Below are positions 1-39,075 of a DNA stretch of 39,075 nucleotides, piece by piece. The notes beneath the pieces were generated by a model. The model ran no database searches. It was given only the letters and a program-made list of their open reading frames with translations, and had not been told where the DNA came from. The position numbers were made by a program, and so were the translations under genes. The DNA is from an uncultured Porphyromonadaceae bacterium (lineage in GTDB: Bacteria > Bacteroidota > Bacteroidia > Bacteroidales > Muribaculaceae): the NCBI GenBank assembly GCA_947176585.1, contig CAMWRI010000007.1, forward strand, positions 1 to 39,075, in the 5' to 3' direction. The first letter of the stretch is position 1, and the number at the start of each line of letters is the position of its first letter.

Positions 1-3
1 CCC

Positions 4-35
4 CTTGCACATCCCGCCCCCGAAAGCTAAATTTG
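4..35 (+). promoter_or_regulatory. Bacteroidota-type promoter, candidate
   Basis: CTTG at 4-7, a 20-base spacer, then TAAATTTG at 28-35, which fits the Bacteroidota -33 (TTTG/TTG) and -7 (TAnnTTTG) pattern. Transcription would begin near 42 and run into the dynamin-like operon. Two other intergenic sites in the window (about 21.4 kb and 37.1 kb, - strand) have almost the same layout. The assignment rests on motif and spacing only. Confidence 0.5.
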
Positions 36-107
36 CCCGTGAAAAACATTAACCCTTAAAAAATATTAAATATGCCCTCCAGAGCGTCTAATCGAAAAAA
101 AATAGTT

Positions 108-115
108 TAACTTTG
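108..115 (+). promoter_or_regulatory. second -7-like box (TAACTTTG)
   Basis: TAACTTTG matches the Bacteroidota -7 consensus TAnnTTTG and lies just before the first hairpin of the structured leader. No good -33 element is visible at the expected distance (84-90); the spacer is A-rich. If used, it would start a transcript near 121. Weaker than the site at 4-35. Confidence 0.35.
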
Positions 116-120
116 CCATA

Positions 121-377
121 CTCATGCGGGGGAGAAATCCCGTAGAGTAAGAAAAGAGTCAAACTCTCTTTCTCAGCAAGACGAATCGCCAATTCAAAAA
201 ACAGACTGAGAGGGAGTGCGGTTAGACGCTCTTTCTGTATAGTCGTATCAACGTTGCGGCCTCGTGCCCTTTATACGCCTAATGCAGAGGGGCTGTTTAT
301 CCCACCCTCATATATCATTCAGTCTGTAGGCTTTGGCGAGCCTGTCTTGCTATGATCGAGGTGCGATAAATTCCCCT
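121..377 (+). ncRNA. structured leader RNA or small RNA, unidentified
   Basis: The 512 bases before the first plausible ATG hold a run of hairpins: 127-130 with 139-142; 209-218 with 227-236 (ten pairs including wobbles); 244-248 with 273-277; 287-291 with 305-309; and 328-332 with 339-343. The G-rich 5' end (128-134) can also pair with 371-377, which would close the whole element into one domain, and a T-rich stretch follows. Hallmark sequences of RNase P RNA, tmRNA and SRP RNA were looked for and not found; a divergent 6S-like rod is possible but not demonstrated. It may be a 5' leader controlling the GTPase genes or an independent small RNA. The rest of 1-512 holds only promoter-like motifs and a short TTG-initiated in-frame extension that does not look coding. 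Confidence 0.35.
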
Positions 378-512
378 CTTTTCTTATACCCATACCCCAA
401 CCGCCGAATTAGGGAATCAGGAGGCGAGAAACAGAAAAACACAAGTTTTAACTCTGTGATTTCAAGAATACTAAGAATATCAAGCCATCCTCTTCTTGCC
501 TTTTCCGACACT

Positions 513-1703
513 ATGAAGGGGTGGTATGTAAGGGGGCTTGGTTGTGTTTTACATAAGGTATCCAACGGCAATCCAAATATGAGATTGCTGTTTGAACAAT
601 GGGGATATTCCATTTTGAATACCGATGTATCCACTTGGTTTCAGTCTGAAGATACTTCATTCATCAAGAAGGCTATATCCTTAAATCGAGATGGCCTTCG
701 CTTCTTTCGTCTCAAGCATCAGTTTTACTTTGATTGCTTTTACCTTACCGAGACATGTGACTCATCCCTATTTAATGAGTTGAATGAATATCTTATAAAA
801 TTCGGCAGCAATATATTCACCAAAAAGGCGCTGAAACGCACTTATAATTTCTTTGCCGGCAATACCGGAAGCCTAAATGTTGAAGAAAGTCTATTGAAGC
901 ATAGAAATGATAATCGTGCTTTTGGCGAAAAATACGAAAATAGTGTACTCGTGGTGGCTACGGTTTCAGCGGGTAAATCAACACTGATCAATGCTCTTAC
1001 AGGTTCTTACTTTAATAAAGTGAAGAACGGAGCATGCACCAGTCGCATTTGTAAGATTCATAATAAGCCGGTAACGGATGGCATCACGTACAGGAAAGAT
1101 AACGTATTGAATTATAACGCCAATATTGAATCTAAATCGAGTGAGGAAACGAGCGAGGCGGCAATGCATTTCGTGTCAAGTTTAGGGGCTTACCGCGTAT
1201 GCCTGATCGACACCCCGGGAGTTAATAATTCTCGTGATCACAACCATTTGATTATCACATCAGATGCTATAAAAGGGCAGAATTTCGATATGGTAATCTT
1301 CATATCGAATGGGCAGTATAATGGCACTAACGACGAGCGTCAACTTCTCGATCTTCTTCATAACCATAATAAGAAACCTGTCCTTTTTGTGCTGAATCAG
1401 CTGGATTGCTTCAAAAATGGCGTGGATAATATTGCTAAAATGATTGCAGTTTATCATAAGGAACTTACTTCAATAGGGTTCGACTCTCCTAAAGTCTTTC
1501 CCGTTTCGGCTTGGTACGCGTACTTACTTAATGCACAAAAATCATTAGATGAGGAAGAGCAGGAAGAACTGGCAGTGATGCGCCACCGCTTCTCCAAAGC
1601 ATTTTTTGACTTAAACAACTATATAGAATCTGAATCTGAACACGAATATCAGAAAACAGGCTTGAAAGCACTTGAAAACGAAATAATTAAACTACTCAAA
1701 TAA
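513..1703 (+). CDS. dynamin-like GTPase, small (DLP-1)
   Basis: Predicted dynamin-superfamily GTPase of 396 residues. Visible motifs: P-loop ATVSAGKST (about 149-157), switch-II DTPG (233-236) followed by the dynamin-typical VNNSRD, and the base-recognition motif NQLD (295-298). Bacterial dynamin-like proteins bind GTP and remodel or fuse membranes. About 145 residues of unknown N-terminal sequence precede the G domain, and little follows it, so the long helical stalk of full-size dynamins is missing. It probably works with the larger GTPase that starts 15 bases downstream, much as other bacterial dynamin pairs act as heteromers. The frame is open back to a TTG at 333, but that part lies in the structured leader, so ATG 513 is preferred; no clear Shine-Dalgarno is seen. 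Family call firm, substrate and role unknown. Confidence 0.85.
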   Translation: MKGWYVRGLGCVLHKVSNGNPNMRLLFEQWGYSILNTDVSTWFQSEDTSFIKKAISLNRDGLRFFRLKHQFYFDCFYLTETCDSSLFNELNEYLIKFGSNIFTKKALKRTYNFFAGNTGSLNVEESLLKHRNDNRAFGEKYENSVLVVATVSAGKSTLINALTGSYFNKVKNGACTSRICKIHNKPVTDGITYRKDNVLNYNANIESKSSEETSEAAMHFVSSLGAYRVCLIDTPGVNNSRDHNHLIITSDAIKGQNFDMVIFISNGQYNGTNDERQLLDLLHNHNKKPVLFVLNQLDCFKNGVDNIAKMIAVYHKELTSIGFDSPKVFPVSAWYAYLLNAQKSLDEEEQEELAVMRHRFSKAFFDLNNYIESESEHEYQKTGLKALENEIIKLLK

Positions 1704-1717
1704 CCAAATACCAATCA

Positions 1718-4051
1718 ATGAAAAATGTCCGAATCAAGTACAATCCGTATCTGAATACGACTCAGATAGAGGTTGACGGCAAGGCGCCAAAATCCGACAG
1801 CAAGTTGTCGGCAGCAAGCGCCCTGCGCCTGCAGGAGTGGATTGAGACATTGCCCGAGAAACTCATAGAGGAGTATCGCGACCGCAATTTCAAAATCGAG
1901 TTCACGGGAACTCTTGCCGACTACAATGACGTAGTGGCAGCCATAAATGCTTATGGCAATGAAATCAATGCCGAATGTGTTCACCATGCCACTCCCAATA
2001 TCGATGAAGTTGAGGCTACTATTGATCAGATATTTGCAGAAATCAAGGCAAATGAACTTGTTCCCGAGCTAAAGGCACCTGAAATCATTGAGGCTTTTGA
2101 GAAAGCAAAAGACTCGAGTTTTGAAGTAAACGTTGTGGCCACCATGAGTTCCGGCAAGTCAACGCTCATAAACTCCATTCTTCAACAGCAGCTTATGCCG
2201 GCTGCAAATGAAGCCACAACAGCCACGATAGTAAAAATAATCGACACCGATAGTGATCATTTTACTGCAGTGGCCTATGATAAAAGCGGAAACAAGGTTG
2301 CTGAAATAGACAATGTTACGCTTGCGTCAATGAGTGAAATCAATGACGACGAACGTGTAAACACTGTTGAACTTAAGGGTAAGATTCCTTTTGTGCAATC
2401 TACCGGCATGAGACTCTCAATTGTAGACACTCCCGGACCGAATAACTCTCGTGATAAGAGCCATCAGGAGAAGACTTATAGCATGATAGCCAATTCAGAT
2501 AAGTCTCTGGTGTTGTTTGTTATGAATATGGAGCAAAACGGTACCGATGATGAAAATAACCTCCTTGATTATATTTGCCGTCAGATGGCCAAGGGTGGCA
2601 AGCAGAGTCGGGAACGTTTTATATTTGCATTTAATAAGGTTGATAAACTAAATCCGGGTCCAAAAGGAGAGGGTGAGGGCGCGGTACCTAACTATCTTAG
2701 TAAAGCGAAAAATGCTCTTGAAAAAAGTGGTATAGCTAATCCAAATATTTTCCCTGTAGCCTCGCTTCCTGCTCTCCAGCTTCGAGTATTTGATGATGGG
2801 ATTGATTTAGAGGATGAAGATGAGTCAGACGATATCGCAGAGCTTAAGAGCTTTACGACAAGAAGTAGAAAATACCCGGAAATGCATCTGGAGAAATACT
2901 ACGAATTCTCAAATCTGCCTAATAGTGTCCGCGATACTATCGACACTCTTCTTGATGAAATCTCGAAAGAGAATCAGATGGAAGACAAGGCTTCCAGAAG
3001 ATATTCTGAATCGGGGAGGCAGATTACGGAAATCCATACCGGCATAGTGAACATCGAGAAGGCCATAAATATGTACGTGAATAAGTATGCCCGCACTCAG
3101 AAGGTTATGGACCTTGTTCAGGCTTTCAACGGCAAGCTCGAAGAAATGGCCACTATAGCCAAGGTGGAGGATGATATTGCCAAGAACAAGGAAAAAGCTG
3201 CGGAACTTGAGAAACAGATTGCAACAATCAAGCAGAATATCGCTTCTGCCAACAAGGCCAAGAATCTGTCTCAGGAAATCGACAAAATCGATCTCACAGC
3301 CGATGCCAAAAAGGAGCTCTCTGCCTATATCGGCAGCGTGAATAACAGGCTCAGTGAGATGATGTCGGGCGATGACCATGTCAAAAAGGATAAGGCTATT
3401 ATGATGTGTAAATCAATGGAAAAACAAGTCCGCGCGATTAATGCTCAGCTTAATGTTGAACTAAAAAAGATTCTCGAAAAGGCCTACAAGACCACTCTTA
3501 CTAAAATCATCGATGAGTATAAGAAGCATCTTGCAGCGCTAAATGTGGGTATCAATGCGCAGGCTCTTTCGTTCAATCCTATGAGCCTGGTTTCCATGTC
3601 TCTGGCCAACCTCAGCAATATAATCGAGGATAATACAACAGAAGAGGATCACGGAAAGTACGTACAAGAAGAGGGAAGCATTTGGCGTAAAGCAGGCTCT
3701 ATTCTTACTTTTGGCGCGATAGATTACAATAAAACAGTGTGGAAATCAGACTGGAAAGATTTTGTAGATATGGTTGAAGTAACCCATGACTACATAGAGC
3801 CTATCCAAGAACAGCTCAATCACACGCGTGAATCTGCCCTAAAGCATATCGCAAATGAGACTCTGCGTCTGAAAGACCATCTCAAAAAGGAGCTGGTAAA
3901 AATTGATGCCGCTCTCAATTCCAAGCTAGATGCGCTTTCTCAGACCGAGGCCAGCTCCAAAGCAACCGCTGTAGAGATTGCCAATAACGAGGCAAAACTC
4001 AGATGGCTCAAAGAAATCACCCAACGAGTAAGGGATATAATTGACTTCTGA
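1718..4051 (+). CDS. dynamin-like GTPase, large (DLP-2)
   Basis: Bacterial dynamin-like GTPase of 777 residues. P-loop ATMSSGKST at 141-149, switch-I threonines near 167, DTPG at 237-240 followed by PNNSRDKSH, and NKVD at 306-309. A unique N-terminal domain (1-130) precedes the G domain. The remainder is largely helical, with a charged coiled coil near 475-530 and a less charged stretch near 600-690 (GSIWRKAGSILTFG) that could be the membrane-contacting paddle. This is the usual architecture of membrane-acting bacterial dynamins. It follows the smaller GTPase by 14 bases and precedes the next gene by 2 bases, so co-translation is likely. Related pairs are known in antiphage or toxin-export contexts (for example LeoA-type systems); the job here is not known. 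Confidence 0.9.
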   Translation: MKNVRIKYNPYLNTTQIEVDGKAPKSDSKLSAASALRLQEWIETLPEKLIEEYRDRNFKIEFTGTLADYNDVVAAINAYGNEINAECVHHATPNIDEVEATIDQIFAEIKANELVPELKAPEIIEAFEKAKDSSFEVNVVATMSSGKSTLINSILQQQLMPAANEATTATIVKIIDTDSDHFTAVAYDKSGNKVAEIDNVTLASMSEINDDERVNTVELKGKIPFVQSTGMRLSIVDTPGPNNSRDKSHQEKTYSMIANSDKSLVLFVMNMEQNGTDDENNLLDYICRQMAKGGKQSRERFIFAFNKVDKLNPGPKGEGEGAVPNYLSKAKNALEKSGIANPNIFPVASLPALQLRVFDDGIDLEDEDESDDIAELKSFTTRSRKYPEMHLEKYYEFSNLPNSVRDTIDTLLDEISKENQMEDKASRRYSESGRQITEIHTGIVNIEKAINMYVNKYARTQKVMDLVQAFNGKLEEMATIAKVEDDIAKNKEKAAELEKQIATIKQNIASANKAKNLSQEIDKIDLTADAKKELSAYIGSVNNRLSEMMSGDDHVKKDKAIMMCKSMEKQVRAINAQLNVELKKILEKAYKTTLTKIIDEYKKHLAALNVGINAQALSFNPMSLVSMSLANLSNIIEDNTTEEDHGKYVQEEGSIWRKAGSILTFGAIDYNKTVWKSDWKDFVDMVEVTHDYIEPIQEQLNHTRESALKHIANETLRLKDHLKKELVKIDAALNSKLDALSQTEASSKATAVEIANNEAKLRWLKEITQRVRDIIDF

Positions 4052-4053
4052 CG

Positions 4054-4572
4054 ATGAAACAACAATTTAAACAGAAAGTTGATACGGGCAACCTTACGGG
4101 CACCCGTATCAGCCTCTCCAACGAAATGATGCTCGATCCCAGGGGTGAAAGCTTCAAGGAGATGAAAGCCTATGCGGAAACGGCTTTACCAAATCTATAC
4201 GAACCGCACGATGGGGGACTACTTGAAGAAAACCGGGAAAAGTGGACAAAGGAGCTGTTGTTCGCCACAAAAAATGATCTGGACGACAATTTCTCGAAAG
4301 AACGCCTTGAGTATTATTATATTCTGGCCAAAAGTGTGCTGCGAGATAAAGCCGATTCGCTTGACGAAAAGGAACGAAAGTCCAATTCTCGATCGCAAGA
4401 AAATGGTACTGACAAAAACACTCCGAATCCTCTTTACTTGGGCTTGGCAGTAGGTGGACTACTTGTGGGTGGCACCGGATTGCTTGTGGGCAGAATCGTA
4501 GTCGCAGCCGCCGGCCTCGCCGCAGCTGCAATTGGCGGTAGTGTTCTATATAAAAACCAAAACAACAAATGA
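4054..4572 (+). CDS. small protein with glycine-zipper C-terminus
   Basis: 172-residue protein of no recognised family. Residues 1-125 are hydrophilic and rich in Lys, Glu and Asp. Residues about 128-166 form an alanine/glycine-rich hydrophobic stretch (for example LAVGGLLVGGTGLLVG) with regular small residues, a glycine-zipper pattern long enough for a membrane hairpin, ending in a short basic tail. It starts 2 bases after the large GTPase and its stop overlaps the next ATG (ATGA), so it belongs to the same operon. A similar Gly/Ala hydrophobic segment occurs inside the downstream HerA-like ATPase. Inference: a membrane anchor or partner for the GTPase/ATPase complex. It is not a recognised lipoprotein and has no N-terminal signal peptide. 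Confidence 0.75.
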   Translation: MKQQFKQKVDTGNLTGTRISLSNEMMLDPRGESFKEMKAYAETALPNLYEPHDGGLLEENREKWTKELLFATKNDLDDNFSKERLEYYYILAKSVLRDKADSLDEKERKSNSRSQENGTDKNTPNPLYLGLAVGGLLVGGTGLLVGRIVVAAAGLAAAAIGGSVLYKNQNNK

Positions 4573-4790
4573 GCATCAAGAACAAAAATACAATACAATC
4601 AGCAACTAAAGTCGCGAGCACGTGTGATGGACACGCCGGGGTATTTAGCGAAACTTTAACCACAGGAAGTACTTCGTCTGAATCGACGTCTTGCAGCTTC
4701 TCTACAACTTCTAAGTCTGAATATGAAAGCATGAGCGATGGCAAATCTAAAGGTATAAACGAATCGCACAGCACTACTATAGAAGTGTGA
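4569..4790 (+). CDS. Ser/Thr-rich small protein, ended by in-frame TGA
   Basis: 73 codons from an ATG overlapping the previous stop (ATGA) to TGA at 4788-4790. Composition is extremely rich in Ser and Thr with Glu and Lys, without hydrophobic core or cysteine pattern, so it is probably disordered. The same style of Ser/Thr/Glu sequence appears in the next protein around residues 286-322 and 381-432. The reading frame does not end naturally at the TGA: 41 further sense codons of identical composition follow and stop exactly at 4914-4916, overlapping the start of the ATPase gene. The gene was therefore probably 115 codons long, and the TGA is a premature stop, a recoding site or a sequencing difference. 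Function unknown. Confidence 0.55.
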   Translation: MSIKNKNTIQSATKVASTCDGHAGVFSETLTTGSTSSESTSCSFSTTSKSEYESMSDGKSKGINESHSTTIEV

Positions 4791-4916
4791 GAAACCGTTA
4801 CACGTTGCTACTCAAAAACAGAGTCCATAGCGTCACCTCGAAGCACCGGTAATAGTGAAACCACCACTTTCTCTGATACAATCACAGAAACAAGCACAAA
4901 TCATAGCAACCAATGA
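4791..4916 (+). pseudogene. in-frame continuation of the Ser/Thr-rich ORF after TGA
   Basis: From 4791 the frame of the preceding small ORF runs on for 41 sense codons with the same Ser/Thr/Glu-rich composition (ending near TITETSTNHSNQ) to TGA at 4914-4916. That stop overlaps the ATPase start at 4913 as ATGA, the same coupling used at 4569. This would be unlikely for random sequence. It is best read as the 3' part of one gene interrupted at 4788. Confidence 0.6.
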
Positions 4917-7900
4917 GCTCGATATGGGATAGAAATGAGCCTATTGCGGGAGAGCCGCAAAAAGGACAGCTTGTGCCGGACAATCCAGCCCGTGATTTGC
5001 CCAAATACAAGGAACCGGAGACCGTCGCCCCGCTGATGAATATTGATTCGCGGCTCTTCGGCGCAAATCAGGCATTGACATTGGTGGACAACGTGGTGCT
5101 GAAAAAATACCTCACCAAACTCTCCAATATGAGCATAGAGCCGATGGGTGAGGAATGGAATCTCGAAGACGCTTTGAAGGAGGTAATCATCTTCAAGGTC
5201 AATAAGATGGTCTACGAGAAAGATGAGTATGCTACAGAGAAATTCAACAGCATCATCAGCGCCATGACCTACATTAACGGATCGGTGTTCATGATTGTGG
5301 ATGGACATAAAGATAAGACCGATTTTTATCTGGGCGTAAAACTGGAGTCCACAACCGACAAATCTGTCAAATCATATTCCGACACCCTTAAGCGTGCCCT
5401 TATGGGACAATTTCCGGGTGCAGAAATCACGGGTATATCGGAGATCGGAGTAGGCAAAAAAACATCTAAGCAGGCACAGTTAATTGCCGATATTAAAGAG
5501 GAGGTAAAGACCATCAGTATATGTTCCGGCGTGCCGGCTATCAAGAACAGCAAGGGCGAATATACGAATGCCACTTTTGTTCAGGGTATCGAAAAATTTG
5601 CCTCGGCTATGGCAGGAAAGCGATACACAGCTATCATCCTTGCCACAAATGTTCCGGATGCTGAAATTGCCAAACTAAGATTGGGATATGAAAATATCTA
5701 CTCTCAACTGTCGGCAGCATCTACGCATCAACTTGCCTATTCCACTAACGAATCTCTCGCAAATGCAGTGAGCAGGAGCAAAGGTGTTTCGAATTCGGTT
5801 GGTACTACAGATACAACAGGAGAAAGTACATCCGAATCTCAATCTCGTACTCACACGACATCTGAATCCCATGCGCACACCGAAGGGGAATCTAAGGAGA
5901 ACTTCTGGGGAAAAGCCGCGAATTTTTCGGAATCGCTTATAACAGCCGGTGCATATCTCACCGCTACAGGAGTGGGCGCACCACTGGGTGCAGTAATGAT
6001 GGGTGCAGGAGTAGTGGCCGGTGTCGGTGGCATGATTGGAGCGAAGCAACTTAGCAAAAGTGATACAGACACATTATCTGAGTCCGACAGCGAGACTAAT
6101 GGCGTAACCAATACCATAAACAAGTCGCACGCAGTTACAGAAAATCGTACGGAAAGTTTTACTGAAACTGAAGGCCAAACTTCAACCGTTGGAGAGACCA
6201 AGAATTTCACTCTGACGATTCAGGATAAGCACGTTCAGGAGATTCTGAAAAGGATTGATAAACAGCTTGAAAGAATGGCGGTGTCGGAAAGCACCGGACT
6301 CTGGGCCACTTGCGCCTATTTCCTGTCGTACGGAGAAGATCGAGCTTCCGCCGAATCCGGTGCGTCTATCTATCGTTCTATAGTGCAAGGAGAACAATCC
6401 GGAGTGGAGCAATCGGCAATTAATACATGGTACTTCGCACAGTCCGACTCCAATTTCGCGAATCTTACAAAGTATCTGTGCAGCCTGTCGCATCCGGTCT
6501 TCTCCTTCAGGCAGAACCAAATGTTAAATACTATATCTCTGCCTCCTACCAATATGCTTAGCAGCAAGGAAGTGGCCATCGCTCTTGCCTTACCACGCAA
6601 AAGCGTGCCGGGATTTCCGGTGGTTGAACACACTTCATTGGGCAAGGAAGTGGTGAGATTGGGTACAATTAAATCCGACCGGCCCTATGTTCCGTTTGAG
6701 CTCGGTTGCATATTCGATCAGGGAATCGCCCGAAAATACAATAAGGTATTCCTTGACAAAAACAGTCTCACTCAACACACTTTCGTAACCGGTTCCACCG
6801 GCTGCGGAAAGAGCGAGACTGTGTATAAACTCATCGATAGCATACGTGAAGCCGATGCAAAGTTCCTGATAATTGAGCCGGCAAAAGGTGAGTATAAAAA
6901 AGTTTTCGGTACGGAGCACGTGTATGGCACAAATCCATTGACGTCCAATCTGCTTAAAATAAATCCTTTCAAATTTACCGAAGGAGTGCACGTACTCGAA
7001 CATGCCGACCGTCTGATAGAGATATTCAACGTGTGCTGGCCAATGTATGCGGCCATGCCGGCTGTGCTCAAGGAAGCCGTGCTTAATGCCTACGAAGATT
7101 GCGGATGGGACTTGATAAAGTCTGTCAACAAGTATTCGAGCCAAATCTTCCCTACGTTTTCAGACCTTATCTGGGAACTGGAGACGGTGATAGAACTCTC
7201 TGAATACTCCGAGGAAGTAAAAAGCAATTACAAAGGTTCACTGGTAACTCGTGTTAAGTCTCTTGCCAACGGCATAAATGGCGAGATATTCTCAGGACAA
7301 GAAATCGGAGATGCGAAGCTTTTCGACGAAAACGTGATAGTGGATATAAGCCGTATTGGCTCGCAGGAAACCAAGGCTCTGATTATGGGCGTACTTATAA
7401 TGCGTCTTAATGAATACAGAGCCAACAGCGGTATTAAATCAAACAGCGAACTGCGTCACGTCACTATTCTCGAAGAAGCTCATAATCTACTGAAGCGTTG
7501 CTCGCAGGAGCAAACAGCCGAAGGGAGCAATATCGCAGGCAAATCGGTGGAGATGATATCCAATGCTATAGCAGAGATGCGTACTTATGGCGAAGGGTTC
7601 ATTATCGTAGATCAATCTCCGGGGGCTGTGGATATATCCGCAATCCGCAACACCAATACGAAAATCATAATGCGCCTGCCCGAAGAGTCGGACCGCAAGG
7701 TAGCCGGAAAATCGGCGGCCATGAAGGATTGCCAGATTGACGAGATTGCCAAGCTACCTACCGGTGTTGCCGTTGTATATCAGAACGATTGGGAAGAACC
7801 GGTACTGTGTCATATCGAAAAATACTCCGGTTCTCGTCATGAGTACGAGTTCAAGGAAGACGTTTCCGAGATTTTCGACATCAATACGCTGGTTGTAGAA

Positions 7901-8332
7901 ATCTTGAAATTCATGTTCCAGACGAAAGTTTCACAACCCCTGGATTTCGATCTTGAAGTCATTAAAGGCCACATCTCAAGTTCGGCACTTCCAACGTATG
8001 TGAAAATCAACGTGCTTGAAGCAGTGCAGGAGTATGAGAAAAGTGGTAAAGCAGCCATCTGGGATAACAATGAATTCGTGAAATTCTCGTGGGTAATATC
8101 CGGACTCTTCGGTATTAAACAGCGTGTGGCCAAGATTGTAAAAACGAAGTCGGGCTTCGATGAGTTAACATCCGGACTTAAAGCCGTAATACACGATACA
8201 ATGAACGACATCCCTAAGGAATTGGATATGCCGATAATCCAGAGCCTGCTGCGCGATTATTCGACAAGAGATGAAGTAAGTCTCAGGAAATACAGCGACT
8301 GGCTTAAAGCAGCACGAAATCTCAAGAATTAA
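4913..8332 (+). CDS. HerA/FtsK-family (DUF87-like) ATPase with Ser/Thr-rich glycine-zipper insert
   Basis: 1139-residue ATPase. The C-terminal half has Walker A GSTGCGKS (627-634) and Walker B VTILEEAHN (850-858), followed by a conserved block around IIVDQSPGAVD and RLPEESDRKVAG, which is typical of HerA/DUF87 hexameric pumping ATPases. The N-terminal half (1-280) is unrecognised. Between them lies an odd insert: Ser/Thr/Glu-rich (about 286-322), a Gly/Ala hydrophobic hairpin (about 340-380), then Ser/Thr/Glu-rich again (about 381-432). That segment suggests membrane insertion, which HerA proteins normally lack. HerA relatives move DNA or protein through rings and occur in repair, conjugation and antiphage islands. 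It ends the dynamin operon, overlapping the previous frame by 4 bases. No NurA or SIR2 partner is nearby. Confidence 0.85.
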   Translation: MSSIWDRNEPIAGEPQKGQLVPDNPARDLPKYKEPETVAPLMNIDSRLFGANQALTLVDNVVLKKYLTKLSNMSIEPMGEEWNLEDALKEVIIFKVNKMVYEKDEYATEKFNSIISAMTYINGSVFMIVDGHKDKTDFYLGVKLESTTDKSVKSYSDTLKRALMGQFPGAEITGISEIGVGKKTSKQAQLIADIKEEVKTISICSGVPAIKNSKGEYTNATFVQGIEKFASAMAGKRYTAIILATNVPDAEIAKLRLGYENIYSQLSAASTHQLAYSTNESLANAVSRSKGVSNSVGTTDTTGESTSESQSRTHTTSESHAHTEGESKENFWGKAANFSESLITAGAYLTATGVGAPLGAVMMGAGVVAGVGGMIGAKQLSKSDTDTLSESDSETNGVTNTINKSHAVTENRTESFTETEGQTSTVGETKNFTLTIQDKHVQEILKRIDKQLERMAVSESTGLWATCAYFLSYGEDRASAESGASIYRSIVQGEQSGVEQSAINTWYFAQSDSNFANLTKYLCSLSHPVFSFRQNQMLNTISLPPTNMLSSKEVAIALALPRKSVPGFPVVEHTSLGKEVVRLGTIKSDRPYVPFELGCIFDQGIARKYNKVFLDKNSLTQHTFVTGSTGCGKSETVYKLIDSIREADAKFLIIEPAKGEYKKVFGTEHVYGTNPLTSNLLKINPFKFTEGVHVLEHADRLIEIFNVCWPMYAAMPAVLKEAVLNAYEDCGWDLIKSVNKYSSQIFPTFSDLIWELETVIELSEYSEEVKSNYKGSLVTRVKSLANGINGEIFSGQEIGDAKLFDENVIVDISRIGSQETKALIMGVLIMRLNEYRANSGIKSNSELRHVTILEEAHNLLKRCSQEQTAEGSNIAGKSVEMISNAIAEMRTYGEGFIIVDQSPGAVDISAIRNTNTKIIMRLPEESDRKVAGKSAAMKDCQIDEIAKLPTGVAVVYQNDWEEPVLCHIEKYSGSRHEYEFKEDVSEIFDINTLVVEILKFMFQTKVSQPLDFDLEVIKGHISSSALPTYVKINVLEAVQEYEKSGKAAIWDNNEFVKFSWVISGLFGIKQRVAKIVKTKSGFDELTSGLKAVIHDTMNDIPKELDMPIIQSLLRDYSTRDEVSLRKYSDWLKAARNLKN

Positions 8333-8342
8333 CAACACTTCA

Positions 8343-8376
8343 AATGGCCGTGTGAGGTGTTCTTCACACGGCCATT
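8343..8376 (+). terminator. strong hairpin terminator after the ATPase gene
   Basis: A perfect 13-bp inverted repeat (8343-8355 with 8364-8376) around an 8-base loop, starting 11 bases after the ATPase stop. A long U tract is missing, as is common in Bacteroidota terminators. It probably ends the GTPase/ATPase transcript and, being symmetric, could act in both directions. Some read-through into the toxin genes is possible because no clear promoter was seen between 8377 and 8395. Confidence 0.7.
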
Positions 8377-8395
8377 AATCATAAAGTATTAAAAT

Positions 8396-9097
8396 ATGGA
8401 TGAATTAGGCCAGGTTCTCAAAGAAATAAAAGAAGCTACTAATGGAGAAAACTCCATGCTGAAACCACTTGAAAAAGACTTGGATTCTCCTATAGGCTTG
8501 GACCGAGATCCGATGATGGAGTGTGTAGAAACGCCCAATGAAAATGTCAGTAATGACCTGCTCCCGGAAGAAGAGTTAAACCGCCCTATATCAGATAATA
8601 TAGAACCAGAGGATATGGGATTATCTGAAGAAGTAAAAGCGGAGATAATCGAAAATACAGACTGGAGTGAAGCTACTATTGATTCTATAAAGTCGGATAA
8701 AGAGGCTGCAGTTTACTTAGAAGCTAATCTTAAGGAAGTAAACGGCAACCTTGAACGTACAGATATCGATTGGGATGCAAAAATACCTGAAGACAAAATC
8801 GACCGTATGCGCTCGCTGTATGGTGATGAGGTTGCTGATAAATGGGCTAATAAAACCAACTTAGACCTTATTAAAGAAGGGAAAGCACCTTATGGACGCG
8901 ATGGAGAACGCATAAATTTGCATCACATAGGTCAAAAGACGGATAGCCCCTTGGCGGAATTGACTGATTCTGAGCATAAGCAGTACGATGCAGTTCTTCA
9001 TGATAAAACTAAGACCTCTGAGATTGAACGCCCTATGTTCAAATCAGAACGTTGCCAATATTGGAAGGCTCGCTATGAATCTCTAAAGAATAATTAG
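8396..9097 (+). CDS. LHH-type HNH/Endo VII nuclease, toxin-like
   Basis: 233-residue protein. The C-terminal part carries INLHHIGQ (LHH at 175-177) followed by a PLAEL element, the signature of the LHH group of the HNH/Endonuclease VII superfamily, whose members are mostly DNA-cleaving tips of polymorphic toxins. The preceding block (about 125-170, with DKIDRMRSLYGDEVADKWAN) is a common lead-in to that domain. The first 120 residues are acidic and unrecognised, with no signal peptide or known delivery domain. It starts 20 bases after the terminator hairpin and 4 bases before a small gene that may encode its immunity protein. Nuclease call fairly firm; target and delivery inferred. Confidence 0.75.
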   Translation: MDELGQVLKEIKEATNGENSMLKPLEKDLDSPIGLDRDPMMECVETPNENVSNDLLPEEELNRPISDNIEPEDMGLSEEVKAEIIENTDWSEATIDSIKSDKEAAVYLEANLKEVNGNLERTDIDWDAKIPEDKIDRMRSLYGDEVADKWANKTNLDLIKEGKAPYGRDGERINLHHIGQKTDSPLAELTDSEHKQYDAVLHDKTKTSEIERPMFKSERCQYWKARYESLKNN

Positions 9098-9101
9098 TAC
9101 T

Positions 9102-9368
9102 ATGTCAACATTTTTTCTAACTGCTAAGCACGACATGCACATTGCCCATGGTAATGACATAAAAAAGGGCGATAAGTTTGAAGTGTATGTAGGCAAGCCA
9201 TTTATCAATTCTGCTAATATCTTCAACAATCCCGAATCACGAGCCAGTATTATCAGGCAACTCAGTAATCGCGATATCGACCTTGTGGCAAATCGCAAAG
9301 AATATTTTCTAAGTGGAGGCCATTTTCAGGTGGAAGAACGTAGAAATATGATTGGTAATCATTTTTAA
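9102..9368 (+). CDS. small protein after LHH nuclease, possible immunity
   Basis: 88-residue protein, no recognised domain; the N-terminal half (HGNDIKKGDKFEVYVGKPF) looks like a beta-rich fold and the middle has RQLSNRDIDL. It begins 4 bases after the nuclease stop, and its coding sequence reaches the edge of the next toxin-like gene. Small genes directly after polymorphic-toxin nucleases are usually immunity proteins, so that role is inferred from position only. It could instead be an accessory or adaptor encoded with both toxins. Confidence 0.6.
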   Translation: MSTFFLTAKHDMHIAHGNDIKKGDKFEVYVGKPFINSANIFNNPESRASIIRQLSNRDIDLVANRKEYFLSGGHFQVEERRNMIGNHF

Positions 9369-9378
9369 TGTGTGCTAT

Positions 9379-10062
9379 ATGCTTGGATTTGAAAACATAG
9401 AAAAATCTAAAGAATGTCTCCTTAAAAGTGTGGACATTTCCGGCATACTACACAAAATTGAAGAATCGGAACTGAATGCTCCGCTCGAAACCCCAAAATA
9501 CAGTCAAAAGATAGAGGGAATTCAAAAAGCGCCTGAAGACTCTGTGCAGATCAGTGAGATAAGCGATTGTCTTTCTGGCTTCCACGAATTGAATTTCGAG
9601 AATTGGGTAAATTTGTCGCCATCAGAACGGATGCATATTCTTCAAGACGCCGAGAACAAGATTGCTGAAATTTCTCATCGATTTCCTTGCTCTATAAAAA
9701 TAAGCGATATGCCGGTGGGAGAATATGGGAACTACTACTCAGATGATAAGTCTATAACCTTGAATGCCCGTTATGTAAATGCTACCGATTTCAACAGTTA
9801 TAAAGAAACTTTAGATACTTTAGTGCACGAAGGACGGCACGCATATCAAGATTATAATATTAATGAAAATCCGGTTCACCCTCGCAGCGGAGAAGTTACA
9901 AACTGGAAATGGAATGAATTTGAAATAGGCTATCAAAATGCAGAATTATGCGGTTTTGAAGCCTATGCAATGCAACCTGTCGAAGCAGATGCACGGGCAT
10001 TTGCTGAAGATGTGCTTTGCGCTTTTTTTAAAAGACAACCTGAATATGAAACAGTTGGTTGA
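9379..10062 (+). CDS. HExxH zincin metallopeptidase-like protein, toxin-like
   Basis: 227 residues from ATG 9379 (an earlier in-frame ATG at 9352 lies inside the previous gene). The motif VHEGRHAYQ (H150, E151, H154) is an HExxH zinc site, and a downstream VEADARAFAE with E202 is a good third ligand about 48 residues later, as in gluzincin-type peptidases. The first 60 residues are a variable polar leader, comparable in place and style to that of the LHH nuclease. No signal peptide is present. Such short zincins occur as toxin domains in Bacteroidales polymorphic toxin loci. Its 3' end overlaps the next small gene by 17 bases, suggesting translational coupling. Proteolytic activity and toxicity are inferred. 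Confidence 0.65.
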   Translation: MLGFENIEKSKECLLKSVDISGILHKIEESELNAPLETPKYSQKIEGIQKAPEDSVQISEISDCLSGFHELNFENWVNLSPSERMHILQDAENKIAEISHRFPCSIKISDMPVGEYGNYYSDDKSITLNARYVNATDFNSYKETLDTLVHEGRHAYQDYNINENPVHPRSGEVTNWKWNEFEIGYQNAELCGFEAYAMQPVEADARAFAEDVLCAFFKRQPEYETVG

Positions 10063-10327
10063 AACACTCGTAAAACGCGGCTATCCGATAGAAGCGGCAG
10101 AGCAAACGGCCGTTAATCTACAGAAAATGGCTCCCGAATTAAAAGAGGCATTGGATATATGGTTGACAAAATTTACTATGCCGATTATTGAGGTAGAAGG
10201 CTATTCTACAGATGGATTGATGAGCCGTTTCAAAGGTATGACCTATCCGGCAGCTTTGCTGACTCTTGACTGGCTTATTAGAGAACCAATAAAAGCAAAA
10301 CAAATAATCGAAAAAGGAATAAGGTAA
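10046..10327 (+). CDS. small protein overlapping zincin gene, possible immunity
   Basis: 93-residue protein starting at ATG 10046 inside the end of the zincin gene in another frame. An earlier in-frame ATG at 9938 would overlap by 125 bases and is not favoured. The first 25 residues (LVKRGYPIEAAEQTAVNLQK) resemble a UBA-like three-helix start. The remainder is helical with one mildly hydrophobic segment and no recognised domain. The overlapping stop/start is typical of effector-immunity pairs, so this is a candidate inhibitor of the metallopeptidase. Confidence 0.55.
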   Translation: MKQLVETLVKRGYPIEAAEQTAVNLQKMAPELKEALDIWLTKFTMPIIEVEGYSTDGLMSRFKGMTYPAALLTLDWLIREPIKAKQIIEKGIR

Positions 10328-10436
10328 ACCCATGCAAGGATATAATTACAATCAGTAATGTGGTAATATCGTAGCCAACATTAATAACTTTAATAACGAT
10401 AAAATATTATATGCATACATCCAAGTGCCAGAGTGA

Positions 10437-10445
10437 TACCTTTTG
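10437..10445 (+). promoter_or_regulatory. weak -7-like element before zinc-ribbon gene
   Basis: TACCTTTTG resembles the -7 element TAnnTTTG with one extra T, 41 bases before the ATG at 10486. The 158-base gap 10328-10485 is AT-rich and otherwise shows no gene. No convincing -33 box was seen, so this is a suggestion only. Confidence 0.2.
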
Positions 10446-10485
10446 TTTCTGTGCAAAGATTCATATTTATTGATCATATAAGACT

Positions 10486-10752
10486 ATGAGTAAGAAAATC
10501 AGATGCCCCCATTGTGGGCATCGTTTTGAAGAATCCGCTTGGTCTAAAGCCGGGAGATGTGGAATCTATACCTTGGAGGGTGTAGTTAAATTTGGTACAC
10601 AATTGGCTGTTAGTTACTTTACTCGCAATAATGGCTCGATTATTCAAAATGGAGCTGGTAAAGTAGCAGAGGGAGTGACAGGAGATATTAATGAATTTAC
10701 ATGGGGCGACTTGACGTGCCCAAAATGTAAAAAGAATTTGGGCAATCCGTAA
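10486..10752 (+). CDS. small zinc-ribbon protein
   Basis: 88-residue protein with two CxxC pairs, CPHCGH near the N-terminus and CPKCKK near the C-terminus, the layout of a zinc ribbon with a long central insert. The insert (about 25-70) is uncharged and includes GVVKFGTQLAVSYF, perhaps a buried or membrane-touching helix. It stands alone between two gaps and starts a run of small unknown genes. DNA, RNA or protein binding cannot be told from the sequence. Confidence 0.6.
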   Translation: MSKKIRCPHCGHRFEESAWSKAGRCGIYTLEGVVKFGTQLAVSYFTRNNGSIIQNGAGKVAEGVTGDINEFTWGDLTCPKCKKNLGNP

Positions 10753-10781
10753 AGTCAATCATAATGAAAAGATTCCTCTAT

Positions 10782-10796
10782 GCAAATTTCATTTGC
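10782..10796. repeat. short perfect inverted repeat
   Basis: GCAAAT TTC ATTTGC: 6-bp arms with a 3-base centre, in the 80-base gap before the gene at 10833. It could be an operator half-site pair or a weak hairpin. There is no supporting context beyond its intergenic position. Confidence 0.4.
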
Positions 10797-10832
10797 GGAG
10801 GTAGTAAAGCCGATAAATAAATTACAATTACT

Positions 10833-11273
10833 ATGACCATCAACATTTCATTTGTCGAAATTGCCGAGCGCGTGAAGATACGCTATGGTGTGGATGTGGA
10901 GCTGGCCCGGGTGGGAGACCAAGAAGTGCACATCACCTATGTGGAGCCGAAAAAAGTGCACTACCGCTCCATTAAGGTGTCGGGATATATCCGTATCGAC
11001 GAGGTGCGTCACGACGCTGTGGTCATTTCGGTCAGCCTCGAAAAGGAGGCTTTTATTGATGAAGCCACAGCATCCAAGAAAAAAATCAAGCCGATTACGG
11101 ATGAGGATGTGGCTTCGGCCCTGGAGTGGGCAACAAGACGTAGTGGGTTGTACCGCGCCCCTTACCCCATGTATCTTTTAATGGTGGTCAACAGATTATA
11201 CCCGGAAGGGTTGGCCCTCAACGACATAGCGGTGACTGCCGACGGGCTGGAAATCGAAGCTGAACTAAAATAA
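10833..11273 (+). CDS. hypothetical protein, orphan cluster
   Basis: 146-residue soluble protein with no recognised family. Alternating hydrophobic positions (VHYRSIKVSGYIRI, AVVISVSLEKEAF) suggest a beta-rich N-terminal half. A helical region with a Tyr/Pro/Met-rich stretch near 110-125 follows. The C-terminus (IAVTADGLEIEAELK) resembles the end of the next protein (VAIGYDDITIDLELK), which hints at a shared fold. It lies 11 bases upstream of that gene, so they are co-transcribed. Function unknown. Confidence 0.65.
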   Translation: MTINISFVEIAERVKIRYGVDVELARVGDQEVHITYVEPKKVHYRSIKVSGYIRIDEVRHDAVVISVSLEKEAFIDEATASKKKIKPITDEDVASALEWATRRSGLYRAPYPMYLLMVVNRLYPEGLALNDIAVTADGLEIEAELK

Positions 11274-11284
11274 TCAAATAACAA

Positions 11285-11698
11285 ATGAAACCGATGAAGT
11301 TTATTCGCCTGGAAAACGGCGATGTTGAGGAGGTAGACTATGACAACGGTGTGGATTCATCGCAGTCGGGAGTGGATGAGCTGAGCGTGAAGCAATCGCA
11401 AAACGCTACTGTAGCTTCCATCGAAGTCCCCGTGACGCTGCGCATCGACGATGAGAGCCAAACCGTGATGGTGTCGTATGGCTGTCCTACGGAGTTCAAT
11501 AAGCTGATTGCCGACGTTGTGGCACTTCTAAATAATAGGAATCATGAGCTAAATGAGGGGGCGGAAGCAGACAGTGACAAATGTATAGCCATCCAGATTT
11601 CTTGGCCGAGATACGTGGGCGAGCAGATAGAGAAAGACGCGATTAATAGTGTGGCGATTGGCTATGATGACATAACTATTGATCTGGAACTTAAATAA
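11285..11698 (+). CDS. hypothetical protein, orphan cluster
   Basis: 137-residue acidic protein, family unknown. Residues 1-40 are polar (DNGVDSSQSGVDELS), then beta-like strands (VPVTLRIDDESQTVMVSY), a helix, and an ending closely similar in pattern to that of the previous protein. This suggests the two are distant paralogues or share one small domain. It is separated by 11 bases upstream and 7 bases downstream from its neighbours, so it belongs to the same operon. No catalytic motif or signal peptide seen. Confidence 0.6.
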   Translation: MKPMKFIRLENGDVEEVDYDNGVDSSQSGVDELSVKQSQNATVASIEVPVTLRIDDESQTVMVSYGCPTEFNKLIADVVALLNNRNHELNEGAEADSDKCIAIQISWPRYVGEQIEKDAINSVAIGYDDITIDLELK

Positions 11699-11705
11699 TC
11701 AACAG

Positions 11706-11906
11706 ATGATGAGTAAGAAGAACTACGTGTGCCTGGATTGCGGCGAGAAATTCGAGTGGAGCCGCCTGGAGAGCATGATCGAGCCGCTGATGCACCCGGA
11801 GGTGCTGAGTGATCCTGCGCCGTCGCCGTTATGGGGATTGCTCGCGAAGTGCCGCTGCCCCAAGTGCCGCTCGGAGCGAGTGAGGAAGATTTATAAATGC
11901 GGGTGA
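11706..11906 (+). CDS. very small zinc-ribbon protein
   Basis: 66 residues from ATG 11706 (a second ATG follows at once at 11709; an earlier ATG at 11679 lies inside the previous gene). Cysteines occur as CLDC near the start and CRCPKC near the end, a four- or five-cysteine zinc ribbon. No other features are visible. It is the second small zinc ribbon of this cluster, so nucleic-acid or protein contacts are plausible, but no partner is known. Confidence 0.6.
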   Translation: MMSKKNYVCLDCGEKFEWSRLESMIEPLMHPEVLSDPAPSPLWGLLAKCRCPKCRSERVRKIYKCG

Positions 11907-11921
11907 AAAAGATTTATAAAT

Positions 11922-12266
11922 ATGGAAGAAAAATTACGAACCGACAATAAAATCTGGGCTTTGTTATATATGGGCTCGGATATGACTCGCAACTGGTTGC
12001 TGCATGATGTGGAGGCCGGTCAAGGGAGGCTGTGCTTCCACGTAAATGGAAGTAAATATGCCGGGAAGGTGAGCCTTATTGCCAACCAGGATGAACGTTC
12101 CATCGCGATTGAAGTGGTATATACCGGCGATGATAATCCTGCCGAAACAGAAGTTTTGGCACAAGTGACATATAGCGATATGATGTGCGCCCAAGAAGAT
12201 AAAGGGGCTTCGATTTCTCGGGAGGAATTAGAACGGTTTAAGGAAGAATACGGCTTTTCCGAGTAA
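11922..12266 (+). CDS. hypothetical protein, orphan cluster
   Basis: 114-residue soluble protein, not recognised. It reads like a beta-sandwich (RLCFHVNGSKYAGKVSLIA, SIAIEVVYTGDD) with an acidic helical tail (SREELERFKEEYGF). The start ATG is 15 bases after the zinc-ribbon stop, and the next gene begins 10 bases downstream. Without a family match nothing can be said on role beyond co-expression with its neighbours. Confidence 0.55.
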   Translation: MEEKLRTDNKIWALLYMGSDMTRNWLLHDVEAGQGRLCFHVNGSKYAGKVSLIANQDERSIAIEVVYTGDDNPAETEVLAQVTYSDMMCAQEDKGASISREELERFKEEYGFSE

Positions 12267-12276
12267 TATAAGAATC

Positions 12277-13077
12277 ATGACAGTAGACGAATTTATTGAC
12301 GATTATAGCCTGCGGCGTGCCCGGGAGATTCAGGCCGATATGCTTGCGGCAAGTAGCCGCAGGCCGAAGGAGTGGACATTTGAAGAGGTTACGGGCCGCA
12401 CCACCGTGTCTTTCGATGGTTGCCCGTTCCGGCTCAAGAGCGAGGGGATGGTGCTGTGGCTGCGTGCGTTGCTGCTCTTCATCGCGGCTGATGATGACGA
12501 GTCGAGGTATGGCTTTTCGGATGGTGACCAGGTCTTAATCGGATGCCGTGCAATCGGTGAACAGCTCGGCGGCAATTTCTGGATTGTAAATCCCTCGGGA
12601 TGCCCGCAGGTGCTCGTACGGTGGCTTCTTAAGCTAATGGACGATGATGAGGACTTTGAAGGCGCGGGAGTTATCATATCAACAATTGAAGAGTCTCTTT
12701 ATCAAAAATTTGAAAGCCAAGAAATTCAGCCTGATTTGTATTGGGACTGTTGGAAAGGCGTGCTGCAATGCAATGAGTATCTCCTTGAGTTTTTCGCCAA
12801 GACTGGACGCTTCACCGACTCTACTGAGGCAGCCATGGTCAAGTTGCGCGTCGCGCTTGATGATTGTATCTCGCAAATTGAGGAATTGGGCATGGAAAAC
12901 GCCTTTGCCGTGGAAGCCGACATCTTCGAGCATATAATTAAGTTGATACCCGTGATAGAGCAGAAAGGCCGCGAGGACGTGACGCACCGGTTATACGAAT
13001 TTGCCCGCGACTACTACCGGGCCACGCGTCGCGATGTGCTGGCCGAGAAGTTCACTGCCAAGCTGGCCGGCCGTTAG
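12277..13077 (+). CDS. hypothetical protein, orphan cluster
   Basis: 266-residue, mostly helical protein of unknown family. The N-terminal 60 residues are polar; a hydrophobic core helix (MVLWLRALLLFIA) is followed by a run of acidic residues (DDDES) and a Gly-rich patch near 80-95. The C-terminal half looks like helical pairs ending in a basic tail (RRDVLAEKFTAKLAGR). No catalytic motif or signal peptide. It is followed by a 64-base gap with a small GC-rich hairpin (CCTC..GAGG near 13098-13110) and then another orphan. Confidence 0.55.
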   Translation: MTVDEFIDDYSLRRAREIQADMLAASSRRPKEWTFEEVTGRTTVSFDGCPFRLKSEGMVLWLRALLLFIAADDDESRYGFSDGDQVLIGCRAIGEQLGGNFWIVNPSGCPQVLVRWLLKLMDDDEDFEGAGVIISTIEESLYQKFESQEIQPDLYWDCWKGVLQCNEYLLEFFAKTGRFTDSTEAAMVKLRVALDDCISQIEELGMENAFAVEADIFEHIIKLIPVIEQKGREDVTHRLYEFARDYYRATRRDVLAEKFTAKLAGR

Positions 13078-13141
13078 GATCTTAAGACTTCTCTGCGCCT
13101 CCGCGCGAGGCCTCATCCCTTGCGGATAATAATCAACGACG

Positions 13142-13864
13142 ATGAACAGGCAGAAAAAAAAGCAATTGAGCATCGAGCTCGGCATCCCCTTGGACGAGAT
13201 ACGCAGGGAGCTGGATGAATCGTGCAGTTTCCGTGCGCATATCGAAAAGCAATATTCTCCTTCCAGGTACAACGTGCGAGAGACCCGGAGGGTTATACAT
13301 GAGTGTGTGTGCTCCGCCGATGGCTGCCGGGTGCCGGAGGCGAGAGACAATTACCTTGCAGATGCTGCCTATGTAGCGGCAATGTATATCGAGTGGACAT
13401 TTGGCTATAAAATGTGGAAGCCCGATTTCTTGGGTTGGGCCCGGGATACGGCCCGGTCGCTGCGCTCCAAGTATTCCGATGCGCGTTTAGCTCTGATTTC
13501 GTCCATTCTCAACCTGGTAGATCTCGTAGATACGGGAAATACAGATGAGATATTGCAGCACATGAAATATCTCGAAAGAAAATGTGCCGAGCCGTTCAAA
13601 ATCCCGTTGAAGAGAGATTCAAAACTCTACGAACGCTACAAAATGATGTGCCTGCGAGTGGCAATATACTATTTGGAGTACACAGATACTCCCAGGGCGG
13701 AGTGTCTGAAGATTTTTGAATACATCAAACTTCATTGCGGCAGATTTCAAAGACCCTACCGGCCAATCGAATTCAAAGAAGATAGTGAAATCTTTGAAAT
13801 GCCAGAACCGCATGAACCCATAGCATTTATATCGAGTAGGAGCAGGATTTACTCAAGCGAGTAA
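13142..13864 (+). CDS. hypothetical protein, orphan cluster
   Basis: 240-residue, basic N-terminus (MNRQKKKQLS) and all-helical appearance; unrecognised. Several Tyr/Trp-rich helices (for example YVAAMYIEWTFGYKMW) and a Cys-containing helix near 140-175 suggest a compact scaffold-like fold. The C-terminus is acidic then Ser-rich. It precedes the 409-residue gene by 11 bases, so the two are probably made together and may form a complex. Confidence 0.55.
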   Translation: MNRQKKKQLSIELGIPLDEIRRELDESCSFRAHIEKQYSPSRYNVRETRRVIHECVCSADGCRVPEARDNYLADAAYVAAMYIEWTFGYKMWKPDFLGWARDTARSLRSKYSDARLALISSILNLVDLVDTGNTDEILQHMKYLERKCAEPFKIPLKRDSKLYERYKMMCLRVAIYYLEYTDTPRAECLKIFEYIKLHCGRFQRPYRPIEFKEDSEIFEMPEPHEPIAFISSRSRIYSSE

Positions 13865-13875
13865 CAACGAATCTG

Positions 13876-15105
13876 ATGACATATTTTCCCCGAATAGATA
13901 AAACTTATACGCCCTCGCCAATAGTGCTTGAGCGCACTAAGGACTTGGCCCGTTGCCCCGATTATGAGCATGGCTATTGGATGCAGATGTTCATGCATGT
14001 GTTCCGTCCGGGCTTATATCAGAAGGCCAACGCCACATTCGGAATAATACGCAACCACATGGAGCTGCGCTATCTGATGGAGCACGCCATCTTCGACCCC
14101 TGGCATCTACTGTACGGCCTCGATTATGAAACGGCGTCGGAAGAAGATAGGAAGCGCCTCGACGTGTTCTGCGAGATTGCCCGGCAATACGGCTGGATGC
14201 CGTTTATTCGCCTTAACCGTCAGAATTTTCTACCGGAAGACAGTCGCGGGCCGCTATCGAAAGATGAGGAGAAATATATCCGCCGGATGAAGGCTTTCTA
14301 CAGCGTGTCGGGTACTCCGAAGGAGCGGGAAGCTTTTCTTAGGCATTATAAATTTGGGCCGGCCCTGCGTCCGGTGTTTCCCACCGGCGAGGAACGGGCT
14401 CAGTTCGATGAATACGTCGCGAAGATTTTTCCGCCGGCGCAAGAATTGCATGAGATAGCATCCGATAAGGTGTACTTGACGGCTCATGAAGGCATTAAAG
14501 GTCAGATGGAGCTACTCCTTGGTCCGGCTGCAATGTGCAAAGCTATAGTCCATCCCTTTGAGGAAGGCGATCTTGCGGCAAAAGTAAGGCTTCCGCGCGC
14601 CCGCGAAATTGTGATGGTGCTTACTCACGACGTGCGCAGCCATCTTCTCCTGCGTTATATAGCCAAGAAATTCAAAGGCAAGGTAAGCGTTATTCATGCG
14701 GAGGGGGTGCACTCGGACTATATGCCCTTAGCTATCGTAAACCCGGAGCTGGAGATATGCAGCCGCTATGCCGTGGAACTCAACGCAGATCAACGCCGGC
14801 AACTGGGCGACGACTTCGACAGGCTCAACATTCCCTCGGCCGAGTATTTCCGGCTCAGGGGATACGAAATTTGCCATCTTAGCCATAAGAAAGTGAGCGA
14901 TCATATAATCTCTCTGTTAAAGAACGGCTCATTGAGTGGTCATGAACTACTGGGCAAAGCCATAGGCTATGCTCCCAGAGGCTGGCCCACGACCGATCAA
15001 TTTTATTTCCGTTGCATAGGCCGCCTTCTCAACGAAGGTATACTGATATTGACCGAAAAGCGCCGATGCGCCTATGATAGCGTAGTTAAACTCGCACAAA
15101 ACTGA
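13876..15105 (+). CDS. hypothetical protein, possible DUF1835/DUF3658 relative
   Basis: 409 residues. No firm family call. From about residue 195 on, the pattern of a small Rossmann-like domain (HEGIKGQMELLLGP, CKAIVHPFEEGDLA) followed by VMVLTHDVRSHLLLRYIA resembles DUF1835 proteins, where the equivalent segment reads like VLWFEHDLYDQLQLL. The C-terminal TTDQFYFRCIGRLLNEGI resembles the end of DUF3658. The similarity was judged by eye and could be wrong. The first 190 residues are unique and helical. It sits between a helical orphan (11 bases upstream) and an AAA ATPase (28 bases downstream), so it is a candidate partner of that ATPase. Confidence 0.5.
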   Translation: MTYFPRIDKTYTPSPIVLERTKDLARCPDYEHGYWMQMFMHVFRPGLYQKANATFGIIRNHMELRYLMEHAIFDPWHLLYGLDYETASEEDRKRLDVFCEIARQYGWMPFIRLNRQNFLPEDSRGPLSKDEEKYIRRMKAFYSVSGTPKEREAFLRHYKFGPALRPVFPTGEERAQFDEYVAKIFPPAQELHEIASDKVYLTAHEGIKGQMELLLGPAAMCKAIVHPFEEGDLAAKVRLPRAREIVMVLTHDVRSHLLLRYIAKKFKGKVSVIHAEGVHSDYMPLAIVNPELEICSRYAVELNADQRRQLGDDFDRLNIPSAEYFRLRGYEICHLSHKKVSDHIISLLKNGSLSGHELLGKAIGYAPRGWPTTDQFYFRCIGRLLNEGILILTEKRRCAYDSVVKLAQN

Positions 15106-15133
15106 TAGTTCACCTCCAACAACCGAGCCCTGC

Positions 15134-16081
15134 ATGAAATATATAGAGAAATTCACGTTCCCTGATTTGGAGAACGACAACCTGTATCACGACAAGCCGT
15201 TGGGGTCGTTCTACGACGAGCACACCTATCCCTTCCACATCACATCGTCGATGGGGCTTTGGTCGCTGGATTTCGAGCCCGTCACTATACTCTACGGCGG
15301 CAACGGCTCCGGAAAGTCCACCATAATCAACGTTATAAGCGAAAAACTTCAAGCCCGGCGCAATTCCCGCGTTAATTCGGGTCCGTACTTTAGCGAATAT
15401 GTGAGCAGGTGCTACTATCAGGCAGGAGAAGACTTGCCCGACGATTCCCTCATAGTGTCGGACGGCCGAAAACACCTATACGACATCAAAGATATAACCA
15501 CGGTGCTCACCAGCGACGACATCTTCCACTGGATGCTCGAAGCGAGATTGAACAACGATAAGAAGCTGAACAAGAGCCGCGCCCTCTTCCGGGAATATAG
15601 CGCGCATCCCGAGGTTCCGCGCCATATCAACTTCGAGACCGGCTACAACGTGGACCGCTTCCTGAAAGCCGCGAAATTCCAGAAAGCTAATAATCAGCAA
15701 CGAACGGGCTACACCTTCAATAAATACCTGCTCGAAAGCATAGGCAAGATGGAGCGTGGCTTCAGTAATGGCGAGACTGCCCTTATGAAGCTCACAGAAT
15801 TGCTCGAGAAGCCCGGCCTCTATCTGCTCGACGAGCCCGAAAACAGTATGTCGTGCGAATTCCAGATGAAACTCTCCGATGTGATTTTATACCTCGCCCG
15901 CTACGCCCACTGTCAGTTTCTGATTTCCACCCATTCCCCTTTCATCCTGTCCATGCAGGGCGCCAAAATCTATAACCTCGACCACAATCCGGTGGACGTG
16001 TGCCCCTGGTGGGAACTCGACAACATGAAGCACTACTTCACTCTCTTCCACTCTGCCCGCGACCGCTTCCTGAGCGAATAA
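15134..16081 (+). CDS. AAA family (ABC-type) ATPase
   Basis: 315-residue stand-alone ATPase of the AAA_15/AAA_21-like, ABC-ATPase fold. Walker A GNGSGKST (56-63), signature-like FSNGE (about 210), Walker B LYLLDEPENS (229-238) and H-loop ISTHSPF (H267). The arrangement matches small predicted ATP-binding proteins such as those in OLD-like or Zorya-like defence contexts and general metabolic ATPases; it has no transmembrane segment and no nuclease domain. Being short, it most likely works with a partner, and the 409-residue protein just upstream is the nearest candidate. Its stop is 4 bases from the convergent gene's stop, so no separate terminator fits between them. Confidence 0.8.
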   Translation: MKYIEKFTFPDLENDNLYHDKPLGSFYDEHTYPFHITSSMGLWSLDFEPVTILYGGNGSGKSTIINVISEKLQARRNSRVNSGPYFSEYVSRCYYQAGEDLPDDSLIVSDGRKHLYDIKDITTVLTSDDIFHWMLEARLNNDKKLNKSRALFREYSAHPEVPRHINFETGYNVDRFLKAAKFQKANNQQRTGYTFNKYLLESIGKMERGFSNGETALMKLTELLEKPGLYLLDEPENSMSCEFQMKLSDVILYLARYAHCQFLISTHSPFILSMQGAKIYNLDHNPVDVCPWWELDNMKHYFTLFHSARDRFLSE

Positions 16082-16085
16082 TCAC

Positions 16086-16703
16086 CTACTTGCCATTGGA
16101 GATATTGAAGTAAACGTTAAAGCCGGATATCTTCGAGCGATATTTGAACTGTCTCGCCCATGTAGGCGCAAAATCAAGCGGCCGCGCATTCGACTCAATG
16201 CGGGCGCAGAAGAAATCGTCGCCATGATACAGCAGATATTTCCCCTGTGTCTTTACCAGCACCACTTTAAAGGCTTCCGGCTCGTCGTGAAGATTGCAGC
16301 GATATGCTGTGAGCTTTTTTATGGGTATTACGCGATCCGGGTCTTCGGGGTCTTCTGTTTGCGACGGTATCCATTTTGAGCTCATATTGAAATAGTATGG
16401 AGTGGTGGAGAAGAAGCTTCGGCTACGCTCTACCACATACCGGTATTTCTCGGCCCACTTGTCCTGATTGTACAGCAGTCTCGCCGAGTCCTTTACACGA
16501 TATACTTTCAGATGCTCTACTTTGGTTTTGCCGTTATAGGAGGGCACATCCAAATCCACGTAGTATTGCCCTTCATCAATCACAAGCCGGCCTGTGGACC
16601 GGTGTATTCCTCCGTTGCCGTTATCGTTGTACAGGGTAACGGTTTCACTATGCGCTGAAATGGCTATGATGAGAAACGAGAAAAGGTATAGTATTCGGGT
16701 CAT
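16086..16703 (-). CDS. exported hypothetical protein
   Basis: 205 residues with an N-terminal signal peptide (MTRILYLFSFLIIAISAHS). The mature part is rich in aromatic residues and beta-like strands (GQYYVDLDVPSY), with no recognised domain. It is the last gene of the - strand series, following the PEGA-module protein gene by a 30-base gap. Probably periplasmic or outer-surface; function unknown. Confidence 0.6.
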   Translation of the reverse strand: MTRILYLFSFLIIAISAHSETVTLYNDNGNGGIHRSTGRLVIDEGQYYVDLDVPSYNGKTKVEHLKVYRVKDSARLLYNQDKWAEKYRYVVERSRSFFSTTPYYFNMSSKWIPSQTEDPEDPDRVIPIKKLTAYRCNLHDEPEAFKVVLVKTQGKYLLYHGDDFFCARIESNARPLDFAPTWARQFKYRSKISGFNVYFNISNGK

Positions 16704-16733
16704 TGAAGATGAAAGATTTTTCAGTTTCGTGCT

Positions 16734-18332
16734 CTATTTGGGGAGTATAATACGCACTTGAGATTCCAAGGCGGATTGATACCGTTCCCAATCAGATTTG
16801 TGCTTTCTGTTCCGATATTTTGTTTTTTCTGCGGAATCCAGATACCACAAGGGATATATCGCACACCGTGTGTATGCGTTTTCTGCAAAACCCGTGATAG
16901 CGTTTTTTTCCGTTCCTTTCGAGTACATTTGCCTGGATATTGACGGAATGCTATTTAGAAATGCCACGTTCTTGTTGTGTTCCAGAGAGATAGATTTTGC
17001 GAATCCATCGGCAGCGAAGCCATAATCGCGAAAATAATTGCTTGACAGGCCGGTCTTATCTATATCTTCGGCCGGAATTAGCGGCTGCAGCGATTTGTGG
17101 GCCGGAAATCTTTCCGGTATGCTGAAAGTGCATACATCATCATCACATTCAAGAATTTTATATTCCCGCGGAACGCTGATGCCGGAACCGGTTATCATAT
17201 AAAGAGCAAAAGAGTCCCCATTGTCGAATTCCTGCGTGGTGCTATTTATCGAAACCGAATCCGGAAGGCAGGGCAGGGAGGAAATCAATCTCAACTGATT
17301 GAATCCTGTACCACCGCATAGCTTCATATCGGTGAGATTATCATGAATAGCCGAGATATTGAGCTTTTTTTCAAAAATACGATTGTCATTTATAAAGGCA
17401 GCGAAATTGATGTTGTCTTGGTTCCAGTCGCAACTGTAATTATAATGGCAGTGTATGGCGCTTATGTTGATTTTACCCAGGAATTCGGATTCATAACTCA
17501 AATATCCTGATTTTTCATCATCAAAAAAATACCAATTGCACGCAAATTTATTGGTGTTGTTTTCTGCCCGCGAAAATTTGCACAGCACGAAGTATTCACC
17601 ATCAGGATTATAGTATTCCTGAAGGATTCTGATATCGAAATCCCGCATGCTTAGTTTGTACATTTGCTTGTATTCAGTTGAATCATTTTCGCATTGTACA
17701 GAAGCGGTATACACCACTTCCGCACCAATAGATTGAGCATATAGAGTTATGGCATTAGAGATAGCCGATAATTTGGCTGATTCACCGTCATAAGACGGGC
17801 AAGAAATCCCAACGTACAGTCCGGCCTCATCCGTATTCCACCATGCGGGACGGGTGTCACTTCCCGCGCCCGACATCCTTACAGGAGAAAGCGGATTTGT
17901 AGTTCCATAGAGAATCTCCACGGGCAGGTCGCTTTGCAATTCCAATAGATAAGTGGATTGCGACGATACACCGCTATTGATAAATTGATGAAAATTCACC
18001 GTTATAGGAGAATGGTGCGAAGTGAATATTCTCACATTCCTGGTGCCGGGCGACAGATAGATCCAGTGCTCACCTGCATTGTCGACTTCCTTTACTACGT
18101 TGCCCTCAACTTTTGTGATTGCATCGGGAGAAAAAATCTTAAGCAACGCACAGTCCTCTCTATTCGCATCCTTGATGGGATTGGTTCTTGCCGACAGGTC
18201 CAATGTGGCCGTTTCAAACTTCTTTACTGCCAAATTTTGAGAAAAGACGGCAACAGGACTAAGGATAATTATAATTACGTAGAGCAGCCACGTGTTGAAG
18301 CTTTGAGGATTCCTCATTGCAGGTGTTGTCAT
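16734..18332 (-). CDS. exported PEGA-like module protein, large
   Basis: 532 residues when started at ATG 18332, which overlaps the upstream stop as ATGA; the frame is open to 18494, but that extension lies inside the upstream gene. The signal-like segment is YVIIIILSPVAVFSQ. After it comes the shared module of this locus (FETATLDLSARTN, then CALLKI). The middle (AGLYVGISCPSYDGE, then a helix and YFVLCKF) has an LPP20-like pattern by eye. The C-terminal 250 residues are unrecognised. One of six module-bearing paralogues between 16.7 and 27.7 kb; probably periplasmic. A signal-peptidase site is likely near the Gln. Confidence 0.6.
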   Translation of the reverse strand: MTTPAMRNPQSFNTWLLYVIIIILSPVAVFSQNLAVKKFETATLDLSARTNPIKDANREDCALLKIFSPDAITKVEGNVVKEVDNAGEHWIYLSPGTRNVRIFTSHHSPITVNFHQFINSGVSSQSTYLLELQSDLPVEILYGTTNPLSPVRMSGAGSDTRPAWWNTDEAGLYVGISCPSYDGESAKLSAISNAITLYAQSIGAEVVYTASVQCENDSTEYKQMYKLSMRDFDIRILQEYYNPDGEYFVLCKFSRAENNTNKFACNWYFFDDEKSGYLSYESEFLGKINISAIHCHYNYSCDWNQDNINFAAFINDNRIFEKKLNISAIHDNLTDMKLCGGTGFNQLRLISSLPCLPDSVSINSTTQEFDNGDSFALYMITGSGISVPREYKILECDDDVCTFSIPERFPAHKSLQPLIPAEDIDKTGLSSNYFRDYGFAADGFAKSISLEHNKNVAFLNSIPSISRQMYSKGTEKNAITGFAENAYTRCAIYPLWYLDSAEKTKYRNRKHKSDWERYQSALESQVRIILPK

Positions 18333-19138
18333 TTGTATCCCCAAAGATGTGAGGGAATTTTGTTTTCTTTGCGCACGAAGTTGCTGAAATGCCGCCTTAT
18401 CGCGTTCATATCTACCTTTCCGATAGATAAATTGTACAGGAACTTCTGATTTGTGACGTCGGGAGAAAAAATGCGCCTTATATATGGAATCCAATCTACA
18501 TCACCTTCTCCCGTTTTAAAATTGTATTGATCCATCACTACGTCCTCATTTATAAAAAGATAATCCCTTTCAGCCTTATGAGGATCTTCTCCATCCACAG
18601 TCATAAACGGCATTTCCACAACCGCTATCGACGGGGCCATGACTTTTCCCATGCACACGTATGCCAATTCCATGCAATCATTATTTTTCAGAAGAGTCAA
18701 ACCGTTGATGTATCCTCGTGTGATAGATCCGGAGATTAATTCCGCATCCTTATAGGAATCCTGTATCAGGCCTTTTAGTCCTTTGCCGTTTGAGATAGTG
18801 GCATATCTCATCCGGTCATTAAAATGATCATCGAAGTTTTTCGTAACCTTGAATCCAGCCGACAACAATTCTTTCTCGGTCCATATATATGAGCCATTGG
18901 CCTTTCTTAGTTCAGATTCGAATAAGGAATCCGATTTACCTGAGATTTCCTTATATCGCTTGTAGTAGTTGCGGGCCCTGTTGAGCTGTCCTGAATTTAA
19001 TGCCGAATAAGCGTTTTTTAGGTATATATTGGAATTATCGGTCTGTTGAGAAAATGATGGCGCGTCTCCGGCAATTGATTCAACCGAGGGAAAGAAGATA
19101 GAAATAAAAAAAAGAACCGTTATCAGTTTAAGCTTCAT
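18329..19138 (-). CDS. exported TPR-like protein, unknown
   Basis: 269 residues with a signal peptide (MKLKLITVLFFISIFFPSVESIAG). Residues 35-70 (NAYSALNSGQLNRARNYYKRY) resemble a single TPR-type helix pair. The remaining 190 residues include SKDAELISGS and a Cys pair (CMELAYVCMG); no family recognised. It starts after a strong hairpin, so it may be transcribed partly separately from the Sel1 gene upstream, and it is coupled by ATGA to the large module protein downstream. Confidence 0.6.
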   Translation of the reverse strand: MKLKLITVLFFISIFFPSVESIAGDAPSFSQQTDNSNIYLKNAYSALNSGQLNRARNYYKRYKEISGKSDSLFESELRKANGSYIWTEKELLSAGFKVTKNFDDHFNDRMRYATISNGKGLKGLIQDSYKDAELISGSITRGYINGLTLLKNNDCMELAYVCMGKVMAPSIAVVEMPFMTVDGEDPHKAERDYLFINEDVVMDQYNFKTGEGDVDWIPYIRRIFSPDVTNQKFLYNLSIGKVDMNAIRRHFSNFVRKENKIPSHLWGYK

Positions 19139-19161
19139 GGATAAGATAATTGGTAGTTTAT

Positions 19162-19190
19162 CGCCGGGGGAGCCACGAGGCTCCCCGGCG
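19162..19190 (-). terminator. strong GC-rich hairpin between Sel1 and TPR-like genes
   Basis: Inverted repeat of 12 paired bases with a single bulged G and a 4-base loop (CGCCGGGG.GAGCC with GGCTCCCCGGCG). It is in the only sizeable gap between these two - strand genes. On both sides stands the 9-base direct repeat GGTAGTTTA (19152-19160 and 19190-19198). There is no U tract. It could reduce expression of the three distal genes, or could be a mobile-element-like remnant. Confidence 0.55.
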
Positions 19191-19205
19191 GTAGTTTACA
19201 TGGAA

Positions 19206-20732
19206 TCAAACGAGTTTCAGCACTTCGGCGATCCGGCTCTTATGATTGGCTTTGAGTATAGATTCGGCCTTGGCTTTGTCCACCTCGAGACCGCCTTTGC
19301 CATCCTCATAGCATGATGCGTAGCGCTTGGCGGCGTTTTCGGTGAGCTGTCCCTGATTATCAGCCTTGGCATACCACTCAACGACCTTCTCGTAGTCCTG
19401 CTCCACGCCGCGGCCTTCAAAGTACATGTCGGCCAGGGCACATTCGGCAGCTCCGTAACCCATTTCGGCAGCGCCGGTCATGAGTTCTACGGCCACAGGC
19501 ATGTCTTTCTCCACACCCTTTCCGGCCTCGTACAGGCCGGCCAGCAGATACTTTGCCTGCGCATTCGTCTTGGCTGCTTCTTCGAGCTGCTTCACGCCTT
19601 TCTTGAGATTATACTTTGAATAGCCCGGATTTGCCATAATCGCGGCCACCATCACGTCGCCATCCGTGACCTTGGCTTTTTCCACGGTTTTAAACTCCTT
19701 TAGCGCCGCATCATAATCCTTGGCGAGATAGGCTTTCATGCCTTTCATATATGCTACGAAAGGAGAGTCGGCGATAGAATCGGTAATCAGCTCCTTGAAG
19801 GCGCGGTCGTGGCCCTTGGCGGCTGCTTCTGCATACCAGTATAGTGCCTGATCGTAGTTCACGGGAGTGCCGTTGCCCTCACGGTAGCATTGTGCGAGGT
19901 CCCATTGCGCCTGATGCACACCTTTGCCGGCTGCAAGTTTGTACCATTTCACGGCTTGCTCGGCATTCCTGGTTAGGCCGTCGCCGTTCATATAGCAATT
20001 ACCCACGTAGAACATCGCCTGCGGGAATCCGGCTTCGGCAGCTTTCAGCAGATAGTTGGCGCCGCCTTTTTTGTCCTGCTTTACGCCCTTGCCCTCCACC
20101 AGCATTTTGCCATAGTAGAAAGTGCAGGTGGCATCGCCGTTCTCTGAACCTTTTTTGAACCAGGGTGCGGCTTCCATCGCCTTCTTGCTGTTGAGCAGTG
20201 TGAGCGCGAGCTCTCTTTGTGCCTCTACGCTGTTTTTCTTCGCGGCTCTGGTTAGGTATGGCATCGCTTTAGCCATATCCTTTTTCACGCCAATGCCGCT
20301 GCTGAAACACTCGGCAATCAGCATATTGCTGAATACGCTGCCTTTCTCCGCCTGCTCCACGTTTTGGTTGAACAGAGCTTTGTTGCCGCCCTTTATCGAG
20401 CGGAGAAACAGCTGCGAAGCCTTTGTGGAATCTGCATCCACGCCGTGGCCGGTGCGATAACACAGGCCCAGATTGCCTATAGCCTTGATATTGCCCTGTT
20501 TGGCGGACTTTGTCCACCATTCCAGAGCCTCTTTGTAGTTTTGCTTCACGTGGCGGCCGCGGTAATACCATCCGCCCACTTCATTTTGAGCCGTGGCGTC
20601 TCCTTTTTTGGCTTGAGCCAGCACGTTCTTGATGCTGTCTGTGGCTTCCTGAAGGGTCTGCTGCGCAGTGGCTGCGACGGGGCTCAGTGAGATGGCGGCC
20701 GCGAGGCTTATTTTGATTATGAGATTACGCAT
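19206..20732 (-). CDS. exported Sel1-repeat protein
   Basis: 508 residues with signal peptide (LAAAISLSPVAATAQQ) and about a dozen Sel1-like repeats, each with the pattern A..G...A...LG.CY..G.GV..D...A..W...AA..G. Sel1 proteins are helical scaffolds that bind partner proteins, often in secretion or signalling assemblies. Part of the middle (about 330-400) departs from the repeat pattern. It starts 11 bases after the acidic gene upstream, so both are likely produced together; its regular repeats suggest a periplasmic interaction platform. Product type firm, partner unknown. Confidence 0.8.
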   Translation of the reverse strand: MRNLIIKISLAAAISLSPVAATAQQTLQEATDSIKNVLAQAKKGDATAQNEVGGWYYRGRHVKQNYKEALEWWTKSAKQGNIKAIGNLGLCYRTGHGVDADSTKASQLFLRSIKGGNKALFNQNVEQAEKGSVFSNMLIAECFSSGIGVKKDMAKAMPYLTRAAKKNSVEAQRELALTLLNSKKAMEAAPWFKKGSENGDATCTFYYGKMLVEGKGVKQDKKGGANYLLKAAEAGFPQAMFYVGNCYMNGDGLTRNAEQAVKWYKLAAGKGVHQAQWDLAQCYREGNGTPVNYDQALYWYAEAAAKGHDRAFKELITDSIADSPFVAYMKGMKAYLAKDYDAALKEFKTVEKAKVTDGDVMVAAIMANPGYSKYNLKKGVKQLEEAAKTNAQAKYLLAGLYEAGKGVEKDMPVAVELMTGAAEMGYGAAECALADMYFEGRGVEQDYEKVVEWYAKADNQGQLTENAAKRYASCYEDGKGGLEVDKAKAESILKANHKSRIAEVLKLV

Positions 20733-20743
20733 ATATGTATCAT

Positions 20744-21361
20744 TTAGGCGTTGAGAATATCGTCGAGGATATCCGGTTCGCCGAGTTCGGCACCGCCGTC
20801 GGCGAGGTAGGATTCCGGGTCGTCCATGGTCTCGGATCCGTCCCAGATGCCGGGCTCGTCGTCCTCTCCAGCCATGAGCTGGCCTTCAGGATCGAAAGCA
20901 GGCTCTTCAGGTTCGTCATCGATCATGGCAAGATTATCGGCGGTATCGAAGTGATCGTCTCCGGTAATGGGTTCCAGTTCATCAATCATGGCGAGCTCGT
21001 CGCCGCCGGCTGCCTCTTCGATTGGATTGGCCATTTCGCCTTCAAGGATAATCTCATCACCCTCCTCGATCATGATATCGTTGGGGTCGAATTCCTCCGG
21101 TTCTTCCACTATTTCGTCACCAGGCGTAGGTTCGGGTTCGGGTGCGTCCTCGTGAAGGTCGTGGGCGGCAGCTGCCACGTCGGCAGCATCTTCACCGGCA
21201 AGATTCATGGCATCGGCAGCCATTGCCCCTGCCACGCCCAGGCCCACGGCTCCGGCGAAGCGTGCGGCACTTCCTGCAGCTTTCTTTGCTTTCGAGTTCT
21301 TCTCGCGCTTGTTTTCGGCGCCTTCGTTTTCAGGCTTGATGTTGATGTTTTCAGTATCCAT
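20744..21361 (-). CDS. acidic Asp/Glu-rich protein (type A)
   Basis: 205 residues starting at ATG 21361, the more likely start (the frame is open to 21400). After a short basic leader (NKREKNSKAKKAAGS) comes a small-residue hydrophobic stretch (ARFAGAVGLGVAGAMA) that may be a short membrane helix. The remaining 150 residues are extremely acidic, rich in Asp, Glu, Pro and Met. The phrase MIDELEPITGDD matches IDELQPVTGSEE in the other acidic protein at 36.2-37.1 kb, so the two are paralogues. It begins a transcription unit and may bind cations or serve as a phosphorylated or disordered linker. Confidence 0.6.
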   Translation of the reverse strand: MDTENINIKPENEGAENKREKNSKAKKAAGSAARFAGAVGLGVAGAMAADAMNLAGEDAADVAAAAHDLHEDAPEPEPTPGDEIVEEPEEFDPNDIMIEEGDEIILEGEMANPIEEAAGGDELAMIDELEPITGDDHFDTADNLAMIDDEPEEPAFDPEGQLMAGEDDEPGIWDGSETMDDPESYLADGGAELGEPDILDDILNA

Positions 21362-21388
21362 AGTTTGAAGTTTTAGATGATTATGATG

Positions 21389-21420
21389 CGAATTTACCAC
21401 CCGCAGCCGGTGAAGTCAAG
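21389..21420 (-). promoter_or_regulatory. Bacteroidota-type promoter, candidate
   Basis: Reading the - strand: CTTG (21417-21420 complement), 20-base spacer, TAAATTCG (21389-21396), one base from the TAnnTTTG consensus, 28 bases before the ATG of the acidic gene. It overlaps an inverted repeat with arms AGCCGG at 21405-21410 and CCGGCT at 21427-21432 that could be an operator. Layout matches the sites at 4-35 and at 37.1 kb. Confidence 0.4.
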
Positions 21421-21432
21421 CATTTGCCGGCT
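21405..21432. repeat. inverted repeat across the -33 element
   Basis: AGCCGG and CCGGCT are separated by 16 bases that contain the CTTG -33 box of the candidate promoter. Such an arrangement suits an operator for a dimeric repressor or activator. It may also form a small hairpin in RNA. It was not found at the other two similar promoters. Confidence 0.3.
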
Positions 21433-21512
21433 TCTTGTGTGAACCTGTGGTTTTCTTTGACGAATCACTTATTGACGAGCCGTTGAAACACTCATTTTAT
21501 TGGTTGTTGTGG

Positions 21513-22577
21513 CTATTGAAGTTTGAACGTTACAGGCAGAGAATATGTGACCTTGACTGGAACACCATTGTTGTGTCCGGGTTTCCATCGGGGCATCGAG
21601 TTAACCAACCGCAGGGCTTCTTTATCAAGCGCCGGGTGACGGCCTCGCACTATATGTGCATTCTCTATATATCCGTTTTTCGAAATTACGAATTCCACAA
21701 TAACGCGGCCCTGAGTGCCATCTTCCGCTGCTTGACTTGGATAAAACAGGTTGTCGCTAAGCCATTTGTACATCGCTGTTTCGCCCCCGGGAAATTCGGG
21801 CTTCTCCTCTACCATAGCAATATTGTAAACCCGGTCATCTTCATATTCGTTGCCTTGCATAAGCAGATCTATGGTGCTCATGCCATAGTCGGAAGAATTA
21901 ACCGTGATTTTTTGCAGGTCGTTCTCCGAGCGGGGAGCCGGTTTCGATGCCTGCACGTTTTCGGAGTACAATTCCTTGCGGTCAAGTTCTACAAATACTT
22001 TATTATCACGGTTTTCATAAACCATGAATTTATTGCCGTAGCCGTTATAGCCGGGAGCTACTACCATATAAGCATGTTCCTCGGGCGAGAGAGCAATTTC
22101 CGCTACGCCATTCACGGTGGGGTACTCTTTTTGATCCACAGTGAGTATGGCGTCGGGTGGCGTGATCTTGAAAGTGACGGTTTGGGCACGGGCTCCGCCC
22201 GTTACCTTCACGCCGTACACCTTTTTTGCTTCGACCGGGCCGGTGGTGGTATCATCGAAGCGAATCATCAGCGGGGTGTAGTCGGCGTGCTTCATTTTCA
22301 GATACTTCGAGCCGGCGGTGATATATACCCAGTATTCACCGGCTTTATACTCGGTGGTACCTATCACGTTGCCCTCAAATTCGGCTCCCGGCTCGGTGAA
22401 CGCCACCTTGACTATGGCGCACGCCTTTCCTGCCCTGTCGTTCCGGGAATATACGGATGCGCTCAGGTCGCTCTGCAGCGCGCGTATGCCCTCGATGTTG
22501 AGCTCTTTCGCCTGGGCGGCCGGCAATAGTGCCATTATCGCGCTAAGTATCAATGTATAAAGTCGCAGGTGCTTCAT
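21513..22577 (-). CDS. exported PEGA-module/TonB C-terminal protein
   Basis: 354 residues: signal peptide (MKHLRLYTLILSAIMALLPAAQA), N-terminal module (about 25-135: SDLSASVYSRND, then CAIVKV and WVYITAG), a second PEGA-like repeat (about 150-200: AILTVDQKEYPTVNG and APGYNGYG), and a TonB C-terminal domain (about 265-354, with PEFPGGE lead-in and GRVIVEFVISKNG). TonB_C domains normally contact outer-membrane receptors or peptidoglycan-side partners; without the N-terminal membrane anchor this one acts as a periplasmic module. Its first 100 residues are nearly identical to the neighbouring 336-residue protein. Confidence 0.75.
   Translation of the reverse strand: MKHLRLYTLILSAIMALLPAAQAKELNIEGIRALQSDLSASVYSRNDRAGKACAIVKVAFTEPGAEFEGNVIGTTEYKAGEYWVYITAGSKYLKMKHADYTPLMIRFDDTTTGPVEAKKVYGVKVTGGARAQTVTFKITPPDAILTVDQKEYPTVNGVAEIALSPEEHAYMVVAPGYNGYGNKFMVYENRDNKVFVELDRKELYSENVQASKPAPRSENDLQKITVNSSDYGMSTIDLLMQGNEYEDDRVYNIAMVEEKPEFPGGETAMYKWLSDNLFYPSQAAEDGTQGRVIVEFVISKNGYIENAHIVRGRHPALDKEALRLVNSMPRWKPGHNNGVPVKVTYSLPVTFKLQ
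22255..22503 (-). repeat. long duplicated block, copy 1
   Basis: This stretch, encoding the N-terminal module of the 354-residue protein, closely matches 23299-23547 in the next gene at DNA level, with only scattered substitutions and no gaps. It points to recent duplication or gene conversion. The 3' parts of the two genes are unrelated. Confidence 0.7.
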
Positions 22578-22613
22578 ATGATTGGTCCGGTCATTTCTTA
22601 ATCTTCTCAGTAG

Positions 22614-23624
22614 TTACATTCTTTCAATCATTACAGCACTGTAGAGCGCAGCTTCGTTTACATCTATTCCTCCGGCCATTTGTGATTGTATAGAGAGTTG
22701 AGCCGGGGGCACACCACAAGATACCAGATAGTTATAAACGTTTTTGGCACGTTGCTGCAGTATTCGTTGGTTGATGGCCTCAGTGCCGGTAATGTTGGGT
22801 TGATATGCGTGGATTAGGTATACGCTATTGGGGTTACTTCTAATCTTATTAGCCACATATTTAAGGATGAGCTTATCATCGCGCCTTATTTCGCTCTCAT
22901 CTAATTCAAAAAAGATAGTGGGTAAAGAACCTGTCATCATTTTTAAATATTCATGTTCATCAAAATGATACTGATTAATATAGATGTTAAGAATCCGATA
23001 ATAGCTGCTTGCTCCGAAGTCATTACCGCATTGGCGGTAATATTCCTGTGCGGCAGTCCAATTTACAGGCACACCTATGCCATGTTGGTATAAGATAGCC
23101 AAGTCGTTCGGCGCTATAGGATGGCCCTTTTTAGCAGCTTTTTCCAGCCACGTAACTGCAATTTCGTACTCATTATTATCGTAATTTTGATGCGCTATCC
23201 GGAATTCCGCTTCCCCGCCGGACACACTTGACAATGCACTACCGGCCACCTTTACCCCGTACACATTTTTCGATTTAACAGGTCCAACGGTAGTTTCGTC
23301 GAAGCGAATCATCAGCGGGGTGTAGTCGGCGTGCTTCATTTTCAGATATTTCGAGCCGGCGGTAATATATACCCAGTATTCACCGGCCTTATACTCGGTG
23401 GTGCCTATCACGTTGCCCTCAAATTCGGCTCCGGGCTGCGTGAACGCGACCTTGACGAGGGCACATGCTTTTCCCGCTATATCATTGCGGGAATAAACGG
23501 ATGCACTCAGGTCGCTCTGCAGCGCACGGATGCCCTCAATGTTAAGTTTATTTGACTGTGCGAATGTTAGATGTGGCACTACTACAGCAGTCAATATGAG
23601 TAAAATCAATCGTAAACGTTTCAT
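22614..23624 (-). CDS. exported PEGA-module/Sel1/OmpA-like protein
   Basis: 336 residues from ATG 23624 (the frame is open to 23645 inside the upstream gene; the signal peptide fits the later start). Signal (MKRLRLILLILTAVVVPHLTFAQ), N-terminal module almost identical to that of the next gene, a Sel1-like region (about 135-190, AVTWLEKAAKKGHPIAPNDLA), and a C-terminal OmpA-like domain (IRRDDKLILKYVANKI, then NQRILQQRAKNVYNYLVSCG), which in other proteins binds peptidoglycan. So a periplasmic, wall-linked variant of the module family. Start and domains are fairly clear; ligand unknown. Confidence 0.7.
   Translation of the reverse strand: MKRLRLILLILTAVVVPHLTFAQSNKLNIEGIRALQSDLSASVYSRNDIAGKACALVKVAFTQPGAEFEGNVIGTTEYKAGEYWVYITAGSKYLKMKHADYTPLMIRFDETTVGPVKSKNVYGVKVAGSALSSVSGGEAEFRIAHQNYDNNEYEIAVTWLEKAAKKGHPIAPNDLAILYQHGIGVPVNWTAAQEYYRQCGNDFGASSYYRILNIYINQYHFDEHEYLKMMTGSLPTIFFELDESEIRRDDKLILKYVANKIRSNPNSVYLIHAYQPNITGTEAINQRILQQRAKNVYNYLVSCGVPPAQLSIQSQMAGGIDVNEAALYSAVMIERM
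23299..23547 (-). repeat. long duplicated block, copy 2
   Basis: Partner of 22255-22503, offset 1044 bases. It encodes the N-terminal module of the 336-residue protein. See copy 1 for extent. Confidence 0.7.
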
Positions 23625-23629
23625 AGTCC

Positions 23630-24853
23630 TTATTTTAAGCTCCAAGTAATCGGTAATGTATAGGTCATTTTAGTAGGGGTGCCGTTTTGCGTTCCGGGAT
23701 AAAATTTCTTTAATTCGGAAATTACTCTTATGCCCTCTTTTTCAAGCGCTTTAATTCCGGCTTTATAACCAACTGTATAGTTGTATCGTTCCAGAATATA
23801 TTGAGCTGCGTCCTCACCTTTCACTGCATCGCGGAAGGGGGGTACCTTTAAAGAACGAACCACCTTTATCTTTGAGACCGAGCCGTCTTTGCCCACTTCA
23901 AACTGATAAATAATCTTGCCAGTCACTCCATTTTCCTGTGCTTCGCCGGGATAAACCATTTTCTTGTTTAAGTCTGCAAAAAGTTGGCTATCACCACCCG
24001 GATATTCAGGCTTTCGTTCTTCCATCTGTATGTTCCCGGAAATCTGTTGCGGACCGGTATTCTTGTCGTAAACCATGCGCCAGAAGTCGCCCCGTTCCTT
24101 ATCGGCATCCACTCCCACACCTGTAAGATAATAACGGCTCAACACCTTCTGGGCCGGAACATAGCCCTGCTGCGCCGACTTCTGTACGTAGATAAAAGCC
24201 GTCTTCGGGTCGGGCTTCAGTGTGGGATTGGGCTTGGTTCCTACACCATTCTCATAAAGCAAGCCCAGTGACAGCTGCGCCTCCGTGTGGCCCAGGTCGG
24301 CCGCGTGTTGAAGCAGAGGAATAGCCTGAGCCGCTTCGCCGGCGGCATAAAGCTGATTGGCACGGGCAACCATCTCGTCGATAGGATCGCCGTCGGAATT
24401 GTCGAGCAGTTCGTGGATGCTTATGGGTGCAGGTGCAGATGCCGATGGCTCCGTAGGGGAATCGGCAGCCAGCAGGGCGAGATTGTACACCTGCTTCGGG
24501 AAAAGACGGTATACGCCATGCTCGGCGAATACTATCCTGAGGGGCGCGCATCCGGCGGCTTTAATCACGATTTGCTTTGTGCCACCGGTGATATAGGCCT
24601 GGATTTCGGAACCATCGTTTATCTTCTCTATAATATTCCCCTCGAAAGTAATGTCGTCTATTCCATCGCCTATGGGCACCTTTATCAATGCGCATGGCTC
24701 CCCGTTGTGGTCAAGCTTCGGATTGGTGGATGCCGAGAGGTCAAATGGCGCAGGCTCAAACGACGCCACTTTTATAGTTTTTGCACAAGCTCCGGCGATG
24801 CAGAAAGAGGCCAAAGCAATTGCTGCGAAAGTCTTTACGATGTAATTATCCAC
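23630..24853 (-). CDS. exported PEGA-module/Sel1/TonB C-terminal protein
   Basis: 407 residues: signal peptide (FAAIALASFCIAGACA), module (about 28-125: FEPAPFDLSASTN, CALIKV), Sel1 repeats (about 165-250: AIPLLQHAADLGHTEAQLSLGLLYENGVG), and TonB C-terminal domain (about 280-407: KPEYPGGDSQLFADL, KIIYQFEVGKDG). The TonB_C domain carries an extra loop of about 33 residues (PPFRDAVKGEDAAQYILERY and onward) before the final strand. It is separated by 5 bases from the next gene. Function as in the other module proteins; the inserted loop may define a specific contact. Confidence 0.7.
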   Translation of the reverse strand: MDNYIVKTFAAIALASFCIAGACAKTIKVASFEPAPFDLSASTNPKLDHNGEPCALIKVPIGDGIDDITFEGNIIEKINDGSEIQAYITGGTKQIVIKAAGCAPLRIVFAEHGVYRLFPKQVYNLALLAADSPTEPSASAPAPISIHELLDNSDGDPIDEMVARANQLYAAGEAAQAIPLLQHAADLGHTEAQLSLGLLYENGVGTKPNPTLKPDPKTAFIYVQKSAQQGYVPAQKVLSRYYLTGVGVDADKERGDFWRMVYDKNTGPQQISGNIQMEERKPEYPGGDSQLFADLNKKMVYPGEAQENGVTGKIIYQFEVGKDGSVSKIKVVRSLKVPPFRDAVKGEDAAQYILERYNYTVGYKAGIKALEKEGIRVISELKKFYPGTQNGTPTKMTYTLPITWSLK

Positions 24854-24860
24854 GATTGTA

Positions 24861-25850
24861 TTATTTAACTATCTTGAGCATTGAAATAGCTGATTGATCT
24901 CCTTGGTCGGCCGCCATTTTAATCCAGTGTCGTGCACTTGCCTTATCTTTCTTTACACCTTTACCCTCGAAGTACATAAGACCTAAAAAAAGTTGCCCGG
25001 ACGAAGATCCTTGATCTGCGGCTCTTTGGAACCAGCGGATTGCTTCGGCGTAATCCCGTGATACGCCATTGCCTTCACGATACATATTGCCAAGCAGTAC
25101 TTGTCCGCTTGCTTCTCCTTGTTCTGCTGCTTTCCGGAACCATCGGGCCGCCTCTGTTTGGTCTTTCGTAACCCCATGTCCGTTTTGATATAAAACGCCA
25201 AGAGTGGTTTGTGCATTAGCATTTCCCAGCTCGGCCGCCTTACTAATCCACCGGAATGCTTCGTTATAATCCTGCTTCACGCCGTTCCCATTGTAATAAA
25301 TTACTCCAATCATTTGGGCGGCTTCCTTGTCGTCGCTTATTTTATGGAATAATGTCAGGGCTTTGTCGTAATATCCATCATTGTATGCGTTCTTGGCTTC
25401 TTGCAAGATGTCGGAAACAGAGTCGGATGAACTCGGTGCCGAAGCGGCTAATGCCGCAGGTTGTGGAGTGCCCGCGCCTTCTTCCACTAATTTCACCACG
25501 TAGACAGTCTGCTCCGTAAGCACCGGCACATTGTAGTTGTCGAACACGATGCGGAGGGGTAGGTGATTGTCGAAGACGAGCTCCACCTGCTTCGAGTCGT
25601 GAGCCATGTACACCCACTTTTCCATGCCTTTCGACACTATTTCGCCCACCGAGGAGCCGCTGGCATGGTCAATCCCGTCGGAAACGTAGACCTTGAGCAG
25701 CGCGCATTTGCGGCCGTTGGCACCCACGCGACTGTTTACCCGCGCCGACAGATCACCCGTGGCAGTCTCGAAGCTCACGACTTTGTATTCCTGAGCCGAT
25801 ACCGGAATGAGAGCCAAAATATATAATATAGCTATAACAAGTTTTTTCAT
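24861..25850 (-). CDS. exported PEGA-module/Sel1 protein
   Basis: 329 residues from ATG 25850 (an earlier TTG in frame overlaps the upstream stop). Signal peptide (KLVIAILYILALIPVSAQ), module with FETATGDLSARVNSRVG and CALLKV, then a Ser/Ala linker and five Sel1 repeats to the end (for example GVIYYNGNGVKQDYNEAFRWISKAAELG). No TonB_C or OmpA domain. A simpler member of the module family, likely a periplasmic docking protein. Confidence 0.7.
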   Translation of the reverse strand: MKKLVIAILYILALIPVSAQEYKVVSFETATGDLSARVNSRVGANGRKCALLKVYVSDGIDHASGSSVGEIVSKGMEKWVYMAHDSKQVELVFDNHLPLRIVFDNYNVPVLTEQTVYVVKLVEEGAGTPQPAALAASAPSSSDSVSDILQEAKNAYNDGYYDKALTLFHKISDDKEAAQMIGVIYYNGNGVKQDYNEAFRWISKAAELGNANAQTTLGVLYQNGHGVTKDQTEAARWFRKAAEQGEASGQVLLGNMYREGNGVSRDYAEAIRWFQRAADQGSSSGQLFLGLMYFEGKGVKKDKASARHWIKMAADQGDQSAISMLKIVK

Positions 25851-25852
25851 AA

Positions 25853-26803
25853 TCAATCAATAAAGAAATCGTCGAGAGTGAGTATGCCGTCGGAGTCAAC
25901 ACTTTGCTCCGTCTGCCATGTGCGCACACGAATCTGCGGGGCTTCGGGGTCGTTGAAATCCCATAGCAGAAAGAGCCAGCCATCATCCATATATGTATCA
26001 GTCTGCCACTTCTGATGGAGGGTCACACCATAGATATTGGGCTTGGCATTATGCGCCACTACTGCTATATGATTGAAATCAACCGATATAAGATTGTTAT
26101 TCCTGAATATTTCCGATAGCTGATCAAGATATTCGGCCTTTGTCAAGACTTTGTATTTGGCCTTATCACCTCCTCCGTTCTTAGAATTGATTTCGGATAT
26201 TATCAGTGTATCATCGCTATATAGATCATTAAGAGCCCCAATGTTTTTTTCATTATAGAAATTACGGAGTTCTTCTACTGATTTGAGGATTTCACGGCGC
26301 TTGTGGGCATCGGCTCCGCCTCCGGGGCTGGTCAATAGCCGTGACACGTCTTCATGTAGCTCCCATGCTGGTCGCACACCGGTGATTAAGCCGTATTTGT
26401 TTAAAGATATTGTCAATTCGCGATGAGGCGACAAGTTGTAATCCGGGCTCACACGCTTCATAGTGATAGGGATGGATCTCACCTGAAAGCCTTGGAAATC
26501 TTCAAGGCATTTAGAGATATTGGCGGATTTATCGCATACGAATTGAGCGTCGTATTCCCAGAGTGCAGATAGGCGTTTCTTGGCTTCCGGCGAAATATTG
26601 ATGCCCGAGAAATTTAATGTCGTCCCGCTGTCACCGGCACGGTTAATCTCAGAGAGCAGGGCCGATATGTTGCTTTCCATTAGCGTTTTCAATGCGCCGT
26701 CTTCGATCGTTCCGCCTGCAAATTTGAATTGTACGGTTTGTGCAAATGCCGGGATGGTTAATATTTGCAGTGCTACGAGCAGCCACCAACGAGGTATCTT
26801 CAT
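25853..26803 (-). CDS. exported NTF2-like protein (paralogue 1)
   Basis: 316 residues with signal peptide (WWLLVALQILTIPAFAQ). A C-terminal NTF2-like alpha+beta domain (about 165-316) shows the helix RREILKSVEELRNFYNEKNIGALNDLY and strands ending in WLFLLWDFNDPEAPQIRVRTWQ. The first 150 residues form a separate domain (SNISALLSEINRAG and a Cys pair around FVCDKSANISKCLE). Strongly similar in arrangement to the proteins at 27703 and 28660. Role unknown; NTF2-like domains can be binding pockets or inactive scaffolds. Confidence 0.7.
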   Translation of the reverse strand: MKIPRWWLLVALQILTIPAFAQTVQFKFAGGTIEDGALKTLMESNISALLSEINRAGDSGTTLNFSGINISPEAKKRLSALWEYDAQFVCDKSANISKCLEDFQGFQVRSIPITMKRVSPDYNLSPHRELTISLNKYGLITGVRPAWELHEDVSRLLTSPGGGADAHKRREILKSVEELRNFYNEKNIGALNDLYSDDTLIISEINSKNGGGDKAKYKVLTKAEYLDQLSEIFRNNNLISVDFNHIAVVAHNAKPNIYGVTLHQKWQTDTYMDDGWLFLLWDFNDPEAPQIRVRTWQTEQSVDSDGILTLDDFFID

Positions 26804-26844
26804 AAAGTCAATAATATAAATCTTGTATTGGCATTATTAACGAC

Positions 26845-27687
26845 TCACGGATATATGATGGTGCAGGGGAAGAAGCCGTGTTCTTCGAGCTTGCCGCGGG
26901 TGAATTGCCCCAGAGAGTTTACGTAGTAGCGATGCACTATCAGGTCCACCATTCCGTCTTCGGCGGTGATGCAGGGGGTGTAGCGTGTGTGGGTACTCCG
27001 CTCCTCTTCCTCAACGCTCCTGTGGTTGATGATCACGCCTTCGTAGCCCACCCATTGCAGGTCTTTGCTGTATTGGGGGTAGTCTCCCAAGAAAAAAACC
27101 ATTTCATTTATCGTGGGCAGCCGCCAACCAGTATAGCCGCCATGCCGCTTCTCGTTTAGGATCTCGCAGAATTTTTTAGCTTCGAGATAATTCATGTCGT
27201 GCAGATCGTCGCCCACGTAAAACACGATGGTGTAGTCGCCCTCCACCGGAAAGAGAACCATATCCTGAAGGCCATCGCCGTCCTCGAGTTTGTCGAACTT
27301 GTTGCCGCTCACGAGCTTAAGCTCATAGGCCACTGCGCTCTGTATCTTTGTGCCGTCGTAATCGGCAAACGTGACCGTGAGCGGGTCGTATCCGGCCACG
27401 TCAATATCCAGTCGCTTCGTGCCCTGATTGACGTAGCATTTGAGCTCCGAAACATCAGGCACCTTGTCCACCACATTGCCCTTTACCTGAATCTGCTCAG
27501 GCGTTACCCCTTCAGGAGGAAAGATTCTGATGAGCGCACATTTATTACCGTTTAAATCTTTGGGAATATTGGGGTCCACATAGAAATTTCCTTCCGCAAA
27601 GCTTCCCACTTTCAGGCCCTTGGCAAACGAGGTCACGGCCACGCCCATTGTAAGCAGCAGCACGAGAATTTTTCTTGTATAATTCAT
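26845..27687 (-). CDS. exported PEGA-module/Lcl (DUF1566-like) protein
   Basis: 280 residues from ATG 27687; the frame extends to a TTG at 27702 directly after the upstream stop. Signal (ILVLLLTMGVAVTSFA). The module is a divergent version (FYVDPNIPKDLNG, CALIRI, then YDPLTVTFADYDG). The C-terminal part (about 150-280) has AKKFCEILNEK and GYTGWRLPTINEM, the hallmark of the Lcl/DUF1566 fold, which is related to formylglycine-generating-enzyme-like and adhesin C-type folds. It lies between two NTF2-like genes. Confidence 0.65.
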   Translation of the reverse strand: MNYTRKILVLLLTMGVAVTSFAKGLKVGSFAEGNFYVDPNIPKDLNGNKCALIRIFPPEGVTPEQIQVKGNVVDKVPDVSELKCYVNQGTKRLDIDVAGYDPLTVTFADYDGTKIQSAVAYELKLVSGNKFDKLEDGDGLQDMVLFPVEGDYTIVFYVGDDLHDMNYLEAKKFCEILNEKRHGGYTGWRLPTINEMVFFLGDYPQYSKDLQWVGYEGVIINHRSVEEEERSTHTRYTPCITAEDGMVDLIVHRYYVNSLGQFTRGKLEEHGFFPCTIIYP

Positions 27688-27702
27688 AGTTTTAATGCTC
27701 AA

Positions 27703-28653
27703 TTATTCAAAGTCGAAATCGTCGAGAGATACTTCGCAGGCTTCTCCGGGAGCTGCCCCCGGCTGCACAATACGTACGGGAAACATGCTTTCTCCCTCCT
27801 TGTGGTCGAAATCCCACAGCAGAAACATCCAGTCGCTGCTGCTTTTTCCGGTGGAAAGCTCGGTGACGGTCTGGCGGAAGGTGAGGCCGTAGATATCGGG
27901 CTTTGCCGCGCTTCGGTGCAACGACACCGCATCTATCTTCATGGCATGCTTCTCCGACCCGTGCAATATGCTGATTATCTTGTTCAGCTGTTCGTTCATG
28001 GGGCCTTGCTCCCGCTTGCGGTTTACGCCTGCGGTGCCGGCTGTCTTATTCAGCGTGAATTTCAGGCCATCGGTGCCGCACAGGAAGTCGGCAAGTTCAC
28101 TGATATCCTTTCTGAGAAACCACGTATAGTAATCATCCAGCCAAGTCACTATTTCTATTCTTTTGGCAAGGTCATTGTCGGCGCCATCGAAGACAGATAC
28201 AATGTCGTTGCGTTCGAGCATTCCCATGCGCAGTCCGGAGATGGTACCGTTCTCCTCCAACGAGATGGACAGGTGGCCTTCCTGCGGCAGTTCAAAGCCG
28301 GTTGTGTTTTTGGTAATCAGCACGGGTATCATCACGTGCATCTCTTCCAACCCCTCCCGTCCACGCGATATCGTGGTGGGCTTGATAGGCGCAAATTGCA
28401 GCCGGTTCCATAGATTGCCGAGTGTCTCCGCCACGTCCTGATACATGTCTATATTCTTCACGTCGGGCTTGCGGCCGGCCGCAGAAGCGTCGCTCAGCTC
28501 CGTAAGCAGTGCTGATATGTTTTTTTCGATGGTCTTCTTGGTCTTGGCATTCATCGAAGTTCCTGCCGCGAATCTGAATTCATCTGCGTGCATAGACAGG
28601 GCAGGCAATATTGATGCGGCGGCAAAGAGAATGAGATTTATTGAAATTTTCAT
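27703..28653 (-). CDS. exported NTF2-like protein (paralogue 2)
   Basis: 316 residues, signal peptide (LILFAAASILPALSMHA). Domain order as in paralogue 1: N-terminal 150 residues (KKTIEKNISALLTELSDA), then the NTF2-like part (IEIVTWLDDYYTWFLRKDISELADFL, WMFLLWDFDHKEGE). It is clearly more divergent from paralogues 1 and 3 than these are from each other. Sits immediately before the Lcl-type gene. Role unknown. Confidence 0.65.
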   Translation of the reverse strand: MKISINLILFAAASILPALSMHADEFRFAAGTSMNAKTKKTIEKNISALLTELSDASAAGRKPDVKNIDMYQDVAETLGNLWNRLQFAPIKPTTISRGREGLEEMHVMIPVLITKNTTGFELPQEGHLSISLEENGTISGLRMGMLERNDIVSVFDGADNDLAKRIEIVTWLDDYYTWFLRKDISELADFLCGTDGLKFTLNKTAGTAGVNRKREQGPMNEQLNKIISILHGSEKHAMKIDAVSLHRSAAKPDIYGLTFRQTVTELSTGKSSSDWMFLLWDFDHKEGESMFPVRIVQPGAAPGEACEVSLDDFDFE

Positions 28654-28659
28654 GCGGAA

Positions 28660-29628
28660 TCAGGGAATAAAGAAGTCATCAAGGGTGAATACGCCGTCGG
28701 AGGCAACGATCTGCTCCGGCTGCCATGTGCGCACATGAATCTGCGGCGCTTCGGGGTCGTTGAAATCCCAGAGCAGAAAGAGCCAGCCCTCATCACTATA
28801 TGTGTTTGTCTGCCACTTCTGATGGAGGGTCACGCCGTAGATATTGGGCTTGGCACCATGCATCACCACCGAGATATGGTCGAATTCCACTTTTATGCGG
28901 CTGTTTCTTTGGAATATCCCGGATAGCTTGTTGATATACTGGGCCTTTGACTGAACGGTGTAGTTCACTGTCTGATCCAGTCTCACGCCGTTGTCGCCGT
29001 TGCGTCTCTGCCTCACCACGCTGCCTGTGATGATGAGGGCGTCGTCGCTGTAGATCTGGTTCAGTGCCTTGATATTCTTTTCGTTATAGTAGCAGCGGAA
29101 GTCCTCCACCCATTTGAGGATCTCACGGCGCTGACGGGTATCGGCCACGCCACCCGGGCTGAAAAGTATTCGCGACACATCTTCCTGTAGCTCCCATGCC
29201 GGGCGTACTCCGGTGATCACGCCGCTTTTGCTGAGAGATATTGTGAGCTCCCGGTTAAGTGACTGGTCGAATGATGGATCCGTTGGTTTCATAGTGATGG
29301 GAATTGCTCTCACCTGAAAGCCCTGCACATCGTTAAGGCATTTCGAGATATTGGTGGACTTGTCGCACACGAAATGAGAGTCTTCCCAGAGTGCTATAAG
29401 GCGGTTCTTAGCTTCGGCTTCAATATTGATAGCCGAGAGATTAAGCGTCCCGCCGCTGTTGCCGGCACGGTTTATCTCGGAGAGCAGTGCCGATATGTTG
29501 TTTTCCATGCGCGTCTTCAAGGCTCCGGCTTCAATCGTGCCGCCGGCAAATTTAAAGGTAACTTCGGCCATGCCGTTGAAGCGGCACAGCATGGCCAGAA
29601 TCAGAATAAGTAATTTGATTGGTTTCAT
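28660..29628 (-). CDS. exported NTF2-like protein (paralogue 3)
   Basis: 322 residues from ATG 29628, which overlaps the upstream stop as ATGA (an in-frame ATG at 29637 is the alternative). Signal peptide (KLLILILAMLCRFNGMAE). Highly similar to paralogue 1 over the whole length (SNISALLSEINRAG versus NNISALLSEINRAG; VRPAWELQEDVSRIL versus VRPAWELHEDVSRLL), with an extra Arg/Asn-rich loop near 215. A tandem or block duplication is likely. Confidence 0.65.
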   Translation of the reverse strand: MKPIKLLILILAMLCRFNGMAEVTFKFAGGTIEAGALKTRMENNISALLSEINRAGNSGGTLNLSAINIEAEAKNRLIALWEDSHFVCDKSTNISKCLNDVQGFQVRAIPITMKPTDPSFDQSLNRELTISLSKSGVITGVRPAWELQEDVSRILFSPGGVADTRQRREILKWVEDFRCYYNEKNIKALNQIYSDDALIITGSVVRQRRNGDNGVRLDQTVNYTVQSKAQYINKLSGIFQRNSRIKVEFDHISVVMHGAKPNIYGVTLHQKWQTNTYSDEGWLFLLWDFNDPEAPQIHVRTWQPEQIVASDGVFTLDDFFIP

Positions 29629-30371
29629 CGGTACCATACTATGACTTTGCAGTTTGAGTAGTTCGTTTCAGAGTCGGGTTTATTAGTGCGGCAGTTTATG
29701 CGGTTCGGGGAATTTTTTGGCGAGAGAATAGACAGGATGCCGTACATATCGTCTATCAGGATGGTGTAGGCATCCCCGGGTACTTCCGCCGCCGATGTGC
29801 TCACACCGGTTTCATTGATCAGTCCCCGTTTTTTGAAAGACGACAGGAATCCTTTTATTTCGGTCCAGTTGTCCTGGTTGCACAGCGTTTCCAGTACGTC
29901 GTCGGGCATCGGGGCGGGAATCGTGGTGGGGGTGGAGGGCACCGCGGGGACGTGTGCGGTACCTGCCACCGCGTTTCCACTGCTGGAGGAGGGAGCCGGT
30001 AGAGACATCTGCTCGGAATGAGACCTTGCAGTGAGGGCAAGCACCTGCGACAGTGGCATGTACAGCAATACGTTGTAGCGATTATTGCTAAAACTCTTAA
30101 GTTCCTGCGCCACGGGCTGGATGTCGGACACACCGAGAGCCCCGCAGCCCTTTTCGGCCCGTCTTTCATTCATATAGTTCAGAAGGTCCAGAAGCGCTTT
30201 GTTGTAGGCGATGTCCTTGTCTTCGTTGAAGTCTTCGCCAAATACCATATTCTCGTTCAGCTTCACTTCGTCCATCTTCTTGTCGATATCAGCCTGAGCG
30301 TATACACTTGAAGATAATGACGCTGCTGAAACAAGCGCGATTATGATAGTTTTAAACAGTCTACTTGACAT
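29625..30371 (-). CDS. exported LPP20-like protein with C-terminal domain
   Basis: 248 residues with signal peptide (IIIALVSAASLSSSVYAQ). Residues 50-125 (DIAYNKALLDLLNYMNE, then YNVLLYMPLSQVLALTA) match the general LPP20-type fold by eye. A Ser/Pro/Thr-rich linker (about 125-155) leads to a C-terminal domain (WTEIKGFLSSFKKRG, AYTILIDDMYGILSIL, ending near CKVIVWYR). It overlaps the upstream gene by 11 bases and the next by 4, indicating tight coupling. Name tentative. Confidence 0.5.
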   Translation of the reverse strand: MSSRLFKTIIIALVSAASLSSSVYAQADIDKKMDEVKLNENMVFGEDFNEDKDIAYNKALLDLLNYMNERRAEKGCGALGVSDIQPVAQELKSFSNNRYNVLLYMPLSQVLALTARSHSEQMSLPAPSSSSGNAVAGTAHVPAVPSTPTTIPAPMPDDVLETLCNQDNWTEIKGFLSSFKKRGLINETGVSTSAAEVPGDAYTILIDDMYGILSILSPKNSPNRINCRTNKPDSETNYSNCKVIVWYR

Positions 30372-31449
30372 ACTTGATCTTTTCCTTTTCGGTCTTCTTC
30401 ACATAGGGGGCAAATAGTTCCCTCACGTTGTTGGCGGGAATGAACAGGCCGGCTCTGGCCTTGATCGCACCTTTTCCGTTAATCACATCTTCGGGGCGGC
30501 ACTCGATCTTGAGCGTGTGGTCATATCCCTTTTTCTTATTGTACAGAAACATAGCACCCTCCAGCACGCCGTTCTCGAATTTCTCCACGCCCCACAACGG
30601 CATGCATCCTGCTTCCTCACACATCGCCAGGAATCGGTTGAGCGGTACCTCCACCTGCTCTTTCTCGCCATATTCGTGCTTGAGGATGGAGATATTGATT
30701 CTTGTATCTCCGTATCTGTCTGAGGGGTATATGAAGAGGTTGGCGATGGATTCGAGCGGCGACGCGGAGTCCCACACGGGTGTCTTGCGGTCGGCATCGA
30801 AATACACGTTGCGGGTGATCTGTTTGCTATGGTAGGCAGCCCCGGGCAGTACGAATTTATCTTCCTTATATGGCTCAAGGCTGCCTTCGTCTACCGTCCC
30901 GAACGGAGCCCGCCCTCCTTTGAACGAACGAAGCCGGGAAATGAAATCGTTCTCGATGTCGGAGCGCGAGCCTTTCGACGTGGTGTCGTAGCCCACGGGG
31001 ATCGTCACGGCCACGGTCTTGCTGCCGAGATTCCAAGACGCCGACATCGTGCGGGAATTCACCGAATTCACGGCGCAAGGCGTGTCGGGCGATATTTTTT
31101 TGAAATCGGCTATGGAGCCTGCGGTTATTACCGTCTTGTCGAACGGCTCGTCGTCAATTCCCATGCTTCGGGCAAGCATTGCTTCCTCGATATAGCCCAG
31201 CAGGTCTTTGTCGGCCTGCTTCTTCAAATCGTCGGAAAACAGATTCAGCCCTATGCGGCGGATCCGGCCGTCGTTCTTGACCACGCGCACGGCATAGCCG
31301 TTGACTTCAATAATAGTGTCGCAATCAGCTCTTGCGGCGATGGTGCTGTCGGCAGCGCGTCGCGCAAGCAGTTCGAGCGAGGTTGTTTCTTGAGCCTGCA
31401 CGAATAGGCCCAGGGCCGCGCCGAGCAGTATCAGCGGCTGTTTTCTCAT
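30361..31449 (-). CDS. exported protein, unknown, coupled to kinase 2
   Basis: 362 residues, signal peptide (PLILLGAALGLFVQAQ). No family recognised; features are KQADKDLLGYIEEAMLARSMG, a central beta-rich region (KTVAVTIPVGYDTTSKGS) and a Lys-rich tail. Its start overlaps the stop of the second kinase as ATGA, so it is translated with it. A plausible job is an extracytoplasmic partner of that kinase's sensor domain, but this is only positional inference. Confidence 0.55.
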   Translation of the reverse strand: MRKQPLILLGAALGLFVQAQETTSLELLARRAADSTIAARADCDTIIEVNGYAVRVVKNDGRIRRIGLNLFSDDLKKQADKDLLGYIEEAMLARSMGIDDEPFDKTVITAGSIADFKKISPDTPCAVNSVNSRTMSASWNLGSKTVAVTIPVGYDTTSKGSRSDIENDFISRLRSFKGGRAPFGTVDEGSLEPYKEDKFVLPGAAYHSKQITRNVYFDADRKTPVWDSASPLESIANLFIYPSDRYGDTRINISILKHEYGEKEQVEVPLNRFLAMCEEAGCMPLWGVEKFENGVLEGAMFLYNKKKGYDHTLKIECRPEDVINGKGAIKARAGLFIPANNVRELFAPYVKKTEKEKIKYVK

Positions 31450-32927
31450 GGTATGATAGTTTTTATAAGATTTCCGTAAGTGTCGTAAAGTTTTCCGCTT
31501 ATCAGCTGACCGTTATCGTAGGTGGCCACGAAATAGTCGCCCGGATTGGCCTCGTACGTGGTGGTTCGGTCCACGCAGTGTGCGGCGCTGAACACGATTT
31601 TCCCGCGTCCGTCCGGTTCCCCGTTCTTTATGCCGCCGGTCCATGTGCCGTAGCCCAGATCCAATGTGCCCGTCGTCGTAGCGGCAGGCTTCGCAGGCAC
31701 GGGTTTCGCAGGCTCTGTGCTCTTCTCGGGCTTTGCGGGTTGAGGCTCGGTTTTCGGTTCAGGCGCCTGGCTTGGCTCGGGAGTAACGGTCGGTTTGGCC
31801 GCTTCCTGCCCGGGCGCGGAATCGGCCGGCGCTTCGTTCTTTATTATGGCGGTGTCGGGCGTGCCGGCAGCTGCATCAGCACCGGCAGTGGATGCGCCCT
31901 TTCCCTTTGACCATAGCAGGAGCACTATCACCACCGCGCAGATTGCAACTATCGAATATGCAATTGTGCGTACTCTCGATTTCCCGCTATCGGCTATATC
32001 AAGTACGGTGGTATCGGTGCCACCGGCCGCGGAAAGCCCTAAATCGGATTTTAGCACGGCGATGGAGGCTGTGCGGTCTTCGTAGGACTTGTTAAGTCCC
32101 TTGCATATTCCCGCAATGGCATCCTGCGGCACAATCTTGGCCAACGACGACCTGATTTCCGGCAGCCGCAGCTCCGCCGCGCTCTTGGGAGTGGCACCGG
32201 TGATGCAATAGAGCAGGGTGGCCATCAGGGCATATATATCCGTGGCGGGTATGAACTCCTTGATGCCTGCATATTGCTCCAGCGGCGAATAACCCTCGCT
32301 CACGCCCTGCACGCCCTTGGGCGACGTCTTGTCGCCGTTCCTCTTGAAATGCACGCTCAGCCCGAAGTCGATCAGCACCGGCACGATGCCGTGCAGCCCT
32401 GCGTGTAGCATTATATTGTCGGGCTTGATATCGAGATGATTGATGCGCGACTTGTGAAGAAAATCCACCGCATCGAATATGGGCGCGAGCAGTTTGAGAG
32501 CCTCATGATAGCTGAGCTTGCCCTTCATCGCCACGTAGGATGCCAGCGACTGTCCGTTTATATACTGCATCACGTAGTAGGCCGTGCCGTTCATCTCAAA
32601 CACCTCGTTCACCTTCACTATATTATCGTTCTGCGTGCCCAGCGCGTGCAGTTTCCTTGCCTCGGCTATGAAATCGGCTTTGCTGCGCTCATATTCCGCC
32701 AGCTTCTCGTAGCGGGGCAGCACGCGGTCTTCCACCCTCATGCAGAACGCACTCGGAAAATGCTCTTTGATGGCAAACTTAGCTTCGGTGGTGACATTTC
32801 CCACCCTCAGCTCGCCCATCACAAGATAAGTGATTCCGAAACCACCCTGCCCGAGCACCTTCACAATCCTGTACTTGGCAGCCCCGCTGTCGAGCACCAC
32901 CCCTTCTTTTAATGCATTATCTGCCAT
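31446..32927 (-). CDS. transmembrane Ser/Thr kinase, MORN-like C-terminus
   Basis: 493 residues. Kinase domain 18-290: Gly-loop GQGGFG (26-31), Lys54 in FAIKEH, catalytic HLDIKPDN (D166, K168, N171), and DFG (D187). The usual HRD is HLD, so it is a non-RD kinase. A transmembrane helix (about 325-345, VAICAVVIVLLLW) is followed by a Pro/Glu/Lys/Thr-rich spacer and a MORN-like domain (about 427-493: GYGTWTGGIKNGEPDGRGK). Cytoplasmic kinase, extracytoplasmic C-terminus. All catalytic residues are present, so it should be active. Expected partners: the PP2C phosphatase and FHA proteins of the same operon. Confidence 0.85.
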   Translation of the reverse strand: MADNALKEGVVLDSGAAKYRIVKVLGQGGFGITYLVMGELRVGNVTTEAKFAIKEHFPSAFCMRVEDRVLPRYEKLAEYERSKADFIAEARKLHALGTQNDNIVKVNEVFEMNGTAYYVMQYINGQSLASYVAMKGKLSYHEALKLLAPIFDAVDFLHKSRINHLDIKPDNIMLHAGLHGIVPVLIDFGLSVHFKRNGDKTSPKGVQGVSEGYSPLEQYAGIKEFIPATDIYALMATLLYCITGATPKSAAELRLPEIRSSLAKIVPQDAIAGICKGLNKSYEDRTASIAVLKSDLGLSAAGGTDTTVLDIADSGKSRVRTIAYSIVAICAVVIVLLLWSKGKGASTAGADAAAGTPDTAIIKNEAPADSAPGQEAAKPTVTPEPSQAPEPKTEPQPAKPEKSTEPAKPVPAKPAATTTGTLDLGYGTWTGGIKNGEPDGRGKIVFSAAHCVDRTTTYEANPGDYFVATYDNGQLISGKLYDTYGNLIKTIIP

Positions 32928-32936
32928 ATTATATCA

Positions 32937-34568
32937 TTATCTTTTAATTATGCTTACACACCTTTCATAAGTACCGTTATTTGATATATAGGGCTCGGTT
33001 TGATATGGTTTTACCCCACATCTGTGAAGTTCATTACACATTTCTAAGGCACGGCGAAACGCAATGTCCCGGTCTGAGTGTTTTGTATACCAACCTATTA
33101 TATTAAACGTATTGGCGCCATAGTCTTCTTTTATTACTGCGGCTACGGCTCTAATAACATTTCTATCTCCGCGCGTTAGGGTATAGCTCTCAATTGGATA
33201 ATAGATGGTTGCCAAGGGCTCATTATATGTGTTGAGAGAAATCTCAGGATAATTCTTTGCTTCTTCTACTGGTCTATGGGTTTCCTTAGCGGAGGTTGTC
33301 TCGGAGATAACAGCCGTTGATGGCTCCTCCTTATGCGCCACGACAGCATCTTTAGATTCGTCTGTGCTTTTTGAGGGAGATTCAGCAGCGACAGGGACAG
33401 CTATGGTATCTACAATACTTTCAACGCTATCGCTTTCGGCTGCGGCAAGCAGTTCTTCATTGGAGCCACTGCCGCGGGTGAGGAATATCAGGCCTAAGGC
33501 CACCACCAGAAGCACGCCGATTATTGCGAGGTAAATAATGGGGCGCTTGCGGGACGGCGCGTCCACCAATGTGGTTTCGGCGGTATCAGCCACGTGAGAT
33601 GTTGCGGGAGGGGTGGGAGCGGCCTTGATCCGAGGTGGTTCGGTGCCGGCGGGGAGCAAGCCGGATAATGACTCGGGGCGGTTGGACGGTACGGGCGAGA
33701 GCGCTTTCAGCAGCAGGTCTTTCAATTCGGGGGAAATGCCGGGAACTGCACCATCCAGGTAATCCTGCATATTCACGTAGATAAGCTCTGTGGATTTCTT
33801 GGGGTTGGAGCCCGTGAGGCAGAAGAGCAGGGTGGCTGCCAGTGAATAGATGTCGGCCTCGGGAGAGAATTTGGTGATGCCGGCATATTGCTCTATGGGC
33901 GCATAGCCGTCGGAGCAGCCGAGGATATTGATTGTGGACGTGGCGTTGCCTTCCTCGTCGTAGTGCTTCGACAGGCCGAAGTCGATAAGCACGGGGCGCA
34001 GCGAGGAGGTGCCGTCGGCGTTCTCCTCCTCGGAGATGATGATATTGTCGGGCTTTATGTCGAGATGGGTAAGGCGGCATGAGTGCAGAAAATCCACGGC
34101 GGATGCCACGGGGGCGAGCAGCTGCAGCGCATCGGCTTCCGCGAGGGGGCCGTGCTCCTCCGCATAGGCGCGCAGCGACTTTCCTTCAAGATACTCCATC
34201 ACGTAGTAGGCCGTGCCGTTGGCCTCGAACACCTCGTTGACCTTGACGATGGAGGGATGCCCGTTGCCCACGCGCTGCAGGCGGCGCGCCTCGCCCAGGA
34301 AGTCCTTCATGGAATTGTCCACCGTTTCGCGTTGCTTGCCCAGGCCGGTGATGATGCGGAGGGTGTCGCTGTCGCGCTCGCAGTATTCGCTGAGGAAGTG
34401 CTCCTTGATGGCGAAGTGTACGGTCACCGTGATATTGCCTATCTTTCGCGCCGACGTGACGAGATAGGTGATGCCGAAGCCGCCGGAGCCGAGCACCTTT
34501 ACTACCCGATATTGATAAGCCCCTGAACTGAGCACCGAACCTGCCGGCAGAGCATTGGGATTGGTCAT
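32937..34568 (-). CDS. transmembrane Ser/Thr kinase, OmpA-like C-terminus
   Basis: 543 residues. Kinase domain 20-295: GSGGFG (27-32), Lys55, HLDIKPDN (D170, K172, N175), DFG (D196), again non-RD. A transmembrane helix (about 343-365) leads to a spacer with Ser/Glu/Lys and an OmpA-like C-terminal domain (about 455-543: YTLTRGDRNVIRAVAAVI, then DIAFRRALEMCNELHRCGV), which would reach peptidoglycan. It is closely related to the next kinase in the catalytic half but not in the outer half. Ten bases separate the two genes. A wall-linked sensor kinase is inferred. Confidence 0.85.
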   Translation of the reverse strand: MTNPNALPAGSVLSSGAYQYRVVKVLGSGGFGITYLVTSARKIGNITVTVHFAIKEHFLSEYCERDSDTLRIITGLGKQRETVDNSMKDFLGEARRLQRVGNGHPSIVKVNEVFEANGTAYYVMEYLEGKSLRAYAEEHGPLAEADALQLLAPVASAVDFLHSCRLTHLDIKPDNIIISEEENADGTSSLRPVLIDFGLSKHYDEEGNATSTINILGCSDGYAPIEQYAGITKFSPEADIYSLAATLLFCLTGSNPKKSTELIYVNMQDYLDGAVPGISPELKDLLLKALSPVPSNRPESLSGLLPAGTEPPRIKAAPTPPATSHVADTAETTLVDAPSRKRPIIYLAIIGVLLVVALGLIFLTRGSGSNEELLAAAESDSVESIVDTIAVPVAAESPSKSTDESKDAVVAHKEEPSTAVISETTSAKETHRPVEEAKNYPEISLNTYNEPLATIYYPIESYTLTRGDRNVIRAVAAVIKEDYGANTFNIIGWYTKHSDRDIAFRRALEMCNELHRCGVKPYQTEPYISNNGTYERCVSIIKR

Positions 34569-34572
34569 AGCG

Positions 34573-35493
34573 CTATTTTCTGAAGATGTTTTTGATTAAG
34601 TTCATAAAACCTTTGTCGCTCCCGGCTGGCGGAACGGGAACGTCCCTCACCATATCACGGTCGGCGTCGACCGGCCGGGTCGCTGTGGTTTCGGGCACTT
34701 CCACCTCTGCTATTTTGGGAGCTGTGGCCGCAGTCTCGTCAAGTTCGTGAACAACGTCGTCTATCGCTATGAGGCTGGCCGTGTTGTTGTCGGAGCTTCC
34801 GCTGCTTATCCCGGCGATGGTGCTGATTTTATCGGCGTTGGTAGCCGGATAGCACAGGATCTCGTAGAGCTTCGCATCGTCAAGTTGATGAAGCACGCCA
34901 TCGGTGCAAAGGAAAAAGTAGTCGCCCGGCTCGATGTCGCGTATCTGAATGGTAGATGCAGATGTTGACTGATGCGGACTTACGCAACGGGTGATGATAT
35001 TGCTCTGCGGATGCCCGATGGCTTCCTCGGGGGTGATATTGCCCGAATGGACCAGCGCGTTGACCAGTGAATGGTCCTCGCTGCGGTACAATATCCCGGT
35101 GCCAGGGCGCACATGATAGATGCGGCTGTCGCCTATATGGGCGCAGAACGCGCCGCCCTCGTGAAAGCACACGAATGTCATGGTGGTGCCCATGTTGGTG
35201 GTAGCGCCTGCCGCTGCCTTGTTGAGGCGGGAGTAGACATGTGCCATAAGTTTCTCGAAATCGGAAGTGTCGAAAGGCTTTCCCGGCTGGAAAGTCTTCA
35301 TGTATTCACCAATCGCGGCTGCCACCGTACGGCTGGCCACCTCTCCGCGGTCCTGGCCGCCCACGCCGTCACAAACGGCGAAAGCCGCAGGGCAGTCCTG
35401 CGGCATATCTTCGTCGGGGAAGCGCGCGTCCTCCTGATTGGCGCGCCTTCCCAATTGGATAAACGAATATGGTTGATTGAGCAGTATTTCCAT
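34573..35493 (-). CDS. PP2C-family Ser/Thr phosphatase
   Basis: 306 residues. PP2C motifs: NQED (Asp22), CDGVGG (Asp42-Gly46), HIGDSR (Asp122), CTDGV (Asp198) and a late SDNNTA element, giving the metal-binding aspartates. The C-terminal 60 residues are a linker ending in a basic helix (FMNLIKNIFRK) that may contact membrane or partner. It is 4 bases before the first kinase gene and overlaps the FHA gene by one base. It should reverse phosphorylation by the two kinases, as in kinase-PP2C-FHA modules such as the type VI secretion PpkA/PppA/Fha set. Confidence 0.85.
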   Translation of the reverse strand: MEILLNQPYSFIQLGRRANQEDARFPDEDMPQDCPAAFAVCDGVGGQDRGEVASRTVAAAIGEYMKTFQPGKPFDTSDFEKLMAHVYSRLNKAAAGATTNMGTTMTFVCFHEGGAFCAHIGDSRIYHVRPGTGILYRSEDHSLVNALVHSGNITPEEAIGHPQSNIITRCVSPHQSTSASTIQIRDIEPGDYFFLCTDGVLHQLDDAKLYEILCYPATNADKISTIAGISSGSSDNNTASLIAIDDVVHELDETAATAPKIAEVEVPETTATRPVDADRDMVRDVPVPPAGSDKGFMNLIKNIFRK

Positions 35494-36233
35494 CAGATGT
35501 CTTTGTCAAATCGGAACTTTGTTTTACCCAGCACTATGGTGTCGCCGAAATTAAGCGATACGGATTCCCCGATTGATAGCGGTAATTCGTTGTGATATAC
35601 CGGATTGGTCGATTTAAGTACCGTCATCTTGAATGTGAATCCCTTGGCTGTGTGATTCACGTCGATCTTTATCGACCGCCTGGAGATGGAGCTGTCGTTC
35701 TTGATCGAGATATCCGACATCTCCGATTCGTCGTGGCGGCCCACGGTGTGGGATCCGGGTCCCAGCGGGTAGTTCTTGTTGAGCCAGCCTCGGCGCAGAA
35801 GCACCAGCTTGCCTTTGATAAGAGGATTGGTCTCGTCGAAGCTCAGAACGTTGGTCTTTTCCCTCACGTTTGCGGCAATCCGTCCCTTGCAGGCTGGGCA
35901 TTGAAATTCCTTGCGCCCGGCTTTCTGCGAGTTGAGCCCCATTTCCTGAGAGCCGCAGTGCGGACACATGAATTTGTACGTCTCGCCCACGAGGAAGTCG
36001 TCGCTGAGCGTGATTACTTCCTTGGATGAATTATCGTTCGGAGATGTTGCCGAAGTAGCAGTAACGTCTGCGTCTCCGAAGGCATCGAGACCCTTGAGTT
36101 TTACCTTTTTCTGAACGTTGCAATGCGGGCAAGTCACGGGATAAATGCCCGATTTGGCAGGGCGATGCAGCTTTATGGGCTTGCCACATTCAGGATCCAG
36201 GCACCTGAACACCAATATTGTATTGTCGGCCAT
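35493..36233 (-). CDS. cytoplasmic FHA protein with zinc ribbons
   Basis: 246 residues. N-terminal zinc-ribbon cysteines (C11, C16, C35, C38), a second set (C90, C93, C112, C115), then a C-terminal FHA domain (about 155-246) with VGRHDES (Gly165-Arg166) and SSISRRSIKI (Ser184-Arg185); the consensus His is Arg. FHA domains bind phosphothreonine peptides. No membrane segment, so it probably reads cytoplasmic substrates of the kinases. It overlaps the phosphatase start by one base. Confidence 0.8.
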   Translation of the reverse strand: MADNTILVFRCLDPECGKPIKLHRPAKSGIYPVTCPHCNVQKKVKLKGLDAFGDADVTATSATSPNDNSSKEVITLSDDFLVGETYKFMCPHCGSQEMGLNSQKAGRKEFQCPACKGRIAANVREKTNVLSFDETNPLIKGKLVLLRRGWLNKNYPLGPGSHTVGRHDESEMSDISIKNDSSISRRSIKIDVNHTAKGFTFKMTVLKSTNPVYHNELPLSIGESVSLNFGDTIVLGKTKFRFDKDI

Positions 36234-36236
36234 AAC

Positions 36237-37106
36237 TTACGAAATCATGTCGCCGGCAATGGTGTCGGCACCGAAGTCATCTATATTATCTGCGTCGCCT
36301 GCAGCCAGATATGTGGGATCTGAGTAAATCCCGAGTTCGGCGTCGCCAACGGTAAGATCGCCGGCAGCGAGCATATCGCCATTCTCGTCCAAGAGCGAAT
36401 TTCCATCCATGTCGGTAAGGATGTCAAATACCTCGTCGCCGTCCACATCCACCATCATCAGCTGATTGCCGGCGGCATCGTGGAACGATGCGCCTGTGTA
36501 GCCTTCTCCATCCACGGTATATACCGTCCCGATTTCATCAAAGCTGATGACCTCAGCCATATCAAAGTCGGCGGGGTCCACTTCATCCGCGGCGAGAATG
36601 GCTTCGGCCACATCGTTGGTAGCGGTCACATCTTCGGTAAATGCTGTATCTTCCGTGAATACCGTGTCGTCGGTATAAACCGTGTCGTCTCCGGGCATTA
36701 GTTCCTCATCTATTTCGTGCTCGATTTCTTCAAGGTTGCCGTCGTCGATGTTTCCGTCGGATTCTTCTTCGCTCCCGGTGACGGGCTGAAGTTCATCAAT
36801 AGTTTCATCTGCTGCTTCATCCGTTGCGGTCGTGTGGGGAGCAGCAGCGGTACTACCGGCCGCCGCGGGAGCTGCGTGATTGCCTTGATTGTGTGCAGCG
36901 GCCGAAGCGGGCGCAGCTTCAGTATCTTCTTTTACTTCTTCCACGTCTTTATCTACCGTTGGAATATCTTCCTTTTCGGGTTCCATAGCCATGGCTCCGG
37001 CCACGCCGATGCCGGCAGCCGCGGCTGCTGCGGCTGCATGAGTTGCAAAGGAGTTTTTCTTGTTGGAGGTGTTTCCGCTTGAGGGATTGATTCTTGTTGT
37101 GCTCAT
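36237..37106 (-). CDS. acidic Asp/Glu-rich protein (type B)
   Basis: 289 residues. Short basic N-terminus (TSNKKNSFATH), an Ala/Gly stretch (AAAAAAAAGIGVAGAMA) and a very acidic remainder with tandem hexapeptide-like repeats (TVYTDD TVFTED TAFTED) between about 142 and 162, and Thr residues preceded by acidic ones. This fits a disordered substrate for the kinases and FHA readers, but that is inference. Paralogue of the 205-residue acidic protein at 20.7 kb. It begins a transcription unit from its own promoter-like site and precedes the FHA gene by 3 bases. Confidence 0.6.
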   Translation of the reverse strand: MSTTRINPSSGNTSNKKNSFATHAAAAAAAAGIGVAGAMAMEPEKEDIPTVDKDVEEVKEDTEAAPASAAAHNQGNHAAPAAAGSTAAAPHTTATDEAADETIDELQPVTGSEEESDGNIDDGNLEEIEHEIDEELMPGDDTVYTDDTVFTEDTAFTEDVTATNDVAEAILAADEVDPADFDMAEVISFDEIGTVYTVDGEGYTGASFHDAAGNQLMMVDVDGDEVFDILTDMDGNSLLDENGDMLAAGDLTVGDAELGIYSDPTYLAAGDADNIDDFGADTIAGDMIS

Positions 37107-37132
37107 TTGATTGATTGTATTAAATTCCGCTG

Positions 37133-37165
37133 CAAATTTAATGTGGGGCCATCCCGTAGCGCAAG
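37133..37165 (-). promoter_or_regulatory. Bacteroidota-type promoter, candidate
   Basis: - strand: CTTG (complement of 37162-37165), 21-base spacer, TAAATTTG (complement of 37133-37140), 26 bases before the ATG of the acidic gene. It matches the consensus closely and lies in the largest gap (122 bases) of the right half of the island. It would drive the acidic, FHA, phosphatase and kinase genes apart from the LytTR/caspase unit. Confidence 0.55.
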
Positions 37166-37228
37166 CAATATCGCGGGTATAGTTTGAATCTATGGGATTA
37201 TTGGACGAAAGTTGTTTTTAACTGCCTT

Positions 37229-37951
37229 CTACCACTCTGCAATTACCTTGTGGTACATAGATTCAGGTGCAATCAACTGTGGATGCTGAAACTCTATGCT
37301 TCTTTTCAGCACGTCGGCATAGATATACTTAAATAACTCCATTACGGTAATCTGCCGATTATTATCGGTGTCGGATTTTCCGCGCAGCCCCTTCAAAAGG
37401 GCCTGCGTGAAGAAGCCTGCCCCCAGCAGTGTGCTTTCTGCCGAGTATTCATGTGGGCGGCATGCCACGAAAAAGGCCTGATCTTTCGTGCCTTTGATAC
37501 TTCGGGTCCAGTTGTCGTCCGTTGTGCTGCCTGCAATTGTGCCTGCGTGGCAGGCATCTATGAAGCAGATTTTTTCGCTTGCCTGGGATAGATCCAGGGT
37601 CTTGACGATATCGTTATAGGAAATGGCCCGGTCGTAGCCGCAGATGGCTCCGGGCATTCCGTGGCCGCTGTAGAAGAAGATCACGCGGTCGCCCTTTTGT
37701 GCCCGCTTGCAGATTGCCCGTAGTTTTTTCAGCACATTTTCGCGTGTCACGTTCTTGCCGGTGAGCAGCGTTATGTTCTTGGTCTGAGTTCCCATTACCT
37801 CCTTGAAGCGTTTGGCGTCTTTGGTGGTTTGGCTGAGATTCATATCCTTATTCCCGTAATTCGACACACCTGTGACAAGAACATAAGTGCTTGCGTTTAT
37901 AGTGATTGCTGCAGCCAGTGTGCATAGCAAGGAGATGATTGTGCGTTTCAT
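37229..37951 (-). CDS. exported caspase-like (C14) protease
   Basis: 240 residues from ATG 37951, with a signal peptide (MKRTIISLLCTLAAAITINAS); the frame is open further upstream inside the previous gene, so this start is chosen. The p20-like core shows VLVTGVSNYG, then VIFFYSGHG with catalytic His97 and FIDACHAG with catalytic Cys134. The S1-pocket region of metacaspases (acidic, for Arg/Lys) is not certain from the sequence. Cleavage of exported or envelope substrates is inferred. It starts 2 bases after the FHA membrane gene and ends before the 122-base promoter gap. Confidence 0.8.
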   Translation of the reverse strand: MKRTIISLLCTLAAAITINASTYVLVTGVSNYGNKDMNLSQTTKDAKRFKEVMGTQTKNITLLTGKNVTRENVLKKLRAICKRAQKGDRVIFFYSGHGMPGAICGYDRAISYNDIVKTLDLSQASEKICFIDACHAGTIAGSTTDDNWTRSIKGTKDQAFFVACRPHEYSAESTLLGAGFFTQALLKGLRGKSDTDNNRQITVMELFKYIYADVLKRSIEFQHPQLIAPESMYHKVIAEW

Positions 37952-37953
37952 GC

Positions 37954-38613
37954 CTATTTTGCTTTGCATCGTGAGCATTGCATGTTTTGTATGTCGAATT
38001 CCGACACAGGATATCCGCACTTGGGGCACGTGAGATTTTTCAGCCTCCTTTGTTTCAGAGCTTTAACTGACCGGGTGTCTATACCGAAGAAAAATCCGAT
38101 AATTACCGGGGCAGCGGCCATAGCTCCACGTGAGATCCAAAGGTTAAGACCGGGATCGTTCTTAAGCGCGGGCACTACGTATTGTGCACCGATACAGAGA
38201 GCCATCGCCAAGGGTGAAGCGAATTTCACTATCTTCATGTTTCTGGAATTTTTCTTTTCCATTGCCTCCTCGTCGGCGAGCTGATACTTCAGTAACTTTT
38301 TGAGCTGACGGAACTCATAAGCGTATGAGTCTTCGTCGGCCAGCGCACGATGCGCAATGAACACGAAACTGCTGTGTCCCTCTTGCCCAAGGCGTATTAC
38401 GGTGTTTTCACTGATCACTTTCTTGAAAACACGTTGAAAATTTCCGTCCCGATCTTTGACGAAGGTGCCGTTGCTGCTCGACAGGTCTTCGATTTCCCAC
38501 TGGCCGTTGTCGCAGACGATAATCTTGGCGTGTCGGCCACTCACTCCCACTTTTTCTGCCGGGACAGTCACTGCCGACTCCGCAACACGGCCTATTATAT
38601 ACTCCTTTGCCAT
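37954..38613 (-). CDS. membrane FHA protein with C-terminal zinc ribbon
   Basis: 219 residues. FHA domain 1-90: IIGR (Gly8-Arg9), SGRHAK (Ser25-His28), SSNGTF (Asn48-Thr50), all canonical. Two membrane segments (about 129-150 and 158-178) and a zinc ribbon with C196, C199, C213 and C216. So a phosphothreonine reader fixed to the inner membrane, a natural dock for the transmembrane kinases. It sits 2 bases from the LytTR gene and 2 from the caspase gene. Confidence 0.8.
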   Translation of the reverse strand: MAKEYIIGRVAESAVTVPAEKVGVSGRHAKIIVCDNGQWEIEDLSSSNGTFVKDRDGNFQRVFKKVISENTVIRLGQEGHSSFVFIAHRALADEDSYAYEFRQLKKLLKYQLADEEAMEKKNSRNMKIVKFASPLAMALCIGAQYVVPALKNDPGLNLWISRGAMAAAPVIIGFFFGIDTRSVKALKQRRLKNLTCPKCGYPVSEFDIQNMQCSRCKAK

Positions 38614-38615
38614 TG

Positions 38616-38996
38616 TTATTCAGTTAAATAGCGTTTAAGGTAGAATTCGTTGATTTTTTGTTTGTAATCTTTCAGGAGGGGTTTGGGCACCAGCAAGGAA
38701 TACGAATGCTCGCCGCAATCGGAAAGCGTGATTTTCTGCTTCAAAACACTGATTTCCGTCAAAAACGATTGATTGATAATCAGGCTGCGACCGAGTCTTA
38801 CGAATGGCGATGGCTTTTCTTTGGGCCAAGTCATGCGTATATATTCCTCAAGTTTCGAAAGCCCGAGGGTAAGGAGATGCGTCTCACCCATGATATAGCA
38901 CATGTGCGTGTAATTACCATTGGCTTGAAAAAAGGCAATCTTCTCCAAGTCAATGATAAGCAGTTCATCTCGCGAGTTCAAGCACAATTTATACAT
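38616..38996 (-). CDS. stand-alone LytTR DNA-binding regulator
   Basis: 126 residues, a LytTR domain by itself (IIDLEKIAFFQANGNYTHMCY, KPSPFVRLGRSLIINQSFLTEISV). LytTR proteins bind DNA as regulators of envelope or cell-signalling genes; a receiver domain is lacking, so activity may be set by partners or phosphorylation. It is the first gene of the - strand series and probably controls its own unit. A 15-base inverted repeat lies about 25 bases upstream of the start. Confidence 0.75.
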   Translation of the reverse strand: MYKLCLNSRDELLIIDLEKIAFFQANGNYTHMCYIMGETHLLTLGLSKLEEYIRMTWPKEKPSPFVRLGRSLIINQSFLTEISVLKQKITLSDCGEHSYSLLVPKPLLKDYKQKINEFYLKRYLTE

Positions 38997-39020
38997 GGTT
39001 TTTGAGCAAAATAGGAAATT

Positions 39021-39035
39021 TCTCTTGGTAAGAGA
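39021..39035. repeat. inverted repeat upstream of LytTR gene
   Basis: TCTCTT GGT AAGAGA: perfect 6-bp arms in the 79-base region before the LytTR start (ATG at 38996). Position between a possible TATTTTG element (39008-39014 on the - strand) and further upstream sequence makes it a candidate operator. LytTR sites are more often direct repeats, so another regulator is possible. Confidence 0.35.
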
Positions 39036-39075
39036 TTTGGACGACGCTAAATCGCATGATGTTAACCGCTTAATA

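Follow-up and report, generated by a model that had tools for sequence, protein, structure and literature searches.

Gene content of the window

The window, i.e., the whole 39,075-nt stretch of DNA analyzed here, carries a compact array of genes on the forward strand close to its 5′ end. An earlier note on the same DNA described positions 513 to 8332 as five consecutive frames, spaced by 14 bases or less, for a small dynamin, a large dynamin, a glycine-zipper protein, a Ser/Thr-rich protein, and a DUF87-like ATPase. The features that we recognize are the following:

513..1703, + strand: dyn1, small dynamin-like GTPase, 396 amino acids (Dynamin_N, E = 1.4e-15; PADLOC LeoA model, 2.2e-7)
1718..4051, + strand: dyn2, large dynamin-like GTPase, 777 amino acids (Dynamin_N, 1.8e-14)
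4054..4572, + strand: small protein with a glycine-rich C-terminal membrane segment, 172 amino acids (no Pfam match)
4569..4790, + strand: Ser/Thr-rich frame interrupted by an in-frame stop at 4788-4790 and open onward to 4916
4913..8332, + strand: ATPase, 1139 amino acids, with N-terminal domains, a Ser-rich/hydrophobic insert, and a RecA core of HerA/VirB4 fold (DUF87, 4.5e-11)
8396..9097, + strand: toxin 1, 233 amino acids, with a variable N-region and a C-terminal LHH nuclease of the HNH/EndoVII superfamily (PF14411 LHH, 3.8e-27)
9102..9368, + strand: candidate immunity protein to toxin 1, 88 amino acids (from position and a homologue at locus L008; no Pfam match)
9352..10062, + strand: toxin 2, metallopeptidase-like, HExxH present as HEGRH, start codon uncertain (from identity to the L096 and L012 toxins)
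10046..10327, + strand: candidate immunity protein to toxin 2, 93 amino acids (homologue behind the L012 metallopeptidase toxin)
525..13959, + strand: block common to the window and the genus mate G023 (blastn, 93-96% DNA identity)

The Dynamin_N and DUF87 matches agree with the two dynamins and the ATPase of the earlier note, and the glycine-rich membrane protein also stands, while the fifth frame is broken by its stop. dyn1 and dyn2 are separated by 14 bases and dyn2 and the small-protein gene by 2 bases; the next frame overlaps the latter by 4 bases. The tight spacing is thus right if the stop is ignored, in which case the continued Ser/Thr-rich frame is overlapped by the ATPase start; counted to its stop, the frame ends 122 bases short of the ATPase. 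G023 has an uninterrupted copy of this frame; in many relatives, the small gene runs up to the ATPase start or so close to it that the frame would not fit (by mechanical gene calls, with split genes scored as misses).

The proposed end at 8332 comes too early, since linked cargo genes, two pairs with an LHH nuclease and a metallopeptidase, reach at least 10,327. The toxin and immunity genes, which are the constant companion of the cassette, were missed in that first description. The block shared with G023 consists of three blastn pieces (525-10327, 10832-13069, and 13131-13959). The scanned genes between 10,833 and 15,105 gave no Pfam matches, no RNA families were found in the window, and promoter and terminator scans of the window stayed near shuffle level.

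Conserved gene order and linked cargo

A scan for relatives yielded loci from six phyla, of which the best 80 were kept. The order dyn1, dyn2, tail-anchored protein, ATPase was present in 64 of the 71 loci that had enough upstream sequence. It spans Bacteroidota, Bacillota, Pseudomonadota, and Spirochaetota; in the Fusobacteriota and Synergistota copies, the cassette is incomplete. By gene order, this recurrence is far above chance, and the four genes form one conserved unit, in line with the co-occurrence idea of the earlier note.

A small gene lies directly 3′ of the ATPase gene in 80/80 loci. Patterns assign a toxin-type domain to this gene in 79 of them, in agreement with the suggestion that such a system might sit “beside variable toxins,” and in 59/80 it overlaps the ATPase stop. 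For 87 linked cargo proteins (L006, L007, L088, and L090-L093 left out), Pfam assigned a family to 68, with matches to Colicin-DNase (34), WHH (34), LHH (22), Endonuclea_NS_2 (9), Gln_amidase (2), and AHH (1); patterns added 10 restriction endonuclease–like proteins and 7 metallopeptidases. The toxin gene is followed by a small gene in 85/87 cases and, in 79/80 loci, by an immunity-like gene whose family matches the toxin class. The SUKH family accounts for 35 of 85 immunity-like proteins. When 84 of these proteins were clustered (L089 left out), seven of eight clusters, one of them a lone protein, occurred with a single toxin class; the sole mixed cluster accompanies WHH, LHH, and 1 NS toxin.

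We compared ATPase similarity with toxin similarity over different-class pairs from 77 non-redundant loci; loci with at least 90% ATPase identity to one already kept were dropped, L003, L075, and L089 were left out (here and in the motif test below), and the classes of L015, L057, L060, L066, and L075 had been reassigned by hand beforehand. Toxin N-termini followed the ATPase (r = 0.493, reached in 0/2000 permutations), whereas C-termini did not (r = 0.002, 900/2000 permutations), and the nearest ATPase neighbor carried another toxin class in 33 of 77 cases. Such behavior is a hallmark of polymorphic toxins, although recombination immediately downstream of the ATPase gene would, through linkage alone, have the same effect on the N-termini. 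The cargo thus draws on a shared pool of variable C-terminal toxin domains, keeps a constant N-region while the C-terminus is exchanged, and adjoins a class-specific immunity-like gene, predicted from sequence clusters. Judged from these comparisons, the gene behind the ATPase encodes an exchangeable toxin with an N-terminus that stays with the machine, and the gene after it is an immunity-like gene of matching class.

The 87 cargo proteins matched 13 Pfam families, none of which is a known trafficking family, and WXG100/LXG is absent both from these results (E ≤ 1e-3) and from those for window protein P0003. An N-terminal hydrophobic stretch resembling a signal peptide was found in 0/87 toxins; therefore, another route is needed if the toxins leave the cell.

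An N-terminal motif of dynamin-linked toxins

With loci of at least 80% ATPase identity to one already kept dropped, an LD-x-P-[LIV]-type motif, whose expression was composed after viewing the sequences, occurs in 35/69 toxins, against a mean of 2.6 and a maximum of 7 in 500 shuffles. It is missing from 34/69 toxins, and 4 of the 35 matches read A[DN]SP. The motif occurs in seven of eight pattern classes; metallopeptidases do not have it (0/5). Among toxins fetched later, 3/5 of the dynamin type carried the motif compared to 0/19 from other ATPase branches (Fisher p = 0.005), in a small independent set in which two of the 19 non-dynamin proteins are identical. That set came from 32 regions; we excluded five duplicates of earlier loci, L185 because its ATPase is broken, and L161 and L174 because their pieces carry no ATPase. 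The motif is thus a candidate mark of dynamin-type cargo and possibly a new trafficking signal. A second motif, of SPLGK type, was found in 27/69 toxins (shuffle mean 11.4, maximum 21) and was dropped because it is nearly as frequent in C-termini (21/69).

Toxin 1 of the window is 41-64% identical to the toxins of L008, L076, L073, and L002 and has LDSPI / LNRPI in its N-region. The 88–amino acid protein behind it has counterparts in the same place at L008 (44% identity, 3e-26) and in G023. It is also 35% identical to the N-terminus of the L012 toxin; since a related domain thus begins a toxin, this immunity candidate is the weaker case. Toxin 2, with ELNAPL near its N-terminus, is 44% identical to the L096 toxin and 34% to the L012 toxin; its matches to DUF3920, DUF6782, and SprT-like families are weak and below cut-offs. 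The 93–amino acid protein that follows matches the protein downstream of the L012 metallopeptidase toxin (39% over 92 amino acids, E = 1.5e-20). Among 291 genomes of the order, a homologue of this protein was seen only in the window (E ≤ 1e-5). Rivals should keep orphan immunity genes, so the lack of such copies of this gene in these genomes lends no support to inter-bacterial use.

Protein features of the GTPases, small protein, and ATPase

The GTPase motifs and dynamin-like fold place the GTPases among bacterial dynamin-like proteins. By pattern, G1 and G3 are both present in 62/67 dyn1 relatives; the PADLOC LeoA and LeoBC models match dyn1 inside residues 104-360. The fold of dyn2 matches SynDLP, BDLP, IniA, and the bacterial dynamin pair PDB 5owv/5oxf. 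Its N-terminal domain of ~93 residues (about 1718-1996) is common to ATPase partners without the GTPase. Three Sel1-type partners (L165, L167, and L168) looked convincing by eye as further carriers of this domain, but we do not claim the kinship because the profile did not report them. Relatives of the small protein have a hydrophobic stretch inside the last 75 amino acids in 73/76 cases.

The membrane-like insert that the earlier note saw in the ATPase corresponds to residues 278-430 (about 5744-6202), which are modeled with very low confidence and are probably disordered. A 60-residue stretch with a Ser/Thr fraction of at least 0.30 is present in 75/77 relatives and a hydrophobic stretch in 58/77. 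The core matches the fold of HerA and of VirB4 (conjugation) ATPases, and the protein (P0004) gave one matched stretch, i.e., a single RecA core. An hhalign comparison with one VirB4 sequence reached a probability of 7.6%, over only 56 columns around the P-loop. The lack of a SIR2, NurA, or DUF4297 partner stated in the earlier note was borne out: none appeared in Pfam, NCBIfam, or PADLOC results for the scanned window genes or in the annotations of five plasmid neighborhoods. A DNA repair role of the HerA-NurA kind was rejected because NurA is absent among the scanned genes and toxins are linked in 79/80 loci.

Distribution of the cassette

The survey covered 344 genomes from the order to which G331 belongs; G331 was chosen for having the cassette. 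dyn2 (E ≤ 1e-60) was found in 12, adjoining the ATPase gene in 10, lying on a separate contig in one, and occurring without the ATPase in one (G612). The ATPase (E ≤ 1e-150) was found in 31 genomes, 20 of which lack dyn2 at E ≤ 1e-60. The earlier note held that finding the genes mostly with other partners would speak against a system; in these genomes, this is not so for dyn2 but is so for the ATPase, whose family includes branches that stand with different partners. Such non-dynamin branches supplied 19 cargo proteins, 13 of which were toxin-like by eye.

Six plasmid records, five from Lactococcus and one from E. coli, match at least 80% of the ATPase. In the plasmid loci with annotation, the stretch from dyn1 to the immunity gene contains no T4SS channel genes. 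A phage origin was considered and set aside: relatives were present in only 2/50,697 phage records, and scanning 2.9 million viral contigs by pattern gave only 7 confirmed relatives.

Discussion

We lean slightly toward the view that the locus is a polymorphic-toxin cassette with its own, hitherto undescribed machine for toxin deployment. Deployment is probably inter-bacterial; delivery itself is what we infer. The two dynamin-like GTPases and the tail-anchored protein would build or remodel a membrane site, at which the dyn2 N-domain may dock the HerA/VirB4-fold ATPase, a step proposed because this domain stays linked to the ATPase where the GTPase is missing. The dynamin-type machine would recognize the toxin N-region with its LD-x-P-[LIV] motif, and the ATPase would drive the toxin into or across the membrane site, by translocation or by loading of vesicles or fusion sites. 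The toxin could thereby reach other bacteria, while the immunity protein would protect the producer and its kin, immunity proteins being the means of self-protection of polymorphic toxins (available part of PMC7159879). The earlier note had the ATPase moving DNA or protein at a membrane site; if it does so, the linked cargo argues for protein as the moved substrate. No outer-membrane or cell-wall-spanning part was recognized in the cassette, yet its hosts include monoderms and diderms, which speaks against the machine.

More tentatively, the machine may work by dynamin-pair fusion/fission, with a dyn2-docked ATPase loading LD-x-P-[LIV]-tagged cytosolic toxins. The dynamin pair and the tail-anchored protein would then act at contact sites or vesicles; since only membrane remodeling is needed, such a machine would require no envelope-spanning channel and would work in monoderms and diderms alike. 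In a wider class of systems, the dynamin set would be one exchangeable module, the same ATPase/toxin logic being coupled elsewhere to other NTPases or repeat proteins.

The main rival to toxin deployment, which we consider rather unlikely, is intracellular defense: a membrane complex of dynamins and ATPase would hold the toxin or sense intrusion, phage or plasmid entry would free or activate the toxin within that cell, and the immunity protein would be a brake up to that point. WYL regulators are often linked to defense genes, and one lies directly upstream in 20/68 loci; an Abi or McrC gene is found within about 8 kb of the cassette on two plasmids, and the lack of recognized envelope-spanning components fits this reading as well. 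Antiphage systems with a HerA-fold ATPase at their core are known (PDB titles), but SIR2, DUF4297, and NurA are missing among the scanned genes; PADLOC models of HerA, mad8, LeoA, and LeoBC match parts of the cassette proteins, but each match spans a single domain. An interchangeable toxin with class-specific immunity is instead the pattern of polymorphic toxins, and NTP-dependent intracellular systems use NTPase switches for control (both from the available part of PMC7159879).

Less probable still is a weapon or mating aid of mobile elements, which would serve its plasmid or ICE either at the mating junction or by killing cells that have lost the element or never had it. The examined Lactococcus and E. 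coli plasmids among the six were typed conjugative, the distribution is sporadic (for example, only 1/5426 E. coli genomes has near copies of the ATPase gene from E. coli, and Veillonella caviae and [Clostridium] aminophilum records carry near-identical loci), and the ATPase core shares the conjugation-ATPase fold. However, some loci lie on chromosome-size records (L018, L022, and L072), the Lactococcus plasmid has its VirB4-like, VirD4-like, and relaxase genes away from the cassette, and dynamins would be superfluous for addiction alone. We find it very improbable that the machine serves membrane stress or DNA handling and that toxin cassettes have simply inserted behind it, with no functional tie. 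Linkage alone could yield the N-terminal correlation, and wider ATPase relatives (cyanobacterial L109 and L110; also L108) have a non–toxin-like next gene, but a toxin-type gene in nearly all loci of six phyla, its frequent overlap with the ATPase stop, and an N-terminal motif common to several toxin classes argue otherwise.

To our knowledge, many bacterial dynamins have no clear biological task, and a dynamin pair tied to a motor ATPase and a toxin/immunity cassette offers one that is directly testable. If export is true, polymorphic toxins would have an extra trafficking route that is spread over several phyla, with Lachnospiraceae and a dairy Lactococcus plasmid among its carriers, and further cargo could be sought by a short tag. 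If defense is true, the system would be equally unusual: membrane-sited, with interchangeable effectors and built-in antidotes.

Relation to known systems

Polymorphic toxins combine swappable C-terminal toxin domains, a constant N-region, and adjacent immunity genes, SUKH among them. In type VII secretion, a RecA-like ATPase of the FtsK/HerA superfamily adjoins small toxins with immunity genes. We found no description of dynamins, a HerA-like ATPase, and toxin cargo together in the titles and abstract openings of the open-licence PMC papers listed by our searches or in the available parts of PMC3482391, PMC12839542, PMC10952713, PMC7159879, and PMC4159319; the word “dynamin” is absent from the first 300,000 characters of PMC3482391. 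The cassette resembles the polymorphic toxin systems described in 2012 (PMC3482391) in domain exchange and adjacent immunity genes but differs in its short cargo, lack of a recognized trafficking domain, and linked dynamins and HerA/VirB4-fold ATPase.

Like type VII secretion, with its YueA/EssC-type FtsK-HerA ATPase (available part of PMC3482391), the cassette places an ATPase of this superfamily beside small toxin and immunity genes. Membership was rejected, since it has one RecA core rather than tandem FtsK/SpoIIIE domains and dynamins instead of WXG100/LXG cargo. Type IV secretion was rejected as well, since the cassette contains no other T4SS channel genes; as to VirB4/TrwK ATPases, the profile comparison with one VirB4 sequence gave no significant match. 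With the antiphage complexes SIR2-HerA (Nezha) and DUF4297-HerA it shares the HerA-fold core but, besides lacking their partners among the scanned genes, has extra N-terminal domains, the Ser-rich insert, and toxin and immunity cargo.

LeoABC of E. coli comprises cooperating dynamin-like GTPases proposed to aid toxin release via vesicles; the abstract of PMC4159319 names no ATPase partner, and the similarity seen to the cassette lies in the GTPase domain. SynDLP, BDLP, IniA, and the 5owv/5oxf pair are like dyn2 in fold and in pairwise occurrence, whereas dyn2 has the extra ~93-residue N-domain, which they barely cover, and is tied to an ATPase/toxin locus.

Genes of the window

The earlier note had read 513 to 8332 as five frames encoding a dynamin pair and a HerA/FtsK-type ATPase. 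All five were located, but the Ser/Thr-rich frame carries an in-frame stop; since it is unbroken in the genus mate G023, the interruption is peculiar to the window or its assembly. Profile searches bore out the assignments, both GTPases matching Dynamin_N and the ATPase matching DUF87. The extent of that reading took in the dynamin and ATPase genes but left out the putative toxin and immunity genes behind the ATPase, which run to at least 10327.

513-1703, + strand: dyn1, Dynamin_N match
1718-4051, + strand: dyn2, Dynamin_N match
4054-4572, + strand: 172-aa protein whose C-terminal membrane segment is rich in glycine
From 4569, + strand: Ser/Thr-rich frame, in-frame stop at 4788
4913-8332, + strand: ATPase, 1139 aa, DUF87 match
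8396-9097, directly behind the ATPase: 233-aa protein with a C-terminal LHH nuclease domain (Pfam PF14411, E = 3.8e-27)
Between the LHH and metallopeptidase-like proteins: 88-aa protein
9352-10062: metallopeptidase-like protein, 34% identity to the toxin of the related locus L012 (E = 2.6e-10)
10046-10327: 93-aa protein, 39% identity to the gene following the L012 toxin (E = 1.5e-20)

Because the last two resemble the L012 toxin and the gene next to it, the window is, as judged from these similarities, a carrier of two putative toxin cassettes.

Conservation and spread of the cassette

In a scan that took a single genome for each species, at least 531 relatives were confirmed. The best 80 were kept by likeness to the window, so that they overstate the uniformity of the wider family. 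Among the 71 of these loci scored for upstream gene order (at least 4.3 kb upstream), dyn2 was found in 69, and dyn1, dyn2, the small protein, and the ATPase followed in this order on one strand in 64; the five-gene association proposed earlier is thus recurrent for these four. The seven loci without the full order (L021, L022, L028, L040, L057, L070, and L084) are partly explained by genes broken into pieces (L022 and L040). Within the best 80, the complete set is present in Bacteroidota (L008), Bacillota (L018), Pseudomonadota (L059), and Spirochaetota (L066), whereas the copies in Fusobacteriota (L022) and Synergistota (L028) are incomplete.

With tblastn, the ATPase was found at ~40 to 43% identity on plasmids of Lactococcus (five records), E. 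coli, Ruminococcus albus, Treponema, and Exiguobacterium. The annotated order dynamin-dynamin-hypothetical-ATPase-HNH nuclease-small gene is seen in the Lactococcus, E. coli, and Treponema neighborhoods, while in R. albus and Exiguobacterium one uncharacterized protein replaces the dynamins; the small gene at the end carries an SMI1/KNR4 annotation in E. coli, Treponema, and Exiguobacterium. A quick tree of 84 ATPases places Bacteroidota on one side of a branch, and likewise Pseudomonadota, so that any spread between the two phyla is either ancient or infrequent; within Bacillota, families are intermixed. The Veillonella caviae and [Clostridium] aminophilum records contain almost identical loci, a sign of recent transfer if neither record is contaminated. 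Carriage is sporadic: among 36 genomes of the window's genus, a close copy is present in one other and more distant relatives in two, and near copies of the E. coli ATPase gene occur in 1 of 5426 E. coli genomes (DNA search).

Toxin-type cargo and immunity-like genes

In each of the best 80 loci, an open frame of 110 aa or more lies close to the ATPase stop, overlapping it in 59 (commonest gap, −4 bases, in 41). A toxin class could be assigned by pattern in 79 of the 80, the exception being L075; a place beside variable toxins is what the earlier note had named as support for a system. For 87 cargo proteins (the best 80, five plasmid loci, L089, and the window), Pfam gave Colicin-DNase (34), WHH (34), LHH (22), Endonuclea_NS_2 (9), AHH (1), and papain-fold Gln_amidase (2), in agreement with the pattern classes; by pattern, a further 10 are REase-like and 7 metallopeptidase-like. 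The remainder are a 515-aa glycine-rich protein (L003) and the truncated L075.

An immunity-like gene adjoins the toxin in 79 of the best 80 loci, again except L075. With the extra loci (n = 85), the following gene matches SMI1/KNR4 (SUKH) in 35, DUF6985 in 17, DUF7832 in 4, and YezG-like in 1. By similarity, 84 of these immunity-like proteins fall into eight clusters, seven of which (one a single protein) go with one toxin class each; the eighth goes with WHH and LHH toxins and one endonuclease. The two genes look like a toxin and its cognate immunity gene, a candidate protection. Sequence comparison establishes the gene unit, the cargo pattern, and the match of putative toxin to immunity-like gene.

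A constant front and an exchangeable back

Among 77 loci sharing less than 90% ATPase identity, compared only in pairs of differing toxin class, similarity over the first 45 toxin residues tracked ATPase identity (r = 0.493, a value reached in 0 of 2000 permutations), and similarity over the last 95 did not (r = 0.002, reached in 900 of 2000). In 33 of the 77, the locus with the closest ATPase carried a different toxin class. Four loci (L031, L035, L036, and L037) have the front RF[AS][DE]SPLG in common, with REase, endonuclease, WHH, and metallopeptidase backs. Linkage by itself could explain such tracking, and a functional role of the front stays putative.

The pattern [LAFYVI][DN].P[LIVMF], drawn up after viewing the 69 sequences, matches 35 of these toxins within residues 1 to 75 (over 500 shuffles, a mean of 2.6 and a maximum of 7) and 1 of them at the C terminus. 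It is seen in seven of eight pattern classes and in 0 of 5 metallopeptidases; window toxin 2, metallopeptidase-like, does have ELNAPL. Four of the 35 matches take the A[DN]SP form. Its presence across toxins argues for a function of the front. In a later set of loci, 3 of 5 dynamin-type toxins have it, versus 0 of 19 cargo proteins (two identical) from other branches (Fisher P = 0.005), which suggests that the dynamin-type machine recognizes the motif.

ATPases with other partners

The order to which G331 belongs was surveyed in 344 genomes, G331 itself having been selected for its cassette. There, dyn2 (E ≤ 1e-60) occurs in 12 genomes and adjoins the ATPase in 10; the ATPase (E ≤ 1e-150) occurs in 31, with branches that lack full-length dyn2. 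Of the other two dyn2 genomes, G599 has both genes on different short contigs, and G612 has dyn2 and the small protein without the ATPase on a 9.2-kb contig, either a remnant or a separate use. This G612 dyn2 has an extra N-terminal extension, and its neighbors look like nadB and nadC; on a short G599 contig, dyn1 and dyn2 are each present twice, in tandem, along with two small proteins. Across 295 genomes of the window's order, full-length dyn2 is found solely in the window's genome, two further matches (~84 bits) being to the GTPase domain, and the close ATPase is found there and as one copy at a contig end.

Of the 19 cargo proteins that belong to branches lacking full-length dyn2, 13 are toxin-like by eye, three are long and glycine-rich, and three are of no clear type. 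Upstream genes were read in ten such loci. The partner is a 720-aa GTPase of another type in L170, L173, and L176, Sel1-type repeat proteins (by eye) in L165, L167, and L168, and a WYL-like regulator with a glycine-rich protein in L181. In L183 and L186, partner proteins resemble, by eye, the DO-GTPase and GAP1 proteins described in PMC7159879; no recognizable partner lies upstream in L184.

The dyn2 N-terminal domain recurs in ATPase-linked proteins without the P-loop pattern (L003, L178, L179, and L182, E of 2e-20 to 2e-22; more weakly L116 to L119 and L184), and for this reason we infer that it may be a docking part. The weaker group is encoded on the other side of the ATPase, downstream, either next to it or with an acidic protein in between. 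Cargo of the stronger group is 422 to 515 aa with a long glycine-rich hydrophobic region at the end, possibly a pore former.

At L096 (3119-9392), a sister ATPase (905 aa, Ser-rich) is accompanied by a glycine-rich membrane protein and, in the dynamins' place, a protein with weak Hsp70/actin-fold matches; its metallopeptidase-like toxin is 44% identical to window toxin 2. Wider DUF87 relatives (L109, L110, L111, L006, and L108), on plasmids and in one genome of the window's order, have neighbors that are not toxin-like (GTPase, Hsp70, DUF2357, or unknown proteins), marking the edge of the toxin-linked family.

A possible delivery machine

Modeling predicts a dynamin fold for dyn2 and a HerA/VirB4 fold for the ATPase. 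The dynamin pair and the tail-anchored protein would form or remodel a membrane site, where the ATPase would act, by way of the front, on the linked toxin; this would reach other cells, and the immunity protein would guard kin. Here we infer docking, motif reading, transport, and the toxin's target. That the cassette delivers toxins to other cells strikes us as roughly an even call. Its main rival, defense within the cell, is rather unlikely; it draws on HerA precedents and on the finding that, in 20 of 68 loci, the gene immediately upstream encodes a WYL regulator. The boldest reading of toxin delivery is a categorically new machine. The cargo logic is that of polymorphic toxins, as set out in PMC3482391, and among the papers listed by searches of open-licence full texts, none describes a dynamin-ATPase machine.

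Shared block and remainder of the window

The window and G023 have 525-13959 in common at 93 to 96% DNA identity with short gaps. Genes without a Pfam match at 10833-13864 (95 to 96% identical) are possibly part of the same mobile block as the cassette. Upstream, 1-433 is 84.5% conserved in G023, below the level of the coding block, and has no Rfam match. A separate, mostly minus-strand array at 15134-38996 contains Sel1 repeats and PP2C and FHA domains (Pfam). Inspection by eye adds two Ser/Thr kinases, a caspase-like protein, a LytTR-type protein, and a repeated N-terminal domain common to several proteins; the array looks like a signaling or conflict locus of its own.
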